Assembly: GCA_017434855.1 (NCBI GenBank) | Contig: JAFRUA010000071.1 | Location: forward strand, 1 to 59,320 | DNA length: 59,320 nt | Reading direction: 5' to 3' | DNA from: Clostridia bacterium | GTDB lineage: Bacteria > Bacillota > Clostridia > Oscillospirales > Acutalibacteraceae | Shown: one piece after another, positions 1-59,320 of the stretch | How positions within the stretch are numbered: position 1 is the first letter of the stretch | Layout: each line of letters starts with the position of its first letter | Notes under the pieces: generated by a model | Seen by the model: the letters and a program-made list of their open reading frames with translations, nothing else | Told to the model about the DNA's origin: nothing | Database searches by the model: none | Translations under genes and position numbers: made by a program

Positions 1-2
1 CA

Positions 3-3000
3 CAGGGCAGCGACGGTACCAAAGGCACTGACGGTTCGAACGCTACAGCGCAATCCTACAGCACCACCAGCCCGTTCGCTGCAATGGAAGCAGCGATCAG
101 CACCTATTCCGCTTACTACACCAAGACCATGGCGCAGCTGGTTGCGCTCGACGCCGAAACGCTGGAAAGCGTTGAAACTGCGATCAACACGCCGTATACC
201 AGCCTGCTCAGCACCTACGGCGGTGATATCTACAATTATTATTTCGGCGACTATGACACCGATAAACTGCTTGAAAACCTCGAATCCGCAAAGAACATGC
301 AGCCCAAGATCGTGCTTGCGCAGTGGCTGGATGCAAAAAGAGCCGACGAGGTCAATTACAGCGACACTTATGATAATCTGAACGCGATCTGGTCCGAATT
401 CAATGAAAAATGGGAAACATATGACGGCTATACCGATGAGGTCAAGACCTTCCTGACTGAAGAAGGCTATATCGTTCCCGCCGACGTAAAAGCGAAGCTG
501 GACGAATACAAGTACGCCATGGACGTTGCGTACCTGCGTGATCTGTATTATGATCTGATCACCGGCGCCGTTGCGACCTACAGCGCATATGACCTTGACT
601 GGGTTGCCGAGCACGAAGGCAGCGCCACCGGCGTCCTGAGCGCGGCGAAGACCGAGCTGTCATCCTATGTCACGACCCTGAACAGTCTGGATCAGACTGC
701 TGTGGCATATGTGTTCGGCGAAGGCTATGTGGACAACGTGCTCAATCCGCTGATCGACACGCTTACAGATCTGCAGTATGCCAGCGAGCTGAAGGATGAG
801 TTCCTGGGCTACAAGAGCGTCTATGACACCGCGTTTGCGCCGCTCGATCTGACGGAAAGCGATGACGCGCTCTATGCTGTTCTGAACAGCAAAGACGCCT
901 GGTACACCGATCTGCAGGCATATATTGACGAGCTGACAGAATTTGACGCCGACTTTGCAGCCAAGGTCTTCAACGATCTTGACACCGTGATGAAGGCAAA
1001 GATCAACAGCGTCTATGTCGCGCTGAAGGGACGTCACGACGGCCGTATTGACATTGCTTATGATAATTATCAGGCTTTTGTTGCCCAATACGGACAGGTG
1101 ATTGAAGTCTCTGACGTCAGCATGCAAAACTATACCGCGCTGCGTCGGGTGTTCAACAATATTAACTCTCAGCAGGTGGAATTCCTGATTGGGTCCGAGA
1201 ACTTCAAGAACGCTGTCGGAACAGACGCCTATAATCTGTTCAAAGAAAAGTATGAACTGATCAAGAGAGCACTCTTCGCGTTTGAAAACTTCAACTATGC
1301 CGGCGGCCTTTCCGCCTATGAGTTCAACCTCAGAGAACCGGTGGTCGACATCACCCGCGTTGTGAGCGAATATGACGTGATCCGCGATCAGGATTTCACC
1401 GTGGATAAATATAAGCGCGAAACCGTTTATGACAACGTCAAAAAGCTGCTGGAAAGCGATCTGGTGAAGGGCCTGCTCGGCAGCGATGAAGAGGGCGAAG
1501 AAAGCGCCGGCCTGCTCGACGGCCTGGCCGGTACGCTGAGAGAAAAGATCTTCAGCGACAGCTTTGTCAACACGTTGATCTCGATGGTCTACCCGATCGT
1601 GATCGACAACTTCGCGCCCGTTTGGGCCACCAAGCTTCCGCCGACATATGGCCCGATAGAGAAATCCGGTTTTTCTTTTACCTTCAATATTGCTGACAAC
1701 CTTTGCACACTGCGTGAGGCGCTGGCAAAGCTGGAACTGTACGCCATGCCGGATCAGCTCGCGGCGCGGCCCGAACTGAATGCTTATCCGGAGATTAAAG
1801 CGCAGCTTGCGGCGGTCACCTACGATCCCGTCTATAGCGAAGCAGAAGAAAAGGTCACCGTCAATCCGTGGAACGACCCAAGCCTTCTGGATGAAGACGG
1901 CAAGCTCGCTCTCGAATGGGGCGTCCATGACAAAGACAGCTTCATCAATGCGCTCTCTGCCGGTCTTGCCGGCGTTGCGCCGATCCTGCTCGCCCTGTTG
2001 TCGAACAAGACCATTACCAACGTGGCCAATATCATTGGGGACGGCAAATCGATTAAGGACAGCGATACACAATACATCTTTGTGACTGTTACAGTTACAA
2101 TTGATCCCATCAACCTTACATTAGAATTCAAGGGGAACGACGGTTTCAACAACGCGCTTGCGCCCATTCTCAACGCCCTCGGCGCGGAGACGATCGGCGA
2201 CGGCAATTCCATGGACACGCTGAAGAAGCTTGCAACCGGCATTGCGACGCCGCTTGATGAGATCCTCAACAAGCTTGAAGAAGATCCGCTCGACTTCCTG
2301 CTTGAGGCGCTGCCGCAGTTGGCATTCGCGGTCAGCAACGGTCTGATCGAGCCGCTGCTCGATAATTTGAAGGAAACCATCACCTATTCAGCAATTGCAC
2401 ATTATGAGCCGGACACTTCTTGCGCTGATCCCGGTGATGAAACGGCCGTTGCGCCGACAGATATCTCCGTTGACGTCGGCGAGATTCTGCTCGGCGGTCT
2501 CGGCCTTGACTTCAGCACGGCGGAAGGCCTGGTCAACAGCATCATCGGCCTGATGAACAAGGATGACGCCGAAGGAGAAGGAGAGGGCGAAGAAGAATCC
2601 GGCGGCATTCTGGATCTTCTGAGCGTGCTCCCGATCAACGACCTGTTCTCCAAGCTTGCATATTGGGGCGACTATGTCGAATTCCATGAGGGCTACAGAT
2701 CCGTTTCGCCGTTTATCACGAACAACCCGGATACTTCGACCGACGATATGCCCTATATCGTTGCTTCCGCGAGCGAAGTGTTTGCCCATATCGTGGATTA
2801 CCTCCTTGCACTTCTGAAGCGTGACAGCACGGTGCTGCCGGCGCTGGTGGACGCGCTCGGCCTCGATGTGGATCTGGAGGATGAAGACAGCGTGATCGTC
2901 GGCATCCTCAACAAGATCATCGCCGATCCCGACCCGGCCATCGCCGCCATTGTGGAGCTGATGCTCCCGGTCGAATACGACAACTGGGCTGCACTGGAAA

Positions 3001-6000
3001 ACCCGGCGACCTCCTTCACTTACAATGAAGAAGAGATCACCCCGGCCGACGTTGCCTATCTGAAATATGCGAACGACTGGGATGAACCGACCGCAACCGC
3101 GATCGCGACCAATGTTGACGAGCTGATTCCGGCCGTCGCCGGCCTGTTCGGCAGCGACGTGTCTCTCAACCGGATGCTGCAGGATGCGCTGAACGGCCTG
3201 TTCACCAACGCGACCATCACCACGATCAACAACGCGATTGCCGGCCTGTTTGCACCTGCTGAAGACGCCGAAGAACCCGGCGAAGGCGAAGAAGCCGAAG
3301 CTGGCGGCCTTGACCTGCTGGGTCTGCTGAAAGACCTGGTCGGCATCGACCTGAGCAGCTTTGAAGTGGTGGCGGAAGATCACAACTGGGGCTTTGAAGA
3401 CGGCGACAAGGCCGGCTTTGTGGACGTGCTGTGCGGATTGCTTGATCCGTTTGCGCCGCTGCTGAAGCTTATGATGCCCGGTGAAGACCTGTCTGCACTG
3501 GACGGTGTGGTCAACATCAACGGCTACGACGTCTATCCGAACTCCATTGCCTTGCTGTTCGACGCCCTCGGCATTGAACAGGTTGAAAACTATGCGGAAC
3601 TGTCCGCAAGCGAGTTGCTGAAAGCAATCCTCAACAAGCTCCTTGCCTGGGTCGACGACCTGACCGCCGAAGACAACAGCATGATCCAGGATATTCTTGA
3701 ACTGCTGCCGAATCTGGTCTACTTCATCGAAAGCAACGGCCTGAGCGTCGTCATCAAGAACCTGCTCTATCCGGTACTGATCGTGATCGACACGATCCGC
3801 CCGATCTATGACCTTGACATCCTGGCGCTGCTGCGCGGTGACGAAGAAGCGGGCGCGGAGCCCGAAGGCCTCGCAGCGATCCTCGGCGACCTTGATTTCG
3901 ACGATCTGAAACTCTCCAGCATTCTGGCGATCGTTGACGCCAAGCTTGGCACCGACCTGGTGAACAGCCCGCTTTGCACTTACGCGATTCCGGCGCTGAC
4001 GATCAAGAACGGAGACCTTGAAGCGGCCGACGTGCTGACCATCCTGCTTTGCGGCCTGATCGAAGCACTGGAAAGCAAGATCAGCGACACAGACGTCACC
4101 AACGGCGATGTGATCATTGCGATGATCGACGAAAAGCTGGAAGACTTTGATCTTGCAACCCTCTACACCAACCTGGTTCCGCTGGTTACCGGCTCTGCAT
4201 CCGAATATGAGCCCGCCAAGATCAACTGGACCTATATGCTGGGCGAGGGCGAAATCAGGCTCGACAGCTTCACGATGCCCGAAAACCCGAACGAAGCGGT
4301 GCAGGCATATCTGTCCACCTATAACAACACCGACTGGACCGAAGAGCTTGTCACCTATGTCGATCAGAACCTTGACGACATCGTGGCGACCATCATGGGT
4401 CTTGTGAATCCGGATTCCGATCTGGCAACCCTGCTGGGCGGCCTGCTCAACGACAAGCTTTACACGGCTGACATCCTCAACCTGCTGGGCGGCAAGCTGC
4501 AGGAGCTCCTCGGCAATCTGGAAGACCAGCTGAAAGCGACCATCGACGTTCTGCTCGACACCGAGATTGCCGGCTGGACCTATACGCCGGTTGAATCCGT
4601 CGACGGCAAGGATGACTTCATTGCGAAACTGAATGACATCCTTGACCCGTTTGAGCGCATCCTCGGCTTCGTCCTCTTCGACCAGGGCTACAAGTTCTTC
4701 AACGGTACGACCAGAGAAGACCTGATCGTCCTGAACGGCGGCGACGCCTATAACGCCGCACTGGCTCCGGTGCTTGAAGCGCTCGGCGTGGATATGCCGA
4801 AAAATGACGGCACCAAGAGCGTTGGCGAGATGGTCTCTGCCACGCTGACGGCTGTGACCGACAGACTGGATGAGATCACGGCGGACCCGATCAATGAGAT
4901 CCTTGACCTGCTGCCGAACGTGCTTTACTTCCTGAATGCGGGCGGCGTCAAGGCTGCGATCAACAACGCGGTTGCTCCGTTTGACGCTCTGATCAAGCTC
5001 GTTTCCGGCGAGGACGCAGCGACGCTGCTGGAAGGCGTGAAGATCGGCGCGAAAGGCAGTTATGCCGGCATGGCGCTCAACGACATTACCACGGCGAATC
5101 TGCTTGAACTGGCTGCGCAGTTGACCGGTCTGGTCATTCCGTCCGAAGAACGCGGCGCGATCACCTCGTTCTATATCGGCAAGGCTGAGAAGTACGATTC
5201 CGCCAACGGCAAGATCGCCTTCAAGCTGGTCTATGACGGCGACCGCAAGGATATGATCACGATCCTGGTCAGCGTTCTGCTTGACGTCATCGTGAACAAC
5301 GGCACCAACCCGGATACGCTGGATGACCTTCTCGGCACAGACGGCCTGATCAGAAAAGTGGTTGACGCCCTCAGCGAAATGAAGAACCTCACGTATGACT
5401 ATCAGGCATACAAGTGGAACTATTATGTTGCGGACGCCGATCCGGAGGATGCGACCTATACCGACGGCATCGGTGACGGCGCCACGTTCCCGAACAAGGC
5501 CGGCGTTGAATACCTGACCTATCCCAACGACTGGACCGAAGCGATTGCGGACTATACCGATGAAAATCTGGAAGCCATCGTCGGCGACATTCTGGAGAAA
5601 TTCGGCGACAAGCTGGATCTTGATGCTTTGACCGCGCTTCTGAAAGAAAAACTCTATACGGATGACACCGTGAAGGCGCTCATGAATCTGCTCTCCGGCC
5701 TTCTGAACAAGGTTCCGGCAGATCTCCTGACCCTGATCGGCAAGGTGGTTGACGTTGACTTCAGCGGCCTGCTGGCTTACGACGCAGAGACCGCGTCCTA
5801 CGGCGTGACCGATAAGGATTCGTTCATTGATGCGCTCTTTGGCAGCAACGGTGTCCTCACGCCGTTTGACCGTGTGTTCCGGTTCCTGCTGCTCGGCAAG
5901 AACTTTGAATACCTGACCTCTGCCCAGGCGGATACAGAAGGCGAAAGCATCCTGCTCATCCCGGGTGCAAAGGGCTATGTGAACGGCCTTGCCCCGCTGT

Positions 6001-9000
6001 TGGAGGCGCTTGGTGTTGATGCCCCGGCCGCCGGAGACGCGAAGGGCAGCGGAACGCAGCTGATGAAGGAAGTTGCAGACGGCATTCTCACCCGTGTGGA
6101 ATACATTCTGAGTCTGGATAACATTGTGCCGGAAGCTCTGGCGCTTGTTCCCGAACTGCTGTACTTCATTAATGCGGACGGTCTTACCGCCTCGGTCAAC
6201 AACACGATTGCCGCTGTGACGACGCTGATTGGCATGGTCAACGACCTCGGCATCGACGGCCTTGACCTGAGCGAGCTTCAGAATACGCTTGATTCTTACA
6301 TCGGCGACCTTTCCTTCGACGGCATTGCCGCCCTTGTGAAAGATCTGACCGGAATCGAGATCCCGGCAGAAGTCATCAACTATGTGAAGACCAACCGCAT
6401 TGGCGCGATTGAATCTTACGATTCCGCTTACGGCACTGCATACCGTGTCGCTTCTGCGGACGGTGACCGCAGCGATGTGATCACCTGCATCCTCTCCGCT
6501 GCGCTTGAAACCGTGAAGTACGGCGACAACGCTGCGAAGCTGGGCGAGCTGGCCGGTACTGACGTGATCGAACCGATCGTCGAAATTTTGACCGAAGGCG
6601 TCACGCCGAAGACCTATGAATACAACTGGAATTATACGCAGGGCTCTGACCAGACCTATCTCGGCTATCCGAACAACTGGACAAGAGACACTGCCATTTA
6701 TGTGGACGGCGAGCTGGAAGGCATTGCCAACAGCGTTGCGCACGAAATCGACGCGAACTACGATACCCTGTCCGCACTGTTGACGGATAAGGTCGATCTT
6801 TACAGCGCAAGCAAGATCAACGCCGTCGGCGGCGCACTGAAAGCGCTTGTGGAAACGATCGACAGCGCGCTTGCCGGCACGGTCGGCGAGGGTGCCGCAC
6901 AGCTGATCTATCAGCTTCTTGGCGTTGACTGGTCCGCGATCACCGAATTTGAGGAGCTTCCGGAGGGCGCGCTTACGAAGGATGCGTTCATCGACGAGCT
7001 CAAGACCCTGCTCACTCCGTTCGGCAAGGTCCTGTCCTTCCTGCTGCTTGGCGATTCCTACAAGTTCTTCGTCTATGCCGGCGCACCGGAAGGCAAGGCT
7101 GCCGGTGACGACATCCTGATCGTCAACGGTGCCAACGGTTATGACGAAGGTCTCTATCCGCTGCTGAAGGCGCTCGGCTGCAACCCGAAGAAAGCCAGTG
7201 AATTCGCTGACAGCGACGCGCTGGTCGAAGGTCTTTTGACTGCGGTCTGCGACAGAGTGGACGTCATTCTGGCCGATCCTGTCGATCAGATCATGGCGAT
7301 GCTGCCGAACCTCATCTACTTCATCAGTGCAAACGGTCTGAGCGCCTCCATCAACAATGCGATCACTTCGCTGCGGACCCTGTATGAAGAGGTGGTCAAG
7401 GCGGCGACCGGCGAAACCCCGGATCTCAACGATCTGCTCAAGGGTGCGGTTGCGAAGATTTCCGACCTTGAGACCCTGCAGAACCTTGACATCAACAATC
7501 TGACCTTCCCGTTCTTCTTCGACCTGATTGAAGAGCTGACCGGCATCAACCTGAACGATCCGATCGGCACGTATGCCACGACCTTCAACTTCGGCAAGAA
7601 GGAAGCGTACACCTACGCCGACGGCAAGACCGGTTACACCGTGACCTACAGCGAGACAAACAACCGTTACGATCTTGTGACGATTATTGCAAGCCTGCTG
7701 CTTGACGTTGTGGAAGAACCCGGCAACGAAACGGCGTTCAGAGAGCTGCTTGGCGACAACGCATACCAGCTCATCAAGAACCTGCTCAACATGAGCGAAG
7801 TCGAGATGCGTCAGATCAACTGGCTGTTTACCGAAGATGCGAACACCGGCAAGGTCTTCTCCGGCATGAACACGACGGTACTCTTTGACAAGGGCTACGG
7901 TCCGCTCTTCACCCAGGAGATGGCTGCTTACATCGCCGAGAACATCGACGACTTTGTCGACGACATGATCCAGCTGCTTGGCATCACGTCGCAGAAGCAC
8001 ACGATGGAAGATGGCAAAGAAGAATTCATCACGTCGCTGGATCAGCTTCTGGATGAATATGTCGGCGAATCCATCTATACTAAGGCCAACCTGGAAGCGA
8101 TCCTCGGCTACCTGAAGAGTGCGATCGCCAAGATCGACGGTCTCGGAACGGTTTACGGCATTGACCTGCCGACCCAGATCAAGGCCATCGTGTGGAGATC
8201 GCTGCGCAAGGATGCTTCGGACAATGTGACCGGCAACCTTGACTATTACAACGACTATGCGGTCAACAGCTTCAGCGACGGCGACAGAGCAGCGTTCACC
8301 AGCGAACTCATCCGCATGCTTGACCCGCTGTTCCCGATCCTGAAGTGGCTGCTTTGCGACGAAGACATTGCGTTCTTCCTGGATCAGGCCGGCAACGATC
8401 AGGTGGTGCTGCGCGGTGCGGAAGGCTACAGATACGGCCTTGGCCCGGTGCTTGAGGCGCTCTTCTGCGATGGAATTCCGACGCCGGAATCCTTGAGCAC
8501 AGCCACCTCCACCGACACCCTGCTTCGTCCGATCCTGAACGCACTGTTCAACCGTCTGGATTCGATCTTTGAAAATCCGGCGGACGAGATCTTCGAGCTT
8601 CTTCCGAACCTTGCGTACTTCATCAACTCCAAGGGCCTTGACACCTGCTTCAAGAACCTGCTGAACGCTGTCTGCGCCCTCTTTGAGGCGATTCGCCCGA
8701 TCCTTCCGGAAACCATGAAGGATCAGGACTTCTACGCCATGATCTATGATCTGCTGAAGCTCAGAGACATTGGCCTTGAGAACGGTCTTGAAACGATCGA
8801 CATGCAGTGGATCTTTGATAAGATCGTTGCGGCGATCGGCGAAGGTTCTTCCGAAGAACTTGACACGGTCCTCTTTAACGCGGTTGCAGAAATGACGACC
8901 GGCAAGCTGGAATCCTATGATTCCATGACCGGCCTTCCGGCGTACCGGATGATCCACACCGAAGAATCCAAGGCGGATACCGTTACGATCGTCCTGCGCT

Positions 9001-9470
9001 TCGCGATCAACTGGCTTGCAACGGCCGAGAACGCCCAGAAGCTCAAGACCATCATCAGAGAAAAGGTCGAGCTGAGTCCGGAAGGGTATGAGTACACCGA
9101 TGCCCTGATCGATTTCCTGGTGTCCTACAGCAACACCAACGCCGGCATTGACAGCGAGCTGCACATCCTGTATTACATCTTCGTTGCCCTGCAGACCGGC
9201 GCGGCAAAGACCGCCGACTGGCTGACGACCTACAACGGCAAAGTGCAGTTGATCAAGACAGAGACAGAGAAAGCGTCCAAGCGCGACAAGGCGTTTGTTG
9301 GCCTTGCGGGCCTGTTCGACTTCTTCTATCAGTCCTTTGTCGATGACAACGGCACGACCGGCAACGTCTTCTCAGAGGACGGCCTTGCGCCCAGAGGCTT
9401 CATCGCCTTCTTCCGTCAGATCATCGAATGGATCAAGTCGATCTTTGCAAAGCTCAGGATCTCCTTCTGA
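3..9470 (+). CDS. Giant repetitive surface-type protein, C-terminal part (5' truncated by window)
   Basis: The frame is open from base 3, so the true start lies outside the window and the internal ATG at 84 is not the start. At least 3,155 residues are present, ending at TGA 9468-9470. The first visible residues are Gly/Asp/Thr-rich and collagen-like. From about residue 770 a unit of roughly 390-465 residues recurs six times. An anchor of the form LPN-x-x-YF followed by a Gly-Leu helix lies near residues 770, 1235, 1635, 2045, 2430 and 2865. Other recurring blocks are a W-x-Y / NDWT segment and an Asp-Pro-Phe segment. Acidic Glu/Gly linkers occur near residues 500, 855 and 1090. No enzyme motif, LPXTG or SLH domain is visible; the C-terminus is a short amphipathic Trp/Ile/Phe-rich helix. 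I infer a very large, mostly helical extracellular protein; the family is not recognised. Confidence 0.85.
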   Translation, partial: QGSDGTKGTDGSNATAQSYSTTSPFAAMEAAISTYSAYYTKTMAQLVALDAETLESVETAINTPYTSLLSTYGGDIYNYYFGDYDTDKLLENLESAKNMQPKIVLAQWLDAKRADEVNYSDTYDNLNAIWSEFNEKWETYDGYTDEVKTFLTEEGYIVPADVKAKLDEYKYAMDVAYLRDLYYDLITGAVATYSAYDLDWVAEHEGSATGVLSAAKTELSSYVTTLNSLDQTAVAYVFGEGYVDNVLNPLIDTLTDLQYASELKDEFLGYKSVYDTAFAPLDLTESDDALYAVLNSKDAWYTDLQAYIDELTEFDADFAAKVFNDLDTVMKAKINSVYVALKGRHDGRIDIAYDNYQAFVAQYGQVIEVSDVSMQNYTALRRVFNNINSQQVEFLIGSENFKNAVGTDAYNLFKEKYELIKRALFAFENFNYAGGLSAYEFNLREPVVDITRVVSEYDVIRDQDFTVDKYKRETVYDNVKKLLESDLVKGLLGSDEEGEESAGLLDGLAGTLREKIFSDSFVNTLISMVYPIVIDNFAPVWATKLPPTYGPIEKSGFSFTFNIADNLCTLREALAKLELYAMPDQLAARPELNAYPEIKAQLAAVTYDPVYSEAEEKVTVNPWNDPSLLDEDGKLALEWGVHDKDSFINALSAGLAGVAPILLALLSNKTITNVANIIGDGKSIKDSDTQYIFVTVTVTIDPINLTLEFKGNDGFNNALAPILNALGAETIGDGNSMDTLKKLATGIATPLDEILNKLEEDPLDFLLEALPQLAFAVSNGLIEPLLDNLKETITYSAIAHYEPDTSCADPGDETAVAPTDISVDVGEILLGGLGLDFSTAEGLVNSIIGLMNKDDAEGEGEGEEESGGILDLLSVLPINDLFSKLAYWGDYVEFHEGYRSVSPFITNNPDTSTDDMPYIVASASEVFAHIVDYLLALLKRDSTVLPALVDALGLDVDLEDEDSVIVGILNKIIADPDPAIAAIVELMLPVEYDNWAALENPATSFTYNEEEITPADVAYLKYANDWDEPTATAIATNVDELIPAVAGLFGSDVSLNRMLQDALNGLFTNATITTINNAIAGLFAPAEDAEEPGEGEEAEAGGLDLLGLLKDLVGIDLSSFEVVAEDHNWGFEDGDKAGFVDVLCGLLDPFAPLLKLMMPGEDLSALDGVVNINGYDVYPNSIALLFDALGIEQVENYAELSASELLKAILNKLLAWVDDLTAEDNSMIQDILELLPNLVYFIESNGLSVVIKNLLYPVLIVIDTIRPIYDLDILALLRGDEEAGAEPEGLAAILGDLDFDDLKLSSILAIVDAKLGTDLVNSPLCTYAIPALTIKNGDLEAADVLTILLCGLIEALESKISDTDVTNGDVIIAMIDEKLEDFDLATLYTNLVPLVTGSASEYEPAKINWTYMLGEGEIRLDSFTMPENPNEAVQAYLSTYNNTDWTEELVTYVDQNLDDIVATIMGLVNPDSDLATLLGGLLNDKLYTADILNLLGGKLQELLGNLEDQLKATIDVLLDTEIAGWTYTPVESVDGKDDFIAKLNDILDPFERILGFVLFDQGYKFFNGTTREDLIVLNGGDAYNAALAPVLEALGVDMPKNDGTKSVGEMVSATLTAVTDRLDEITADPINEILDLLPNVLYFLNAGGVKAAINNAVAPFDALIKLVSGEDAATLLEGVKIGAKGSYAGMALNDITTANLLELAAQLTGLVIPSEERGAITSFYIGKAEKYDSANGKIAFKLVYDGDRKDMITILVSVLLDVIVNNGTNPDTLDDLLGTDGLIRKVVDALSEMKNLTYDYQAYKWNYYVADADPEDATYTDGIGDGATFPNKAGVEYLTYPNDWTEAIADYTDENLEAIVGDILEKFGDKLDLDALTALLKEKLYTDDTVKALMNLLSGLLNKVPADLLTLIGKVVDVDFSGLLAYDAETASYGVTDKDSFIDALFGSNGVLTPFDRVFRFLLLGKNFEYLTSAQADTEGESILLIPGAKGYVNGLAPLLEALGVDAPAAGDAKGSGTQLMKEVADGILTRVEYILSLDNIVPEALALVPELLYFINADGLTASVNNTIAAVTTLIGMVNDLGIDGLDLSELQNTLDSYIGDLSFDGIAALVKDLTGIEIPAEVINYVKTNRIGAIESYDSAYGTAYRVASADGDRSDVITCILSAALETVKYGDNAAKLGELAGTDVIEPIVEILTEGVTPKTYEYNWNYTQGSDQTYLGYPNNWTRDTAIYVDGELEGIANSVAHEIDANYDTLSALLTDKVDLYSASKINAVGGALKALVETIDSALAGTVGEGAAQLIYQLLGVDWSAITEFEELPEGALTKDAFIDELKTLLTPFGKVLSFLLLGDSYKFFVYAGAPEGKAAGDDILIVNGANGYDEGLYPLLKALGCNPKKASEFADSDALVEGLLTAVCDRVDVILADPVDQIMAMLPNLIYFISANGLSASINNAITSLRTLYEEVVKAATGETPDLNDLLKGAVAKISDLETLQNLDINNLTFPFFFDLIEELTGINLNDPIGTYATTFNFGKKEAYTYADGKTGYTVTYSETNNRYDLVTIIASLLLDVVEEPGNETAFRELLGDNAYQLIKNLLNMSEVEMRQINWLFTEDANTGKVFSGMNTTVLFDKGYGPLFTQEMAAYIAENIDDFVDDMIQLLGITSQKHTMEDGKEEFITSLDQLLDEYVGESIYTKANLEAILGYLKSAIAKIDGLGTVYGIDLPTQIKAIVWRSLRKDASDNVTGNLDYYNDYAVNSFSDGDRAAFTSELIRMLDPLFPILKWLLCDEDIAFFLDQAGNDQVVLRGAEGYRYGLGPVLEALFCDGIPTPESLSTATSTDTLLRPILNALFNRLDSIFENPADEIFELLPNLAYFINSKGLDTCFKNLLNAVCALFEAIRPILPETMKDQDFYAMIYDLLKLRDIGLENGLETIDMQWIFDKIVAAIGEGSSEELDTVLFNAVAEMTTGKLESYDSMTGLPAYRMIHTEESKADTVTIVLRFAINWLATAENAQKLKTIIREKVELSPEGYEYTDALIDFLVSYSNTNAGIDSELHILYYIFVALQTGAAKTADWLTTYNGKVQLIKTETEKASKRDKAFVGLAGLFDFFYQSFVDDNGTTGNVFSEDGLAPRGFIAFFRQIIEWIKSIFAKLRISF

Positions 9471-9491
9471 GTTCAACACAATCAAAAAAGG

Positions 9492-9513
9492 GGGCTGCCC
9501 GCTGGGGCAGCCC
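9492..9513. terminator. GGGCTGCCC hairpin
   Basis: GGGCTGCCC (9492-9500) pairs with GGGCAGCCC (9505-9513). It is preceded by an A-run, so it looks like an intrinsic terminator on the minus strand. On the plus strand no T-run follows directly, and the giant gene may instead end at the T-rich hairpin at 9536-9580. Confidence 0.5.
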
Positions 9514-9514
9514 T

Positions 9515-9730
9515 CAGACTGTCGATAAAGTCGCCAGACCATTTGCAATGTCAAAATGACAGTTGCAAGTGGTCTTCTTTTATGACGAGAAATTAAAAAC
9601 GATCCGCGAACAAGCCGGATGGGTTGGTTGATGCTCATTGCAAATTCGCCGCGTTCTCGCCCTCTCGCGGTACCTTTGTACAGCTTCGGGGCGAGAAACA
9701 CGACGTCTGCCTGCCTTTCTCGACGTCTGT
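9515..9730. repeat. 216-bp tandem repeat, copy 1
   Basis: Copy 1 starts CAGACTGTCGATAAAGTC and is followed head-to-tail by a near-identical copy at 9731. It contains hairpin A, with arms AGACCATTTGCAA / TTGCAAGTGGTCT (9536-9575), and a second stem with TTCTCGCCC / GGGCGAGAA arms. Copy-to-copy differences are a few substitutions and small indels after hairpin A. Confidence 0.9.
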
Positions 9731-9943
9731 CAGACTGTCGATAAAGTCGCCAGACCATTTGCAATGTCAAAATGACAGTTGCAAGTGGTCTTTTTTTGAC
9801 GGGAAATAAAAACGATCCGCGAACAAGCCGGATGGGTTGGTTGATGCTCATTGCAAATTCGCCGCGTTCTCGCCCGCTCGCGGTACCTTTGTACAGCTTC
9901 GGGGCGAGAAACACGACGTCTGCCGGCCTTTCTCGACGTCTGT
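9731..9943. repeat. 216-bp tandem repeat, copy 2
   Basis: Second copy (213 bp). Hairpin A at 9752-9791 is followed by a run of seven T, so this copy would act as a rho-independent terminator on the plus strand. The header CAGACTG...AAAGTC also appears, in diverged form, at 59185-59202 near the other end of the window. Confidence 0.9.
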
Positions 9944-10007
9944 CAGCTTGCCGAAAAATGCTTTTTCGACAAGCTGGGGGCTGCCCGTTGGGCAGCCCTC
10001 TTTCTTT
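9944..10007 (+). terminator. Double hairpin closing the repeat block
   Basis: CAGCTTGCCGAAAAA / TTTTTCGACAAGCTG forms a long stem (9944-9976). It is followed at once by GGGCTGCCC / GGGCAGCCC (9978-9998) and a TCTTTCTTT tract. The second hairpin repeats the arms of the hairpin at 9492, so both bracket the tandem array. Confidence 0.6.
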
Positions 10008-10048
10008 GCCGATTATCTGATTCGTGACAGGCGGACATACCGGTTGAG

Positions 10049-10173
10049 GCCGCCGCCGGGACGCGCTTCGGCTTGCCGAAGCGCAGCCGTTCAAAGCGGA
10101 TGTATGCAACTTCGGCCAGGCATCCGCGGGCTTTGAACGGGCGCCGACTGCGTCGGCGTGTCCCGGCGGCGGC
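10049..10173. repeat. 125-nt cloverleaf of nested inverted repeats
   Basis: A perfect 14-bp outer stem, GCCGCCGCCGGGAC (10049-10062) with its complement at 10160-10173, encloses three adjoining hairpins. H1 is 10063-10084 (perfect 10-bp arms GCGCTTCGGC). H2 is 10087-10140 (16-bp arms with a 4-nt bulge and an 18-nt loop). H3 is 10141-10159 (8 bp, loop TGC). Only two nucleotides (10085-10086) are unpaired at the junction. It has no tRNA features. It may be a structured RNA or a palindromic mobile repeat; its function is unknown. Confidence 0.75.
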
Positions 10174-10204
10174 GATCCGCGGCCAAAGGCTGCTGCGTTT
10201 CGGC

Positions 10205-10243
10205 AAAAAAACGGCACGCCGGCTTGTCATGACCTGCGTGCCG
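10205..10243 (-). terminator. Intrinsic terminator of the phosphoesterase gene
   Basis: On the minus strand CGGCACGC and GCGTGCCG arms (10212-10219 / 10236-10243) are followed by seven T. It lies about 28 bp past the stop of the gene ending at 10271. Confidence 0.8.
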
Positions 10244-10270
10244 CCCCAGCGGATCGGTTTGCGGTTTGTC

Positions 10271-11857
10271 TTACCAGGTTCGGACCTCGTTCTGGATGAC
10301 GCTGCCGGCTTGATCAACGGCCTCAAAGTGTGCGCCCTGCGGCGTAAGCGTCAGCTTTGACGCGATGTAAGTTTTTGTGAATTGGTTATAGCCGCCGTCG
10401 ATATAGGTCGTGATGCCCGGGTATGTCGTGAGATATTCCTTTTTCGTGTCCGTGTCCCCGTCCAGAAATTCGCAGGTGTGGGTGTGGCCGCTGATCACAA
10501 AGCGCGCCCCCAGTGCACTGAATGCATCCCATGCCGCGCGCGACAGATCGTGCTCCGGTTCGCTGACCTGCCACGCATGGGTCAGCACGATCAGCTTGTC
10601 ACTTTGCACCTGGACGTTCTGCAGCCAGTCGATCATTTCCGTGCGTTCGGTGCGATACTCGGCCATGCCGCCGTATTCGATGTGGCTGTCGGGCTTGTCT
10701 TCGCCGCTGTCCAGAACCAGGAAGGCATAGGGGCCGCGCTGCGCTGTGTAATACAACTGCTCATAGCCGATGTATGACGGCATCTTTGCGGCAAAGGCGC
10801 CGCGCGTTTCATGATTGCCCCGGACATAGAGTACCGGCAGTTCGCCGCCCGTCAGGTCGCCGCCGAACTGTACGATGTATTTTGCCGCCTGCGCTTCAAA
10901 GTCCATGCCGGCTGCGGGGTCGCCCAGCATCAGCACGGCGTCATAATCGCCCAGATGAGAAATCGCTGTTTTGGCGTCTTTCAGGTGGGTGTGCCAGTCA
11001 GAGATGAGCAGATAGGTCTGCGTTTCGCTTTCGTTGACGCGCAGGGTATAGGGCCCTTTTCGGACCGTCTTTCCCTGCCGGCCGCCATAGCTGAAATCTT
11101 CGATCACGCGGGTGCTTTCGACCGAATAGCTGTTGTTTTTCAGGTGGGCATATGGAACATGGACCGTGTGGATCAGACGGTCGCCGATCCGCCGGCCGTT
11201 CTGCTGCGCATAGACGGTGTAGTCAACGCCCGCAAAGCTGTAGTGCACGCAGCCGGTGCCGGGACTGTTGGTGGCAAACACCACGGCGTAATCGGCGCCA
11301 GTATCCATCACCACGGGGTCCGCCACAATGCGGTACGGCATACATGGGAAAATGTGCCACAGCCCCGCGGCAATGAAGCAGACGGCAAGCCCGGCGCTGA
11401 GGAACGCCTTTCCTCTCTTTTTGAGGTTCGGCAGAACGATCAGCAGCAGCACCGCCGCAAAAAACAGCAGAATGCCCGGCAGGTCTTTTTTCAGGTACAG
11501 CAGCGCTGTGACGTCGGTTTCGCTGCCGGAAAAGATCAGGATCGCAATGTCTGCAACAACAAACAGCACGCTCATCGCAAACGCCGCCGCGCCGAGAATG
11601 CGGCAGACCCTGCTTTGGCAGAGCGATGCGCCGTTCTTTTTCACGTCAAACAGGCGCAGCGACAGCAGCGTGAGCGCGACCGCGATCACCAGAAGCGTGA
11701 TGACAAACACGCCCATGGCGCCGCCGATAACGCGCAACACCGGATCATAAAAGACCCAGACCATGCGTAGTGCGTGGAACATGCTGCTGCCTGCCGCGGC
11801 AAGCAACAGGGAAGTGAACAAGACGGGTGTGCGCATGAAAAAGGATTCTTTCTTCAT
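10271..11857 (-). CDS. Membrane-anchored calcineurin-like metallophosphoesterase
   Basis: A 528-residue protein. The N-terminal ~180 residues hold several hydrophobic membrane segments. The C-terminal half carries the metallophosphoesterase signature in order: an Asp-x-His element (SDWHTH), GDP, GNHE, a Thr-His-Ala-Trp segment, and GHTHTCEF at the end. These residues normally bind two metal ions and hydrolyse phosphoesters. An ordered Ig-like segment precedes the catalytic domain, so catalysis probably occurs outside the membrane. The substrate cannot be read from sequence. The start ATG at 11857 follows a GGGAGG ribosome site. The gene is transcribed alone, divergent from the acyl ligase at 12066, with its own promoter and terminator. 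Confidence 0.85.
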   Translation of the reverse strand: MKKESFFMRTPVLFTSLLLAAAGSSMFHALRMVWVFYDPVLRVIGGAMGVFVITLLVIAVALTLLSLRLFDVKKNGASLCQSRVCRILGAAAFAMSVLFVVADIAILIFSGSETDVTALLYLKKDLPGILLFFAAVLLLIVLPNLKKRGKAFLSAGLAVCFIAAGLWHIFPCMPYRIVADPVVMDTGADYAVVFATNSPGTGCVHYSFAGVDYTVYAQQNGRRIGDRLIHTVHVPYAHLKNNSYSVESTRVIEDFSYGGRQGKTVRKGPYTLRVNESETQTYLLISDWHTHLKDAKTAISHLGDYDAVLMLGDPAAGMDFEAQAAKYIVQFGGDLTGGELPVLYVRGNHETRGAFAAKMPSYIGYEQLYYTAQRGPYAFLVLDSGEDKPDSHIEYGGMAEYRTERTEMIDWLQNVQVQSDKLIVLTHAWQVSEPEHDLSRAAWDAFSALGARFVISGHTHTCEFLDGDTDTKKEYLTTYPGITTYIDGGYNQFTKTYIASKLTLTPQGAHFEAVDQAGSVIQNEVRTW

Positions 11858-11889
11858 CGGATGGCCCTCCCATATAACGGCTTTTTTTC

Positions 11890-11918
11890 ATATTAACACA
11901 AGGCGGGCGTCTTGTCAA
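11890..11918 (-). promoter_or_regulatory. Sigma-A-type promoter of the phosphoesterase
   Basis: On the minus strand TTGACA (11913-11918) and TAATAT (11890-11895) are separated by 17 bp. Confidence 0.65.
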
Positions 11919-11962
11919 ACAAAAGGACGATCTTCCGGACGGTTCAATTGTGACTTATTTTT

Positions 11963-12022
11963 TAAAATTGTGACACATTGTTTGAAGATGTGCTTGCTTT
12001 TCAAAAGAGAAATTGTTATAAT
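11963..12022 (+). promoter_or_regulatory. Promoter and candidate operator of the first acyl ligase
   Basis: TTGCTT (11994-11999), a 17-bp spacer and TATAAT (12017-12022). Upstream lies TTTAAAATTGTGACACA (11961-11977), which recurs almost unchanged in the same place before the paralogue at 13954. Its core TGTGACACA is a near-palindrome. A further ATTGTGAC half-copy starts at 11947. Confidence 0.65.
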
Positions 12023-12065
12023 AAAACAAAGTTTATTCGCATCCTATTTGAAGAGGGGAACCACT

Positions 12066-13739
12066 ATGCTGAAAATACCCGTGACCGCACAATCCAGAGA
12101 ATATCCGCCGACCGACATCACCTGCTGGAAATACTTTATCCGCAACAGCGCCCAATACGGCGATTACACGATCTTTTCTCATGCGGGCAAGAATCACAGC
12201 CGCAGCGAATTCATCGGCGATGTGGAGGCGCTTGCCGCGTTCTTTCACCGTGAGCTCGGCCTGAAAGAGCAGGACGTCTTCACCGTCTTTATGCCGACCA
12301 ACGCCGAAAGCATCATCACCTTTATGGCGCTGAACAAAATGGGCATCATCGTCAACTTTGTGCATCCGCTGCTGCCGCCCGAAAGTGTGGAAGAGATTCT
12401 GGATTTCACGCACTCCAAGGGCATTATGCTGCTGGACATGTTTGCGCCGAAATATGCCGCCATGCTGAAAAAGAAGGGCCTGCCCGTTGTGCTCTGTTCC
12501 CCGAAGGAATATTCGATCAGCGACAAAACGGCCTGCCCCATTGACGAAGAAGCCCTGCGCTCCCTGTCGTCCGGCAGCCTGAATGTTTATCAGTACCCGA
12601 CAATCCTCAAGCGTTATGCAAACCAGCACGTCAATTCCGTGCCGGAGGGCAAGGGCTACATCGCCGTCTATATGAACGGCGGCGGCACCACCGGCAAAAG
12701 CAAAACGATCAAGCTGACCAACTATGCGCTCAACTGCGTGATCTACGGTCTTGCGGGCGTCATCACCCCGGTGGAAAATATCGGCTATGACACCGAGCTG
12801 TGCACCATGCCGTTCTTCCATGCTTTCGGTCTGTGCGCCGGCGGCCTGTCTGCGCTCAGCAAGGGCTCGCGCGCGATCTTCCTGCCAAAGTTTGACGCCG
12901 ATCAGTTCATCGCCCTGATGAAGACGAACCACGTGGTCGAGTTCAACGGCGTGCCGAATATGTACAAAAAGCTGGTGGAGCGCCCGGATTTTGACGATCC
13001 GTCGCTCAAAAACATCAAGGTCATGTATTCCGGCGGCGACTTTGTCAGCCCGCAGCTGCTTGAAAAAATCTATGCCGTCATGCGCAAAAACGGCTCCAAC
13101 GCCGAGTTCTGCCCGGGCTACGGTCTGACGGAATGCGGTGCGGTCTGCTCTGCCAACCGCCCCTGGGCCAGCAAGCCCGAAACGATCGGCCAGCCCATCC
13201 AGGGCCTGCGCTTTGAAATCTGGGACGACAACAACCATGCGCTGCCCTGCGGCGAGATCGGCCAGATCGTCATCACCGGCGCATCCATGATGGCGGGCTA
13301 TCTGACCAAGAACGGCCCCAGCGACGCGGGCATCTACCGTGACGCCTACGGCACCAAATGGATTTTGACCGGCGACCTTGGCAAGATGGATGAAGAGGGC
13401 TATATTACCTTCATCGGCCGCCAGAAGCGCGTCATCATCATCTCCGGCTACAACGTCTATCCCGTGGACATCGAACAGCTGGTCGACACGCTGCCCTTTG
13501 TGCAGGAAAGCTGCGCCGTGCAGGGCTATCTCGGCGACAAGCCGATCGTGCGCCTGTTTGTGGTGAAGAAGGGCGCCGGCGACGAGGATGCGTACCGCGA
13601 AGAGATCACGGCCCTCATCAGCGACAACCTGTCGACGTTCAACATTCCGAAGGACATTCAGTTCATCGATGAGATTCCGCGTACCAAGCTGCAAAAGGTC
13701 GATTTCATGAAACTGTCGCAGTTCACGCCGGACGCATAA
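12066..13739 (+). CDS. AMP-forming acyl ligase (acyl-CoA synthetase family), paralogue 1
   Basis: A 557-residue class I adenylate-forming enzyme expected to activate a carboxylic acid with ATP as an acyl-AMP. The phosphate-binding loop near residue 203 reads NGGGTTGKSKT, close to but not identical with the usual TSGTTGxPKG. The YGLTECGAV acyl-adenylate motif and the TGDLGKMDEEGY hinge region are present. The terminal lysine region (RTKLQKVDF) fits the C-terminal subdomain. The start ATG at 12066 follows GAGGGGAACC; an upstream in-frame extension has no ribosome site and crosses the promoter. It is monocistronic, with a terminator at 13784. It is highly similar, at equal length, to the next gene. 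Substrate unknown; transfer to CoA or to the carrier domain of the 15706 protein are both possible. Confidence 0.85.
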   Translation: MLKIPVTAQSREYPPTDITCWKYFIRNSAQYGDYTIFSHAGKNHSRSEFIGDVEALAAFFHRELGLKEQDVFTVFMPTNAESIITFMALNKMGIIVNFVHPLLPPESVEEILDFTHSKGIMLLDMFAPKYAAMLKKKGLPVVLCSPKEYSISDKTACPIDEEALRSLSSGSLNVYQYPTILKRYANQHVNSVPEGKGYIAVYMNGGGTTGKSKTIKLTNYALNCVIYGLAGVITPVENIGYDTELCTMPFFHAFGLCAGGLSALSKGSRAIFLPKFDADQFIALMKTNHVVEFNGVPNMYKKLVERPDFDDPSLKNIKVMYSGGDFVSPQLLEKIYAVMRKNGSNAEFCPGYGLTECGAVCSANRPWASKPETIGQPIQGLRFEIWDDNNHALPCGEIGQIVITGASMMAGYLTKNGPSDAGIYRDAYGTKWILTGDLGKMDEEGYITFIGRQKRVIIISGYNVYPVDIEQLVDTLPFVQESCAVQGYLGDKPIVRLFVVKKGAGDEDAYREEITALISDNLSTFNIPKDIQFIDEIPRTKLQKVDFMKLSQFTPDA

Positions 13740-13783
13740 TCTGCGGCGATTTGCTCAAGTAAGAATACAATCAAATTGAAGCA

Positions 13784-13816
13784 CAAGGTGCGGAGGCATT
13801 CCGCACCTTGTTTTTT
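13784..13816 (+). terminator. Intrinsic terminator after acyl ligase 1
   Basis: A perfect 11-bp stem, CAAGGTGCGGA with TCCGCACCTTG, loop GGCAT, followed by six T. Confidence 0.9.
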
Positions 13817-13850
13817 CGCTTTTCTCAAAAAAGAAGATTTCAAAATATAT

Positions 13851-13912
13851 TTTAAAATTGTGACACACTGTGCAGATTTGTCATTGCTTTTTTAAAAGTG
13901 TGCTGATATAAT
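13851..13912 (+). promoter_or_regulatory. Promoter and candidate operator of the second acyl ligase
   Basis: TTGCTT (13884-13889), 17-bp spacer, TATAAT (13907-13912). TTTAAAATTGTGACACA at 13851-13867 matches the element before the first paralogue. The spacing of the operator to the -35 is also conserved. Confidence 0.65.
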
Positions 13913-13953
13913 AGCACAAACTAAAATGCAAAAAGCAGAAAAGGAGCAATCTC

Positions 13954-15627
13954 ATGACAAACATGCCCGTTACGCAGCAGTCCAAGGAATATCCGCCGAC
14001 CGACATCACCTGCTGGAAGTATTTCATCCGCAACACCGCGCAGTATGGGGACTATACGTTGTTCACCCACATGGGCAGGGACCACAGCCGCAGCGAATTC
14101 ATTGCCGACGTGGAAGCGCTGGCCGCGTTCTTTCACCGCGAGGTGGGGCTGAAAGAGCAGGATGTTTTCACCATTTTTATGCCGACAAATGCGGAAAGCC
14201 TGGTCGCCTTTATGGCGCTGAACAAGATGGGCATCATCGTCAACTTCGTTCATCCGCTGCTGCCGCCCGAAAACGTGGAAGAGCTGCTGAAGTTCACAGA
14301 CTCCAAGGGCATCATGATGCTGGATATGTTCGCGCCGAAATACGCGTCGTTCCTGAAAAAGATGGGTCTGCCCGTGATCCTCTGCTCCCCGAAAGAATAT
14401 GCCCTGCCGGACAAGACCGTCTGCCCGATCGACGAGGAGGCCCTGCGCGCGCTTTCCTCCGGCGACGTGAGCGTCTATGAGTACCCGGCGATCCTGCGGC
14501 ATTACGCCCACCAGCACGTCAACTCCGTGCCGGAGGGAAGAAAGTACCTCGCCGTCTATATGAACGGCGGCGGCACCACCGGCCGCAGCCGCACGATCAA
14601 GCTGTCCAACTTCGCGCTCAACAGTGTGATCTACGGTCTCGGCGCGGTCAATATCCCCATTCAGAAGATCGGTTATGACACCGAACTGTGCGCCATGCCG
14701 TTTTTCCATGCCTTCGGTCTGTGCGCCGGCGGACTGAACGCGCTCAACAAGGGCGCGCGGGCGATCTTTTTGCCAAAGTTTGACCCCGACGTATTCATTC
14801 AGCTCATCAAGACCTATCACGTCACGGAATTCAACGGCGTGCCGAATATGTACAAAAAGCTTGTGGAGCACCCCGGCTTTGACATGCCGGAGCTGAAAAA
14901 CATCAGCGTCATGTATTCCGGCGGCGATTTCGTCAGCCCCACGCTGCTGGAAAAGATTTATGCCGTTATGCGCAAAAACGGCTCCAAGGCGGAATTCTGC
15001 GCCGGCTACGGCCTGACGGAATGCGGCGCGGTCTGCTCTGCCAACCGCCTGTGGGCCAACAAGCCCGGCACGATCGGCCAGCCCATCCAGGGCCTGCGTT
15101 TTGAGATCTGGGACGACAACAACCGCGCGCTGCCCGCCGGCGAGGTGGGGCAGATCGTCATCACCGGGGCGTCCATGATGGACGGTTATCTGACCAAAAA
15201 CGGCCCGGCCGACACCGGCATCTATCGCGACGCCTACGGCACCAAATGGATTTTGACCGGCGACCTCGGCAAGATAGACGAAGAGGGCTATGTCACCTTC
15301 ATCGGCCGCAAAAAGCGCGTCATTATCATCTCCGGCTACAACGTCTATCCCGTGGACATCGAGCAGCTGGTGGAGGACCTGCCGTTTGTGCAGGAATGCT
15401 GCGCCGTGCAGGGCTATCTCGGCGACAAGCCGATCGTGCGCCTGTTTGTGGTGAAGTGTGAGGACGGCGACGAGGACGCCTACCGCGAGACGATCACAAA
15501 GCTGGTCTCCGATAACCTGTCGGTTTTCAGCGTGCCGAAGGACATCCGTTTCATCGACGAGATTCCGCGCACCCGGCTGCAAAAGGTGGACTTTATGTCG
15601 CTGTCGCAGTTTGAGCCGGAAGTTTAA
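13954..15627 (+). CDS. AMP-forming acyl ligase (acyl-CoA synthetase family), paralogue 2
   Basis: 557 residues, the same length as the ligase at 12066 and obviously a recent duplicate of it; most differences are conservative. The same unusual loop (NGGGTTGRSRT), YGLTECGAV and TGDLGKIDEEGY motifs are present, so both copies look intact. The start ATG at 13954 follows AAAGGAG. It is preceded by its own copy of the promoter/operator and followed within 80 bp by the promoter of the megaenzyme at 15706. Retention of two functional copies with identical control suggests dosage or slight substrate divergence. It probably provides activated acyl groups related to the pathway of the 15706 protein, but this is inference from position. 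Confidence 0.85.
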   Translation: MTNMPVTQQSKEYPPTDITCWKYFIRNTAQYGDYTLFTHMGRDHSRSEFIADVEALAAFFHREVGLKEQDVFTIFMPTNAESLVAFMALNKMGIIVNFVHPLLPPENVEELLKFTDSKGIMMLDMFAPKYASFLKKMGLPVILCSPKEYALPDKTVCPIDEEALRALSSGDVSVYEYPAILRHYAHQHVNSVPEGRKYLAVYMNGGGTTGRSRTIKLSNFALNSVIYGLGAVNIPIQKIGYDTELCAMPFFHAFGLCAGGLNALNKGARAIFLPKFDPDVFIQLIKTYHVTEFNGVPNMYKKLVEHPGFDMPELKNISVMYSGGDFVSPTLLEKIYAVMRKNGSKAEFCAGYGLTECGAVCSANRLWANKPGTIGQPIQGLRFEIWDDNNRALPAGEVGQIVITGASMMDGYLTKNGPADTGIYRDAYGTKWILTGDLGKIDEEGYVTFIGRKKRVIIISGYNVYPVDIEQLVEDLPFVQECCAVQGYLGDKPIVRLFVVKCEDGDEDAYRETITKLVSDNLSVFSVPKDIRFIDEIPRTRLQKVDFMSLSQFEPEV

Positions 15628-15635
15628 GAAAAGAA

Positions 15636-15664
15636 TTGCAACCCGCAACGATTTGTGCTATAAT
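15636..15664 (+). promoter_or_regulatory. Promoter of the acid-reducing megaenzyme
   Basis: TTGCAA (15636-15641), 17-bp spacer, TATAAT (15659-15664). The TTGTGACACA element of the two upstream ligases is absent here. Confidence 0.65.
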
Positions 15665-15705
15665 TAATTAGTTAGGAATTTTTTGACCGGAAAGAAGGAC
15701 GTTTC

Positions 15706-18700
15706 ATGATCCTGGAAGATTTGACGACCCTGCGCAGCCTGAAACATATGGTGGACTATGCGGCGGAAAATTACGGCGCGGACCCGTTCGTGACGTGGAA
15801 AACGTCGGACGGCATCACCAGCCGTACCTATGCGCAGTTCAAAGCCGACACCGAAGCACTCGGCCGCTTCTTTGTACAGAACGGTCTGCAGGGCGCGCAC
15901 GCCGCCATCATCGCGGCGAATTCCTACGCCTGGCTGACGGCGTACTTCGGCGCGGCAAACTGCGGCAGCGTGGCTGTGCCTCTGGCTGCCAACGAAACGC
16001 CGGAGCAACTTTGCCGCCTGACGGATTTTGCCGACTGCAAGGTCGTGTTCCTTGACAAGGCGCACGCCGCTTTGGTGCCGCTGCTGCGTGAAAACGCGCC
16101 GCAGGTGCAGCACGTGATCTTCCTTGATGAAAAAGGACCTGACGGCACGCTGTTATTGCAGGACGTTCTGACGCAGTACGCGGGCGCGTACCCGGACGAG
16201 CCGGACGGCGACGCCATGTGCGCGATTTTGTTCACGTCCGGCACCACAGGCTTTCCGAAGGGCGTCATGCTGACGCACCGCAATTTTGTGCTGTCTGCAA
16301 CGTGCGTGCATGTCGCCTGCCCGACCCATACGCTGCTTTGCGTGCTGCCGCTGAGCCACGCGTTTTGCTTCACGGCGATCATCACCAAGGGCATCGCCAA
16401 GGGCAAAGAGATCTATATCAACGACGCCTTGCCCAATCTGATGGACAACATCCGCCTGTTCAAGCCGGAGTCCATGGCCGTTGTTCCGCAGCTTGCCAAA
16501 AAGCTGATGTTCGGCGCGCTGAAATTTGCCGAAGCGCGCAAGGATCTGACCGAAGAGCAGGCCGTGAAAGCCTTTTTCGGCGGCAACATCATCGACGTCA
16601 TTTCCGGCGGCGCGCCGCTGGAGCCGGAGCTGGCCATCCGCTTTGAAAAGACGGGCGTGCCCGTGCTCAACGGCTACGGCATGACAGAGTGCGCCCCCAT
16701 CATCGCCAACAACGCTTCGTTCTGCATGCGCGCCGGGTCTGTGGGCAAGCCCATCCCGTGCATGGAAACAGTCATCCGCAACGGCGAGCTGCTGGTGCGC
16801 GGCCCCACCGTGTTCAAGGGGTACTATAAGAATCCGGAAGAGACCGCCGCAGCCTTCACCGACGACGGCTGGTTCAAGACCGGCGACCTTGGCCATTTTG
16901 ACAACGACGGCTTTTTGTACCTGACCGGGCGCAGCAAAAACCTCATCCTGCTTGATAACGGCGAAAATGTGTCCGCCGAGCAATTGGAAGACCGCTTTGC
17001 CAACGAGCATGCGGTCAAGGAGGTCGTCTGCTACGGCGAGGGCAACGCCATCGTGGCCGAGGTGTTCCTTGACGCGGACGAGCTGAAGGCCGCCGCCGTC
17101 ACCGATGTGGACGCCCTGATGATCGAGGTGCTGCAGCGGGTCAACAGCGGCCTTGCCGCCTTCCAGCGCATCTCGCGCTATGTGATCCGCCCAGTGCCGT
17201 TCCGCCGCAACGCGTCGATGAAGATCATCCGCAACTTTGAGCATACCAAGCAGGCGCGCAAAATCGCGCCGCCCGTCACGCCCACGCAGAAAAAGGTCTG
17301 CGCGGCGGCCGCCGACCTGCTCTCGCTGGACGAGGTCGGCATTGACGACAACTTCTTTGCCCTCGGCGGCAGCAGCCTGTCGGCCGTGGAGTTTGCCCTG
17401 ACGCTGAACATCGAGCCGCAGCTTGTCTATGACAAGCCGTTCCTTGGCCTGTTGGCGGCGGCGATCGACGCGCTGCAGGAAGACACCGATGTGCAAAACG
17501 AAGCCGAGGTCAATGACTGGATCAAAGCAACGCGCGGCGGGACCCGCACGGACGAAGCAAAGCATATTCTTTTGACCGGCGCCACCGGCTTTTTGGGCGC
17601 GCATGTGCTGCGTGCACTGCTGACGCACGACGTGGAAATCTGGGCGCTGGTGCGCTCCCGCGAACGCTTTTTGCGCCGCATGAAGTATTATTTCGGCGAC
17701 CTGGACGTATCCGGCGTGCATCTGGTCATCGGCGACGTGGAGCAGCCCCGGCTCGGCCTGACCAAAGCGCTGTTTGACGAGCTGGCCGAAACGATCGACA
17801 CGGTCGTTCACACGGCGGCGAACGTGCACCATGCCGGCGACTATGCCGACCTGGCGCGTACCAATGTGGAGGGCACAAAGCACGTCATCGATTTTGCGGT
17901 GCAGGCAAACGCTGTACTGCAGCACATGTCCACCACGAGTCTGCACGGCGCGGGGACCGTGATCGAGGACCACAAGCACGCCGTCATGGACGAGACAACG
18001 CTTTACATCGGCCAGCATTATGCCGACAACGTCTATATCCACAGCAAGTATGAAGCCGAGCGCGCCGTGCTGCAGGCACGCAAAGACGGCCTTGCGGCCA
18101 ACATCTTCCGCATGGGCAACCTGACGTGGCGGCAGAGCGACGGCGTTTTTCAGCCGAACGCGGGCGACAACGGCTTTTTGCACCGCGTCCGCTCTATTTT
18201 AAAGCTCGGCCTTGTCAACGACAACATGGACAAGTACCCCATGGACCTGACAGCCATCGACGAGGCGGCGGCCGCCGTGACGGCGCTGTCGCTGCAGCCG
18301 CAGGTCAATGAGATCTATCATATCATCAACCCGCAGTACTTGCCGACGCGCGAGATGTTCCGCCTGCTCGGCGTGCCGTACCGTGAGGCGTCCACCGCCG
18401 AAACGATCGAAACCGTCATGGCCAACACCGACGACCGCGACGTGCATGTGTTTGAATTCTATTCCCTGATCGCCGCGCGCAGCGAAAACGTCGAGCTTGG
18501 GACGGAGTTTACGGTCAATGCCCTGCGTGACTGCGGCTTTTCATGGACGGCGCCCGACGCACGCTATCTGAAGCTCGGGAATCATTGCCTCGGTTACGAC
18601 GCCTATACGCCCGTGCCGATGCGCGAGACCGGCGGCACGCTGACCTATATTCAAAAGCTGTTCCTCGGCGTTCTGCGCGACGCGGAACTGCAGCAAAGCA

Positions 18701-19788
18701 AAACGGTCGCGCGGCCTGGCTGCATTGCCGAGCTGCCTGCAAATGCCGCCGCGCTCGGGATGCGGCGCCCGCTGATCTTGACCTTTGACGCTGCAATGAC
18801 CATGCCGTCTGTGCAGGCCGCGCTGGCCGAGATCGACACATACGAAATCTTTACCGACATTGCGGGCGAACCGACGCTGCCCGACGCAGACAAAATTCTT
18901 GACGCCTACACTGCCGCGCACTGCGACGGCGTGATCGCCATCGGCGGCGGCTCTGTGCTGGACCTTGCAAAGATCACGGCCCTGCGCGCGGGCAACCCCG
19001 GCGCCGACGTGGACGACATCTGCAAGGTGGACTCCAAGGCCAACCGTTCGGTGCCGTTCATCGCGGCGCCGACCACGGCGGGCACCGGCTCCGAGGTCAC
19101 GCTCTTCGCCGTCATTACCGACGAAGAGGGCAAGAAAAAGCCCTTTGCCAGCACCAAGTTCCTGCCGGATGTGGTGCTGCTGGACGCCGCACTGACCCTG
19201 ACCGTGCCGAAGATGACGACCGCCTGCACGGCCATCGACGCGCTGAGCCACCTGATCGAGGCCTCGGTCAGCTTGTATGCCGCCGCGTTTGCGGAGGATC
19301 TGACCGAAGCGCCCCGAAGCGCCGCCGCGATCTTCCGCGCGCTGCCAAAGGCGCTTGAAAATCCGCAGGACCTTGCCGCGCGTGAGGCGCTGCTTCTGGC
19401 GTCGCACAGGGCCGGCATCGCGTTCCGCCGCGCCAGCACGGGCTATGTCCACGCCATTGCGCACCGTCTGGGCGAATACTATCACCTGCCGCACGGCCTT
19501 GCCATTGCCGCAGTGCTGACCGGCGTGCTGCGCGCCTCACGTCCCTATGTGGATGCGCCGCTGCAGGTGCTTGCAAAGGCTGTCGGCTGCGGTGACAGCG
19601 CCGACGCATTCATCGACGCGCTTGACCGCCTGATCGCCGGCGCCGGCATCGACGTCAAAGCGATCCGTGTGCTGCCGGAAGACCTGGACGAGATCGTGAC
19701 CAAGGCCCAGGACGAGGCACGCATCACAGGCTATCCCAAGCCGTTCAGCGATCATGCGCTGCACGAGCTGATCCAAACGATGTTATAA
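15706..19788 (+). CDS. Adenylation–carrier–thioester reductase–iron alcohol dehydrogenase fusion
   Basis: A 1,360-residue multidomain enzyme. Domain 1 (about 1-515) is an AMP-forming adenylation domain with FTSGTTGFPKG near 176, YGMTEC and TGDLGHFDNDG. Domain 2 (about 520-590) is a phosphopantetheine carrier with LGGSSL, Ser557 being the likely attachment site. Domain 3 (about 615-960) is a thioester reductase of the short-chain dehydrogenase type with TGATGFLG near 623 and a YIHSK catalytic pair near 777. Domain 4 (about 985-1360) is an iron-dependent alcohol dehydrogenase with GGGSVLDLAK near 1080, the Asp-x3-His of DALSH near 1178, and two further His in GYVHAIAHRLGEYYHLPHG. The first three domains match carboxylic acid reductases (acid to aldehyde using ATP and NADPH); the fourth would reduce the aldehyde to an alcohol. 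Start ATG 15706 follows AAAGAAGGA. A phosphopantetheinyl transferase is needed and is not in the window. Confidence 0.9.
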   Translation: MILEDLTTLRSLKHMVDYAAENYGADPFVTWKTSDGITSRTYAQFKADTEALGRFFVQNGLQGAHAAIIAANSYAWLTAYFGAANCGSVAVPLAANETPEQLCRLTDFADCKVVFLDKAHAALVPLLRENAPQVQHVIFLDEKGPDGTLLLQDVLTQYAGAYPDEPDGDAMCAILFTSGTTGFPKGVMLTHRNFVLSATCVHVACPTHTLLCVLPLSHAFCFTAIITKGIAKGKEIYINDALPNLMDNIRLFKPESMAVVPQLAKKLMFGALKFAEARKDLTEEQAVKAFFGGNIIDVISGGAPLEPELAIRFEKTGVPVLNGYGMTECAPIIANNASFCMRAGSVGKPIPCMETVIRNGELLVRGPTVFKGYYKNPEETAAAFTDDGWFKTGDLGHFDNDGFLYLTGRSKNLILLDNGENVSAEQLEDRFANEHAVKEVVCYGEGNAIVAEVFLDADELKAAAVTDVDALMIEVLQRVNSGLAAFQRISRYVIRPVPFRRNASMKIIRNFEHTKQARKIAPPVTPTQKKVCAAAADLLSLDEVGIDDNFFALGGSSLSAVEFALTLNIEPQLVYDKPFLGLLAAAIDALQEDTDVQNEAEVNDWIKATRGGTRTDEAKHILLTGATGFLGAHVLRALLTHDVEIWALVRSRERFLRRMKYYFGDLDVSGVHLVIGDVEQPRLGLTKALFDELAETIDTVVHTAANVHHAGDYADLARTNVEGTKHVIDFAVQANAVLQHMSTTSLHGAGTVIEDHKHAVMDETTLYIGQHYADNVYIHSKYEAERAVLQARKDGLAANIFRMGNLTWRQSDGVFQPNAGDNGFLHRVRSILKLGLVNDNMDKYPMDLTAIDEAAAAVTALSLQPQVNEIYHIINPQYLPTREMFRLLGVPYREASTAETIETVMANTDDRDVHVFEFYSLIAARSENVELGTEFTVNALRDCGFSWTAPDARYLKLGNHCLGYDAYTPVPMRETGGTLTYIQKLFLGVLRDAELQQSKTVARPGCIAELPANAAALGMRRPLILTFDAAMTMPSVQAALAEIDTYEIFTDIAGEPTLPDADKILDAYTAAHCDGVIAIGGGSVLDLAKITALRAGNPGADVDDICKVDSKANRSVPFIAAPTTAGTGSEVTLFAVITDEEGKKKPFASTKFLPDVVLLDAALTLTVPKMTTACTAIDALSHLIEASVSLYAAAFAEDLTEAPRSAAAIFRALPKALENPQDLAAREALLLASHRAGIAFRRASTGYVHAIAHRLGEYYHLPHGLAIAAVLTGVLRASRPYVDAPLQVLAKAVGCGDSADAFIDALDRLIAGAGIDVKAIRVLPEDLDEIVTKAQDEARITGYPKPFSDHALHELIQTML

Positions 19789-19796
19789 AACCGTGT

Positions 19797-19831
19797 GCAC
19801 GCTGTCGATCGGAATTGACGGCGTGCTTTTT
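19797..19831 (+). terminator. Intrinsic terminator after the megaenzyme
   Basis: GCACGCTGTC (19797-19806) pairs with GACGGCGTGC (19817-19826), with one wobble, followed by five T. Confidence 0.8.
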
Positions 19832-19843
19832 GTTTGCAGCCCA

Positions 19844-19872
19844 TTGACATTTTGAAAGAGGAACGATACAAT
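19844..19872 (+). promoter_or_regulatory. Promoter of the radical SAM operon
   Basis: TTGACA (19844-19849), 17-bp spacer, TACAAT (19867-19872), 32 bp before the first start codon. Confidence 0.7.
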
Positions 19873-19904
19873 AATATTATAATGAATAAAGCAGGTGAAC
19901 CGGA

Positions 19905-20222
19905 ATGAAAGAAAAGGACTACCCGTGGAACCATACGGCAAAAGCGCCGGAAGACATCGGTCGCCCAAAGCCGGTCTATGCTGCGCCTTCGCTTGGTCGA
20001 AGGCTGAAAGGCCGACTGCGCCGCGAAGAAAAACAGGCGGCGCGCCTTCCGATCAAGATGTATGAGGCCGTCTATGCCGGGCCGGAGTATTTCGAGCGGT
20101 TCGGTCCGCCGCCGCAGACAGTGCAGCTTGTTTGCCCGGCGTGCGGTGCGGTCGTGTCAGAGGGCGACGCTGCCTGTGCCGCCTGCGGCTGCCCGCTGAA
20201 AGCGGATGAGGAGAACGCATGA
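19905..20222 (+). CDS. Small zinc-ribbon protein heading the radical SAM operon
   Basis: 105 residues. The N-terminal half is basic (LGRRLKGRLRREEKQ near 30-45). A Tyr-rich segment, MYEAVYAGPEYFERFGPPP, covers about 52-70. A C-terminal zinc ribbon has two CxxC pairs (CPAC and CAAC, about 76-95). Its last codons overlap the radical SAM start by ATGA, so the two are translationally coupled. The family is not recognised. Coupling to a SPASM radical SAM enzyme makes it a candidate substrate, adaptor or carrier for that enzyme. The zinc ribbon is not typical of a peptide precursor, so this role is only a hypothesis. Confidence 0.7.
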   Translation: MKEKDYPWNHTAKAPEDIGRPKPVYAAPSLGRRLKGRLRREEKQAARLPIKMYEAVYAGPEYFERFGPPPQTVQLVCPACGAVVSEGDAACAACGCPLKADEENA

Positions 20223-21253
20223 ACCGACACGATGACTTTCCGTTTCAGCTGCGGACCTGCGTGTGGGAGATCACGCTGGCGTGCTGCTTTCGCTGCGCCT
20301 ATTGCGGGTCTGCCGGCGGCCGCGCGCGTGAAAATGAATTGAGCACCGCAGAGTGTGTGGATGTGGCGCGTCAGCTTTCAGAGCTCGGCTGCCGCCGGGT
20401 GTCGCTGATCGGCGGCGAGGTCTTTTTGCGCCGCGACTGGACGACCATCGTGACGGCGCTGACGGGCCGCGGCGTACAGACCGCCATCATCACCAACGGC
20501 TTTCAGATGACGCCGGGCATCATTGCGGACCTGCGGCGCACCGGTGTGGAATCGGTCGCCGTGTCGGTCGACGGGCCGCGGGAGGTGCACGACGCCTTTC
20601 GTCAGCCGGGCAGCTTTGACCGGGCGTTCGCGGCAATCGACGCGCTGACAAAGGCGGCGATCCCGACCTCGGTGATCAGTGCGCTGCGCGCCGACAATGC
20701 GCCGCTGCTGCCGCAGTTTTATGAAACGCTCAGGCAGTACCCGATCTTTGCGTGGCAGATTCAGGCCTGCGCGCCCATGGGCAACGCGGGAAGCAACCAT
20801 CTGAACGTGCGCTTTGATGCGGCAAAGGTACTGCGCTTCGTCAACGACGTGGCGGATACCGCGCCGTTTTATGTGGGCGTGGCTGACAACATCGGCTATT
20901 ATACCCCGCAGGAGGGCAATGTCCGCGGCGAACCGGGCGCGTGCTTCACGGGCTGCATCGCGGGTCTGTCCGGCATCGGGATCGACAGCGTGGGCAACGT
21001 GCGCGGCTGCGAATCCATGTATGACCCGCGGTTCAACGAGGGCAACCTGCGGCAGCGTTCGCTGCGCGACATCTGGACGGACCCCGCCGCGTTTGCCTAT
21101 AACCGCCGATTTGATGCGAAAAAGCTGACCGGCGCGTGTGCCGATTGTCCGCACGGGGCGGTGTGTGCCGGCGGCTGCCGGTCCTACAACTGGTTCACAT
21201 CGCACAATTTGTTTGAAAGCCCGCTGTGCGCCAGAGTGCATAGCTTTGATTGA
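20219..21253 (+). CDS. Radical SAM protein with SPASM-type C-terminal domain
   Basis: 344 residues. The CX3CX2C motif that binds the SAM-cleaving [4Fe-4S] cluster is Cys22, Cys26 and Cys29 (CCFRCAYC). The GGE segment (IGGEVFL) is conserved. The C-terminal ~110 residues are Cys-rich in the SPASM pattern: CFTGC, a GNVRGC element, ADCPHGAVCAGGC, and a last Cys in SPLC. Such domains bind auxiliary [4Fe-4S] clusters and are typical of enzymes that modify peptides or proteins. It starts by ATGA overlap with the upstream zinc-ribbon gene and is followed closely by the TPR gene. Substrate unknown. Confidence 0.88.
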   Translation: MNRHDDFPFQLRTCVWEITLACCFRCAYCGSAGGRARENELSTAECVDVARQLSELGCRRVSLIGGEVFLRRDWTTIVTALTGRGVQTAIITNGFQMTPGIIADLRRTGVESVAVSVDGPREVHDAFRQPGSFDRAFAAIDALTKAAIPTSVISALRADNAPLLPQFYETLRQYPIFAWQIQACAPMGNAGSNHLNVRFDAAKVLRFVNDVADTAPFYVGVADNIGYYTPQEGNVRGEPGACFTGCIAGLSGIGIDSVGNVRGCESMYDPRFNEGNLRQRSLRDIWTDPAAFAYNRRFDAKKLTGACADCPHGAVCAGGCRSYNWFTSHNLFESPLCARVHSFD

Positions 21254-21264
21254 AGGAGAACACC

Positions 21265-22098
21265 ATGAACGATTCATTTTTGCAGCCGGAGGATTATCTG
21301 GAGCCGCGCTGCCTGCTTTGCGACATGCCGGTCGGGATGGAGCAGGTGAAGCCGGTGCCGCAGGGGCGCATCATTGAAAAGCTGGACGATTATATGAGCC
21401 GCCGCGATTACGCCGGGGCAGAGCGCCATCTGAAGTATTGGCTGGAAGAGGCAAAGGCCGGCCACGACAGGGGCGGCGCGCTGATGATTCACAACGAGCT
21501 GGTCGGCCACTACCGCAAAACCGGCAGCCGCAACGGTGCATTTGAGCACGCCGAAGCGGCACTGCGGCTGGTTGACGAGCTGAAACTGCAAAATACCGTC
21601 ACCGCCGGAACCACATATATCAACGCCGCCACGGCCTGCAACGCCTTTGGCGAAAACGAGCGCGCCCTTGCTTTGTTTGAGCAGGCGGCCGCCGCATATG
21701 AGGCGGTTGGGTCTGTGGCGCCGGAAAAGCTGGGCGGTCTGTATAACAACATGGGGCTGACCCTGACGGCGCTCGGGCGGTACGGGGAAGCGTATGCGCT
21801 GTTTGACAAGGCGCTGCATGTGATGAAAAGCGCAGACCACGGCGCATTGGAGCAGGCAATCACCTGCCTGAACATTGCAGACGCCAAGAAAGCCGAGCTG
21901 GGCGCCGACGCGGCCGAACAGGAGATCGACGCGCTGCTGGACCGGGCATATGATCTGCTGAACACGCCGGGCATTCCGCGGGACGGCTACTATGCCTTCG
22001 TCTGTGAAAAATGTGCGCCCGCCTTTTCCTATTACGGCTATTTCCTTGCGGCGAATGAATTGAAAAAGAGATCGGAGGCCATTTATGAACGCGCTTGA
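21265..22098 (+). CDS. Tetratricopeptide-repeat protein of the radical SAM operon
   Basis: 277 residues from the ATG at 21265, which has AAGGAG six bases upstream; an upstream TTG in the same frame is less likely. The N-terminus carries a Cys pair (CLLC near 15-18). Residues about 35-215 form helical TPR repeats, with ALALFEQAAAAYEAVG and GRYGEAYALFDKAL segments clear. It is probably a cytoplasmic scaffold binding a partner protein. It overlaps the start of the DUF4037 gene by 14 bp, so the two products are likely made together. Confidence 0.8.
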   Translation: MNDSFLQPEDYLEPRCLLCDMPVGMEQVKPVPQGRIIEKLDDYMSRRDYAGAERHLKYWLEEAKAGHDRGGALMIHNELVGHYRKTGSRNGAFEHAEAALRLVDELKLQNTVTAGTTYINAATACNAFGENERALALFEQAAAAYEAVGSVAPEKLGGLYNNMGLTLTALGRYGEAYALFDKALHVMKSADHGALEQAITCLNIADAKKAELGADAAEQEIDALLDRAYDLLNTPGIPRDGYYAFVCEKCAPAFSYYGYFLAANELKKRSEAIYERA

Positions 22099-23026
22099 AA
22101 CGTCGCGGTCCTATTTTGAAACCTTTGGCCGCCCGATGCTGGAGCGCGACTTTCCACAGGTGCTGCCATACCTTGCAGCCGGGCTGTTCGGCAGCGGGTC
22201 GGAGTGCTTCGGCTTTGACGACGCCGTGTCTGCCGACCACGACGTTGAACCGGGGTTCTGTCTGTTTTTGCCGGGCGAGGACGTGGTGGACCGGCGCACG
22301 GCCTTTTTGCTGGAACGCGCCTATGCCAGGCTGCCGAAGGAGTATATGGGCCTGCGGCGGTCGCTACTGGCCCCGGTGGGCGGGCCGCGCAGGGGCGTGC
22401 TGCGCACGGCGGAATTCTTTACCGACACGGTTGGCGCGCCCGACGGTGCGCTGACGCTGCAGCAGTGGCTCACCGTGCCGCAGCATTCGCTGGCCGAAGC
22501 GACCAACGGCGCCGTCTATTTTGATAACTTCGGCGAAGTGACGTGCATCCGCGACCGTCTGCAAACGTACCCCGAACCGGTGCGGCAAAAGAAACTGGCC
22601 GGCCATCTGCTGCTCATGGCGCAGGCGGGGCAATATAACTTCCGGCGCTGCCTGCTGCACGGCGAAGAGGCTGCCGCGCAGTTGGCCGTGTTTGAATTTG
22701 TCAAACATGCCGCGGCGGTGATCTTTCTGCTGAACCGCCGTTATGCGCCATACTATAAGTGGTCGTTCCGCGCGCTGCGGGCGCTGCCTGAGCATTCGCT
22801 GGAGGCGGAGATTTTTGAGTACCTGCTGACCACCGGCAACGACAACGCGCTGGCAGAAGAAAAATACGACGCGATCGAGGGCGTGTGTGCCGACGTGATC
22901 GACGCGCTGCGGGCGCAAAACCTGACGGACGCGATCTGCGGCGATCTGGAAAAGCACGCCTATTCGGTCAACGACCACATCACCGACGCAGAACTGCGCA
23001 ACCTGCATATCCTTGCAACCATTTGA
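22085..23026 (+). CDS. DUF4037 nucleotidyltransferase-like protein
   Basis: 313 residues. The N-terminal region resembles the DUF4037 family: a LETSRSYFETFGRPMLE helix, then GSGSECFGFDDAVSADHD near 38-55. The Gly-Ser and Asp-x-Asp pattern fits the nucleotidyltransferase fold, where the acids bind Mg-NTP. The remainder is helical and resembles substrate-binding helices of that fold. It would transfer an NMP to an unknown acceptor. It overlaps the TPR gene and is followed 16 bp later by the NrdG-type gene. Family assignment is from remembered consensus, not a search. Confidence 0.75.
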   Translation: MNALETSRSYFETFGRPMLERDFPQVLPYLAAGLFGSGSECFGFDDAVSADHDVEPGFCLFLPGEDVVDRRTAFLLERAYARLPKEYMGLRRSLLAPVGGPRRGVLRTAEFFTDTVGAPDGALTLQQWLTVPQHSLAEATNGAVYFDNFGEVTCIRDRLQTYPEPVRQKKLAGHLLLMAQAGQYNFRRCLLHGEEAAAQLAVFEFVKHAAAVIFLLNRRYAPYYKWSFRALRALPEHSLEAEIFEYLLTTGNDNALAEEKYDAIEGVCADVIDALRAQNLTDAICGDLEKHAYSVNDHITDAELRNLHILATI

Positions 23027-23042
23027 ACGGGGGAAAGACAAA

Positions 23043-23735
23043 ATGCAAATCCACGGACTGCAAAAAATGACGCTGCTTGATTTTCCGGGCGTGGTGTCGT
23101 GCACGGTCTTTTTGGGCGGCTGCGATTTCCGCTGCCCGTTCTGCCACAACTATGAGCTGGCAGACGGCACCGCAAAGCCGGTGATGGAGGACGACGACCT
23201 GATCGATTTTTTGCGCCGGCGCAAGCCGCTGCTGGACGGCGTTGCCATCACGGGGGGCGAGCCGTGCCTGCACCCGGGGCTGCCGGAGCTGATCGAACGT
23301 ATCCGGGCCGAAGGGTACCGCGTCAAGCTGGATACCAACGGGTACCACCCCGCGCGGCTGCAGGGGCTCCTTGACGCCGGTCTGGTGGACTATGTGGCGA
23401 TGGATATCAAAAACAGCGAAGAAAAATATGTCGCAACCTGCGGCCTGCACACGGTGGACCTGGGGCGCATCAAGGAAAGCATCGGCCTGCTGATGAACGG
23501 GCAGATGGATTATGAATTTCGCACCACCGTTGTGCGGGAATTCCATGAGGCCGAAGATTTTGAGCGCATGGGTGAAATGATCCGCGGCGCAAAGCGCTAT
23601 TTTCTGCAGCGGTTCACCGACCGCGACACCGTGCCCTTCGGCAATTTGAGCGCACCGTCGTTTGACGATATGAAAGCCTATGCCGCCATTGCGCGCCGCT
23701 ATGTTGCCGATACCCGGCTGCGCGGCGTGGAATGA
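23043..23735 (+). CDS. nrdG: Anaerobic ribonucleotide reductase activating protein (NrdG-type radical SAM)
   Basis: 230 residues. Cys27, Cys31 and Cys34 (CDFRCPFCHN) form the CX3CX2C cluster motif; TGGEPCLHPGL and KLDTNG follow, as in glycyl-radical activases. The N-terminus (LQKMTLLDFPG) matches the NrdG2-type subfamily. It is expected to generate the glycyl radical on NrdD, encoded just downstream. The start ATG at 23043 follows GGGGGAAAG. It lies 16 bp after the DUF4037 gene, so it appears co-transcribed with the radical SAM operon, while nrdD has its own promoter. Confidence 0.85.
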   Translation: MQIHGLQKMTLLDFPGVVSCTVFLGGCDFRCPFCHNYELADGTAKPVMEDDDLIDFLRRRKPLLDGVAITGGEPCLHPGLPELIERIRAEGYRVKLDTNGYHPARLQGLLDAGLVDYVAMDIKNSEEKYVATCGLHTVDLGRIKESIGLLMNGQMDYEFRTTVVREFHEAEDFERMGEMIRGAKRYFLQRFTDRDTVPFGNLSAPSFDDMKAYAAIARRYVADTRLRGVE

Positions 23736-23747
23736 TTTTTGAAAGAA

Positions 23748-23817
23748 TCACAAGATATTGTGCTTTTTAAATTTTTTGACCGAATATATTGACAAAACGC
23801 CTTCTTCGTGATACAAT
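23748..23817 (+). promoter_or_regulatory. nrdD promoter with tandem NrdR boxes
   Basis: TTGACA (23789-23794), 17-bp spacer, TACAAT (23812-23817). TCACAAGATATTGTGC (23748-23763) matches the 16-bp NrdR box closely. A weaker box with core AATATATTG lies at 23779-23794, exactly 31 bp downstream start to start (15-bp gap), overlapping the -35. This is the arrangement at which the repressor NrdR binds ribonucleotide reductase promoters. No nrdR gene is in the window. Confidence 0.75.
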
Positions 23818-23881
23818 GCTTCTTGCAGCGTCAACAGACGCAACCTGGCTTGAAAGAATTATCACGAGGGAGGAAAATTTT

Positions 23882-26272
23882 ATGTACCAGGTCATTAAAC
23901 GCGACGGCAGCGTGACCGAGTTTGATATCGCAAAGATCAGCGCCGCCATCGCCAAGGCCTTTGAAGCGCAGGGCAAGCAGTCGCACCCCAGCGTGATCGA
24001 CCTGATCGCGCTGCATGTGACGGCAGATTTTGAAAGCAAGATCAAGGATGAAAAGGTTTCGGTGGAAGCGATTCAGGACAGCGTGGAAAAGGTGCTGTCG
24101 GAATCCGGCTATGCCGATGTGGCCAAGGCCTACATTCTGTATCGCAAACAGCGTGAAAAGGTCCGCAACATCAATTCCGCACTGCTCAACTACAAAGACA
24201 TCGTTGACAACTATCTCAAGATCAACGACTGGCGCGTCAAAGAGAATGCGACCGTCACCTATTCGGTCGGCGGCCTGATTTTGTCGAACTCCGGCGCCAT
24301 CACCGCCAACTACTGGCTCAGCGAGGTCTATGACGACGAGGTTGCCAACGCCCACCGCAATGCCGAGATCCATCTGCACGACCTGTCCATGCTGACCGGT
24401 TACTGCGCGGGCTGGAGCCTGAAGCAGCTCATTCAGGAGGGCCTTGGCGGCGTCACCGGCAAGATCACGTCTTCGCCGGCAAACCATCTGTCCACGCTGT
24501 GCAATCAGATGGTCAATTTCCTTGGCATCATGCAGAATGAATGGGCCGGCGCCCAGGCATTCTCTTCGTTCGACACCTATCTTGCGCCCTTTGTCAAGAT
24601 CGACAACCTGTCGCAAAAGGAAGTCAAGCAGTGCGTGCAGTCGTTTGTCTACGGCGTCAACACGCCCAGCCGCTGGGGCACCCAGGCGCCGTTTTCCAAC
24701 ATCACGCTGGACTGGGTCGTGCCAAACGACCTGAAAAACCTGCCCGCCATCATCGGCGGCAAAGAGGTCGATTTCACCTATGGCGACTGCCAGAAGGAAA
24801 TGGACATGGTCAACAAGGCGTTCATCGAGATCATGATCGAGGGCGACGCCAACGGCCGCGGCTTCCAGTACCCGATCCCGACCTATTCCATCACGCGCGA
24901 CTTTGACTGGAGCGAAACCGAAAACAACAAGCTGCTGTTTGAAATGACCGCGAAGTACGGCACGCCGTATTTTTCCAACTATATCAACTCCGATATGGAA
25001 CCGAGCGACGTGCGTTCCATGTGCTGCCGTCTGCGTTTGGACCTGCGCGAGCTGCGCAAAAAGTCCGGCGGCTTCTTCGGCTCCGGCGAATCGACCGGCT
25101 CCATCGGCGTGGTGACCATCAACCTGCCGCGCATCGCGTACCAGGCAAAAGACGAGGCCGATTTTTACAAGCGGCTGGATCATCTGATGGACATTGCCGC
25201 CCGCAGCCTGAAGACCAAGCGCACCGTGATCACCACGCTGCTCAATCAGGGCCTGTATCCCTATACCAAGCGGTATCTCGGCACGTTTGAAAACCACTTT
25301 TCCACGATCGGCCTGATCGGCATGAACGAGGTCGGCCTCAACGCAAAGTGGCTGCGCGCCGACCTGACGGACCCGAAGGTGCAGCGTTTTGCCCGCGACG
25401 TGCTCAACCACATGCGCGAACGTCTGTCTGATTATCAGGAGCAGTACGGCGACCTGTATAATCTGGAAGCGACGCCGGCGGAATCGACGACCTATCGCTT
25501 TGCCAAGCATGACAAAGAGACATTCCCGGATATCATCACGGCCAATATGAACGGCGCGCCGTATTATACCAATTCGTCGCACCTGCCGGTCGGTTACACC
25601 GAAGACATCTTCTCCGCTCTGGACATTCAGGACGATCTGCAGACGCTCTATACCTCCGGCACGGTGTTCCACGCCTTCCTCGGCGAAAAGCTGCCGGACT
25701 GGAAAGCGGCCGCAAACCTGGTGCGCAAGATCGCCGAAAACTACAAGCTGCCGTATTACACCATGTCGCCGACCTATTCCGTCTGCAAGGATCACGGCTA
25801 TCTGACCGGCGAGCAGTACACCTGCCCCATCTGCGGCGCCAAGACCGAGGTCAACAGCCGCATCACCGGGTATTATCGCCCGATCCAGAACTGGAACGAC
25901 GGCAAGGCGCAGGAATTCAAAGACCGCAAGGTTTACGACATCGGACATTCGCATCTGACCCACACCGGGCCGAACCCCGCGCCGGTGGATCATCCCGCTC
26001 CTGCGGCGGCGGAATCTGCCGCCCCGGCACCGGCGGTGCAGACGGCAGACGTGCTGCTGTTCAAAACGGCGACCTGCCCCAACTGCAAGGCGGCGGCCGC
26101 GCTGCTTGACAAGGCAGGCGTGGCATATCAGGCGCTCAATGCCGACGAAGAGCCGGAGCTGGTTGCAAAATACGGCGTCCGCCAGGCGCCCACCCTGGTG
26201 ATCCTGACCGACGGCGGGTTTGAAAAATTCCGCGGCGTGTCAGACATCAAGGGCTGGCTGATGAAAAAATAA
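23882..26272 (+). CDS. nrdD: Anaerobic (class III) ribonucleoside-triphosphate reductase with fused redoxin domain
   Basis: 796 residues. An ATP-cone (about 1-95) gives allosteric control. The catalytic ten-stranded barrel follows. The C-terminal zinc site includes Cys635, Cys648 and Cys651, and the glycyl-radical site is RITGYY with Gly663. After an Ala/Pro-rich linker (about 690-717), a thioredoxin/glutaredoxin-like domain follows with the pair Cys732-Pro-Asn-Cys735. The enzyme makes dNTPs without oxygen. The fused redoxin suggests electrons come from a dithiol rather than formate, and the thioredoxin reductase gene lies just downstream. The start ATG at 23882 follows GGGAGG. Intact. Confidence 0.92.
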   Translation: MYQVIKRDGSVTEFDIAKISAAIAKAFEAQGKQSHPSVIDLIALHVTADFESKIKDEKVSVEAIQDSVEKVLSESGYADVAKAYILYRKQREKVRNINSALLNYKDIVDNYLKINDWRVKENATVTYSVGGLILSNSGAITANYWLSEVYDDEVANAHRNAEIHLHDLSMLTGYCAGWSLKQLIQEGLGGVTGKITSSPANHLSTLCNQMVNFLGIMQNEWAGAQAFSSFDTYLAPFVKIDNLSQKEVKQCVQSFVYGVNTPSRWGTQAPFSNITLDWVVPNDLKNLPAIIGGKEVDFTYGDCQKEMDMVNKAFIEIMIEGDANGRGFQYPIPTYSITRDFDWSETENNKLLFEMTAKYGTPYFSNYINSDMEPSDVRSMCCRLRLDLRELRKKSGGFFGSGESTGSIGVVTINLPRIAYQAKDEADFYKRLDHLMDIAARSLKTKRTVITTLLNQGLYPYTKRYLGTFENHFSTIGLIGMNEVGLNAKWLRADLTDPKVQRFARDVLNHMRERLSDYQEQYGDLYNLEATPAESTTYRFAKHDKETFPDIITANMNGAPYYTNSSHLPVGYTEDIFSALDIQDDLQTLYTSGTVFHAFLGEKLPDWKAAANLVRKIAENYKLPYYTMSPTYSVCKDHGYLTGEQYTCPICGAKTEVNSRITGYYRPIQNWNDGKAQEFKDRKVYDIGHSHLTHTGPNPAPVDHPAPAAAESAAPAPAVQTADVLLFKTATCPNCKAAAALLDKAGVAYQALNADEEPELVAKYGVRQAPTLVILTDGGFEKFRGVSDIKGWLMKK

Positions 26273-26287
26273 AAAACAGAATCACGG

Positions 26288-26318
26288 AAGCGGGGAGGGG
26301 CGACCCTTCCCGCTTTTT
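26288..26318 (+). terminator. Terminator or attenuator between nrdD and trxB
   Basis: AAGCGGGGAGG pairs with CCTTCCCGCTT (11 bp, one wobble), followed by five T. It is 15 bp before the trxB start, so it may lower trxB read-through rather than end all transcripts. Confidence 0.75.
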
Positions 26319-26332
26319 GAGGAGGAGATCGT

Positions 26333-27241
26333 ATGTACGATATCGTGATCGTGGGCGGCGGCCCGGCCGGCATGACGGCGGCGCTGTATGCCCAGCGCAA
26401 CGGCAAGCAGGCGCTTGTGATCGAAAAAGCCGGCTTTGGCGGCCAGATCACGCATTCACCCAAGATCGAGAATTTTCCCGGCACGCTGACGATGAGCGGC
26501 AACGAGCTGGCTGACAAAATGCTTTCGCAGATCCTGGAGCAGGGCGCCGAGATCGAGTTTGAAACCGTGACCGCCGTGGAAGCGGACGGCGACAAAAAGA
26601 CCGTGCGCACCGAAGAGGGCGGCGTCTATGAGGGCCGCGCCGTGATCCTTGCCACCGGCGTCAGGCACCGCATGCTCGGCCTGCCCGGGGAAGACGACCT
26701 TGTGGGCGAAGGCATCTCGTTCTGTGCGGTGTGTGACGGCGACTTTTACAAGAACAAGGTGGTCTGCGTCGCCGGCGGCGGCAACTCCGCGCTGCAGGAA
26801 GCGATTTTGCTGTCTGACAAATGCAGCCGCGTCATCATGCTGCAGGACTTGCCGGCCTTCACCGGGGAGCAGACGCTGCAGAATATCCTGTTTGCAAGAA
26901 AAAACGTCAGCGCGCGCACCGGCGTGACAATCACGCGGCTGCTGACGGCTGACGGTGTTTTTTCGGGCGTTGAGATCGAAACAGACGGTGTGAAAGAGAC
27001 CGTGGCCTGCGACGGTCTGTTCGTTGCCATCGGTTTGATTCCGGAAAATGAAGCGTTCCGCAGCCTTGCGGCGCTGAACGACTGGGGTTACTTTGATGCC
27101 GACGAGCGGTGCCTGACCAAAACGCCGGGCGTGTTTGTCGCGGGCGACTGCCGCAGCAAGGCGATCCGCCAGGTGACCACGGCGGCGGCGGACGGCACGG
27201 TTGCGGCGCTGGCGGCCTGCCGTTATATCGACGCGCTGTAA
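26333..27241 (+). CDS. trxB: Thioredoxin reductase
   Basis: 302 residues. FAD-binding GGGPAGMTAA at the N-terminus, the redox-active CAVC (Cys131, Cys134), the NADPH-binding GGGNSALQEA, and the C-terminal FAD motif VFVAGDCR, all in the usual order and length. It transfers electrons from NADPH to a redoxin. Here the obvious partner is the CPNC redoxin domain at the end of NrdD, 60 bp upstream. The start ATG at 26333 follows GGAGGAG. Its last 19 bases overlap the convergent DUF4298 gene. Confidence 0.92.
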   Translation: MYDIVIVGGGPAGMTAALYAQRNGKQALVIEKAGFGGQITHSPKIENFPGTLTMSGNELADKMLSQILEQGAEIEFETVTAVEADGDKKTVRTEEGGVYEGRAVILATGVRHRMLGLPGEDDLVGEGISFCAVCDGDFYKNKVVCVAGGGNSALQEAILLSDKCSRVIMLQDLPAFTGEQTLQNILFARKNVSARTGVTITRLLTADGVFSGVEIETDGVKETVACDGLFVAIGLIPENEAFRSLAALNDWGYFDADERCLTKTPGVFVAGDCRSKAIRQVTTAAADGTVAALAACRYIDAL

Positions 27242-27558
27242 AGCCCGATTCCTCTGAGCTTTTCGGTCAGGGTTTCCATCTGACGCGCGGCGTCGCACAC
27301 GTCGTCCAAAAGATCGCCCGGCGCGTCCTGCGACAGCACGCCGCGTTTCATGTCTGGCGGCAGCAGCCCGGCTTCGTCCGCCGCGTAGTCGCGCAGCCAG
27401 TCGCCGCCCTGATAATAGGCGTCAAGCGCCTGCAGGGCGGGCAGCGTTTTTTCAAATGTTTCCAGCGCGGCGGCAAGCTCGCGCACGGCGATGCAGCAGG
27501 CGTCAAAACATTGTTCCGCTTTTTGAATGCGATCCAGTTGCGCTTTGTTTGATTTCAC
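27223..27558 (-). CDS. DUF4298 family protein
   Basis: 111 residues from a GTG at 27558, chosen because GGAGGG lies seven bases upstream; the ATG 15 bp further up lacks a ribosome site. The protein is a small helical protein with the conserved block GGDWLRDYAADEAGLLPPD followed by KRGVLSQDA, as in DUF4298 proteins of Firmicutes. Function unknown; no membrane segment or signal peptide is seen. Its 3' end overlaps trxB. Confidence 0.75.
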   Translation of the reverse strand: MKSNKAQLDRIQKAEQCFDACCIAVRELAAALETFEKTLPALQALDAYYQGGDWLRDYAADEAGLLPPDMKRGVLSQDAPGDLLDDVCDAARQMETLTEKLRGIGLYSASI

Positions 27559-27679
27559 AGGACATCCCTCCATTGGTTGAGCTGCTGTAATCGTACCACA
27601 AAACGAACAAAAGCGCAAGGGCCGCGTTCCTTTTTGCGTGCCGCACATGGGACGTTATGCTGCGGTCAATGCCAAAATG

Positions 27680-27749
27680 ACCGTTCATCCGCAAAAAACG
27701 ACCGTTCATCCCATTTCGCTTGACATTTTAACCAATCTGTGCTTATATA
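27680..27749 (+). promoter_or_regulatory. Kinase operon promoter with paired LytTR-type sites
   Basis: ACCGTTCAT occurs twice in direct orientation (27680-27688 and 27701-27709), with a 12-bp gap. Each copy fits the published LytTR half-site consensus at every position. The second ends 10 bp before a TTGACA -35 (27720-27725), which pairs with TTATAT (27743-27748) over 17 bp. This is the geometry of an activator site. Confidence 0.65.
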
Positions 27750-27833
27750 AAAAGAGGTGTCGAATCGTGCAACCACTCGGCGGCAACACATCTGTTTTGA
27801 AAAAAAACGAAGAGGAAGGGGAGGTGGTGAAGC

Positions 27834-29693
27834 ATGGAATACTGCAAATGCTGCATGGAACCCATCGAGGCGGGCGAAGCCGTTTGCCCGCATTGCGGAT
27901 GTGATTTGACGCAAGAGGCGCCACCGCACCATCTTCGTCCCGGGACGAAGCTCAAGAACGGGTATATCGTGGGCGCCGCGTTGGGAGAAGGCGGCTTCGG
28001 TATCACCTATATCGGCCGAAAGTTTGACCAGAAGGTTGCCATCAAGGAGTTTTATCCGAGCGGGCTGGTGCATCGCAACAACGAGGTGTCGCAAAGCCTG
28101 GTCTGCAGCGTGGGGACCGGAAAGCAAGACGTTTTTGAGCGCGGCAAGCGGCGCTTTCTGCGTGAGGCGCAGGCGCTTGTGAACTTGAAGGACGTGCCGA
28201 ACATTGTAAAGTTCCGGACCTATGTGCAAGACAACGCCACGGCATACATCGTGATGGAATACCTTGACGGCGAAACGCTCCGCTCCTATCTGGAGCGCGA
28301 GGGCAATCTTGCGCCGCAGGAGGCTGTGGACCTGCTGGCGCCGGTGATCTGCTCGCTGCAAAAGGTGCACCAGGCCAACATGATTCACCGCGACATAGCG
28401 CCGGACAACATCATGCTGACCGAAAACGGCGTCAAGCTCTTTGACTTCGGCGCGGTGACAGACGCGATGCTGTATGACGACAGCAGCGTCTCCGTGATCC
28501 TCAAGCACGGCTATGCTCCGCCGGAGCAATACGTCAGCCACGGACAGCAGGGTGCATGGACCGATATCTATGCGCTGTGCGCCACGCTCTATCGGTGCAT
28601 CACCGGCCAGAAGCCGCCGGACGCGGTCAACCGTGTGATGAACGACACGCTGCGGCCGCCGTCACAGTTGGGCGTCAGGATTGATCCCGCACTGGAATCC
28701 GTGCTGATGCGCGGCCTGGCAACGCGCAAAGAGCTGCGCTATCAGACGGTCGGGGAGCTGCTGCACGCGCTTTCGCCGTTTTTGCCTGCGGGCGACCCGG
28801 ACAAGACGCAGACGGGGTCCCCGGTCCGGCCGGTGATCAAAATCGATCGGGAAACCCCGCCCCATCCGGGGGACCGCAATCCGCCGGGCGAACAAAAGCC
28901 CCCGCAGCCGATCGATCTGCCGGTCGAGGACTATCTGCCGAAAAAACGCGGCCGGTCCCTGAAAGTCGCGCTGCTGATCCTGGCGCTGCTGATTGTCGGT
29001 ACTGCCGGCGTGGTGGTGTGGCGGGCGAACCGTTCCGGGGCAACGCGCAGCGCAGCCGAGCAGAGTACCGCTGCGGCCTCTGTTCCCGACGACGCCGAAT
29101 ACGCGGCAGAGGAGGACAACGAACCCACTTTGACCGATGCGGACGGCAACCCTGTGACCGGCACGGATGGCGAATCCTTGAGCGATGACAAAGGCAACCC
29201 CGTATCCGACGCGGACATCGGGAATGCAGACCCGGTTTCTGTTCCGACTTTGGATAAAACCGACACCACGGAACCGACAACCGAGCCGACGACCACAGCG
29301 TCGACTGAACCGACCACGCCGACGTCAAAAGAATCGACAACGCCGAAAAGCGAAACGATCACGACCGAGCCGGCGTCTTCGACCAAAGAATCGACGAAGT
29401 CGAACAGTGAAACATCAAAAACCACGCCAAAAAACAATGGCAACACAACAACCGGCACAAAGACAGGAACCTCCTCCACAGGTGGAGCGAACACGCAGGC
29501 GAATAGCGGTGGCACGTCACAATCCACGGGCAGCGGCTCGGGTGAAGGTAATACAGGTGGAAATGCCGGTGGAAATACTGGTGGAACTGCTTCAGATGGA
29601 AGCAGCACGGGTGGAGGTAATAGTGGGACCGGTGGAAACGGTTCCGAAAATTCTTCATCAGTTCCAACGGAAACAGGTCCAACAGAACCATAA
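27834..29693 (+). CDS. Transmembrane Ser/Thr protein kinase with N-terminal zinc ribbon
   Basis: 619 residues. Residues 4-21 form a zinc-ribbon-like Cys pair set (Cys4/Cys7, Cys18/Cys21). The kinase domain (about 44-310) has GEGGFG (51-56), Lys71 in VAIKE, HRDIAPDN (185-192) and DFG (204-206). The catalytic-loop Lys of HRDLKxxN is replaced by Ala, as in a known bacterial subset. A single membrane segment lies near 375-395. The remaining ~225 residues are outside the cell and rich in Thr, Ser, Gly and Glu, a flexible stalk without PASTA domains. The start ATG at 27834 follows GGGGAGGTGGTG. The next gene begins 26 bp later. Confidence 0.88.
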   Translation: MEYCKCCMEPIEAGEAVCPHCGCDLTQEAPPHHLRPGTKLKNGYIVGAALGEGGFGITYIGRKFDQKVAIKEFYPSGLVHRNNEVSQSLVCSVGTGKQDVFERGKRRFLREAQALVNLKDVPNIVKFRTYVQDNATAYIVMEYLDGETLRSYLEREGNLAPQEAVDLLAPVICSLQKVHQANMIHRDIAPDNIMLTENGVKLFDFGAVTDAMLYDDSSVSVILKHGYAPPEQYVSHGQQGAWTDIYALCATLYRCITGQKPPDAVNRVMNDTLRPPSQLGVRIDPALESVLMRGLATRKELRYQTVGELLHALSPFLPAGDPDKTQTGSPVRPVIKIDRETPPHPGDRNPPGEQKPPQPIDLPVEDYLPKKRGRSLKVALLILALLIVGTAGVVVWRANRSGATRSAAEQSTAAASVPDDAEYAAEEDNEPTLTDADGNPVTGTDGESLSDDKGNPVSDADIGNADPVSVPTLDKTDTTEPTTEPTTTASTEPTTPTSKESTTPKSETITTEPASSTKESTKSNSETSKTTPKNNGNTTTGTKTGTSSTGGANTQANSGGTSQSTGSGSGEGNTGGNAGGNTGGTASDGSSTGGGNSGTGGNGSENSSSVPTETGPTEP

Positions 29694-29718
29694 AACAAAC
29701 GAAAGGATGAACAAAGCA

Positions 29719-31404
29719 ATGAAAAAATCAAACAAACTCACAACTTTGGCAGTGCTTTTATTTGTGGTTTTCGCATTGTGTGCTCTGATGGCTTTCACGG
29801 CAAATGCTTCCTGCAGTGAAAGCCAGTGGTCCGCATGGAGCGAGACACAGCCCCAGGAGCGACCGGGCCTTGCTATTGAGGCCAAGAGCGGCAACTACAA
29901 ATATCAGACAAGAGAAACAACCACCAGCACAAATGCATCGCTTTCTGACGGCTGGATTCAGTCCGGTTCCTCGGTTTCTTATGGCACTTGGGGTTCATGG
30001 AGCGGCTGGAGCACGACTGCGCAGAGCAGCAGCGATACCAAGAATGTTGAAACCAGAACCGTTTATTACTATTACCATTATTGCGATGGGAAAGGCAACT
30101 TTGCACCGAGCACGGGCTACGCTTATGGTAAATATGGTCCGCACACGCTTTATTCAACAAAGAAACTGACAGTTGATCGTATTTCACCGGAAACCGGTCT
30201 CAGCATTTCTGACGGTGAGCAGAAATGCGAAAAGAGCTGCGGCAGCTATTATTATGGCGGCACCAAGACGCAGTACCGTTATCAGACAAGAAGTAAGACG
30301 ATGGTCTATTCTTATTACAGATTGTCTGCCGCGCAGCTTTGTTCGCAATCTGATATTACAAACGGTATCGAGGCTGTTGCGTCTGAAAAATGTGTCCCGG
30401 TGGCAACGACAGTGTATCGTTCCAGAAGTACGGATCATGTGCTCGGCGCAGCCACAATCGAGCGGATGCCGACTTGTTCTGTGCCGGGAATTCAGGTTCA
30501 GATTTGTTCTGTTTGCGGTGATCGTGTTGAAACCGAAATTCCTACGGTTGCGCACAATTATTCGGTCGAGTGGATTGTTGATAAGGCTGCCACTTGCACA
30601 ACATCCGGTTTGAAGTCTCACCACTGCCTGACTTGCGGCGTCAAGAAAGATGTGACTGTGATTCCTGCAACGGGGCATTCCTTTGGTGAACAATGGTATA
30701 CCAGTAAAGACCCGACTTGCACAATGAGCGGCCTGAGATATCAGAAATGCACCATTTGCGGCACAAAGGGCAACGAAGAGTATATTCCTCCGGTTGGGCA
30801 CACTTACAAAAAGATTTTGAGTCAGGCCAGCATGGTCAGTGAGGGCAAAATCATTGAGCAATGCGCTACTTGCGGAGACATTAAATCATCACAATCAATT
30901 GCGAAGATCACAACCGTTAAACTAAATAAGGTGAAGTACATTTACAACGGCAAAACGATCACGCCGAAAGTCATCGTTAAAGACAGCGAAGGCAAGACGC
31001 TGAAAAAGAATGTGGACTATAAGGTGAAGTATTACGAGAATAGATCGGAATGCGGTAAGCATTATGTCAAGGTCATCTTTAAAGGGAACTATACCGGAAC
31101 GAAAAAGCTGACTTATAAAGTTTATTTGGGCAAGGTGACCGGCCTGAAGCAACAGGACAAGCCCGGCATCAATTTCCAGTGGGACAAAGTGATTGGCGCA
31201 ACGTCCTATGAAGTTCAGTGCTACAATAAGAACACGAAATCATGGGATGAGTATGGCACCGCCAAGGGCACAGCTTTGGGAGACTCCACGATTCCGAAGA
31301 ACACAAAGAAGACATTCCGCGTTCGCGCAGTTGCGATTCAGAGTGGTGTGATTTATAATGGCGCATGGTCTGATCCTGTGGTAATGAAAGCAAAAGGCAA
31401 ATAA
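29719..31404 (+). CDS. Secreted repeat protein in the kinase operon
   Basis: 561 residues from ATG 29719 (AAAGGA upstream; ATG 29707 is an alternative). A signal peptide covers about 1-32. The mature part begins with WSxWS elements like the Trp-rich modules of clostridial surface proteins. Three repeats of the CxxCG...IPxxGH kind follow (about 250-375), then an Ig-like module around YNGKTITPKV and GNYTGTKKL, and a fibronectin-type module at the end. No LPXTG or membrane anchor is seen. It probably sits at the cell surface and may be sensed by, or act with, the kinase. The gene is more AT-rich than its surroundings. Confidence 0.75.
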   Translation: MKKSNKLTTLAVLLFVVFALCALMAFTANASCSESQWSAWSETQPQERPGLAIEAKSGNYKYQTRETTTSTNASLSDGWIQSGSSVSYGTWGSWSGWSTTAQSSSDTKNVETRTVYYYYHYCDGKGNFAPSTGYAYGKYGPHTLYSTKKLTVDRISPETGLSISDGEQKCEKSCGSYYYGGTKTQYRYQTRSKTMVYSYYRLSAAQLCSQSDITNGIEAVASEKCVPVATTVYRSRSTDHVLGAATIERMPTCSVPGIQVQICSVCGDRVETEIPTVAHNYSVEWIVDKAATCTTSGLKSHHCLTCGVKKDVTVIPATGHSFGEQWYTSKDPTCTMSGLRYQKCTICGTKGNEEYIPPVGHTYKKILSQASMVSEGKIIEQCATCGDIKSSQSIAKITTVKLNKVKYIYNGKTITPKVIVKDSEGKTLKKNVDYKVKYYENRSECGKHYVKVIFKGNYTGTKKLTYKVYLGKVTGLKQQDKPGINFQWDKVIGATSYEVQCYNKNTKSWDEYGTAKGTALGDSTIPKNTKKTFRVRAVAIQSGVIYNGAWSDPVVMKAKGK

Positions 31405-31415
31405 ATCTTTTCTTT

Positions 31416-31446
31416 GCCGCACCCGCGTGGTGCGGCTTGCTTTTTC
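31416..31446 (+). terminator. Terminator of the kinase operon
   Basis: GCCGCACC pairs with GGTGCGGC across CGCGT, followed by TTGCTTTTT. The T-tract doubles as the -35 (TTGCTT) of mnmE. Confidence 0.8.
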
Positions 31447-31465
31447 CCGCAAAACCTGCTATACT
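31437..31465 (+). promoter_or_regulatory. mnmE promoter
   Basis: TTGCTT (31437-31442), 17-bp spacer, TATACT (31460-31465); it overlaps the preceding terminator. Confidence 0.6.
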
Positions 31466-31494
31466 ATCCACATCCTTTGCAAGGGGGCGTATTT

Positions 31495-32859
31495 ATGTCC
31501 GCAACCGTTGCCGCCATCTCCACCCCGCAGGCCGCCGGGGGGCTGGGCGTCATCCGCATCTCCGGCGACGACGCCATTGCCGTTGCCGACCGCCTGTTTG
31601 TACCCACCGGGCCGCGCCGGCTGATTGAGCTGCCCGGCTACCGCGCCGCACACGGCAAGCTTGTTTTTGCCGGCGAAACCGTGGACGAGGTCGTGGCGCT
31701 GGTCTTTCGCGCACCGAAAAGCTACACCGGTGAAAACGTGGTGGAACTGACCTGCCACGGCGGCTTGTTCGTACTGAAAAAGGTGCTGCGTGCGGTACTG
31801 GCAAGCGGTGCGGTCCCGGCCGGCCCGGGCGAGTTCACCCGGCGGGCATTTTTGAACGGCAAGCTGGACCTGACCGAGGCCGAGGCCGTGATGCGGCTGA
31901 TCGAGGCGCAGGGCGACGCGGGCGCCCGGGCGGCGCTGACCCAACTGGACGGTGCGCTGAGCAAAAAGATCGCCGCGCTGCGGTCGCGTCTGGTGGCGAT
32001 TTCGGCGCAGCTCGGCGCATGGGTGGATTACCCGGACGATGAAATTGACGAACTGGAAAACGGGCGCATTCTGGCGACGCTTGAGGAGGTGCGATCGGGA
32101 CTGAAGAAATTGCTTGACCGCTTTGACGCGGGCGCCGCGATCACCCAGGGCGTGGAAACGGCCATCATCGGCAAGCCGAACGTCGGCAAAAGCGCACTGA
32201 TGAACCTGCTGTCGGGGTACGGAAAGTCCATCGTGACCGACATTGCCGGTACCACGCGCGACGTGGTGGAAGAGACGGTGCGCTTGGGATCGCTGGTGCT
32301 GCACCTGGCGGATACGGCCGGCATCCATGACACGGCGGACCTGGTGGAGCAGATCGGCGTGGACCGCGCAAAGCAGCGTGTGGCACGCGCCGGACTGGTG
32401 CTGGCGGTGTTTGATATGAGCGCCCCGCTCGATGCCGCAGACGACGCGATCCTTTCGCTGTGCAGCGGGCGCCGCACGATTGCCGTGCTCAACAAGACTG
32501 ACCTGCCGCAGCGGGCGGACGACGCGCGCATCCGGGCAAAGATCGCCTGCTGCGTGCCCCTGTGTGCCAAAACCGGCGACGGCCTTGCGGCGCTGGAGGC
32601 TGCCGCTGCCGACCTGCTGGGTACCGCGGACGTCGACACGGGCGAAGCGATGCTGTCCACCGAACGGCAGCGCAAAGACGCCGAAACCGCGCTGGCCCTT
32701 GTTGCGCAAACCATGGACGACCTGAACGCCGGCATGACGCTGGACGCCGTGAATGTCAGCATCGACGGCGCAATCGAGGCGCTGCTGTCGCTGACCGGGG
32801 AGCGCGTGAGCGACGTGGTGCTGGACGAGGTGTTTGCCAGCTTTTGCGTCGGGAAGTAA
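31495..32859 (+). CDS. mnmE: tRNA modification GTPase MnmE
   Basis: 454 residues, usual length. The N-terminal folate-binding domain carries GLGVIRISG. The G domain has GKPNVGKSAL (G1), TDIAGTTRD (G2), DTAGI (G3) and NKTD (G4). The C-terminus FCVGK supplies the conserved Cys. With MnmG it modifies U34 of tRNAs. mnmG, usually next door, is not here; the next gene is convergent. The start ATG at 31495 follows AAGGGGG. An earlier in-frame extension overlaps the promoter and is rejected. Confidence 0.95.
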   Translation: MSATVAAISTPQAAGGLGVIRISGDDAIAVADRLFVPTGPRRLIELPGYRAAHGKLVFAGETVDEVVALVFRAPKSYTGENVVELTCHGGLFVLKKVLRAVLASGAVPAGPGEFTRRAFLNGKLDLTEAEAVMRLIEAQGDAGARAALTQLDGALSKKIAALRSRLVAISAQLGAWVDYPDDEIDELENGRILATLEEVRSGLKKLLDRFDAGAAITQGVETAIIGKPNVGKSALMNLLSGYGKSIVTDIAGTTRDVVEETVRLGSLVLHLADTAGIHDTADLVEQIGVDRAKQRVARAGLVLAVFDMSAPLDAADDAILSLCSGRRTIAVLNKTDLPQRADDARIRAKIACCVPLCAKTGDGLAALEAAAADLLGTADVDTGEAMLSTERQRKDAETALALVAQTMDDLNAGMTLDAVNVSIDGAIEALLSLTGERVSDVVLDEVFASFCVGK

Positions 32860-32944
32860 AAGCGCGCTGCGCAGGTGATGATCGGCTGCGGCACCGCTGT
32901 CAAAGCAGTACAAATCACCGGCCGGAATCCATCGAAGAAAAACA

Positions 32945-32980
32945 AACAGGGGACAGAGGTCCAATTCTCTGTTCCCTGTT
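32945..32980. terminator. Bidirectional terminator between mnmE and the 33006 gene
   Basis: AACAGGGGACAGAG pairs with CTCTGTTCCCTGTT (14 bp, one wobble), with T-rich flanks on both strands. Confidence 0.75.
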
Positions 32981-33005
32981 GTTCTTTGCAAAATGCGGCG
33001 GCCCT

Positions 33006-33326
33006 TCAGGCGATGCGGTGCCCGTCCTTGATCTTGAAGGTGGAGTTCCCCAAAAAGGGGACCGTGATCTTGCCGGTCATTTTGTCACCGTCAAAGGTCA
33101 CTTCCGTTTCGATGAATTTCCCGGGAAACAGCGAGACCTCACCCTTTCCGCGCAGGGTGTTGCCGTCTTCCACAATGTCAAAGGTGCGGATCTGCGCACC
33201 CTTGAACCGGTCCGGCAGATGGAAAATGAACTCATATTCGCCGCCCTTGTCGCGGATCTCCACCGTTCCTTCAAACGTCATCATCAGGGCATTTACCTTT
33301 GCGCTCCATGTTCCGAGCCCGATCAT
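33006..33326 (-). CDS. Small beta-rich protein of unknown function
   Basis: 106 residues from the ATG at 33326 (AAAGGA eight bases upstream; ATG 33335 directly abuts that site). The sequence alternates charged and hydrophobic residues, as in a small beta-barrel or lipocalin-like fold, with Gly/Asp turns (e.g. FDGDKMTGKITVPFLG). No signal peptide or membrane segment. I do not recognise the family. It is monocistronic, with a TATAAT-like -10 at 33364-33369. Confidence 0.65.
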   Translation of the reverse strand: MIGLGTWSAKVNALMMTFEGTVEIRDKGGEYEFIFHLPDRFKGAQIRTFDIVEDGNTLRGKGEVSLFPGKFIETEVTFDGDKMTGKITVPFLGNSTFKIKDGHRIA

Positions 33327-33522
33327 ATCGATCATCCTTTCTTTCGTTCAATCGTTCATCTTTATTATAGCACAAAAAGTAAAGAAAATCCCACTTTTTT
33401 GTCATTCGGAATAAAATATTTCACACACGATTCTGTTGGTGGATCAGAACGCCTCTTTTTTGTGCACATTTCACTTTGATGCGTTAAACGGTTAAAAATT
33501 TTCTTGCAATTTGACGGCAAAA

Positions 33523-33556
33523 CGTTGTTGACAACGGTTTTTCAAAGGTATAAAAT
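33523..33556 (+). promoter_or_regulatory. gdhA promoter with overlapping palindrome
   Basis: TTGACA (33528-33533), 17-bp spacer, TAAAAT (33551-33556). CGTTGT-TG-ACAACG (33523-33536) is a perfect inverted repeat covering the -35, so a bound repressor would block polymerase. Confidence 0.6.
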
Positions 33557-33620
33557 ATTTTTTAATCGGAAGAAACGTGTAGCGGTTTTTTCCGAAAATC
33601 AACATTTGGAGGCGTTCAAT

Positions 33621-34964
33621 TTGAGCTACGTTCAGAGAGTCATTGCGCAAACCGCAGAAAAAAACAAGAACGAACCGGAATTTATCCAGACCGTGACCGA
33701 GGTTCTGACTTCGTTGGAGCCAGTCATCGAAAAGCACCCGGAGTATGAGAAATACGCTCTGCTGGAGCGTATGGTCGAGCCGGAGCGCGCTGTTTCCTTC
33801 CGCGTGACGTGGGTGGATGACAACGGCGTGACCCGTGTCAACAAGGGCTATCGCGTTCAGTTTAACGGCGCGATCGGTCCCTACAAGGGCGGCCTTCGGT
33901 TCCATCCGTCCGTCTACATCGGTATCATGAAGTTCCTCGGCTTTGAGCAGATCTTCAAAAACAGCCTGACGGGTCTGCCGATCGGCGGCGCCAAGGGTGG
34001 GTCCGACTTTGACCCGCGCGGCAAGAGCGATGCAGAGATCATGCGTTTTTGCCAGGCGTTCATGACCGAGCTGTGCCGTCACATCGGCCCGGACGTTGAC
34101 GTGCCGGCGGGCGACATCGGCGTGGGCGGCCGTGAGATCGGGTATCTCTACGGTCAGTACAGACGCATCAAGGGCAAGTTTGAAAACGGCGTGCTCACCG
34201 GCAAGGGCCTGCCTTACGGCGGTTCCCTGATCCGTCCGGAAGCGACGGGCTTCGGCGCGATCTATTACACCGTGGAGCTGCTCAAGCACTTCGGCGAAGA
34301 AGTGAAGGGCAAGACCTTTGCAGTCTCCGGCTTCGGCAACGTGGCCTGGGGCGCGGTGAAAAAGATCACAGAGCTGGGCGGCAAGGTCCTGACCATCTCC
34401 GGCCCGGACGGCTATGTCTATGACAAAGACGGCATCAGCACCGACGAAAAGATCAACTTCATGCTTGAAATGCGTGCATCCGGCCGCGACAAGGTTCAGG
34501 ATTATGCCGACAAGTTCGGCGCCGAATTCCACGCGGGCGAAAAGCCGTGGGGCGTCAAGGCGGACGTGGTGCTGCCGTGCGCGACCCAGAACGAGGTCGG
34601 CGTCAGGGAAGCCGAACAGATCATTGCCAACGGCGTGCAGTATTATATCGAAGTGTCCAACATGCCGACGACGAACGAAGCGCTGGAGCTGCTCAAGAAG
34701 AACTGCAGGGCGGTCGCTCCGTCCAAGGCGGTCAACGCCGGCGGCGTGGCGGTCTCTGCGCTTGAGATGAGCCAGAACTCCATGCGTTATAGCTGGACGG
34801 CGGAAGAAGTGGACGCAAAGCTGCATCAGATCATGAAGAATATCCATGACAATTCTGCCAGGGCGGCCGAAGAAAACGGCCTCGGCTATGACCTTGTGGC
34901 CGGCGCCAACATCGCGGGCTTCCAAAAAGTGGCCGATGCGATGATCGCTCAGGGCATTTTCTAA
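33621..34964 (+). CDS. gdhA: NADP-type glutamate dehydrogenase
   Basis: 447 residues from a TTG at 33621, chosen because GGAGG (33608-33612) is eight bases upstream and the length then matches the family. Substrate motifs PYKGGLRFHPSV and GGAKGGSDFDPRGKS are present, as is the Rossmann segment VSGFGNVAWGA. It aminates 2-oxoglutarate with ammonium, the main nitrogen entry in many anaerobes, or runs in reverse. It stands alone between its own promoter and terminator. Confidence 0.93.
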   Translation: MSYVQRVIAQTAEKNKNEPEFIQTVTEVLTSLEPVIEKHPEYEKYALLERMVEPERAVSFRVTWVDDNGVTRVNKGYRVQFNGAIGPYKGGLRFHPSVYIGIMKFLGFEQIFKNSLTGLPIGGAKGGSDFDPRGKSDAEIMRFCQAFMTELCRHIGPDVDVPAGDIGVGGREIGYLYGQYRRIKGKFENGVLTGKGLPYGGSLIRPEATGFGAIYYTVELLKHFGEEVKGKTFAVSGFGNVAWGAVKKITELGGKVLTISGPDGYVYDKDGISTDEKINFMLEMRASGRDKVQDYADKFGAEFHAGEKPWGVKADVVLPCATQNEVGVREAEQIIANGVQYYIEVSNMPTTNEALELLKKNCRAVAPSKAVNAGGVAVSALEMSQNSMRYSWTAEEVDAKLHQIMKNIHDNSARAAEENGLGYDLVAGANIAGFQKVADAMIAQGIF

Positions 34965-34988
34965 GCGCGCCATTCTCCGCATATTACA

Positions 34989-35015
34989 AACCGTCGGTTC
35001 TGCCGGCGGTTTTTT
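34989..35015 (+). terminator. gdhA terminator
   Basis: ACCGTCGG pairs with CCGGCGGT across TTCTG, followed by five T. Confidence 0.8.
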
Positions 35016-35023
35016 GCTGCAAG

Positions 35024-35056
35024 AAAACGACCGCCGAATTACCCGGCGGCCGTTTT
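35024..35056 (-). terminator. Terminator of the minus-strand hydrolase
   Basis: AAAACGACCGCCG pairs with CGGCGGCCGTTTT; read on the minus strand it ends in T. It lies 16 bp past the stop of the gene ending at 35072. Confidence 0.75.
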
Positions 35057-35071
35057 GTGTGATGGCTTGAT

Positions 35072-36007
35072 TTACAGCAGGCTGTTGGCCCAAGTGATGA
35101 CGTCGTTGCACACGGTGTCATAGATCGCAGATTCGTTGAGGATCTCGTGCCGTGCACCGTCATAAAGATGGATCGTCACGTTGTCTTTGCCGGCGGCCTT
35201 GAGCATGTCGGCCACCTTTTGCACGCCGTCGCCATAGGGGCCGACGGGGTCCTCTTTGCCGGCGATCAGCAGCACCGGCAGCTTTTTGGAATAATTCTCA
35301 AACCATTCCTTCTTTGACACGTTGCTCAGCAGCGTCAGCATGTCGCGATAGCCGTAGGCGGTGAACAAAAAGCCGCAGTACGGGTCGGCGATATAAGCGT
35401 CCACGATGTCGTCGTCACGGGTCAGCCAGTCAAAGGCTGTGCGCTGTTGGGTGCGCTTGTTATAGGTGCCGAACGCCATGCTGTCGATCAGCTTGCTGCG
35501 GTGGTGCGAGCCCTTGAGCGCGCCCACCATCTTTGCAACGGCGATGCCTGCGGCGGCAGCCGGGTTCGGCGCGGCGGTTCCGCAAAAGACGGCGCCGGCC
35601 AGGTCATCGGCATACTTCGCGCTGAAGTAGCGGGATACGAAAGAGCCCATGGAATGGCCAAAGAAGATATAGGGCTTGCCCGGGTGCTCGCTCTGCGCAA
35701 TCTCCATCAGCTTGCGGCAATCTTCGATGAAATTCATCCAGCCGTCGGTTTTGCCGAAATAGCCCAGCTCGTCGTCATTCTTGACGCTTTTGCCGTGGCC
35801 GAGGTGGTCGTTGATATAGACCGCAAAGCCGTTGTCGCACAGCGTTTCCATAAACTTGATGTAGCGTTCCTTGTGTTCTGCCATGCCGTGTGCGATCTGG
35901 ACGACCGCCTTGATGCTGCTCTCATCCTCCGGCACAAAAGACATTGCGGAAATGTCGCACAGGCCGGATACGGACGGAAAGGTGAATTCTTTTTTGATCG
36001 TTGCCAT
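35072..36007 (-). CDS. Alpha/beta hydrolase, monoacylglycerol-lipase-like
   Basis: 311 residues, cytoplasmic. The oxyanion segment is IAHGMAEH, the nucleophile elbow FGHSMGS, the acid probably in AGKEDPVG, and the His in YDGARHEIL: a full Ser-Asp-His triad in the serine aminopeptidase S33/lysophospholipase layout. It likely cleaves lipid esters. The start ATG at 36007 follows CGGAGG. A minus-strand TATAAT is at 36039-36044. Another alpha/beta hydrolase lies divergently at 36663. Confidence 0.88.
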   Translation of the reverse strand: MATIKKEFTFPSVSGLCDISAMSFVPEDESSIKAVVQIAHGMAEHKERYIKFMETLCDNGFAVYINDHLGHGKSVKNDDELGYFGKTDGWMNFIEDCRKLMEIAQSEHPGKPYIFFGHSMGSFVSRYFSAKYADDLAGAVFCGTAAPNPAAAAGIAVAKMVGALKGSHHRSKLIDSMAFGTYNKRTQQRTAFDWLTRDDDIVDAYIADPYCGFLFTAYGYRDMLTLLSNVSKKEWFENYSKKLPVLLIAGKEDPVGPYGDGVQKVADMLKAAGKDNVTIHLYDGARHEILNESAIYDTVCNDVITWANSLL

Positions 36008-36044
36008 TTTTCATACCTCCGTTTTTTGATTTTTATTTATTATA

Positions 36045-36260
36045 GCATAAAACCCCGGGGATTGCACCTGTTTTACAGCAATTGGCGTTGGTTGTTTTTC
36101 ACAAAAACCGTCTGCGTTTTTTGACAGTGCTCCCGGTGAAAATGTTCCGCTTTTGTTTCGACAAAAAATTTTTTCTGAAAAACAAATCAAAAAAACAAAA
36201 TATTTTTTATCAAAGTACGAAAACACGGATTGAATATCGAAGAATAGTGAAACATTTGTC
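36045..36260. other. AT-rich divergent intergenic region
   Basis: About 326 bp separate the hydrolase at 36007 from the small gene at 36334. Apart from the promoters at its two ends I see only A/T runs in the middle and no convincing gene or RNA. Confidence 0.5.
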
Positions 36261-36288
36261 TTGACATTTTGAAATATTGTGTTATAAT
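36261..36288 (+). promoter_or_regulatory. Promoter of the 36334 gene
   Basis: TTGACA (36261-36266), 16-bp spacer, TATAAT (36283-36288). Confidence 0.65.
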
Positions 36289-36333
36289 AAGGTCGAAAAA
36301 TGAAAGGAACGAAAGTTCCAAGGAGGTTATCTT

Positions 36334-36579
36334 ATGTTTGGTACGATGCATGCATTCCTGTTTTTCTTTTTCCCGGTGCTGACGCTGATCCTGTTGGGTA
36401 TCCTGTTTGAAGAAAAGCTGATCGCGTTTGAATCCCGTGTGCTTTCTGTTTTGTTTCACAAGGCGCCCGCGCAAAAAAGATCCGCCGCAAGGCCCGCCCC
36501 GGTGAGCCGCCCCGCGCCCGCCCTGCACCGGGTGGAGCGCTCGACCCGCGACCGGCAGAGAAATCATCGCGCCGCCTGA
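36334..36579 (+). CDS. Small single-pass membrane protein
   Basis: 81 residues. The first ~25 form a strongly hydrophobic Phe/Leu-rich membrane segment. The tail (about 45-81) is basic and Pro/Ala/Arg-rich, presumably cytoplasmic. The start ATG at 36334 follows AAGGAGG and the gene has a consensus promoter, so it is likely real. No family is recognised. Confidence 0.65.
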   Translation: MFGTMHAFLFFFFPVLTLILLGILFEEKLIAFESRVLSVLFHKAPAQKRSAARPAPVSRPAPALHRVERSTRDRQRNHRAA

Positions 36580-36599
36580 TGTCAACTCTTGCCGAGCGC

Positions 36600-36628
36600 T
36601 TGCTTTTTTCAAAAGAGTATGGTATAAT
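36600..36628 (+). promoter_or_regulatory. Promoter of the 36663 hydrolase
   Basis: TTGCTT (36600-36605), 17-bp spacer, TATAAT (36623-36628). Confidence 0.65.
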
Positions 36629-36662
36629 AATACAGACTCAACATGGAAGGGAGCAATCATTG

Positions 36663-37640
36663 ATGAAGAAACTTGGCAAGGCGGTTGCGGCGGCCCTCGG
36701 ACTTGGCACAGCGACCTATGCGCTGTTTGGAAACGTGGTTGACAATCTGCTGGTCAAACGAAACTGGGACCTGCCGGAATCCATGAAGACGCTCATTTCA
36801 GGCTCCGATATGACAGATCTGCAAAAGAAGGGCGAGTTTTACGAGGACTGGGTTGCGAAGTATCCCTGCGAGCGTTTCACACGCACCACCGACGACGGTG
36901 TGGAGCTGGTCGGCTGGCTCATGCGGCCCGAAACGCCGTCTGACGTCTATGTCTTTGCGTCGCACGGTTATCGCAGCAGCGGCAAGCATGAATTCTGCGC
37001 CTTTGCAAAATACTATATCGAGCACGGCATCAACGTCTTTATTGTGGATCATCGCGGCGCGGGCGAAAGCGGCGGCAAATACATCGGCTTCGGCTATTTT
37101 GAGGCGCCGGATTCCGTGGGCTGGCTGTATTGGCTCAAGGAGCATTACGGCGACGATATCAAGCTGATCCTGCACGGCGTTTCCATGGGCAGCGCCACCG
37201 TGATGCTGATGAGCGGGCGCGACGACCTGCCGGAGAATGTGAAGCTGATCGTTGCCGACTGCGGCTATACCAGCGCGTGGAACGAGTTTGCCTTCAAGCT
37301 GCGCGAGATGCATGTGCCGGAGTTTCCGCTGATGCCGGTCGTCAACTGGCTGAACAAACGGGTGGCCGGCTATGATTTCCGCGACACCAGCGCGCTGGAT
37401 TCGGTTCGCAAGACCCGGGTGCCGATGCTTTTTGCACACGGAAAGGCCGACGCCTTTGTCCCGTTCTTTATGAGCGAACAGAACTTTGAAGCCTGCGGCA
37501 GCGAACACAAAGAGCTGCTGCCGATCGAGGGCGCGGACCACGCCGCGGCCTTCCTGACCGACCAGCCGAAGTATGAGGCAAAGCTGGACGAGATGATTGA
37601 AAAGTACGTGCTGGCGCCTGCGGAGACTGCCGCCGAATAA
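36663..37640 (+). CDS. Membrane-associated alpha/beta hydrolase
   Basis: 325 residues from ATG 36663 (AAGGGAG upstream). A short hydrophobic N-terminus (about 7-28) may be an uncleaved anchor. The hydrolase domain shows SHGYRSSGKH, the DHRGAGESGG loop, the nucleophile elbow HGVSMGS, the acid in HGKADAFVPF, and a His in EGADHAAAF. This is the layout of BAAT/prolyl-oligopeptidase-like hydrolases. It is not closely similar to the hydrolase at 35072. Substrate unknown. Confidence 0.85.
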   Translation: MKKLGKAVAAALGLGTATYALFGNVVDNLLVKRNWDLPESMKTLISGSDMTDLQKKGEFYEDWVAKYPCERFTRTTDDGVELVGWLMRPETPSDVYVFASHGYRSSGKHEFCAFAKYYIEHGINVFIVDHRGAGESGGKYIGFGYFEAPDSVGWLYWLKEHYGDDIKLILHGVSMGSATVMLMSGRDDLPENVKLIVADCGYTSAWNEFAFKLREMHVPEFPLMPVVNWLNKRVAGYDFRDTSALDSVRKTRVPMLFAHGKADAFVPFFMSEQNFEACGSEHKELLPIEGADHAAAFLTDQPKYEAKLDEMIEKYVLAPAETAAE

Positions 37641-37656
37641 GCTTCTTTGGCACACG

Positions 37657-37687
37657 AAAAACCCCGTCGATCGCTCGGCGGGGTTTT
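37657..37687. terminator. Bidirectional terminator between hydrolase and MarR regulator
   Basis: AAAACCCCGTCGA pairs with TCGGCGGGGTTTT around loop TCGC; it serves both convergent genes. Confidence 0.85.
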
Positions 37688-37697
37688 CTGTTTGGGT

Positions 37698-38165
37698 TCA
37701 ATTGTTTTCGTACTTCTTGATGTTGTCCGGCAGCTCCAGCCCCAGCAGCTTATACAGCGTGATATAAAGCTGAGCGGCCTCTTCCTTCGGGATGGTGACG
37801 CATTTTCCCACCTGGCGGGGGATGTCCTTGACGCGCTCTTTCATGGCGCGGCCTTCGTCGGTCAGGGCAACGATGACGCTGCGTTCATCCTGCTTGCTGC
37901 GTTCGCGGGTCAGATAGCCGGCCTTTTCCATTTTTTTGAGCAGCGGTGTCAGGGTGCCGCTGTCCAGCAGCAGGCGGTCGCCGATTTCGCTGACGGGGAT
38001 GCAGTCCTTTTCCCAAAGGACCATGAATACGATGTACTGCGTGTAGGTCAGGCCCAGCGGCTTGAGATAGGGCGTATAAATGCCCATGGTGCGCCGCGCC
38101 GCCGCATACAGGGGAAAGCAGAGTTGTTTTTCCAGTTTCAATGCTTCGTCGGGATTATATTCCAT
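37698..38165 (-). CDS. MarR-family regulator, OhrR-like peroxide sensor
   Basis: 155 residues from ATG 38165 (AAGGAG 11 bases upstream; an upstream TTG is less likely). The N-terminal EKQLCFPLYAAAR carries the single Cys that OhrR proteins use to sense organic hydroperoxides. The winged-helix region includes DSGTLTPLLKKMEKAGYLTR and the Asp-Arg wing, RSKQDERSV. OhrR represses a peroxide-detoxifying ohr gene until oxidised; no ohr is visible here. The adjacent flavoprotein (38272) is read in the same direction upstream and could be a target. Confidence 0.88.
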   Translation of the reverse strand: MEYNPDEALKLEKQLCFPLYAAARRTMGIYTPYLKPLGLTYTQYIVFMVLWEKDCIPVSEIGDRLLLDSGTLTPLLKKMEKAGYLTRERSKQDERSVIVALTDEGRAMKERVKDIPRQVGKCVTIPKEEAAQLYITLYKLLGLELPDNIKKYENN

Positions 38166-38210
38166 TTTTTCTTTTGCTCCTTGCAATCGTTGATAACTTT
38201 ATCTGTCAAT

Positions 38211-38242
38211 AAAATTTTATCAAATTAAATTAGCTTTGTCAA
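38211..38242 (-). promoter_or_regulatory. ohrR-like promoter with AT-rich operator
   Basis: On the minus strand TTGACA (38237-38242) and TAAAAT (38214-38219) are 17 bp apart. ATAAAATTTTAT around the -10 is a perfect palindrome. The sequence AAAATTTTATCAAATT at 38211-38226 recurs at 38263-38278, so a second site may exist at the end of the flavoprotein gene. Confidence 0.6.
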
Positions 38243-38271
38243 GGGCTTTTCTGCTTTTTAAGAAAATTTTA

Positions 38272-39594
38272 TCAAATTCTCTCGATGATCCTGTCGTACC
38301 GCGCTTGCCACGCGGCGATTTTTTTCTCGTCATACACCGGCGGAATCGCATTCGCCACCGCCTTGGCATACGCGGCGCGGGCCATCCATTTTCCGGTTTC
38401 GGCCAGAATGCGCGGACGCTGCAGCACGATGGCGGCCTTTTTCAAAATCTTTCCGGCGGTCAGCTTGTTGGGATTGTTCGGGTCGGTCGAGACCAGGCCC
38501 ATATCTTCGTCGGTGACCGCACCGCAGCCAAACAGCCAGTTGAGCAGTTCCACATCAATGTTCAGCACCCAGCGCTTGACGATGTCCACAAAGGCGTACC
38601 GCGCGCCAAGCTCTTTGTAGTACCGCACCTGCCACGGCCACAGCGCTGCCGCGGTGAAGCGGGTCAGGTTCTCTTTCAGAATCAGCTCTGCCAGCCATGT
38701 GGCGGCCTTCATCGACGCCTCGATCCCGCTGCCCATCATCGGCATGGTCATAAACGCCGCGTCGCCCAGCGCAACATATCCGGCGGCGACCATACGGGCA
38801 AGCGGCATCCGAAGAGCGATCGCCCCGGTCCGGCCGGGCCGCAGCACCGTTTCGCCGAAGAAGTCGTGGTTCTTGAACAGCGCAGCCACTGCGCGCTCGC
38901 GTTCTTCCTGCGAAAGTGCGCCGATGCGGCCCACAAAGACGTCCACCTCGTCGCGGTCGTTGAGGTTGCACCAGCTCAGGCCCACGCCGTTTTGGTGCTT
39001 GATATAGATGTTGCGGTCCGGGTCAGGCGCCGGCGTGCCGGGCACATGGTTGAAAAAGCCGCGCCAGGCAAACATCACGTCGGTCGGTCCCGGCTGCGCC
39101 TGAATGCCGAACTTTTTCGGTACCTGCGCGCGGAACGGCGAAAACAAACCGCTGGAGTCAATGACCAGCCGCGCATGCCGTTCGGTCCCGTTGACGGTCA
39201 CGCCCGTGACGGCGCCGTCCTCAATCAAAAGGGCGTCGACCCTGGTCCCATAGTGCAGACACACGCCGGCGTCCCTGCAAAGCTTTGCCAGGTGTGTGCT
39301 GAGCGCGGGGCGGGAAATGGAGATCTCTTCCATCGGCTTTGCAGACGGAACGCGCAGGCGATTTTTTTCGTCCGGAGAGATGAACAGGCGCTTGCCCTTC
39401 TGGGTATAGCAGGACCGCTCCGGCAGCGGCAGGCCGCACGCTTCAAAGACGTCAAAGCGGATGTCGTCGTACCACGGATGGCCGACGTTCTCCCGGGCGT
39501 CCTGTTCAAAAAGGTCCACGGTGAAGCCCATCTTTGCCAGCTTCATTGCAGCGACCGCACCGCCTTGACCGAGCCCGATGACGATGATGTTCAT
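38272..39594 (-). CDS. FAD-dependent oxidoreductase, geranylgeranyl-reductase-like
   Basis: 440 residues. The N-terminal dinucleotide motif is GLGQGGAVAAMKLA, and the second FAD motif is GYVALGDAAF near 265. A following Met-rich loop (FMTMPMMGSGIE) lines the active site in related flavoproteins. The family includes p-hydroxybenzoate-hydroxylase-type monooxygenases and lipid reductases; in an anaerobe a reductase role is more likely. The start ATG at 39594 follows AGGAGG. A MITE-like insertion lies between this start and the likely promoter at 39880-39908. Confidence 0.8.
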   Translation of the reverse strand: MNIIVIGLGQGGAVAAMKLAKMGFTVDLFEQDARENVGHPWYDDIRFDVFEACGLPLPERSCYTQKGKRLFISPDEKNRLRVPSAKPMEEISISRPALSTHLAKLCRDAGVCLHYGTRVDALLIEDGAVTGVTVNGTERHARLVIDSSGLFSPFRAQVPKKFGIQAQPGPTDVMFAWRGFFNHVPGTPAPDPDRNIYIKHQNGVGLSWCNLNDRDEVDVFVGRIGALSQEERERAVAALFKNHDFFGETVLRPGRTGAIALRMPLARMVAAGYVALGDAAFMTMPMMGSGIEASMKAATWLAELILKENLTRFTAAALWPWQVRYYKELGARYAFVDIVKRWVLNIDVELLNWLFGCGAVTDEDMGLVSTDPNNPNKLTAGKILKKAAIVLQRPRILAETGKWMARAAYAKAVANAIPPVYDEKKIAAWQARYDRIIERI

Positions 39595-39609
39595 GAAATT
39601 GCACCTCCT

Positions 39610-39866
39610 GCATCTGTTGCAATGCTGTCAACTTAAGAAATCAGGCTCATCCCGCGTAGGGGCGGACCGATGTGTCCGCCCAAGATCGCAGAAAAATATT
39701 CCCTCCGCAGGCGCCAATCATTGATCGGCGAATCAAGAAGACGCACCTTAGAATCAATAAGCACCAGAAATGATGCATCTTTGGTGGGTGGACACATCGA
39801 TTCACCCCTACGCGAAATAGTTTTTTATCTTAAAAACCCTTAAGTTGACAACATTAGCATCTGTTG
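39610..39866. mobile_element. MITE-like element with 10-bp target duplication
   Basis: GCATCTGTTG flanks the element on both sides (39610-39619 and 39857-39866). The 237-bp element (39620-39856) ends in 18-bp inverted repeats matching at 16 of 18 positions (CAATGCTGTCAACTTAAG at the left). A second nested 29-bp inverted repeat lies inside (39653-39681 / 39786-39814). It has no coding capacity, so it would need a transposase in trans. Confidence 0.85.
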
Positions 39867-39879
39867 GGGTTCCAACTGC

Positions 39880-39908
39880 ATTATAGATGATTCCGCCGCG
39901 CGTGTCAA
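39880..39908 (-). promoter_or_regulatory. Flavoprotein promoter upstream of the MITE
   Basis: On the minus strand TTGACA (39903-39908), 17-bp spacer, TATAAT (39880-39885). The element at 39620-39856 separates it from the ribosome site at about 39605, so the transcript leader would contain the MITE. Confidence 0.65.
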
Positions 39909-40070
39909 GGGGCGGCGGTTCATAAAAAGTTTACCCCGCCGTCACAAGAACAAAGGAAAAACTTTTGGAATGCGGTTGATTTTTTCAGCAGAACATGGTA
40001 TTCTTTTTCTGTATCACTATCTGTGCCTGATGCGCAGACGACCATCAACACAAGAAAAGGAGCGATCAAC

Positions 40071-42065
40071 ATGAAACGTACATTCAAACGAAGCCTTGCA
40101 TTGGTTCTGTCCGTCCTGATGATTCTAACGGCGGCGCCGTTCGCCTTTGCCGGCGGTGACAAGGTTTATGCCATCTGCAACAGTTCAAAATGCAACGGCG
40201 CGGAGCGCGAGCTGGTCTTTATCGGCACTGCGACGCCGGCCACCTGCACCGAGAGCGGCTATTCTTCCATCGGCTATGCCTGCAAAGCCTGCGGCGAGGG
40301 CGTTGCGCACGGCGGCGTTCCGGCGGCAGTGAAAGAAGAAGCCCCGGGCCACGAGCTTGAATATGTGGAAGCGCAGGCGCCCACCTGCCTGGACAACGGC
40401 GTCAAGGCGCACCTGACCTGCAAGGTCTGTCACAACAATCTGGCGCTGACCGACAACGCGTTCAGCACGAATTATCTGACGGACGCCGATCTTGTTGACG
40501 CGGCGGCCGGCAGCCATAGTTTTGACGAGTATGACCCGGCGACGCTCGATCCCGCGACCCCCCAGGCGGACTATCTCAAGAGCGCGGCCACTTGCACGGC
40601 CAAGGCGGTTTACTATCAGAAGTGCACGGTTTGCGGCGAATTTTCAACCGAAAAGTTTTTTGAGTGGGCCGGCGATCCCGCCCCGTCCCACGTTTGGGAT
40701 GAAGGCGTCGTGACATTGGAGCCGACCTGCAAAGACGGCGGCAAAGACGGCACCAAGCTGTTCACCTGCACCGTGGAAGGCTGCGGCGCGACCAGAGAAG
40801 AGGTCATTCCCAAGCCGGACGGTCACACCGCACCGCCGGCCGGCGAATGGACCTTTGAAGCGGGCAAGGACTGCACCACCGGCGGCAAAGCCTACCGTTA
40901 CTGCACGGAATGCGGCGACATTCTGGAAGAGAGCACCTTTGCTCCCGGACAGCACGAAACCACCGGCGGCACGGTTCCGCCGCTGGAACCGACCTGCACC
41001 GAGGCGGGCCACACCGCCGGCCTGAAATGCGTGGTCTGCGGCGCTTATGTTCTGGCGCCAGAGACCATCAATGCCAAGGGCCACACCATGACCAGGCATG
41101 AGGAGGAGGAATCCTCCTGCGTCAAAAACGGCAACGACGAGTATTATGACTGCTCTGTTTGCGAAAAGTATTTCCTGGATGCAGACGGTACGACCGAGAC
41201 CACGCTGGCAGACGTCACGCGGAACCTGAAGGCGCACACGCCCGCCCAGGTGGAAGAATTGAAAGCGACCTGCACGGAAGACGGCCATGCCGCCGGGTTC
41301 CAGTGTTCGGTCTGCGGCGAGCTGCTGGATACCGAAAAGTATAACAAGCTCGGCCACACGATGGAAGCAAAGACCGTTTCGGAGGCGACCTGCACCGAAG
41401 ACGGCTACAAGGTGGACTGCTATCGCTGCGTGACCTGCAAAGAATGCTTTGAAGACATTGACGGTGAAAAGCCCATCGCGAAAGAAGACGCCGTGATCGA
41501 CGCGCTCGGCCACGACATGGTTCTCAACAAAGACCTGAGCACGGAAGCCACCTGCACCGGCGACGGCCGCAAATACATGGAATGCAGCCGCGGCTGCGGA
41601 GAGTTCACCGACGAAGTGCTGCCGGCGACCGGCCATGACTATGACGTTGACTTTACCGTTGATACCCCTGCCACCTGCATGGCTCCGGGTGAAAAGTCCA
41701 AGCATTGTGCAAACTGCGGTCTCATCGACCCGGCGACGGTGACCCCGATTCCGCAGACGGACCACGATATCATCACCACCACGATTGACCCGACCTGCGA
41801 AGAGGACGGCAAGATCATCAAGACCTGCAGCTATGGCTGTTCCTATCACGAAGAAGAGGTCATCAAGGCGTCCGGCCGCCATTCGGTCGATGAGGTGAGC
41901 GGCAAATGCACTGTCTGCGGCGTGCAGGTCTGCACCTGCCTGTGCCACAAGACGGAATGGTACAACCAGATCATCTACTTCATTGTGCGTGTCTGGTGGG
42001 AATTCCTCGGCATCAAGCCGGTCTGCGAATGCGGCCGTGTGCACTATACCGGCGCAAGCATCTGA
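40071..42065 (+). CDS. Secreted CxxC-repeat protein with Cys-rich C-terminal anchor-like motif
   Basis: 664 residues. A signal peptide (about 1-27) ends in APFAFA. Nearly the whole mature protein is a run of 45-60-residue repeats of the kind 'ATCTE-DG...CxxCG......GH' (at least nine). The last ~35 residues read CTCLCHKTEW, a hydrophobic Trp-rich stretch, then VCECGRVHY. This Cys-Cys-His, hydrophobic, Cys-x-Cys-Gly ending is a pattern I recall from other clostridial secreted proteins, so it may be a sorting or attachment signal. The start ATG at 40071 follows AAAAGGAG. It is probably on the cell surface; repeats may bind metal or form disulphides. Confidence 0.8.
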   Translation: MKRTFKRSLALVLSVLMILTAAPFAFAGGDKVYAICNSSKCNGAERELVFIGTATPATCTESGYSSIGYACKACGEGVAHGGVPAAVKEEAPGHELEYVEAQAPTCLDNGVKAHLTCKVCHNNLALTDNAFSTNYLTDADLVDAAAGSHSFDEYDPATLDPATPQADYLKSAATCTAKAVYYQKCTVCGEFSTEKFFEWAGDPAPSHVWDEGVVTLEPTCKDGGKDGTKLFTCTVEGCGATREEVIPKPDGHTAPPAGEWTFEAGKDCTTGGKAYRYCTECGDILEESTFAPGQHETTGGTVPPLEPTCTEAGHTAGLKCVVCGAYVLAPETINAKGHTMTRHEEEESSCVKNGNDEYYDCSVCEKYFLDADGTTETTLADVTRNLKAHTPAQVEELKATCTEDGHAAGFQCSVCGELLDTEKYNKLGHTMEAKTVSEATCTEDGYKVDCYRCVTCKECFEDIDGEKPIAKEDAVIDALGHDMVLNKDLSTEATCTGDGRKYMECSRGCGEFTDEVLPATGHDYDVDFTVDTPATCMAPGEKSKHCANCGLIDPATVTPIPQTDHDIITTTIDPTCEEDGKIIKTCSYGCSYHEEEVIKASGRHSVDEVSGKCTVCGVQVCTCLCHKTEWYNQIIYFIVRVWWEFLGIKPVCECGRVHYTGASI

Positions 42066-42089
42066 TCGGTACGGTTTGAATTGAATCTT

Positions 42090-42135
42090 CGGCGGCTGTG
42101 CGGCTTTTCGTGCGGCCGCCGCATTTTCTTTCTGT
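42090..42135 (+). terminator. Probable terminator after the CxxC-repeat gene
   Basis: CGGCGGC (42090-42096) pairs with GCCGCCG (42115-42121), followed by a T-rich stretch. Confidence 0.5.
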
Positions 42136-42141
42136 TTTTTC

Positions 42142-42170
42142 TTGCATTTTCCGGCAAAAGCATGTATAAT
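42142..42170 (+). promoter_or_regulatory. Promoter of the flavoprotein–cmk–ispH unit
   Basis: TTGCAT (42142-42147), 17-bp spacer, TATAAT (42165-42170). Confidence 0.65.
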
Positions 42171-42204
42171 ATATTTAATTTGGGTCATTTTCAGGAGGCA
42201 TACT

Positions 42205-43434
42205 ATGGCAAGGGTGATCGTGGTCGGCGGCGGCGCCGCCGGGCTGCTTGCGGCGGGGACCGCGGCGCGGCAGGGGCATGACGTTCTGGTGCTGGAACGC
42301 AACGACCGTCCGGCGCGCAAGGTGATGATCACCGGCAAGGGCCGCTGCAATGTGACAAACGACTGCACGCTGATCAATGATCTGGTCGCCAATGTGCCGA
42401 CGAACGGCCGCTTTCTGCACAGTGCGTTTTCACGCTTCATGCCAAACGACCTGATGGAGCTGCTGGAGGCGCAGGGTGTGCCGCTGAAGATCGAGCGCGG
42501 CAACCGGGTGTTTCCGGAATCCGACAAAGCCGTGGATATTGTGGACGCTTTGGTGCGGTACGCCGTGCAGGGCGGCGCGGTGATCAAAACGGCGCGCGTG
42601 ACCGAACTGGTGCTGGCCGACGGCCGCGTGACCGGCGTCAAAACCGAAGACGGTGCAGCGTTTGCGGCGGACCGCGTGATCGTTGCCACGGGCGGGTTGT
42701 CATACCCTGCCACAGGCTCCACCGGGGACGGGTACACATTGGCAAAGCAGGCGGGCCACACCGTCACTCCGCTGAAACCGTCGCTGGTTCCGCTGGTCTG
42801 TCATGAGGGCTTTTGTTCCCGGCTGCAGGGGCTGTCGCTGCGCAATGTTGCGATCTCGGTCACGGATACCGAGCGGTACAAAGAAATCTATACCGATTTC
42901 GGCGAAATGATGTTCACGCACTTCGGCGTGTCCGGGCCGATGATCCTGTCTGCAAGCTGTCATATGAAGGACCTGACGCCGGGCAGGTATGAGATTCACA
43001 TCGATCTCAAGCCGGCGCTCAGCTATGAGCAGCTCGACGCGCGGGTGCAGCGCGACTTTCTGGCGCAGTCCAACAAAAACTTCATCAACGCGCTGGACGG
43101 CCTGCTGCCCAAAAAGCTGGTGCCGGTCATCGTTTCTCTGGTCGGCGTCAAGCCGTCGCTGAAGGTCAATCAGGTCACGCGGGAAATGCGCGGTCGGCTG
43201 GTCAATCTGCTCAAGGACCTGAAGGTCACCGTGACGGGGACCCGCCCCATTGACGAGGCGGTGATCACCTGCGGCGGCGTCAGCGTGAAAGAGATCGACC
43301 CCAAAACCATGCGCTCCAAGCTGTGCGAGGGCCTGTCCTTTGCCGGCGAGGTGATCGACGTGGACGCCTATACCGGCGGCTTCAATTTGCAAATCGCGTT
43401 TTCCACCGGCCACCTTGCCGGGATGAACGCATAA
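42205..43434 (+). CDS. HI0933/BaiN-family FAD-dependent oxidoreductase
   Basis: 409 residues from ATG 42205 (TCAGGAGG upstream). The FAD motif GGGAAGLLAAGTAA is followed by the family signature KVMITGKGRCNVTN. The central ATGGLSYPATGSTGDGY and the C-terminal GGVSVKEIDPKTM / AGEVIDVDAYTGGFNLQ complete the pattern. Members include the bile-acid reductase BaiN, but most have no proven substrate. It precedes cmk by 27 bp and is probably in one operon with cmk and ispH, a frequent clostridial arrangement. Confidence 0.88.
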   Translation: MARVIVVGGGAAGLLAAGTAARQGHDVLVLERNDRPARKVMITGKGRCNVTNDCTLINDLVANVPTNGRFLHSAFSRFMPNDLMELLEAQGVPLKIERGNRVFPESDKAVDIVDALVRYAVQGGAVIKTARVTELVLADGRVTGVKTEDGAAFAADRVIVATGGLSYPATGSTGDGYTLAKQAGHTVTPLKPSLVPLVCHEGFCSRLQGLSLRNVAISVTDTERYKEIYTDFGEMMFTHFGVSGPMILSASCHMKDLTPGRYEIHIDLKPALSYEQLDARVQRDFLAQSNKNFINALDGLLPKKLVPVIVSLVGVKPSLKVNQVTREMRGRLVNLLKDLKVTVTGTRPIDEAVITCGGVSVKEIDPKTMRSKLCEGLSFAGEVIDVDAYTGGFNLQIAFSTGHLAGMNA

Positions 43435-43461
43435 TACTTTTTTTTGAAAGAGGAAACTGCA

Positions 43462-44133
43462 ATGATCAATATTGCCATCGACGGCCCCGCAGGCGCGGGC
43501 AAAAGCACGATTTCGCGCAGAGCGGCTGCCGCGCTGGGTTACATCTATATCGACACCGGCGCGCTGTATCGCACGGTCGGGTTGTTTATGCTGCGAAACG
43601 GCGTGGACACGACAAACGCCGCGCAGGTGGAAGCGGCACTGGCGCTTGCCCCGCAGGTGGAGCTTCGCTTTCTGAACGGCGAACAGCGCATGTTCCTGAA
43701 CGGTGACGACGTGTCGGCAGACATCCGCACGCCGGAAGCGTCCATGGCGGCGTCCCGCGTGTCGGCGGTGCCGGCGGTGCGCGCATTCCTGTTTGACCTG
43801 CAAAAGCAACTGGCGCACAGCAACAACTGCATCATGGACGGGCGCGACATCGGCACAGTGGTTTTGCCCGACGCCCAGGTCAAAATCTTTTTGACCGCGT
43901 CACCGGAATCCCGCGCCGAACGGCGGTATCTGGAGCTGCGTGAAAAGGGGATGGAGGTCCCGTATGAAGACGTCCTTGCCGATATGATCGAACGCGACTA
44001 CAACGACGCCCACCGCGCCATTGCGCCGCTGAAGCCGGCGGCGGATGCAATCATGCTGGATACCAGCGGCAACGAGCTGGAGCAGTCGGTGGATCTGGTG
44101 CTGTCCACGATCCGGTCTGCGCTGAAAGCGTGA
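43462..44133 (+). CDS. cmk: Cytidylate kinase
   Basis: 223 residues from ATG 43462 (GAGGAAA upstream). The Walker A motif is DGPAGAGKSTI; the CMP-binding DTGALYRTV and the GRDIGTVV motif follow, then the LID with SRAERRYLE. It phosphorylates CMP and dCMP. Its stop overlaps the start of ispH-rpsA. Confidence 0.95.
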   Translation: MINIAIDGPAGAGKSTISRRAAAALGYIYIDTGALYRTVGLFMLRNGVDTTNAAQVEAALALAPQVELRFLNGEQRMFLNGDDVSADIRTPEASMAASRVSAVPAVRAFLFDLQKQLAHSNNCIMDGRDIGTVVLPDAQVKIFLTASPESRAERRYLELREKGMEVPYEDVLADMIERDYNDAHRAIAPLKPAADAIMLDTSGNELEQSVDLVLSTIRSALKA

Positions 44134-46400
44134 CGATGATGCGGGACGATCCACACATCGTGCCGACGGTGACGCTTGCCAAGACGGCGGGCTTTTGCTT
44201 CGGCGTCAATCGCGCCGTCAATCTGCTGTATCGCCTGGTGGAGCAGGGCGAGCGCGTCTGCACCCTGGGGCCGATCATCCACAACCCCCAGGTGATCGAG
44301 GACCTGCAGCGCCGCGGCGTCCCGATTTTAAATGACCCCGCAGAAGCGCAGCCCGGCGTCAGGGTCGTCATCCGCGCCCACGGGGTGGAAAAGCAGGTGC
44401 TGGAAACGCTGCGGCAAGGCGGCGTTGCCTATGAGGATGCGACCTGCCCCTATGTGTTGAAAATTCACAAGATCGTGGCCGAGCACACGACCAAAGACAA
44501 CGTGCTTCTGATCGCCGGCGACGCCGCGCATCCGGAGGTCCGCGGCTTTCGCAGCCGGTGCAACGGGGCGTCATACGTTTTCAAAAACGAGGCAGAATTG
44601 CGTGAGCTGATGGCAAACCACCCGGAATTTTCCGAAAAAGAAATTATAATCGTCGCCCAGACCACTTTTTCGGTAAAAGAATGGGAAAAAAGTTTTGAAA
44701 TTTTAAAAAAACACTATACAAAATCGATTTCTTTTGATACAATATGTAAAGCGACGCAAAATCGGCAGGAAGAAGCCGAACGGCTTTCGCGCGAATGCGA
44801 CTGCATGATCGTCGTCGGCGGGCGGTTCAGTTCCAACACCGTGAAGCTGAAACAGGTCTGCGAAACCAACTGTTTGACCTATCTGGTCGAACGGGCAGCG
44901 GAATTGCACAAGCTTGACTTTTCCGGCTGCCGGTCCATTGGGGTAACAGCAGGTGCATCCACACCTGCAGGTATTATAAAGGAGGTACTTTTCACCATGT
45001 CCGAAATCTTGAACGAACAGAAAACAAACGAAGAGATGAATTGGGAGGCTGCCCTGGAGGAGAATCTCAAATCCATGAGCTCTGATCAGGAAGTCACCGG
45101 CGTTGTCGTAGGGATTGCCCCGAATGAAATCCAGGTCGATATCGGCAGAAAATATGCCGGATTTGTGCCTGTTGAAGAATACAGCAACGATCCGAACGCT
45201 GACCCGAGCAAAGAGCTGAACGTCGGCGATGAAATCAAGCTCATCATCATGAAGACCAACGACAACGAGGGCACCATGATGCTCTCCAAGCGCCGCTATG
45301 ACGCCAAAGCGGCGTGGGACGACATCATCAGGGCGAAGGAAGAAGAAGAGATCATCGAGGGCGTTGTGGCCGAGGCTGTCAAGGGCGGCGTGCTGGTCTA
45401 TACCAAAGGCGTCCGCGTCTTCATCCCCGGTTCGCTGACCGGCCTTCCGCGCGACGCAGAGCTGGCCGAGCTGGTGAAGCAGCCCGTGAAGTTCCGCATC
45501 ATCGAGGTTGACAAGCAAAAGAAGCGCGCTGTCGGCTCCATCCGTTCCGTCCTGAGAGAAGAGCGCAAGGCCGCGACCGAAGCGTTCTGGAACGAGATCG
45601 AAGAGGGCAAGGAATACACCGGCACTGTCAAGTCCCTGACCAGCTATGGCGCATTCGTCGACCTGGGCGGCGTGGACGGCATGATCCATATTTCCGAACT
45701 GTCCTGGAAGCGCATCAAGCATCCGTCCGAAGTCGTCAATGTCGGCGACGAGGTCAAGGTCTATGTCAAGGCCGTGGACAAGGAAGCCAAGCGCATCTCG
45801 CTGGGCTACAAGCGCATCGAAGACAATCCGTGGGAGATCCTGAGACGGGACTTCCCGGTCGGCACCGTTTGCGAAGCGACCGTTGTCGGTCTGACCACCT
45901 TTGGCGCCTTTGCCTGCATCACAGACGGCATCGACGGCCTGATCCACATTTCTCAGATCGCGGACCGCCGCATCTCTTCCCCGAAGGAAGTGCTGTCCGT
46001 CGGCGACGTCGTGACCGTTAAAGTCACCGATATCGACTTTGAGAAAAAGCGCGTCAGCCTGTCCATCCGCGCCCTGCTTGAGCCGACCAACGGCATCGAC
46101 CTGAGCGAAGAGCTTTCTGACGAAGAAGACGCCGAAGAGATCGAAGCAGCGGAAGAAGCCGTTGCCGAAGCGATCATCGAAGAAGCCGAGGCTGTGCCGG
46201 CCGAGCCCGCTGAAGAAGCCGCCGCCGTCATCGAAGAGGCTGCCGAGATTGAAGAGGCTGAAGAGGCGGTTGCCGAGGCGATCGTTGAAGCAGCCGAAGC
46301 TGCCCCGGCCGAGCCCGCCGAAGAGGCTGCAGAAGTGTTTGAGGCTCCGGCGGAAGCGGCTGCCCCGGCAGAAGCGCCCGCTGAAGAACCGGCTGAATAA
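44130..46400 (+). CDS. ispH: IspH–ribosomal protein S1 fusion
   Basis: 756 residues if the GTG at 44130 is used; ATG 44136 or 44139 are alternatives, none with a strong ribosome site, fitting translational coupling to cmk. Residues about 8-285 are 4-hydroxy-3-methylbut-2-enyl diphosphate reductase (last step of the MEP isoprenoid pathway). Its cluster ligands are Cys23 (GFCFGVNRA), the Cys of ATCPY, and the Cys of [10 protein letters not shown]. Residues about 310-660 hold four S1 RNA-binding domains, and the tail (about 665-756) is a Glu/Ala-rich low-complexity segment. The IspH-S1 fusion is known in Clostridia. At the junction lies a strong internal ribosome site and in-frame ATG (44997). 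Confidence 0.93.
44978..44999 (+). promoter_or_regulatory. Internal Shine-Dalgarno and ATG at the IspH/S1 junction
   Basis: AAAGGAGG (44978-44985) lies 11 bases before ATG 44997, in frame with the fusion (Met290). The sequence after it ([20 protein letters not shown]) reads like the N-terminus of a free S1 protein. A GCAGGTG / CACCTGC hairpin (44949-44968) lies just upstream. Confidence 0.6.
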
Positions 46401-46445
46401 AACCGTTCGCTCAAAAGAGTTCACAATGAAAGGGGCTTTTGATGT

Positions 46446-47042
46446 ATGGCAAATGAATCAAGAGCATTCCGGATGCTGTCGAATGTAAAGCTGGAGGATG
46501 TCGTTCGTTGTGTAGAGACATTTTGTCAAGTCGAAAAGCACATGGAAACCCAGTCTTCCCCCACAACAGAAGGCTTTGTTTTGCAGGCGAGTCAGCCCAA
46601 AGACGGCTGGAAGACCATTTCCGGCACAAGACTTGCCATCACGGTTCATTTTATGCTGGTCAGTGACGTGTTGACGGTCACCGTCGGCGAAGGTCAGTGG
46701 TCCGATAAAATCGGCGCGGGCGCGATCGGGTTGTTTGTTGCCTGGCCGCTGGCGATTTCTGCGGGCTTTGGTGTGTTTAAGCAGAAAAAGCTGCCTGCCG
46801 AGATCTTTGCCGAGATCGAAAAGGCCATTTATACCGGCGGCCATCAGGTCGTCATCACCGGTTCCGGTTCGGTGGTGCAGGAAGGCATGGTCGTTTGCCC
46901 GCAGTGCAAAACGCAGAATGCTGCCGGCGCCAAGTTCTGCAAGAACTGCGGTGCTGCGCTGAATTCCACCTGCCCCGACTGCGGCTTCAGCCTGGCGCCC
47001 GGTGCACATTTCTGTTCCGGCTGCGGCAAAAAACTGGATTGA
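46446..47042 (+). CDS. Double zinc-ribbon protein
   Basis: 198 residues. The N-terminal ~140 residues form a mixed domain with one hydrophobic segment near 95-112 (AIGLFVAWPLAISAGFGVF), possibly a membrane helix. Two zinc ribbons close the protein: CPQC...CKNC and CPDC...CSGC. The start ATG at 46446 has AAAGGGG upstream at a longish distance. No family is named with confidence; the ribbons suggest protein or nucleic-acid contacts. It is probably transcribed from ispH or its own weak promoter. Confidence 0.7.
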   Translation: MANESRAFRMLSNVKLEDVVRCVETFCQVEKHMETQSSPTTEGFVLQASQPKDGWKTISGTRLAITVHFMLVSDVLTVTVGEGQWSDKIGAGAIGLFVAWPLAISAGFGVFKQKKLPAEIFAEIEKAIYTGGHQVVITGSGSVVQEGMVVCPQCKTQNAAGAKFCKNCGAALNSTCPDCGFSLAPGAHFCSGCGKKLD

Positions 47043-47086
47043 CCGCATCGCTCGCTGAAGAACCGGCACAAATACATTGTTCAAGC

Positions 47087-47117
47087 AAAAAGCCATCGCC
47101 CTGCGCGGTGGCTTTTT
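47087..47117 (+). terminator. Terminator after the double zinc-ribbon gene
   Basis: AAAAGCCATCGC pairs with GCGGTGGCTTTT around CCTGC, followed by T. Confidence 0.75.
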
Positions 47118-47158
47118 CAGTGTGGAGTGTGGAGTGTGCGCACCGTGGGAAAAACGTT

Positions 47159-47186
47159 TTGACTTTTTTTAAAAATGTGGTACAAT
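47159..47186 (+). promoter_or_regulatory. Promoter of the transglutaminase-fold gene
   Basis: TTGACT (47159-47164), 16-bp spacer, TACAAT (47181-47186). Confidence 0.6.
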
Positions 47187-47255
47187 AGAAATAACGACCG
47201 TTCTTTTGAACACGGAACAAATCCTGCATTAAAGCGATGAAAGGAGCTGCGGGCA

Positions 47256-48935
47256 ATGAAACAAACAAAACGGATCGCAACGGGACTGACGCTGCTGCTG
47301 ATGGGGCTGGTCCTTCTCTTTGCGCTGAGCGTGTTCGCCGGCGCGGAACCGCTGACGTTCCATATCACAAAAGAAAACGACGACTGGGAGGAAGAGGACT
47401 GCCTTGTGACCGTGGAACCGATCCCGGATCAGCTTTTTGACGAGGCCGGCGCGGAGCCTTCGCTGACACTGACGGTCGACGGCGCTGCCCTTCAGTTGGG
47501 TGAGGATTACGACGTCTTCTACCGGAATCAATATGAGGCCGGCACGGCGTATGCCTGCGTGCGCTTTTACTGGCCGTACAGCGGGTCGTTCGAGGTACCC
47601 TTCACAATTAATCGCATCGACGCGAACGCCGCTGCCGTGGACCCGATCCCGGCGCAGGAATACACCGGCTGGACCCTGGAGCCGGAACCGACCGTGCGGT
47701 ACGGCGGCGAGGTGCTGCGCGCGTGGGAGGATTATGACCTCGAATGGAGCGACAACATCCTGCCCGGTACGGGAAAGATCACCATCTGCTTCCGCGGAAA
47801 GTACACCGGAACGAAGACGGTGACGTTTTCGATCGCGGCGCCGGGCGTCAAGAACCTGAAAGCCGCTGCCGACGGGACGAGCGTGAACCTGTCGTGGGAC
47901 GGCAACTGGGAGGCGTACGCGTATCAGGTGCAGCGGTATGACGCCGCAAAGAAGAAGTACGTCAAAATCAAGACGGTAACGGCGCCGTATTATACGGACG
48001 TCAAAACCGAGGAACTCACCACATACCGCTACCGTGTGATCCTGATCATGCGCGAGGGTACGCAGACGTGGAAGGGGAAAGCGGTGACTGTCAGCGTGAC
48101 AACGGGGCTGAACCCGATCAAGGTCTCGCTGACGACCATGAAGAACAAGATCAAGCTCACATGGAAGCCGAGCGCCAAGGCCGACGGCTACCTGATCTAC
48201 CGCACGGAATGGGTGGACGAGTGGAACACCCTTCCGGCAAAGAAGCTCGTCAAGCTCAAGGACGGCGCCGCCAAAGCGTACGTCGACAAAAAGGCGGACA
48301 GCGCAAAGGCCTATTCCTATACGGTGCGCAGCTATAAAAAGCTGAACGGGACGACCGTTTTCAGCGCGCCGGAGTGGGTGTACTCCCGCTCGGTCAACGC
48401 GGTGCTTGCGGGCGTCAAAAAGACGCCGCAGCGCTCGTATCCGCTGTACAACGCGCAGGGCGACGAGCTGACGCTGATGTATCAGATCAATCTTTCGGAC
48501 CGGGACATCCGGATCCTCGACAAGTTTGCGCAGAAGCACTTCAAGGACGGCTGGACGGATGAGCAAAAGCTGCAGTACACGCTGACGTGGATCAACCAGA
48601 AGGTGACGTATGCGCGGGGCGATCTCTGGTACAAGATCGAAGACAAGTCCTATGTGGATGCCATCTTTGTCTACAAGCTGGGGCAGTGCGTCCAATACAA
48701 CGGCGCGATGGCGGCGATGATGGTGCACCTCGGCGTGCCGGCGCGCCTCATCATGGGGTACCGCGGCACATGGCCGGACAGCATCTGGCAGCACTTCTGG
48801 GTGGAATCGCCGATCAACGGGAACATCTACGTTGTGGAATGCGGAAACGCCGGGAACAGCGGCGGCTGGTCATACTTCTTTGAGCCGTACGCCAACACCT
48901 TCGGCTACATCAAAAACAAACAGAACGTGTCCTGA
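47256..48935 (+). CDS. Secreted transglutaminase-fold protein with Ig-like and fibronectin-like modules
   Basis: 559 residues. A signal peptide covers about 1-29. Two Ig-like modules (about 35-195) are followed by two fibronectin type III-like modules (about 200-385). The C-terminal domain (about 405-559) has the transglutaminase-core pattern: Cys478 in LGQCVQYNGAM and His513 in WQHFWVE; the third (Asp) residue is not obvious. It may act as a peptidase, crosslinker or inactive binder at the cell surface. The start ATG at 47256 follows AAAGGAG. The module set resembles that of the secreted protein at 29719. Confidence 0.8.
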   Translation: MKQTKRIATGLTLLLMGLVLLFALSVFAGAEPLTFHITKENDDWEEEDCLVTVEPIPDQLFDEAGAEPSLTLTVDGAALQLGEDYDVFYRNQYEAGTAYACVRFYWPYSGSFEVPFTINRIDANAAAVDPIPAQEYTGWTLEPEPTVRYGGEVLRAWEDYDLEWSDNILPGTGKITICFRGKYTGTKTVTFSIAAPGVKNLKAAADGTSVNLSWDGNWEAYAYQVQRYDAAKKKYVKIKTVTAPYYTDVKTEELTTYRYRVILIMREGTQTWKGKAVTVSVTTGLNPIKVSLTTMKNKIKLTWKPSAKADGYLIYRTEWVDEWNTLPAKKLVKLKDGAAKAYVDKKADSAKAYSYTVRSYKKLNGTTVFSAPEWVYSRSVNAVLAGVKKTPQRSYPLYNAQGDELTLMYQINLSDRDIRILDKFAQKHFKDGWTDEQKLQYTLTWINQKVTYARGDLWYKIEDKSYVDAIFVYKLGQCVQYNGAMAAMMVHLGVPARLIMGYRGTWPDSIWQHFWVESPINGNIYVVECGNAGNSGGWSYFFEPYANTFGYIKNKQNVS

Positions 48936-48954
48936 CGGGCAGCGGCCGAGAATT

Positions 48955-49005
48955 GTCACGCGCCGAGCTTATCCGGTAAAATGACAGTGTAAAAAAGCGC
49001 GTGAC
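48955..49005. repeat. Inverted repeat in the 48.95-kb intergenic region
   Basis: GTCACGCGC (48955-48963) and GCGCGTGAC (48997-49005) are perfect inverted copies 33 bp apart. Part could act as a weak terminator, but no T-run follows. Confidence 0.4.
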
Positions 49006-49127
49006 GGATGAGGCAACTTATCTGACCGTTACAACTGCGTAAATAATAAATGCTCAAATTCTTGCAATTAACCATGAGGTGTGATAAGGTATGAGTGCAG
49101 CACAAGTGAATTTTGGGAGGACAATCT

Positions 49128-50150
49128 ATGGATAAGGAAAAAGCCAGTCGGCTGCTTGGAGGATTATTTGCACTTGCCACGGGCGGATTGTTTGGCACTT
49201 CCTATGCGCTCAAGGTTACTGCGGATCGGCCATATATCGGGCATGATGACAAATATGATTCGTTGATTCCGGTTTTGATTGCGATCGGCATCGTATGTGC
49301 CTGTATCACTTTGGTTTGCTCAGTTTTGAACCGTGTTTGGCAGTCCCCGGAGCAACGGGAGAAAAGCAGGCGCATATCAGCAGAACTATCCATCTTTTTG
49401 TCTGCATGCGCAATGATGCTTGGCGGATACTTCTATTTTGTTTCTCAGACCGAGCAGAACGTGACGTTTAAGTACTCGTCAAAATATGAAGAGCTTGCAT
49501 CTTTCAACACCATCGGGCTGATCCTGATGATCGCCTCTGTGATCGCGCTTGTCATTATTGTTGCCATAAAAATCGGGAGGAAACATTTTGACTGTTACGG
49601 TTCGATTCTTTCCGGTTTGCTGACGGCAGGGTTTGGCGTGTTTGCGCTGAGTTCAGAATCAAAGGACGATTTGTGGGATTATGTTTCCCGTGAAAGTGAA
49701 ATGATGCACCGCTTTGGGATCATTCTTTTGGCGGACGGAATTGTCATGATCGGTCTGGGGATCCTGTTTTACTCCATGAAACGGAAAGAGCAGGAGCAAA
49801 ACGAAAGAATGCAGTGGAACAGGCCGAATAACAACCGGGCGACGGATCAGGCGCCCCAACATGCGGCCGCTTATCCGACACCGAACTCAGAACCGGAAGT
49901 GCTTTCCAATATGGATGATTCCTCGACGCACAACGAAACCACCTTTGAACGCACCGAAACTGTCACGGGAATCAGCCAACCCGTTACGGAACGCAAAGCG
50001 GCAGCCGCAGATTCACAGCAAACCGTGCAGACAGATCAGCCGAAACCGTCTGAGGTGCCGTCTCGATTTGATTATTGCCCGTTCTGTGGTGCCCGGGCCA
50101 TAAAGGGCGGAAGTTACTGCGCCGCCTGCGGTCGGCAATTTCCGTTATAA
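49128..50150 (+). CDS. Polytopic membrane protein with C-terminal zinc ribbon
   Basis: 340 residues from ATG 49128 (TGGGAGG upstream). Hydrophobic segments near 10-30, 48-70, 90-110, 130-155, 165-180 and 200-220 suggest about six membrane helices. A polar linker rich in Gln, Asn, Thr and Pro (about 225-310) leads to a cytoplasmic zinc ribbon, CPFC...CAAC, at the end. Not recognised. The gene is more AT-rich than its surroundings and stands alone, so it may be an acquired or lineage-specific gene. Confidence 0.7.
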   Translation: MDKEKASRLLGGLFALATGGLFGTSYALKVTADRPYIGHDDKYDSLIPVLIAIGIVCACITLVCSVLNRVWQSPEQREKSRRISAELSIFLSACAMMLGGYFYFVSQTEQNVTFKYSSKYEELASFNTIGLILMIASVIALVIIVAIKIGRKHFDCYGSILSGLLTAGFGVFALSSESKDDLWDYVSRESEMMHRFGIILLADGIVMIGLGILFYSMKRKEQEQNERMQWNRPNNNRATDQAPQHAAAYPTPNSEPEVLSNMDDSSTHNETTFERTETVTGISQPVTERKAAAADSQQTVQTDQPKPSEVPSRFDYCPFCGARAIKGGSYCAACGRQFPL

Positions 50151-50253
50151 TTGTGTGCACTGTCTCATTGCCGCTATATTTCTATATAGAAACATGGACA
50201 TTTTCACCAATCCCGGCGCCATCTGTCGAAAAACATTTGGTCAAATTTTGTTG

Positions 50254-50282
50254 TTGACTTTCATTTGGAATCGTGTTAAAAT
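50254..50282 (+). promoter_or_regulatory. Promoter of the T-box operon
   Basis: TTGACT (50254-50259), 17-bp spacer, TAAAAT (50277-50282). Confidence 0.65.
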
Positions 50283-50307
50283 ATTTTTAATCTTTATATT
50301 TTCAAAT

Positions 50308-50561
50308 GCGACGACGGAATTAGGTCGCGCCCATTTCAGCGTCAGAGAGCCGGCGGGCGGTGTGAGCCGGTGCGAAAGTTTGTGATCGTCTCGTTCCCGA
50401 GCAGAGTTGCCCAACGCTGCGTGCTGTGTAAGCGACTCCGGACGCCCCGTTATCATGGCTAAAAGCTTTGTTGAGCTTTGAAGAGCGGCTGCGTTTGCAG
50501 CAACCAAGGTGGTACCACGGAAGTTTTTTCGTCCTTGCGGTTTTCGCAGGGACGTTTTTTT
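50308..50561 (+). ncRNA. T-box leader, probably leucine-specific
   Basis: A tRNA-sensing leader. Stem I is marked by AGAGAGCCGGCGGG and the following GGTGTGAGCCGG. The T-box itself is AAGGTGGTACCACGG (50506-50520). The terminator is CGTCCTTGCG (50530-50539) with CGCAGGGACG (50545-50554) and seven T. The best specifier candidate is CTC (50390-50392) before GTTCCCGAG, which would read tRNA-Leu; this codon choice is inferred by alignment from memory. Uncharged tRNA would prevent termination and switch on the operon at 50581. Confidence 0.88.
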
Positions 50562-50580
50562 ATCGAAAGGAGTTTTCATC

Positions 50581-51990
50581 ATGCAGAACATCAGAATTTC
50601 CGACGTGACGCTCAAAGAGACCCAAAAGGCGCAGAACGTGACCCTCAGCTTCAAAGAGAAGCTGGAGATCGCCAAGCACCTGGACCGACTCGGCGTGACC
50701 GCGATCGAGCTGCCGCCCATCGTGAACGAAATGTCTGACAGCATTCTGATCAAATCCATCGCTGCCGCGGTGAAGGGCTGCGCCCTTGCGGTGCCCTGCG
50801 CGCTGGACGACGCCGGGATCGAAACGGTGTGGAAGGCGGTCTGCAGCGCCAAACGGCCGCGCCTGCAGCTCATCGTGCCGACCTCCACGGTGCAGATGGA
50901 ATTCCTTTGCCACAAAAAACCGGCGGCGGTTTTGCAGATGATCGCCGACCTGACCGCGAAGGCGAAAGCCCTTTGTCCGGACGTGGAATTCATCGCGCAG
51001 GACGCGACGCGCAGCGAACGCGAGTTTTTGTTCAGGGCCGTCGCCGCGGCGGCGGACGCGGGCGCAACGGTGGTGACGCTCAGCGACGACGCGGGCATCA
51101 TGACGCCGCAGGAGTTCATCGCGTTTTTTGAGGCGCTGCAGACGGCGGTGCCGCAGGTGGCTTCCGTGACGCTGGGCGTGCAGTGCAGCGACGAGTTCAA
51201 CATGGGCTGCGCGTGCTGCGTGGCGGCTGCCACGGTTGGCGTGCGCGAGATCAAAAGCGCCGTGTCATGCAATACGGCCGTTTCCATGGCGGCGTTCGCC
51301 CAGTATCTGCGGACGCGCGGGGAGGACCTCGGCCTCAAGACCGACGTGCGGTACACCGAACTGGTGCGCGGCGTCAAGCAGATCGACTGGATATTGAACA
51401 CCGAACGCAGCAAGACCTCGCCCTTTGACAACGGCGTGTCCGGCGGCAACGGCGACTTTGCACTGACCGAAAACGATTCCGCCGCGCAGGTGACGGCCGC
51501 GATCCGTGCGCTGGGCTATGAGCTGTCTGAGGAGGACAATGCCAACGTCTATACCGAATTCAAGCGCATCAGCAGGAAAAAGACCGTCACCGCCAAGGAC
51601 CTGGACGCCATCATCGCTTCGGTCGCCATGCAGGTGCCGGCGACCTATGTGCTGGAAAGTTATGTCATCAACAGCGGCAACATCATCCGCCCCACGGCAA
51701 ACATCACCCTGAAAAAGAATGGCGAGACGATCAGCGGCCTTTGCAGCGGCGACGGCCCGATCGATTCTGCCATCCTTGCGATCGAGCAGATCGTGGGCCA
51801 TCACTATGAACTGGACGATTTTCAGATTCAGGCGGTCACCGAGGGCCGCGAGGCCATGGGCAGCACGCTGGTGCGCCTGCGTTCCAACGGCAAGCTGTAT
51901 TCCGGCAACGGCATTTCCACCGACATCATCGGCGCCAGTGTGCGCGCCTATCTCAACGCGCTGAACAAAATCGTTTTTGAGGAGGGCTGA
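50581..51990 (+). CDS. Divergent isopropylmalate-synthase-like protein lacking metal ligands
   Basis: 469 residues. The N-terminal ~290 residues align with the DRE-TIM barrel of LeuA-type synthases, and the last ~120 with the LeuA allosteric domain (e.g. ESYVINSGNIIRPTA, TDIIGASVRAYLNALNKI). The catalytic loop TLRDGEQ is replaced by TLKETQK (10-16). The metal-binding HxHND is replaced by QCSDE (201-205), and GERxGN is absent. Canonical 2-isopropylmalate synthesis is therefore doubtful. It could be a new enzyme or a leucine-responsive regulatory subunit. The start ATG at 50581 follows AAAGGAG. It is first in a T-box operon and ends two bases before the next gene. Confidence 0.8.
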   Translation: MQNIRISDVTLKETQKAQNVTLSFKEKLEIAKHLDRLGVTAIELPPIVNEMSDSILIKSIAAAVKGCALAVPCALDDAGIETVWKAVCSAKRPRLQLIVPTSTVQMEFLCHKKPAAVLQMIADLTAKAKALCPDVEFIAQDATRSEREFLFRAVAAAADAGATVVTLSDDAGIMTPQEFIAFFEALQTAVPQVASVTLGVQCSDEFNMGCACCVAAATVGVREIKSAVSCNTAVSMAAFAQYLRTRGEDLGLKTDVRYTELVRGVKQIDWILNTERSKTSPFDNGVSGGNGDFALTENDSAAQVTAAIRALGYELSEEDNANVYTEFKRISRKKTVTAKDLDAIIASVAMQVPATYVLESYVINSGNIIRPTANITLKKNGETISGLCSGDGPIDSAILAIEQIVGHHYELDDFQIQAVTEGREAMGSTLVRLRSNGKLYSGNGISTDIIGASVRAYLNALNKIVFEEG

Positions 51991-51992
51991 GC

Positions 51993-54509
51993 ATGAAACT
52001 TTCTTTCACGATCCGCGGCTGGAACGGTACGCCGTGGGATGAGATCTTTGAAGAGGCAAAGGACCTTTCTTTCGGCGCCATCGAGCTGCACGACAGCATG
52101 GACGCCTCGTTTTGTGAAAAAGACGGCCCCTTTCACAAGGTGAACTGCACGGCGACCACCCGCAAGCTGCAGGACGCCAAAATCACGCTGTGCAACTTTG
52201 CCACCGCAATTGATCTGGCCCGGCCGGACATCGAAGCGAACGCCGAACAGCTTTTGGCGTATCTGAACTTTGCGCATGATTTCCGCATTCCGTATATCAG
52301 CGCCATCGCCACCGACACCGGCGACAGCGCCGTTGCAAACGTGGTGGACGTGGTGGGCCGCGTGCTGCCGGCGTATGAAGACAAGGACGTGACCCTTCTG
52401 ATCGAAACAACGGGCCTGTTTGCGGATACGTCCAGACTGCGCGAGGTGCTGGAGCGGTTTGCGTGCGACCATCTGGCCGCCCTGTGGGATATCCACGCCA
52501 CGGCCTTTGACGGCGGAGAGACCAACGAGGTCTCCATCCGCAACCTCGGCGCCTATGTGCGCCATGTGCACATCAAAGACAGCCGCGAAGAAAACGGCGC
52601 GCGCCGCTTTTGCCTGCTGGGCGAGGGCGAGCTGCCGCTGAAATATATGATCAGCGCGCTGTCCTGCGTCAACTACAACGGCTTTCTGTCGCTGGACTGG
52701 GACCCGGCCTGGCTGCCGGAGGTGCCGATCATGGACGTGATCTTTTCGCACTATGTCAACTATCTTTCCCAGTTCCAGACCCCGTCCAAAAAGAAGCATG
52801 ACCTGTATTTCAACCGCGCCCACACCGGCAACTATGTCTGGAAAAAGGACGCGCTGATCGAAAAAACCTTTTCTCAGGTCCTTGACAAGATGGTGGAAGA
52901 ATTCCCCGACCAGTACGCCTTCAAGTTCACCACGCTGGATTATACGCGCACCTATGCGGAATTCCGCGACGATGTGGACGAGGTCTGCCGCGCGCTGCTT
53001 GCCATCGGCGTGCGCCCGGGCAAGCATGTCACCATCTGGGCAACCAATGTGCCCGCGTGGTACCTGACGTTCTGGGCGACCACGAAGCTCGGCGCCGTCC
53101 TTGTCACGATGAACACGGCATATAAGATTCACGAGGCGGAGTATCTGCTCAAGCAGTCTGACACGCACACCCTTGTGATGATCGAGGGCTACCGCGATTC
53201 CGACTACGCCGCCATCATCAACGAACTGTGTCCGGAGCTGGAGAGCACTGTGCCCGGCAAACCGCTGCACGCGCGCCGGCTGCCGTTTTTGCGCAACGTG
53301 GTCACGGTCGGCTTTCGCCAGAAGGGCTGCATGACCTGGGAGGATATGGTTGCCCGCGCCGAAGAGATTCCGCCGGAAGAGGTCTATCGCATCGCGGCGA
53401 ACGTGGACCCCTATTCCGTCTGCAACATGCAGTATACGTCCGGCACCACCGGCTTTCCGAAGGGCGTGATGCTCACGCACTACAACGTCGTCAACGACGG
53501 CAAGTGCATCGGCGACCGCATGGACCTGTCCACCGCAGACCGCATGATGATCCAGGTGCCGATGTTCCACTGCTTCGGCATGGTGCTGGCCATGACCGCG
53601 TCGATGACGCACGGCACTACCTTGTCGCCGCTGCCGTATTTCAGCCCGAAATCGTCGCTGGCCTGCATCAATCAGGAAAAGATCACCTGCTTCCACGGCG
53701 TACCCACAATGTTCATCGCCATGCTGGAGCATCCCGATTTCCCGAAGACCGACTTTTCCCACATGCGCACCGGCATCATGGCCGGCTCGCCCTGCCCGAT
53801 CTCCAAGATGCAGGACGTGGTCGACAAGATGAATATGACCGAGATCGTCATCGTTTACGGCCAGACGGAAGCGTCGCCGGGCTGCACCATGAGCTCCACA
53901 GACGACCCGCTGGAGGTTCGCGTGGCAACGGTCGGCCGCGCCATGCCGGAGATCGAATGCAAGATCATCGACCCGGAGACCGGAAAGGACCTGCCCGTGA
54001 ATGAGATCGGCGAATTCGTGGCCCGCGGCTACAACATCATGAAGGGCTATTACAAGATGCCGAAGGCGACCGCCGAAGCGATTGACAAAGACGGATGGCT
54101 GCACACCGGGGACCTTGCCTGCAAAACACCAGAGGGCAACTATCGCATCACCGGGCGGCTGAAAGACATGATCATCCGCGGCGGTGAAAACATCTATCCC
54201 AAAGAGATCGAAGAGTTCATCTATACCCATGACAAGGTCAAGGACGTGCAGGTCATCGGCGTCCCCGACGAGCAGTACGGCGAAGAGATCTGCGCCTGCA
54301 TCGTGCTCAAAGAGGGCGCGGTCATGACCGCGGACGAAATGAAGCAATACATCCGTGACCACATGGCGAAGCACAAGGTGCCGAAGTACATCGACTTTGT
54401 GACCGGCTTCCCGATGAACGACGCGGGCAAAATTCAAAAATTCAAGATGCGTGAAGAAGCGGTGGTGCGCCACAACCTGCAAAAGGCCGCGTCCATCGAA
54501 ACGGCGTAA
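51993..54509 (+). CDS. TIM-barrel (sugar-phosphate-isomerase-like) – acyl-CoA synthetase fusion
   Basis: 838 residues. Residues about 1-265 are a xylose-isomerase/AP-endonuclease-2-type TIM barrel with putative metal residues in AIELHD, LLIETTG, WDIHATAFDGGE and HVHIKD. Residues about 285-838 are a complete AMP-forming acyl ligase: YTSGTTGFPKGVMLTH near 481, VYGQTEASPG, HTGDLACKTPEG, RGGENIYPKEIEE, and the catalytic Lys near GKIQKFKM. So one protein may both rearrange and activate a substrate. The start ATG at 51993 overlaps the ribosome site in the end of the upstream gene. I know of no standard name for this fusion. Confidence 0.85.
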   Translation: MKLSFTIRGWNGTPWDEIFEEAKDLSFGAIELHDSMDASFCEKDGPFHKVNCTATTRKLQDAKITLCNFATAIDLARPDIEANAEQLLAYLNFAHDFRIPYISAIATDTGDSAVANVVDVVGRVLPAYEDKDVTLLIETTGLFADTSRLREVLERFACDHLAALWDIHATAFDGGETNEVSIRNLGAYVRHVHIKDSREENGARRFCLLGEGELPLKYMISALSCVNYNGFLSLDWDPAWLPEVPIMDVIFSHYVNYLSQFQTPSKKKHDLYFNRAHTGNYVWKKDALIEKTFSQVLDKMVEEFPDQYAFKFTTLDYTRTYAEFRDDVDEVCRALLAIGVRPGKHVTIWATNVPAWYLTFWATTKLGAVLVTMNTAYKIHEAEYLLKQSDTHTLVMIEGYRDSDYAAIINELCPELESTVPGKPLHARRLPFLRNVVTVGFRQKGCMTWEDMVARAEEIPPEEVYRIAANVDPYSVCNMQYTSGTTGFPKGVMLTHYNVVNDGKCIGDRMDLSTADRMMIQVPMFHCFGMVLAMTASMTHGTTLSPLPYFSPKSSLACINQEKITCFHGVPTMFIAMLEHPDFPKTDFSHMRTGIMAGSPCPISKMQDVVDKMNMTEIVIVYGQTEASPGCTMSSTDDPLEVRVATVGRAMPEIECKIIDPETGKDLPVNEIGEFVARGYNIMKGYYKMPKATAEAIDKDGWLHTGDLACKTPEGNYRITGRLKDMIIRGGENIYPKEIEEFIYTHDKVKDVQVIGVPDEQYGEEICACIVLKEGAVMTADEMKQYIRDHMAKHKVPKYIDFVTGFPMNDAGKIQKFKMREEAVVRHNLQKAASIETA

Positions 54510-54520
54510 GAGGTGAAAGC

Positions 54521-55321
54521 ATGTTCCCTGTGATCGATACCCATTGCCATATTTATCCCGACAAGATCGCCCAAAAGGCTGCAACGGGGATCGGCGCGTT
54601 TTATGACGTACCGATGAAGTTTGACGGCCGGCTGGATACGCTGAAGGCCGTCAGCGCCCGCGCGCGCGTGGAGCACAGCCTGATCTTTTCGGTGGCGACG
54701 GCGCCGCGCCAGGTGGCGTCCATCAACAAGTTCATCGCGTCCAATGTGGAAAAAAGCGGCGGCCGGTTCACCGGCCTTGGCACCCTGCACCCCGACAGCG
54801 AAGACATGGAGGGCGACGTGCGCCAGATTTTGGCCCTGGGGCTCAAGGGCGTCAAGCTGCACCCGGACGTGCAGGGCTTTCCGATCGACAACGACCGCGG
54901 TATGCTGATCTGTGAACTGTGCGAACAGTATCATTTGCCCGTGCTGCTGCACTGCGGAGATTTTCGCTACGACTATTCCAACGTCAACCGGCTGAAGCCG
55001 ATTCTCGAGCGATTCCGGGACCTGCAGGTCATCGGCGCCCATTTCGGCGGCTGGTCGCTGTGGGAGGACGCTTCAAAGGCGCTGCACAGCTATGACAATT
55101 TCGTGGTGGATTCCTCGTCCACCTTTGCGTGGGTGGACCGCGACACGGCAAAGCGCATGATCGGCCTGTACGGGTCGGAGCGCGTGCTGTTCGGCTCCGA
55201 TTTCCCAATGTGGGACCCGCGCGACGAGATCGGCTTTCTGCTGTCGCTGCAGCTCGGCGACGACGCGTATGAAAACATCTTTCACAAGAACGCGCAAACG
55301 CTGTTTGACATCGAACTGTAA
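54521..55321 (+). CDS. Amidohydrolase-2-family metal hydrolase
   Basis: 266 residues. The metal motif is IDTHCHIY (His8, His10). Further ligands are suggested by KLHPDVQGF, LLHCGD, GAHFGG and the late Asp in LFGSDFPMWDP, as in ACMSD-type amidohydrolases, which hydrolyse or decarboxylate. It lies 11 bp after the TIM-acyl ligase gene with AGAGGTG before ATG 54521 and completes the T-box operon. Substrate unknown; probably related to the acid handled by the upstream enzymes. Confidence 0.85.
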   Translation: MFPVIDTHCHIYPDKIAQKAATGIGAFYDVPMKFDGRLDTLKAVSARARVEHSLIFSVATAPRQVASINKFIASNVEKSGGRFTGLGTLHPDSEDMEGDVRQILALGLKGVKLHPDVQGFPIDNDRGMLICELCEQYHLPVLLHCGDFRYDYSNVNRLKPILERFRDLQVIGAHFGGWSLWEDASKALHSYDNFVVDSSSTFAWVDRDTAKRMIGLYGSERVLFGSDFPMWDPRDEIGFLLSLQLGDDAYENIFHKNAQTLFDIEL

Positions 55322-55336
55322 TACAAAACAAAAACG

Positions 55337-55368
55337 AACGCACGGCGGCAAACCGTGCGTTTCTTTCT
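55337..55368 (+). terminator. Terminator of the T-box operon
   Basis: AACGCACGG pairs with CCGTGCGTT around GCGGCAA, then a T-rich tract. Confidence 0.8.
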
Positions 55369-55411
55369 GTTGTCATGCGCCGCGGGGCGCAAATCGTTCC
55401 GGTCCTGATCC

Positions 55412-56863
55412 TCAGCCTCTGGCGTTCGGGAACAGATAGCCGAGGCTGCCGCCCGCGTCGATCATGGCGGCCGCTTCGCGGATCAACCGGTCGGGTGCTG
55501 CGTTGGCGGCAACACACATGCTGCCCGCCGCATTGCAATACGGCAGCAGCGTCCCGATCTGGGCGCGGAGCCTTGCGGCGATCGTCTCTTTTTGCGGCGA
55601 ATAAACAGTCGTCTGCATCAGGCCGACTGTGATCACGTCTTTGCTTTTATAGCCTGCGTCCCGCAGCAGACGGGCAGTGTCCGGGTCGATGCCTTTGCGT
55701 GTGACCGGCAGCAGAAGGATGAGCTGCTGATACCGTTTCGCTTCGGTCAGCGGGTCCTGCACTTTTTGCAGCGGCGCCTTTTCGGCGCGGAACATCAGGG
55801 CCAGGCGCTGCGCTGTGCAGTCGGCCGGCGGCCCGGCAAGGTTCAGCACCAGGCTGCCCCGGGGCGGCAGACATTGCACGGCGGTATAGGAGCGCCGCTT
55901 TTGCACAGAGCTGTGCTTGAGACTGCGGTCCAGAAAGGCCGCGATCTCCGAAAACGGAATGCTGTCCGGCGCACACAGCAGCTGCGGGTCTGTGCAGTCC
56001 GTCAGGGTACGCAGCTCGCTGATCTTTCGGCTGTGCAGCAGTGCAAACGCCTCTTCGGAAAAATATCGCTGGGCCGATTGGCCGCCCTGGATCATCAGCA
56101 CGGGGCAGCGCACCTGCGGCAGCACCGGGGCCAGCGTGTGAAACAGAAAGGCCATGCCTGCGGTCATGGGCCATCCGCGCAAAGAGTTCGGCGCGTTTTT
56201 GTGAAAGCCCGGCGGAATCTGATAATAGTCGCGCTCTTTGGCGGTCGGTACCAGCGGCGACTGGGTCGGGTCGTGTTTGGTGCGGGTGGGGTTGGCTTTT
56301 TGCAGGTCCTGCGTCCGGATGAGGTTCAGCTCCTGGATCCTGCGGTACCGCTCGTCCGGGTCGGTCGCGTTGTCAAAGCGCCCGTCGGTCATCAGCCGGC
56401 CGATGTCGCGCATGGCGACGGTCACCACGGCGGCGATGCGCGTGTCGATGGCGGCGGCGTTCAGGGCCAGTCCGCCCCAGCCGCCAAGGCCCAGCACGAT
56501 GATCCGGTCCCGGTCCACGTCGGGGCGCAGTGAAAGGTGGTCCACTGCGGCGCGGATGTCTTCCACATTGATGTCCGGCGACGTCGTCCAGCGCGGCTGC
56601 CCGCCGCTGTCGCCCAAAAACGACGGGTCCGGCGCAAGGGTGCGCAGCCCCAGGGCGGCCAGCCTGCGGGCGCAAATCCCGGCCTGCTGCTCTTTGACAG
56701 TGCCAAAGGGGCCAAAGACGATGACGGCGGGGCGCTTCTCTTCCGGCAGCGCGTCTTTGGGTTCATAGCAGTTTGCGGTCAGTGTGATCCCGAACTGCGT
56801 CGGGAACTGCACAACACGGTCCGGCACGTCCGCCGGCGGCGCGTTTCGTTTTCTCGGGCTCAT
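55412..56863 (-). CDS. Alpha/beta hydrolase homologue with nucleophile replaced by glycine
   Basis: 483 residues from ATG 56863 (AAGGAGG upstream; a longer frame to 56992 has no such site). The N-terminal ~300 residues are an alpha/beta hydrolase of the dienelactone-hydrolase/acetyl-xylan-esterase-like kind: VFGPFGTVKEQQ, the elbow VLGLGGWGGLALNAAA, and MIQGGQSAQRYFSEEA. At the elbow the expected Cys or Ser (GxC/SxG) is Gly. The last ~150 residues, with PPADCTAQRLAL and a LLLPVTRKGIDPDTARLL segment, may be a separate flavodoxin-like domain, but this is weak. The protein may be inactive as a hydrolase. It is 41 bp downstream of the symporter gene. Confidence 0.7.
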   Translation of the reverse strand: MSPRKRNAPPADVPDRVVQFPTQFGITLTANCYEPKDALPEEKRPAVIVFGPFGTVKEQQAGICARRLAALGLRTLAPDPSFLGDSGGQPRWTTSPDINVEDIRAAVDHLSLRPDVDRDRIIVLGLGGWGGLALNAAAIDTRIAAVVTVAMRDIGRLMTDGRFDNATDPDERYRRIQELNLIRTQDLQKANPTRTKHDPTQSPLVPTAKERDYYQIPPGFHKNAPNSLRGWPMTAGMAFLFHTLAPVLPQVRCPVLMIQGGQSAQRYFSEEAFALLHSRKISELRTLTDCTDPQLLCAPDSIPFSEIAAFLDRSLKHSSVQKRRSYTAVQCLPPRGSLVLNLAGPPADCTAQRLALMFRAEKAPLQKVQDPLTEAKRYQQLILLLPVTRKGIDPDTARLLRDAGYKSKDVITVGLMQTTVYSPQKETIAARLRAQIGTLLPYCNAAGSMCVAANAAPDRLIREAAAMIDAGGSLGYLFPNARG

Positions 56864-56903
56864 GTCACGGCCTCCTTGGGGTTGGGTTTTTGCGTGCGTG
56901 CGG

Positions 56904-58316
56904 TCACTGTGGATCGTTTGTGCTGTCGGTTTCGCCGCGCCGTGCCTGCAGCGCCAGGGCGATCTCTTCTTTCTTTTTGCCGGTGAGGTCATACTTCAGG
57001 ATCGGGAAGATCGACAGCAGGCTGAAAATGCCCGGCAGCGCGACATAGGCAAAATAGATCAGGCTTTTGGTGCCGGGTTCCACCGTCTGCGCCCCGGCGT
57101 CATAGCCGGAAAACTGCACAAACGCAAGGCCCAGCGCCGCGCCGATGGCCAGGCACACCTTGATCGTCAGCGTCAGGATGGAAAACGCGGGGCCCTCCAT
57201 CCGCTTGCCGGTTTTGTATTCATAGGCGTCCACACAGTCGGTGACCATGATCATCGGCATCAGCGTCACCGCGCCGAACTGCAGGCCCACCAGGAACAGG
57301 AACGCGAACATCACGATCATGTTGGTCGTGACGAAGGTATAGATCAGATATGCCAGCATGGACACAACGAAGCCATAGACCGACAGCGCCAGGAAGGTGC
57401 GCTTTTCCCCCAGCTTTTTGATCAGCAGCGGGGTCAGCGTCATGCTCAGCATGGTGCCCACGCCGGTGGCAATGCCCAGCACCAGCACATAGTTTTCGCT
57501 GCCCAGGATGGCGTTGGACGCCTGCACCTGGATGGCCATGGCCATCTGACGCCCCGCGCCCAGGAAATAGGACACGATGACCAGCATCAGGGGCTTGTTG
57601 TCACGCAGGGCGCGGAACATTTCGCCAAAGCTCATTTTTTCCGCCTGATAGGGCACGCGCTCTTTGTTGAAAAAGTAGATCAGCGAAAACAGCAGGCAGC
57701 CCAGCACGCCCACCACGACGGCCGTGGCCAGATACTCGCCGGAACTGATGGGGTCGTCTTTTTGCCCGTCCTCCAGGCCAAAGACTCTGGACCCGCCCGG
57801 GATCAGGATGCAGACCACCGGCACCAGCACCGCCGCGGCGGAAAAGCCGATCTGCTTGAACGTGTTGGCAATCGAGATCACGTTGGTGCGCTCGGTCGGG
57901 TTCGGCGTCAAAACCGAAGCGATCGCCTGCGACGGCACGTCGCCCAGCGTCATGGCCATGCTCCACAGCAGGAAGGTCACAAAGATATAGGCATACAGCA
58001 CCGTGCCGGTCAGCGGCACCTTGACAAACAGCACCACCGTCAGCACCAGCAGCGGCAGCAGCGAATACGCGATGAAGGGCTTCAGCTTGCCGCGCGGGCT
58101 GTTTTTGCGCTCGATCATGTTGCCGACCACGGGGTCAAAGACGGCAGAGACCACCTTGACAATCAGGATCAGGATGCCGACGACGGCCAGGTTCGCCCCC
58201 ATCTGGGCGTGATAAAATTCCGCCTGATAGGAATTGAGAAACCCGACGATGGCCTGAAACCCGAACAGGCCGAGGGAATAGGCTGCGATCTCTTTGAAGT
58301 TCATGTACTTTTTCAT
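56904..58316 (-). CDS. GPH-family sugar:cation symporter (MelB-like)
   Basis: 470 residues with about twelve membrane helices. The family signature near 60-78, DPVVGNMIERKNSPRGKLKP, contains the Asp used for cation coupling; a second conserved helix begins LLWSMAMTLGDVPSQA. A central cytoplasmic loop is followed by a second six-helix half. It imports a sugar or glycoside with Na+ or H+. The start ATG at 58316 follows AGGAGGAAG. It is first in a two-gene unit with the hydrolase homologue; the substrate could be a small glycoside. Confidence 0.88.
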   Translation of the reverse strand: MKKYMNFKEIAAYSLGLFGFQAIVGFLNSYQAEFYHAQMGANLAVVGILILIVKVVSAVFDPVVGNMIERKNSPRGKLKPFIAYSLLPLLVLTVVLFVKVPLTGTVLYAYIFVTFLLWSMAMTLGDVPSQAIASVLTPNPTERTNVISIANTFKQIGFSAAAVLVPVVCILIPGGSRVFGLEDGQKDDPISSGEYLATAVVVGVLGCLLFSLIYFFNKERVPYQAEKMSFGEMFRALRDNKPLMLVIVSYFLGAGRQMAMAIQVQASNAILGSENYVLVLGIATGVGTMLSMTLTPLLIKKLGEKRTFLALSVYGFVVSMLAYLIYTFVTTNMIVMFAFLFLVGLQFGAVTLMPMIMVTDCVDAYEYKTGKRMEGPAFSILTLTIKVCLAIGAALGLAFVQFSGYDAGAQTVEPGTKSLIYFAYVALPGIFSLLSIFPILKYDLTGKKKEEIALALQARRGETDSTNDPQ

Positions 58317-58411
58317 GGGGCTTCCTCCTCGTGCGTTTGAATCCGCTTCTCATTATACCCGTCGTGCGCGGAAAAGTCAATGAAACCAAAATGAATAATT
58401 CAGAGAGAAAA

Positions 58412-58433
58412 CAACCGGGCACACGCCCGGTTG
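58412..58433 (-). terminator. Terminator of the small zinc-ribbon gene
   Basis: CAACCGGGC pairs with GCCCGGTTG around ACAC; on the minus strand a TTTTCTC tract follows. Confidence 0.7.
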
Positions 58434-58451
58434 ATGTGATGAGAGTTCTTA

Positions 58452-58697
58452 CTATACCGTCCACTTGTGGCCACAATTCTGACAAATTGCAACGGTTTGG
58501 TTTTGGACGGTTGTCTTTGTTTTATGCGTTTCTTTCCTTCTTCCAATTAAAAGCCACAATCCGCATGTGCAAATAATCAACATCCATCTGCCGATTTTCC
58601 AAAGGCATCCCATGCTTCTGCCTTTTGATTTTGATTTGGATGAAACCTGCTCAGAAGTTACGGTAACATTTTCGCTTCCGCATTTTGGACACACCAT
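58452..58697 (-). CDS. Small zinc-ribbon membrane protein
   Basis: 81 residues. N-terminal CPKCGS and C-terminal CQNCGH form a split zinc ribbon around a hydrophobic hairpin (about 30-52, CLWKIGRWMLIICTCGLWLL). A Ser/Lys-rich linker precedes it. The start ATG at 58697 follows AGGAGG. Such small CxxC membrane proteins are common beside XRE regulators, one of which is divergent here. Function unknown. Confidence 0.75.
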   Translation of the reverse strand: MVCPKCGSENVTVTSEQVSSKSKSKGRSMGCLWKIGRWMLIICTCGLWLLIGRRKETHKTKTTVQNQTVAICQNCGHKWTV

Positions 58698-58728
58698 TTT
58701 GTTTTCCTCCTATTTGTTTGTTTTATAT

Positions 58729-58757
58729 ATTATACATCTACTTGCTCATACTGTCAA
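58729..58757 (-). promoter_or_regulatory. Promoter of the small zinc-ribbon gene
   Basis: On the minus strand TTGACA (58752-58757), 17-bp spacer, TATAAT (58729-58734). Confidence 0.7.
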
Positions 58758-58783
58758 CCCCTATTTGTTCATTTTATACGCCG

Positions 58784-58807
58784 ATAGGTTATACTAAAAT
58801 AGCCTAT
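58784..58807 (+). promoter_or_regulatory. Palindromic operator before the XRE regulator
   Basis: ATAGGTTAT (58784-58792) and ATAGCCTAT (58799-58807) are inverted copies matching at 8 of 9 positions with a 6-bp gap. A probable -10 (TATACT, 58790-58795) lies inside it. This fits autoregulation by the XRE protein. Confidence 0.5.
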
Positions 58808-58819
58808 GAGGTGAGATTA

Positions 58820-59161
58820 ATGCGAAACGAACTTAATATGGACATCGGAAAGCGCATTCGGGCGCAGCGTGAAGCCCTTGGATATAGCCGGGAACTGCTT
58901 GCAGAGAAAATTGAAATTTCAAGCCGCTTTCTTGCGGATATAGAACTTGGCACGAAAGGAATGTCATTTCAAACACTGATTCGTCTGTCAGAAACACTTC
59001 ACGTTTCTACAGATTATCTTTTGCTCGGAAAAGAAGCAGCAGGTTCCGCGGCCTTGTTCCATTTAATTGCGGAAATTGAACCTGACTATCACCAACAACT
59101 GAAACAGATTCTTTTGGCGTACCAACAAACCATTCAGTCAGCAGAAAACAAAAAGCTGTGA
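58820..59161 (+). CDS. XRE-family helix-turn-helix regulator
   Basis: 113 residues from ATG 58820, with GAGGTGA upstream; a longer in-frame reading crosses the promoter. The HTH domain (about 8-67) reads IGKRIRAQREALGYSRELLA, then an EKIEISSRFLADIELG recognition region and a DYLLLG end. The C-terminal ~45 residues are helical, probably for dimerisation. It likely represses its own gene and perhaps the divergent zinc-ribbon gene. Confidence 0.88.
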   Translation: MRNELNMDIGKRIRAQREALGYSRELLAEKIEISSRFLADIELGTKGMSFQTLIRLSETLHVSTDYLLLGKEAAGSAALFHLIAEIEPDYHQQLKQILLAYQQTIQSAENKKL

Positions 59162-59184
59162 TCCGACGTATCGGTCACAGCTTT

Positions 59185-59231
59185 CAGACTGCTGACAAAG
59201 TCCACAATAAACCAGTGGACTTTGTTTTTTT
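59185..59231 (+). terminator. Terminator sharing the 216-bp repeat header
   Basis: CAAAGTCCAC (59196-59205) pairs with GTGGACTTTG (59215-59224), then seven T. It is preceded by CAGACTGCTGACAAAGTC, a diverged match to the header of the tandem repeats at 9515 and 9731. Confidence 0.8.
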
Positions 59232-59255
59232 GTGGAAAAAGGAAGGAAGAAGTGG

Positions 59256-59261
59256 TATAAT
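59256..59261 (+). promoter_or_regulatory. Probable -10 box of the last gene
   Basis: TATAAT at 59256-59261, 24 bp before the candidate start; no clear -35 is seen. Confidence 0.4.
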
Positions 59262-59284
59262 AGAGGCAAGAAAAGGGTGATGAA

Positions 59285-59320
59285 ATGATTCGAGAAAACA
59301 AAGGGAAGCAAATGAAAATG
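59285..59320 (+). CDS. Start of a further gene (3' truncated)
   Basis: ATG at 59285 after AAAAGGGTG; only twelve codons (MIRENKGKQMKM) are in the window. Too short to identify. Confidence 0.4.
   Translation, partial: MIRENKGKQMKM

Follow-up and report, generated by a model that had tools for sequence, protein, structure and literature searches.

Our analysis revealed that the open reading frame at 15706..19788 (+) of the window, namely the whole stretch of 59,320 nucleotides of Clostridia DNA studied here, is confirmed at the sequence level as one intact chain of 1360 aa, in which four domains stand in biosynthetic order: acyl adenylation (A), carrier (T), NRPS-type thioester reductase (R) and iron-type alcohol dehydrogenase (Fe-ADH). 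We regard it as probable that this protein works as a single-chain carboxylic acid-to-primary alcohol reductase dependent on ATP and NAD(P)H. The domain order, the conserved residues, purifying selection and, in one genome, an operon holding the parts in unfused form support this reading; we infer every catalytic step, as well as the direction, the cofactor and the substrate.

Each domain reported for the reductase scores above its own curated cut-off in Pfam. The acyl adenylation domain (aa 18-510; 15757..17235, +) comprises AMP-binding at aa 18-374 with 216.9 bits and AMP-binding_C_3 at aa 413-510 with 29.7 bits against a cut-off of 20.8, and it carries the conserved K185, E328, D394, R409 and K506; the carrier (phosphopantetheine) domain was matched at aa 530-568 (17293..17409, +; PP-binding, 26 bits against 20.8), and its Ser557 (codon 17374-17376), lying within LGGSSL, is invariant across the aligned rows; the thioester reductase at about aa 620-957 (17563..18576, +) is recognized by NAD_binding_4 (aa 623-856, 137.6 bits), by matches to solved chains and by alignment, with GxxGxxG at 625-631, R650, S742/T743, Y777 and K781; and the iron-type alcohol dehydrogenase at about aa 980-1360 (18643..19785, +) bears Fe-ADH (PF00465, aa 999-1160, 140.2 bits against 31.3), ADH_Fe_C (PF25137, aa 1172-1358, 112.6 bits) and GGGS at 1080-1083. 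In this last domain D1178, H1182, H1249 and H1263, which by homology we take to be the metal ligands, line up with the solved Fe-ADHs and are identical in 19 of 19 rows; with both the Pfam match and this presumed D-H-H-H set, the domain appears to be a true member of PF00465.

Across the 22 rows aligned, the catalytic residues of A, T and R are identical in all 21 fused rows that cover them, as are those of the ADH in all 19, the fused relatives being 48-83% identical to the reductase. The original prediction had named the A-T-R-ADH order and a carrier serine at position 557, and both were recovered by Pfam and by the alignment; the reductase Tyr/Lys and the metal ligands, whose loss in homologues was to speak against it, are intact in every aligned relative covering them, and no such loss was seen. 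Moreover, a dN/dS of 0.08-0.31 across all three parts of the reductase, calculated against six close relatives, indicates purifying selection, with the ADH as the least constrained part (0.18-0.31). A dead ADH domain is ruled out by the conserved ligands together with this selection. The frame itself is unbroken from the ATG at 15706 to the stop at 19788, and since 12 different MAG records carry the gene in one frame, the four-domain ORF does not look like an artefact, an assembly or frameshift origin being ruled out.

These records come from a genome-contig search in which the best 80 of 301 relatives were kept, with 78 loci in the kept set; among these, 12 loci match essentially the whole reductase, each as one open frame. 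The locus L034, at a contig start, is without the first 8 residues. A search for the four-domain architecture, as had been proposed, did recover the fused gene, and in the genome samples searched only within the GTDB family of the window. It is patchy within the genus (12 of 34 genomes) and therefore not essential there. The gut setting that was foreseen fits the record titles of the named relatives, six out of 12 of which cite the rumen, omasum or rectum of ruminants. The spirochaete locus L071 (match over aa 41 to 1271), considered as a second four-domain protein, proved to have its ligase (567 aa) and its Fe-ADH (401 aa) in separate frames, and L110, L165 and L166 were rejected as relatives devoid of the ADH, the sequence leaving the contig or the locus ending inside this domain. 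None of 1501 matching plasmid records covers 80% of the reductase in one place, and of 25 candidate stretches in viral contigs 3 match the A domain weakly, deriving from two search peptides only.

Besides the fused gene, an unfused counterpart is found in genome G572 (locus L149), which belongs to the same order and another family: the same domains are encoded by two adjacent, codirectional genes, first an Fe-ADH gene and then, 18 bp further on, a separate A-T-R gene. This Fe-ADH is 42% identical over 310 aa to the fused ADH, and the R domain is 47% identical. The Fe-ADH groups with the fused ADH domains at 98/95 in a tree from which eight rows, four on long branches and four near-duplicates, had been removed, whereas in the wider tree that included them it is not placed with the fused domains. 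It scores 243 bits, and the best of the other free-standing Fe-ADHs reaches 181 in a sample of 295 genomes from the order; the comparison is rough, being made across two programs, and G572 is absent from the list of matches in that sample. Of the two A-T-R genes known in unfused form, only one lies next to an ADH gene, and no further unfused gene was found among the 197 and 20 genomes of the two families holding the known ones.

The pair differs from the reductase not only in being unfused, but also in having an A domain of another lineage. In the A-domain tree, which contains 15 of 17 fused rows (L028 and L034 being omitted), the A domain of the fused protein groups with free-standing ligases and not with the A domains of A-T-R proteins, and therefore it was probably exchanged; a single origin of the fused and the A-T-R A domains occurs in 0% of 200 bootstrap trees. 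Derivation of the whole fused protein from a G572-like A-T-R plus ADH did not hold up, for the R and ADH domains fit it and the A domain does not. This grouping of the A domain, the lone ADH neighbour, the wider ADH tree and the patchy occurrence within the genus count against the reading as an acid-to-alcohol reductase. If true, the existence of both fused and unfused forms, together with an A domain that was apparently swapped, would make a clear example of how enzymes are built through fusion and domain exchange.

The original prediction also took the protein for a carboxylic acid reductase (CAR). In fact A, T and R follow one another in the order of a CAR, their active sites being intact, and the presumed chemistry from acid to aldehyde is alike. 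However, the whole reductase scores 181.2 bits with the CAR model NF041592 of NCBIfam, the cut-off of which is 1300, it has an extra ADH domain, and its T-R part reaches 173.6 bits to the NRPS chain 6vtj, presumably of archaeal origin, versus 47.5 bits to the CAR 5msc, which places the R domain outside the CAR type. By sequence, the closest solved chains to the R domain are NRPS terminal R domains (6vtj and AusA 4f6l); the thioester reductase model TIGR01746 gives 184.4 bits, under its cut-off of 213.35. Moreover, the claim that known CARs go no further than the aldehyde overstates the case: reduction of aldehydes to alcohols is described as a side activity of one fungal and one mycobacterial CAR (PMC10168641), and in fungi a single A-T-R1-R2 chain converts glycine betaine to choline (PMC11050029). 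What stands of the predicted fused reductase is the domain order with its intact residues, while the CAR family and the contrast at the aldehyde step do not, and the fatty alcohol, ether-lipid and signalling roles it suggested are conjectural.

As for the mechanism, the phosphopantetheine arm on Ser557 would be installed by a phosphopantetheinyl transferase, of which the genome search shows just one (a single match of PF01648). The A domain would adenylate an acyl, not an amino, acid with ATP and load it on this arm; the R domain would then use NAD(P)H, which is probably NADPH, to reduce the thioester and release the aldehyde, and the fused iron-type ADH would spend another NAD(P)H on turning this aldehyde into the alcohol. 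In sequence the A domain is similar to ligases of the 4-coumarate, malonyl and long-chain fatty acid types, falling below every ligase cut-off among the NCBIfam matches listed, and our best guess for the substrate is a fatty or aryl acid.

It is also conceivable, though unlikely, that the R domain alone performs a four-electron reduction to the alcohol, leaving the ADH as a helper, as a scavenger of leaked aldehyde, or as an enzyme for another compound. The R domain here is of the NRPS type, and NRPS R domains are reported to form primary alcohols alone (PMC2835699), and R domains of CARs to reduce aldehydes (PMC10168641). Speaking against such a minor role for the ADH are the ligands shared by all 19 rows that cover them, the purifying selection on this domain, and the ADH gene beside the unfused A-T-R gene in G572. 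Fe-ADH enzymes are reversible, and among the Fe-ADH models of NCBIfam the one for ErcA scores highest, so one might see in the domain a mainly oxidative or regulatory ErcA-like part of a chain that is no net acid reducer; we hold this to be very unlikely, as 195.6 bits are far under the ErcA cut-off of 550 and the ATP-driven A-T-R in front would make most sense towards reduction.

Least probable of all, and barely credible to us, is an ordinary electron sink of fermentation, similar to AdhE with an acid replacing acyl-CoA at the entry. AdhE, where acyl-CoA enters via an ALDH-type half, likewise couples a half that forms the aldehyde with an Fe-ADH; the ADH domain here finds matches in solved AdhEs, and AdhE-sized frames carrying this ADH domain occur in the order (295-genome sample). 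But no CoA-acylating aldehyde dehydrogenase half is present among the 14 Pfam matches of the reductase, AdhE-type ADH domains form a separate group (100/100) in the ADH tree, ATP would be spent on each acid, and the gene is patchy in the genus.

The preferred reading, an acid-to-alcohol reductase in a single chain, has a fungal precedent with a different last domain; Hai et al. 2019 is reportedly the primary paper on this A-T-R-R glycine betaine reductase. According to PMC11050029, the fungal ATRR, described as exclusive to eukaryotes, also has a second reductase after A-T-R and brings an acid to an alcohol in two two-electron steps, but by description its last domain is a YdfG-like SDR and its substrate glycine betaine, while here the chain ends in a metal-type Fe-ADH (PF00465 and PF25137) and starts with an A domain of the acyl-ligase type. 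For gramicidin, an earlier report cited in a 2010 survey (PMC2835699) has the aldehyde reduced by a separate enzyme, LgrE, and the survey itself describes the R domain as not flanked by any other domain. In contrast, the reductase here, though nearest to NRPS terminal R domains, is without condensation domain or peptide assembly, and the enzyme presumed to reduce the aldehyde is an Fe-ADH in the same chain. Searches of the openly licensed literature found no report of a CAR with an iron-containing ADH, an ADH domain or a natural fusion, which is weak evidence for novelty because the search covered such papers only. If true, the protein would be a bacterial catalyst that takes an acid to the alcohol by itself and relies on a metal for the last step; it would be useful for producing alcohols while little aldehyde is set free, and would give access to an unstudied alcohol or ester metabolism of rumen bacteria.

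Upstream of the reductase lies lig2 (13954..15627, +), an acyl/aryl-CoA-ligase-like protein by Pfam, and a similar gene adjoins the reductase in close relatives; a second ligase-like protein, lig1 (12066..13739, +), is 82% identical to lig2 and likely starts at 12066, not 11763. In genome G056 the reductase shares a single gene run with those for GH3, condensation and ligase proteins, and co-occurrence with GH3 within the genus is uninformative because 33 of 34 genomes have it. A rather unlikely scenario is that a rumen Bacillota lineage fused the Fe-ADH to A-T-R and swapped the A domain for the one in a condensation-ACP operon, and that free-standing condensation-domain proteins would then esterify the fatty or aryl alcohol, using acyl groups bound to ACP or activated by GH3, leading to an undescribed wax-ester-like or ether-like lipid.

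A functional link with the downstream radical SAM/TPR/DUF4037 genes was rejected: these have no match beside the reductase in any of the 19 further loci that were searched, many of which have short flanks, and a terminator-like hairpin by consensus (19797..19826, +; 13-bp stem and T tract) intervenes between the reductase stop and the radical-SAM genes. Rfam at the gathering threshold gives no match in 9000-27000 of the window. Just upstream of the reductase gene, a consensus scan finds a promoter-like site (15636..15664, +), TTGCAA-17-TATAAT with TG before the second hexamer, and GAAGGA ahead of the ATG, read by eye, is a putative ribosome-binding site.

The reductase is encoded in one unbroken frame of 1360 aa (15706-19788, forward strand), along which Pfam detects, all over the curated cut-offs, AMP-binding (aa 18-374), AMP-binding_C_3 (aa 413-510), PP-binding (aa 530-568), NAD_binding_4 (aa 623-856), Fe-ADH (aa 999-1160) and ADH_Fe_C (aa 1172-1358). 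Because of these domain families an acid-to-alcohol chemistry is predicted, in which an acid and ATP would give acyl-AMP, the acyl group would pass to the carrier as a thioester, the R domain would release it as an aldehyde, and the ADH domain would reduce the aldehyde to an alcohol. The best matches of the adenylation (A) domain are 4-coumarate, malonyl-CoA and long-chain ligases. Both this and the frequent presence of an ACP gene beside those of its sister ligases speak for a fatty or aryl acid rather than an amino acid as substrate.

The residues expected for such chemistry were followed across 22 aligned fused sequences, a few of which are incomplete, with apparent same-contig duplicates excluded and with counts referring to the rows that cover each residue. 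K185, H218, E328, D394, R409, K411 and K506 of the A domain, Ser557 of the carrier, and G625, G628, G631, R650, S742, T743, Y777 and K781 of the R domain are invariant in 21 of 21 rows; R650 is presumably a residue favouring NADPH. In the ADH domain G1080-G1082, D1086, D1178, H1182, H1249, H1253 and H1263 are invariant in 19 of 19 rows, while S1083 is kept in 17 of 19. The Asp and His residues align with those of solved Fe-ADHs, and we take them to bind the metal. Pairwise comparison with six close relatives gives dN/dS values of 0.08-0.13 in the A domain, 0.11-0.20 in T-R and 0.18-0.31 in ADH; every part of the reductase is maintained, with ADH under the loosest constraint.

As for its distribution, among the best 78 loci of 301 relatives in a search of genome contigs, whole-gene matches (47-83% identity) occur in 12 (L027-L038), whose MAG titles name Ruminococcaceae, Oscillospiraceae, Clostridiaceae or Clostridia. 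Ruminant rumen, omasum or rectum is named in six of the 12 titles, five further ones carry RUG numbers, which we take to mean rumen origin, and that of L029 gives no source. The match lies inside aa 1-567 in the remaining 66 loci except L071, which was rejected as a longer fused relative since its longer match spans separate genes. Taxon samples, which overlap, represent part of the database and were scored on the best candidates per genome, gave the following picture. In the window's GTDB family 18 of 300 genomes match at 1e-100 or better, seven with the fused gene (G000, G162, G003, G056, G187, G174 and G060, the last as two pieces overlapping in the query, which may be two cut copies) and 11 with the A domain only. 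In the order (394 genomes, 1e-90) the fused gene is restricted to the window's own genome, beside two unfused A-T-R genes (G332 and G572) and three A-only matches; the class (391 genomes) gave the own genome and 17 A-only matches, and the phylum (299 genomes) the own genome as sole match. The window's genus has matches in 12 of its 34 genomes, or in 3 of 15 if the better assemblies are taken, and in two of the 12 the gene is cut within ADH.

The unfused genes bear on the origin of the reductase. In G572 (L149) an Fe-ADH gene (7591-8760) lies 18 bp upstream of the A-T-R gene (8779-11688), and its product is 42% identical to the fused ADH domain over 310 aa. It was unplaced in a first ADH tree of 52 rows; in a second tree (44 rows, midpoint root), from which four rows with long branches and four that were near duplicates had been removed after the first was seen, it joins the 16 fused domains at 98/95. 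We regard this grouping as good but not conclusive evidence, because the trees were built from rows selected for likeness to the ADH of the window, some rows were removed once the first tree was known, and L149 sits on a long branch. For the R domain the nearest unfused loci among those compared are L148 (50%) and L149 (47%). The A domain instead clusters with free-standing ligases (100/99), and a single origin of fused and A-T-R A domains appears in 0% of 200 bootstrap trees. Many of these ligases adjoin condensation and ACP genes (Pfam names for L119 and L121 only). With ADH and R akin to G572, L148 and L149 but the A domain to free-standing ligases, we infer that the reductase arose by fusion plus A-domain exchange. 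The A-T-R gene of G332 has no ADH in the adjoining position, and no further unfused genes were found when the families of G332 and G572 were sampled with 197 and 20 genomes.

Comparable chemistry is found in known systems. According to PMC11050029, a fungal A-T-R1-R2 enzyme makes choline from glycine betaine, and a nematode enzyme seemingly does likewise. PMC2835699 states that NRPS R domains can yield alcohols and that, for gramicidin, an earlier report cited there names a separate dehydrogenase, LgrE, as the second reductase; the authors of that survey also state that R is flanked by no other domain. PMC10168641 describes aldehyde reduction by CAR R domains as a side activity. Among the matches listed in openly licensed literature, no description was found of an R domain with an Fe-ADH fused to its C-terminal side. 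The reductase falls outside the CARs in the strict sense, and judging from its domains we would file it with the acid-to-alcohol NRPS-like reductases, as a variant.

The reductase gene is preceded by a pair of ligase-like genes that share 82% identity (12066-13739 and 13954-15627, forward strand). A ligase of this kind lies directly upstream in 10 of 16 loci (the window, L027, L028, L029, L030, L031, L033, L035, L036 and L110) and was not found nearby in six (L032, L106, L107, L108, L109 and L038), the count omitting L034, which lacks an upstream flank, and L163, L165 and L166, whose flanks are short. At L164 a gene resembling the ligase by eye stands tail to tail with the reductase. In both duplicates in the window the phosphate-binding loop is unusual, reading GGGTTGKSKTIKL and GGGTTGRSRTIKL where such ligases commonly have SGTTGxPKGV. 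Given a promoter-like site (15636-15664) and a terminator-like hairpin (19797-19826), both consensus matches only, the reductase may be transcribed alone or together with the preceding ligase gene. Beyond the terminator-like site, 19905-23026 encodes zinc-ribbon-like (under Pfam's cut-off), radical SAM/SPASM, TPR and DUF4037 proteins with overlapping ends. Elsewhere in the window, a very long ORF at 84-9470 (3128 aa) looks repetitive by eye; the opposite strand also has a long open frame there (2388-9164), and between genes at 9514-9958 lie direct repeats of 170 nt (92% identity) and 68 nt (99%), spaced 213 and 216 nt.

In G056 the reductase gene heads a row on one strand (L107 2758-11814) that continues with GH3, condensation and ligase genes; GH3 proteins are familiar mainly from plants. 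The own genome carries condensation-domain genes on contigs C12 and C76, while C62 encodes an NRPS that has condensation and reductase regions. Its one PF01648 transferase lies on C63, about 2.3 kb from a GH3 gene; another GH3 gene adjoins the condensation and ACP genes of C76. The condensation protein of G056 shares 47% identity with the one on C76, and the G056 GH3 33% with the one on C63. GH3 is present in 33 of 34 genus genomes, thus its presence is uninformative about the reductase. At least three GH3 matches occur in 8 of 12 reductase carriers versus 4 of 22 non-carriers in the genus, with fragments counted and kinship ignored. A recurrent clostridial set (L112-L122 and L150-L154, for example L119 9020-13513) consists of a free-standing condensation-domain protein, an ACP of 75-92 aa and a FadD-like ligase, with Pfam names checked for L119 and L121 only and the other loci assigned by clustering or by eye; in several loci it adds an alpha/beta hydrolase, an SCP2 protein and a TetR regulator.
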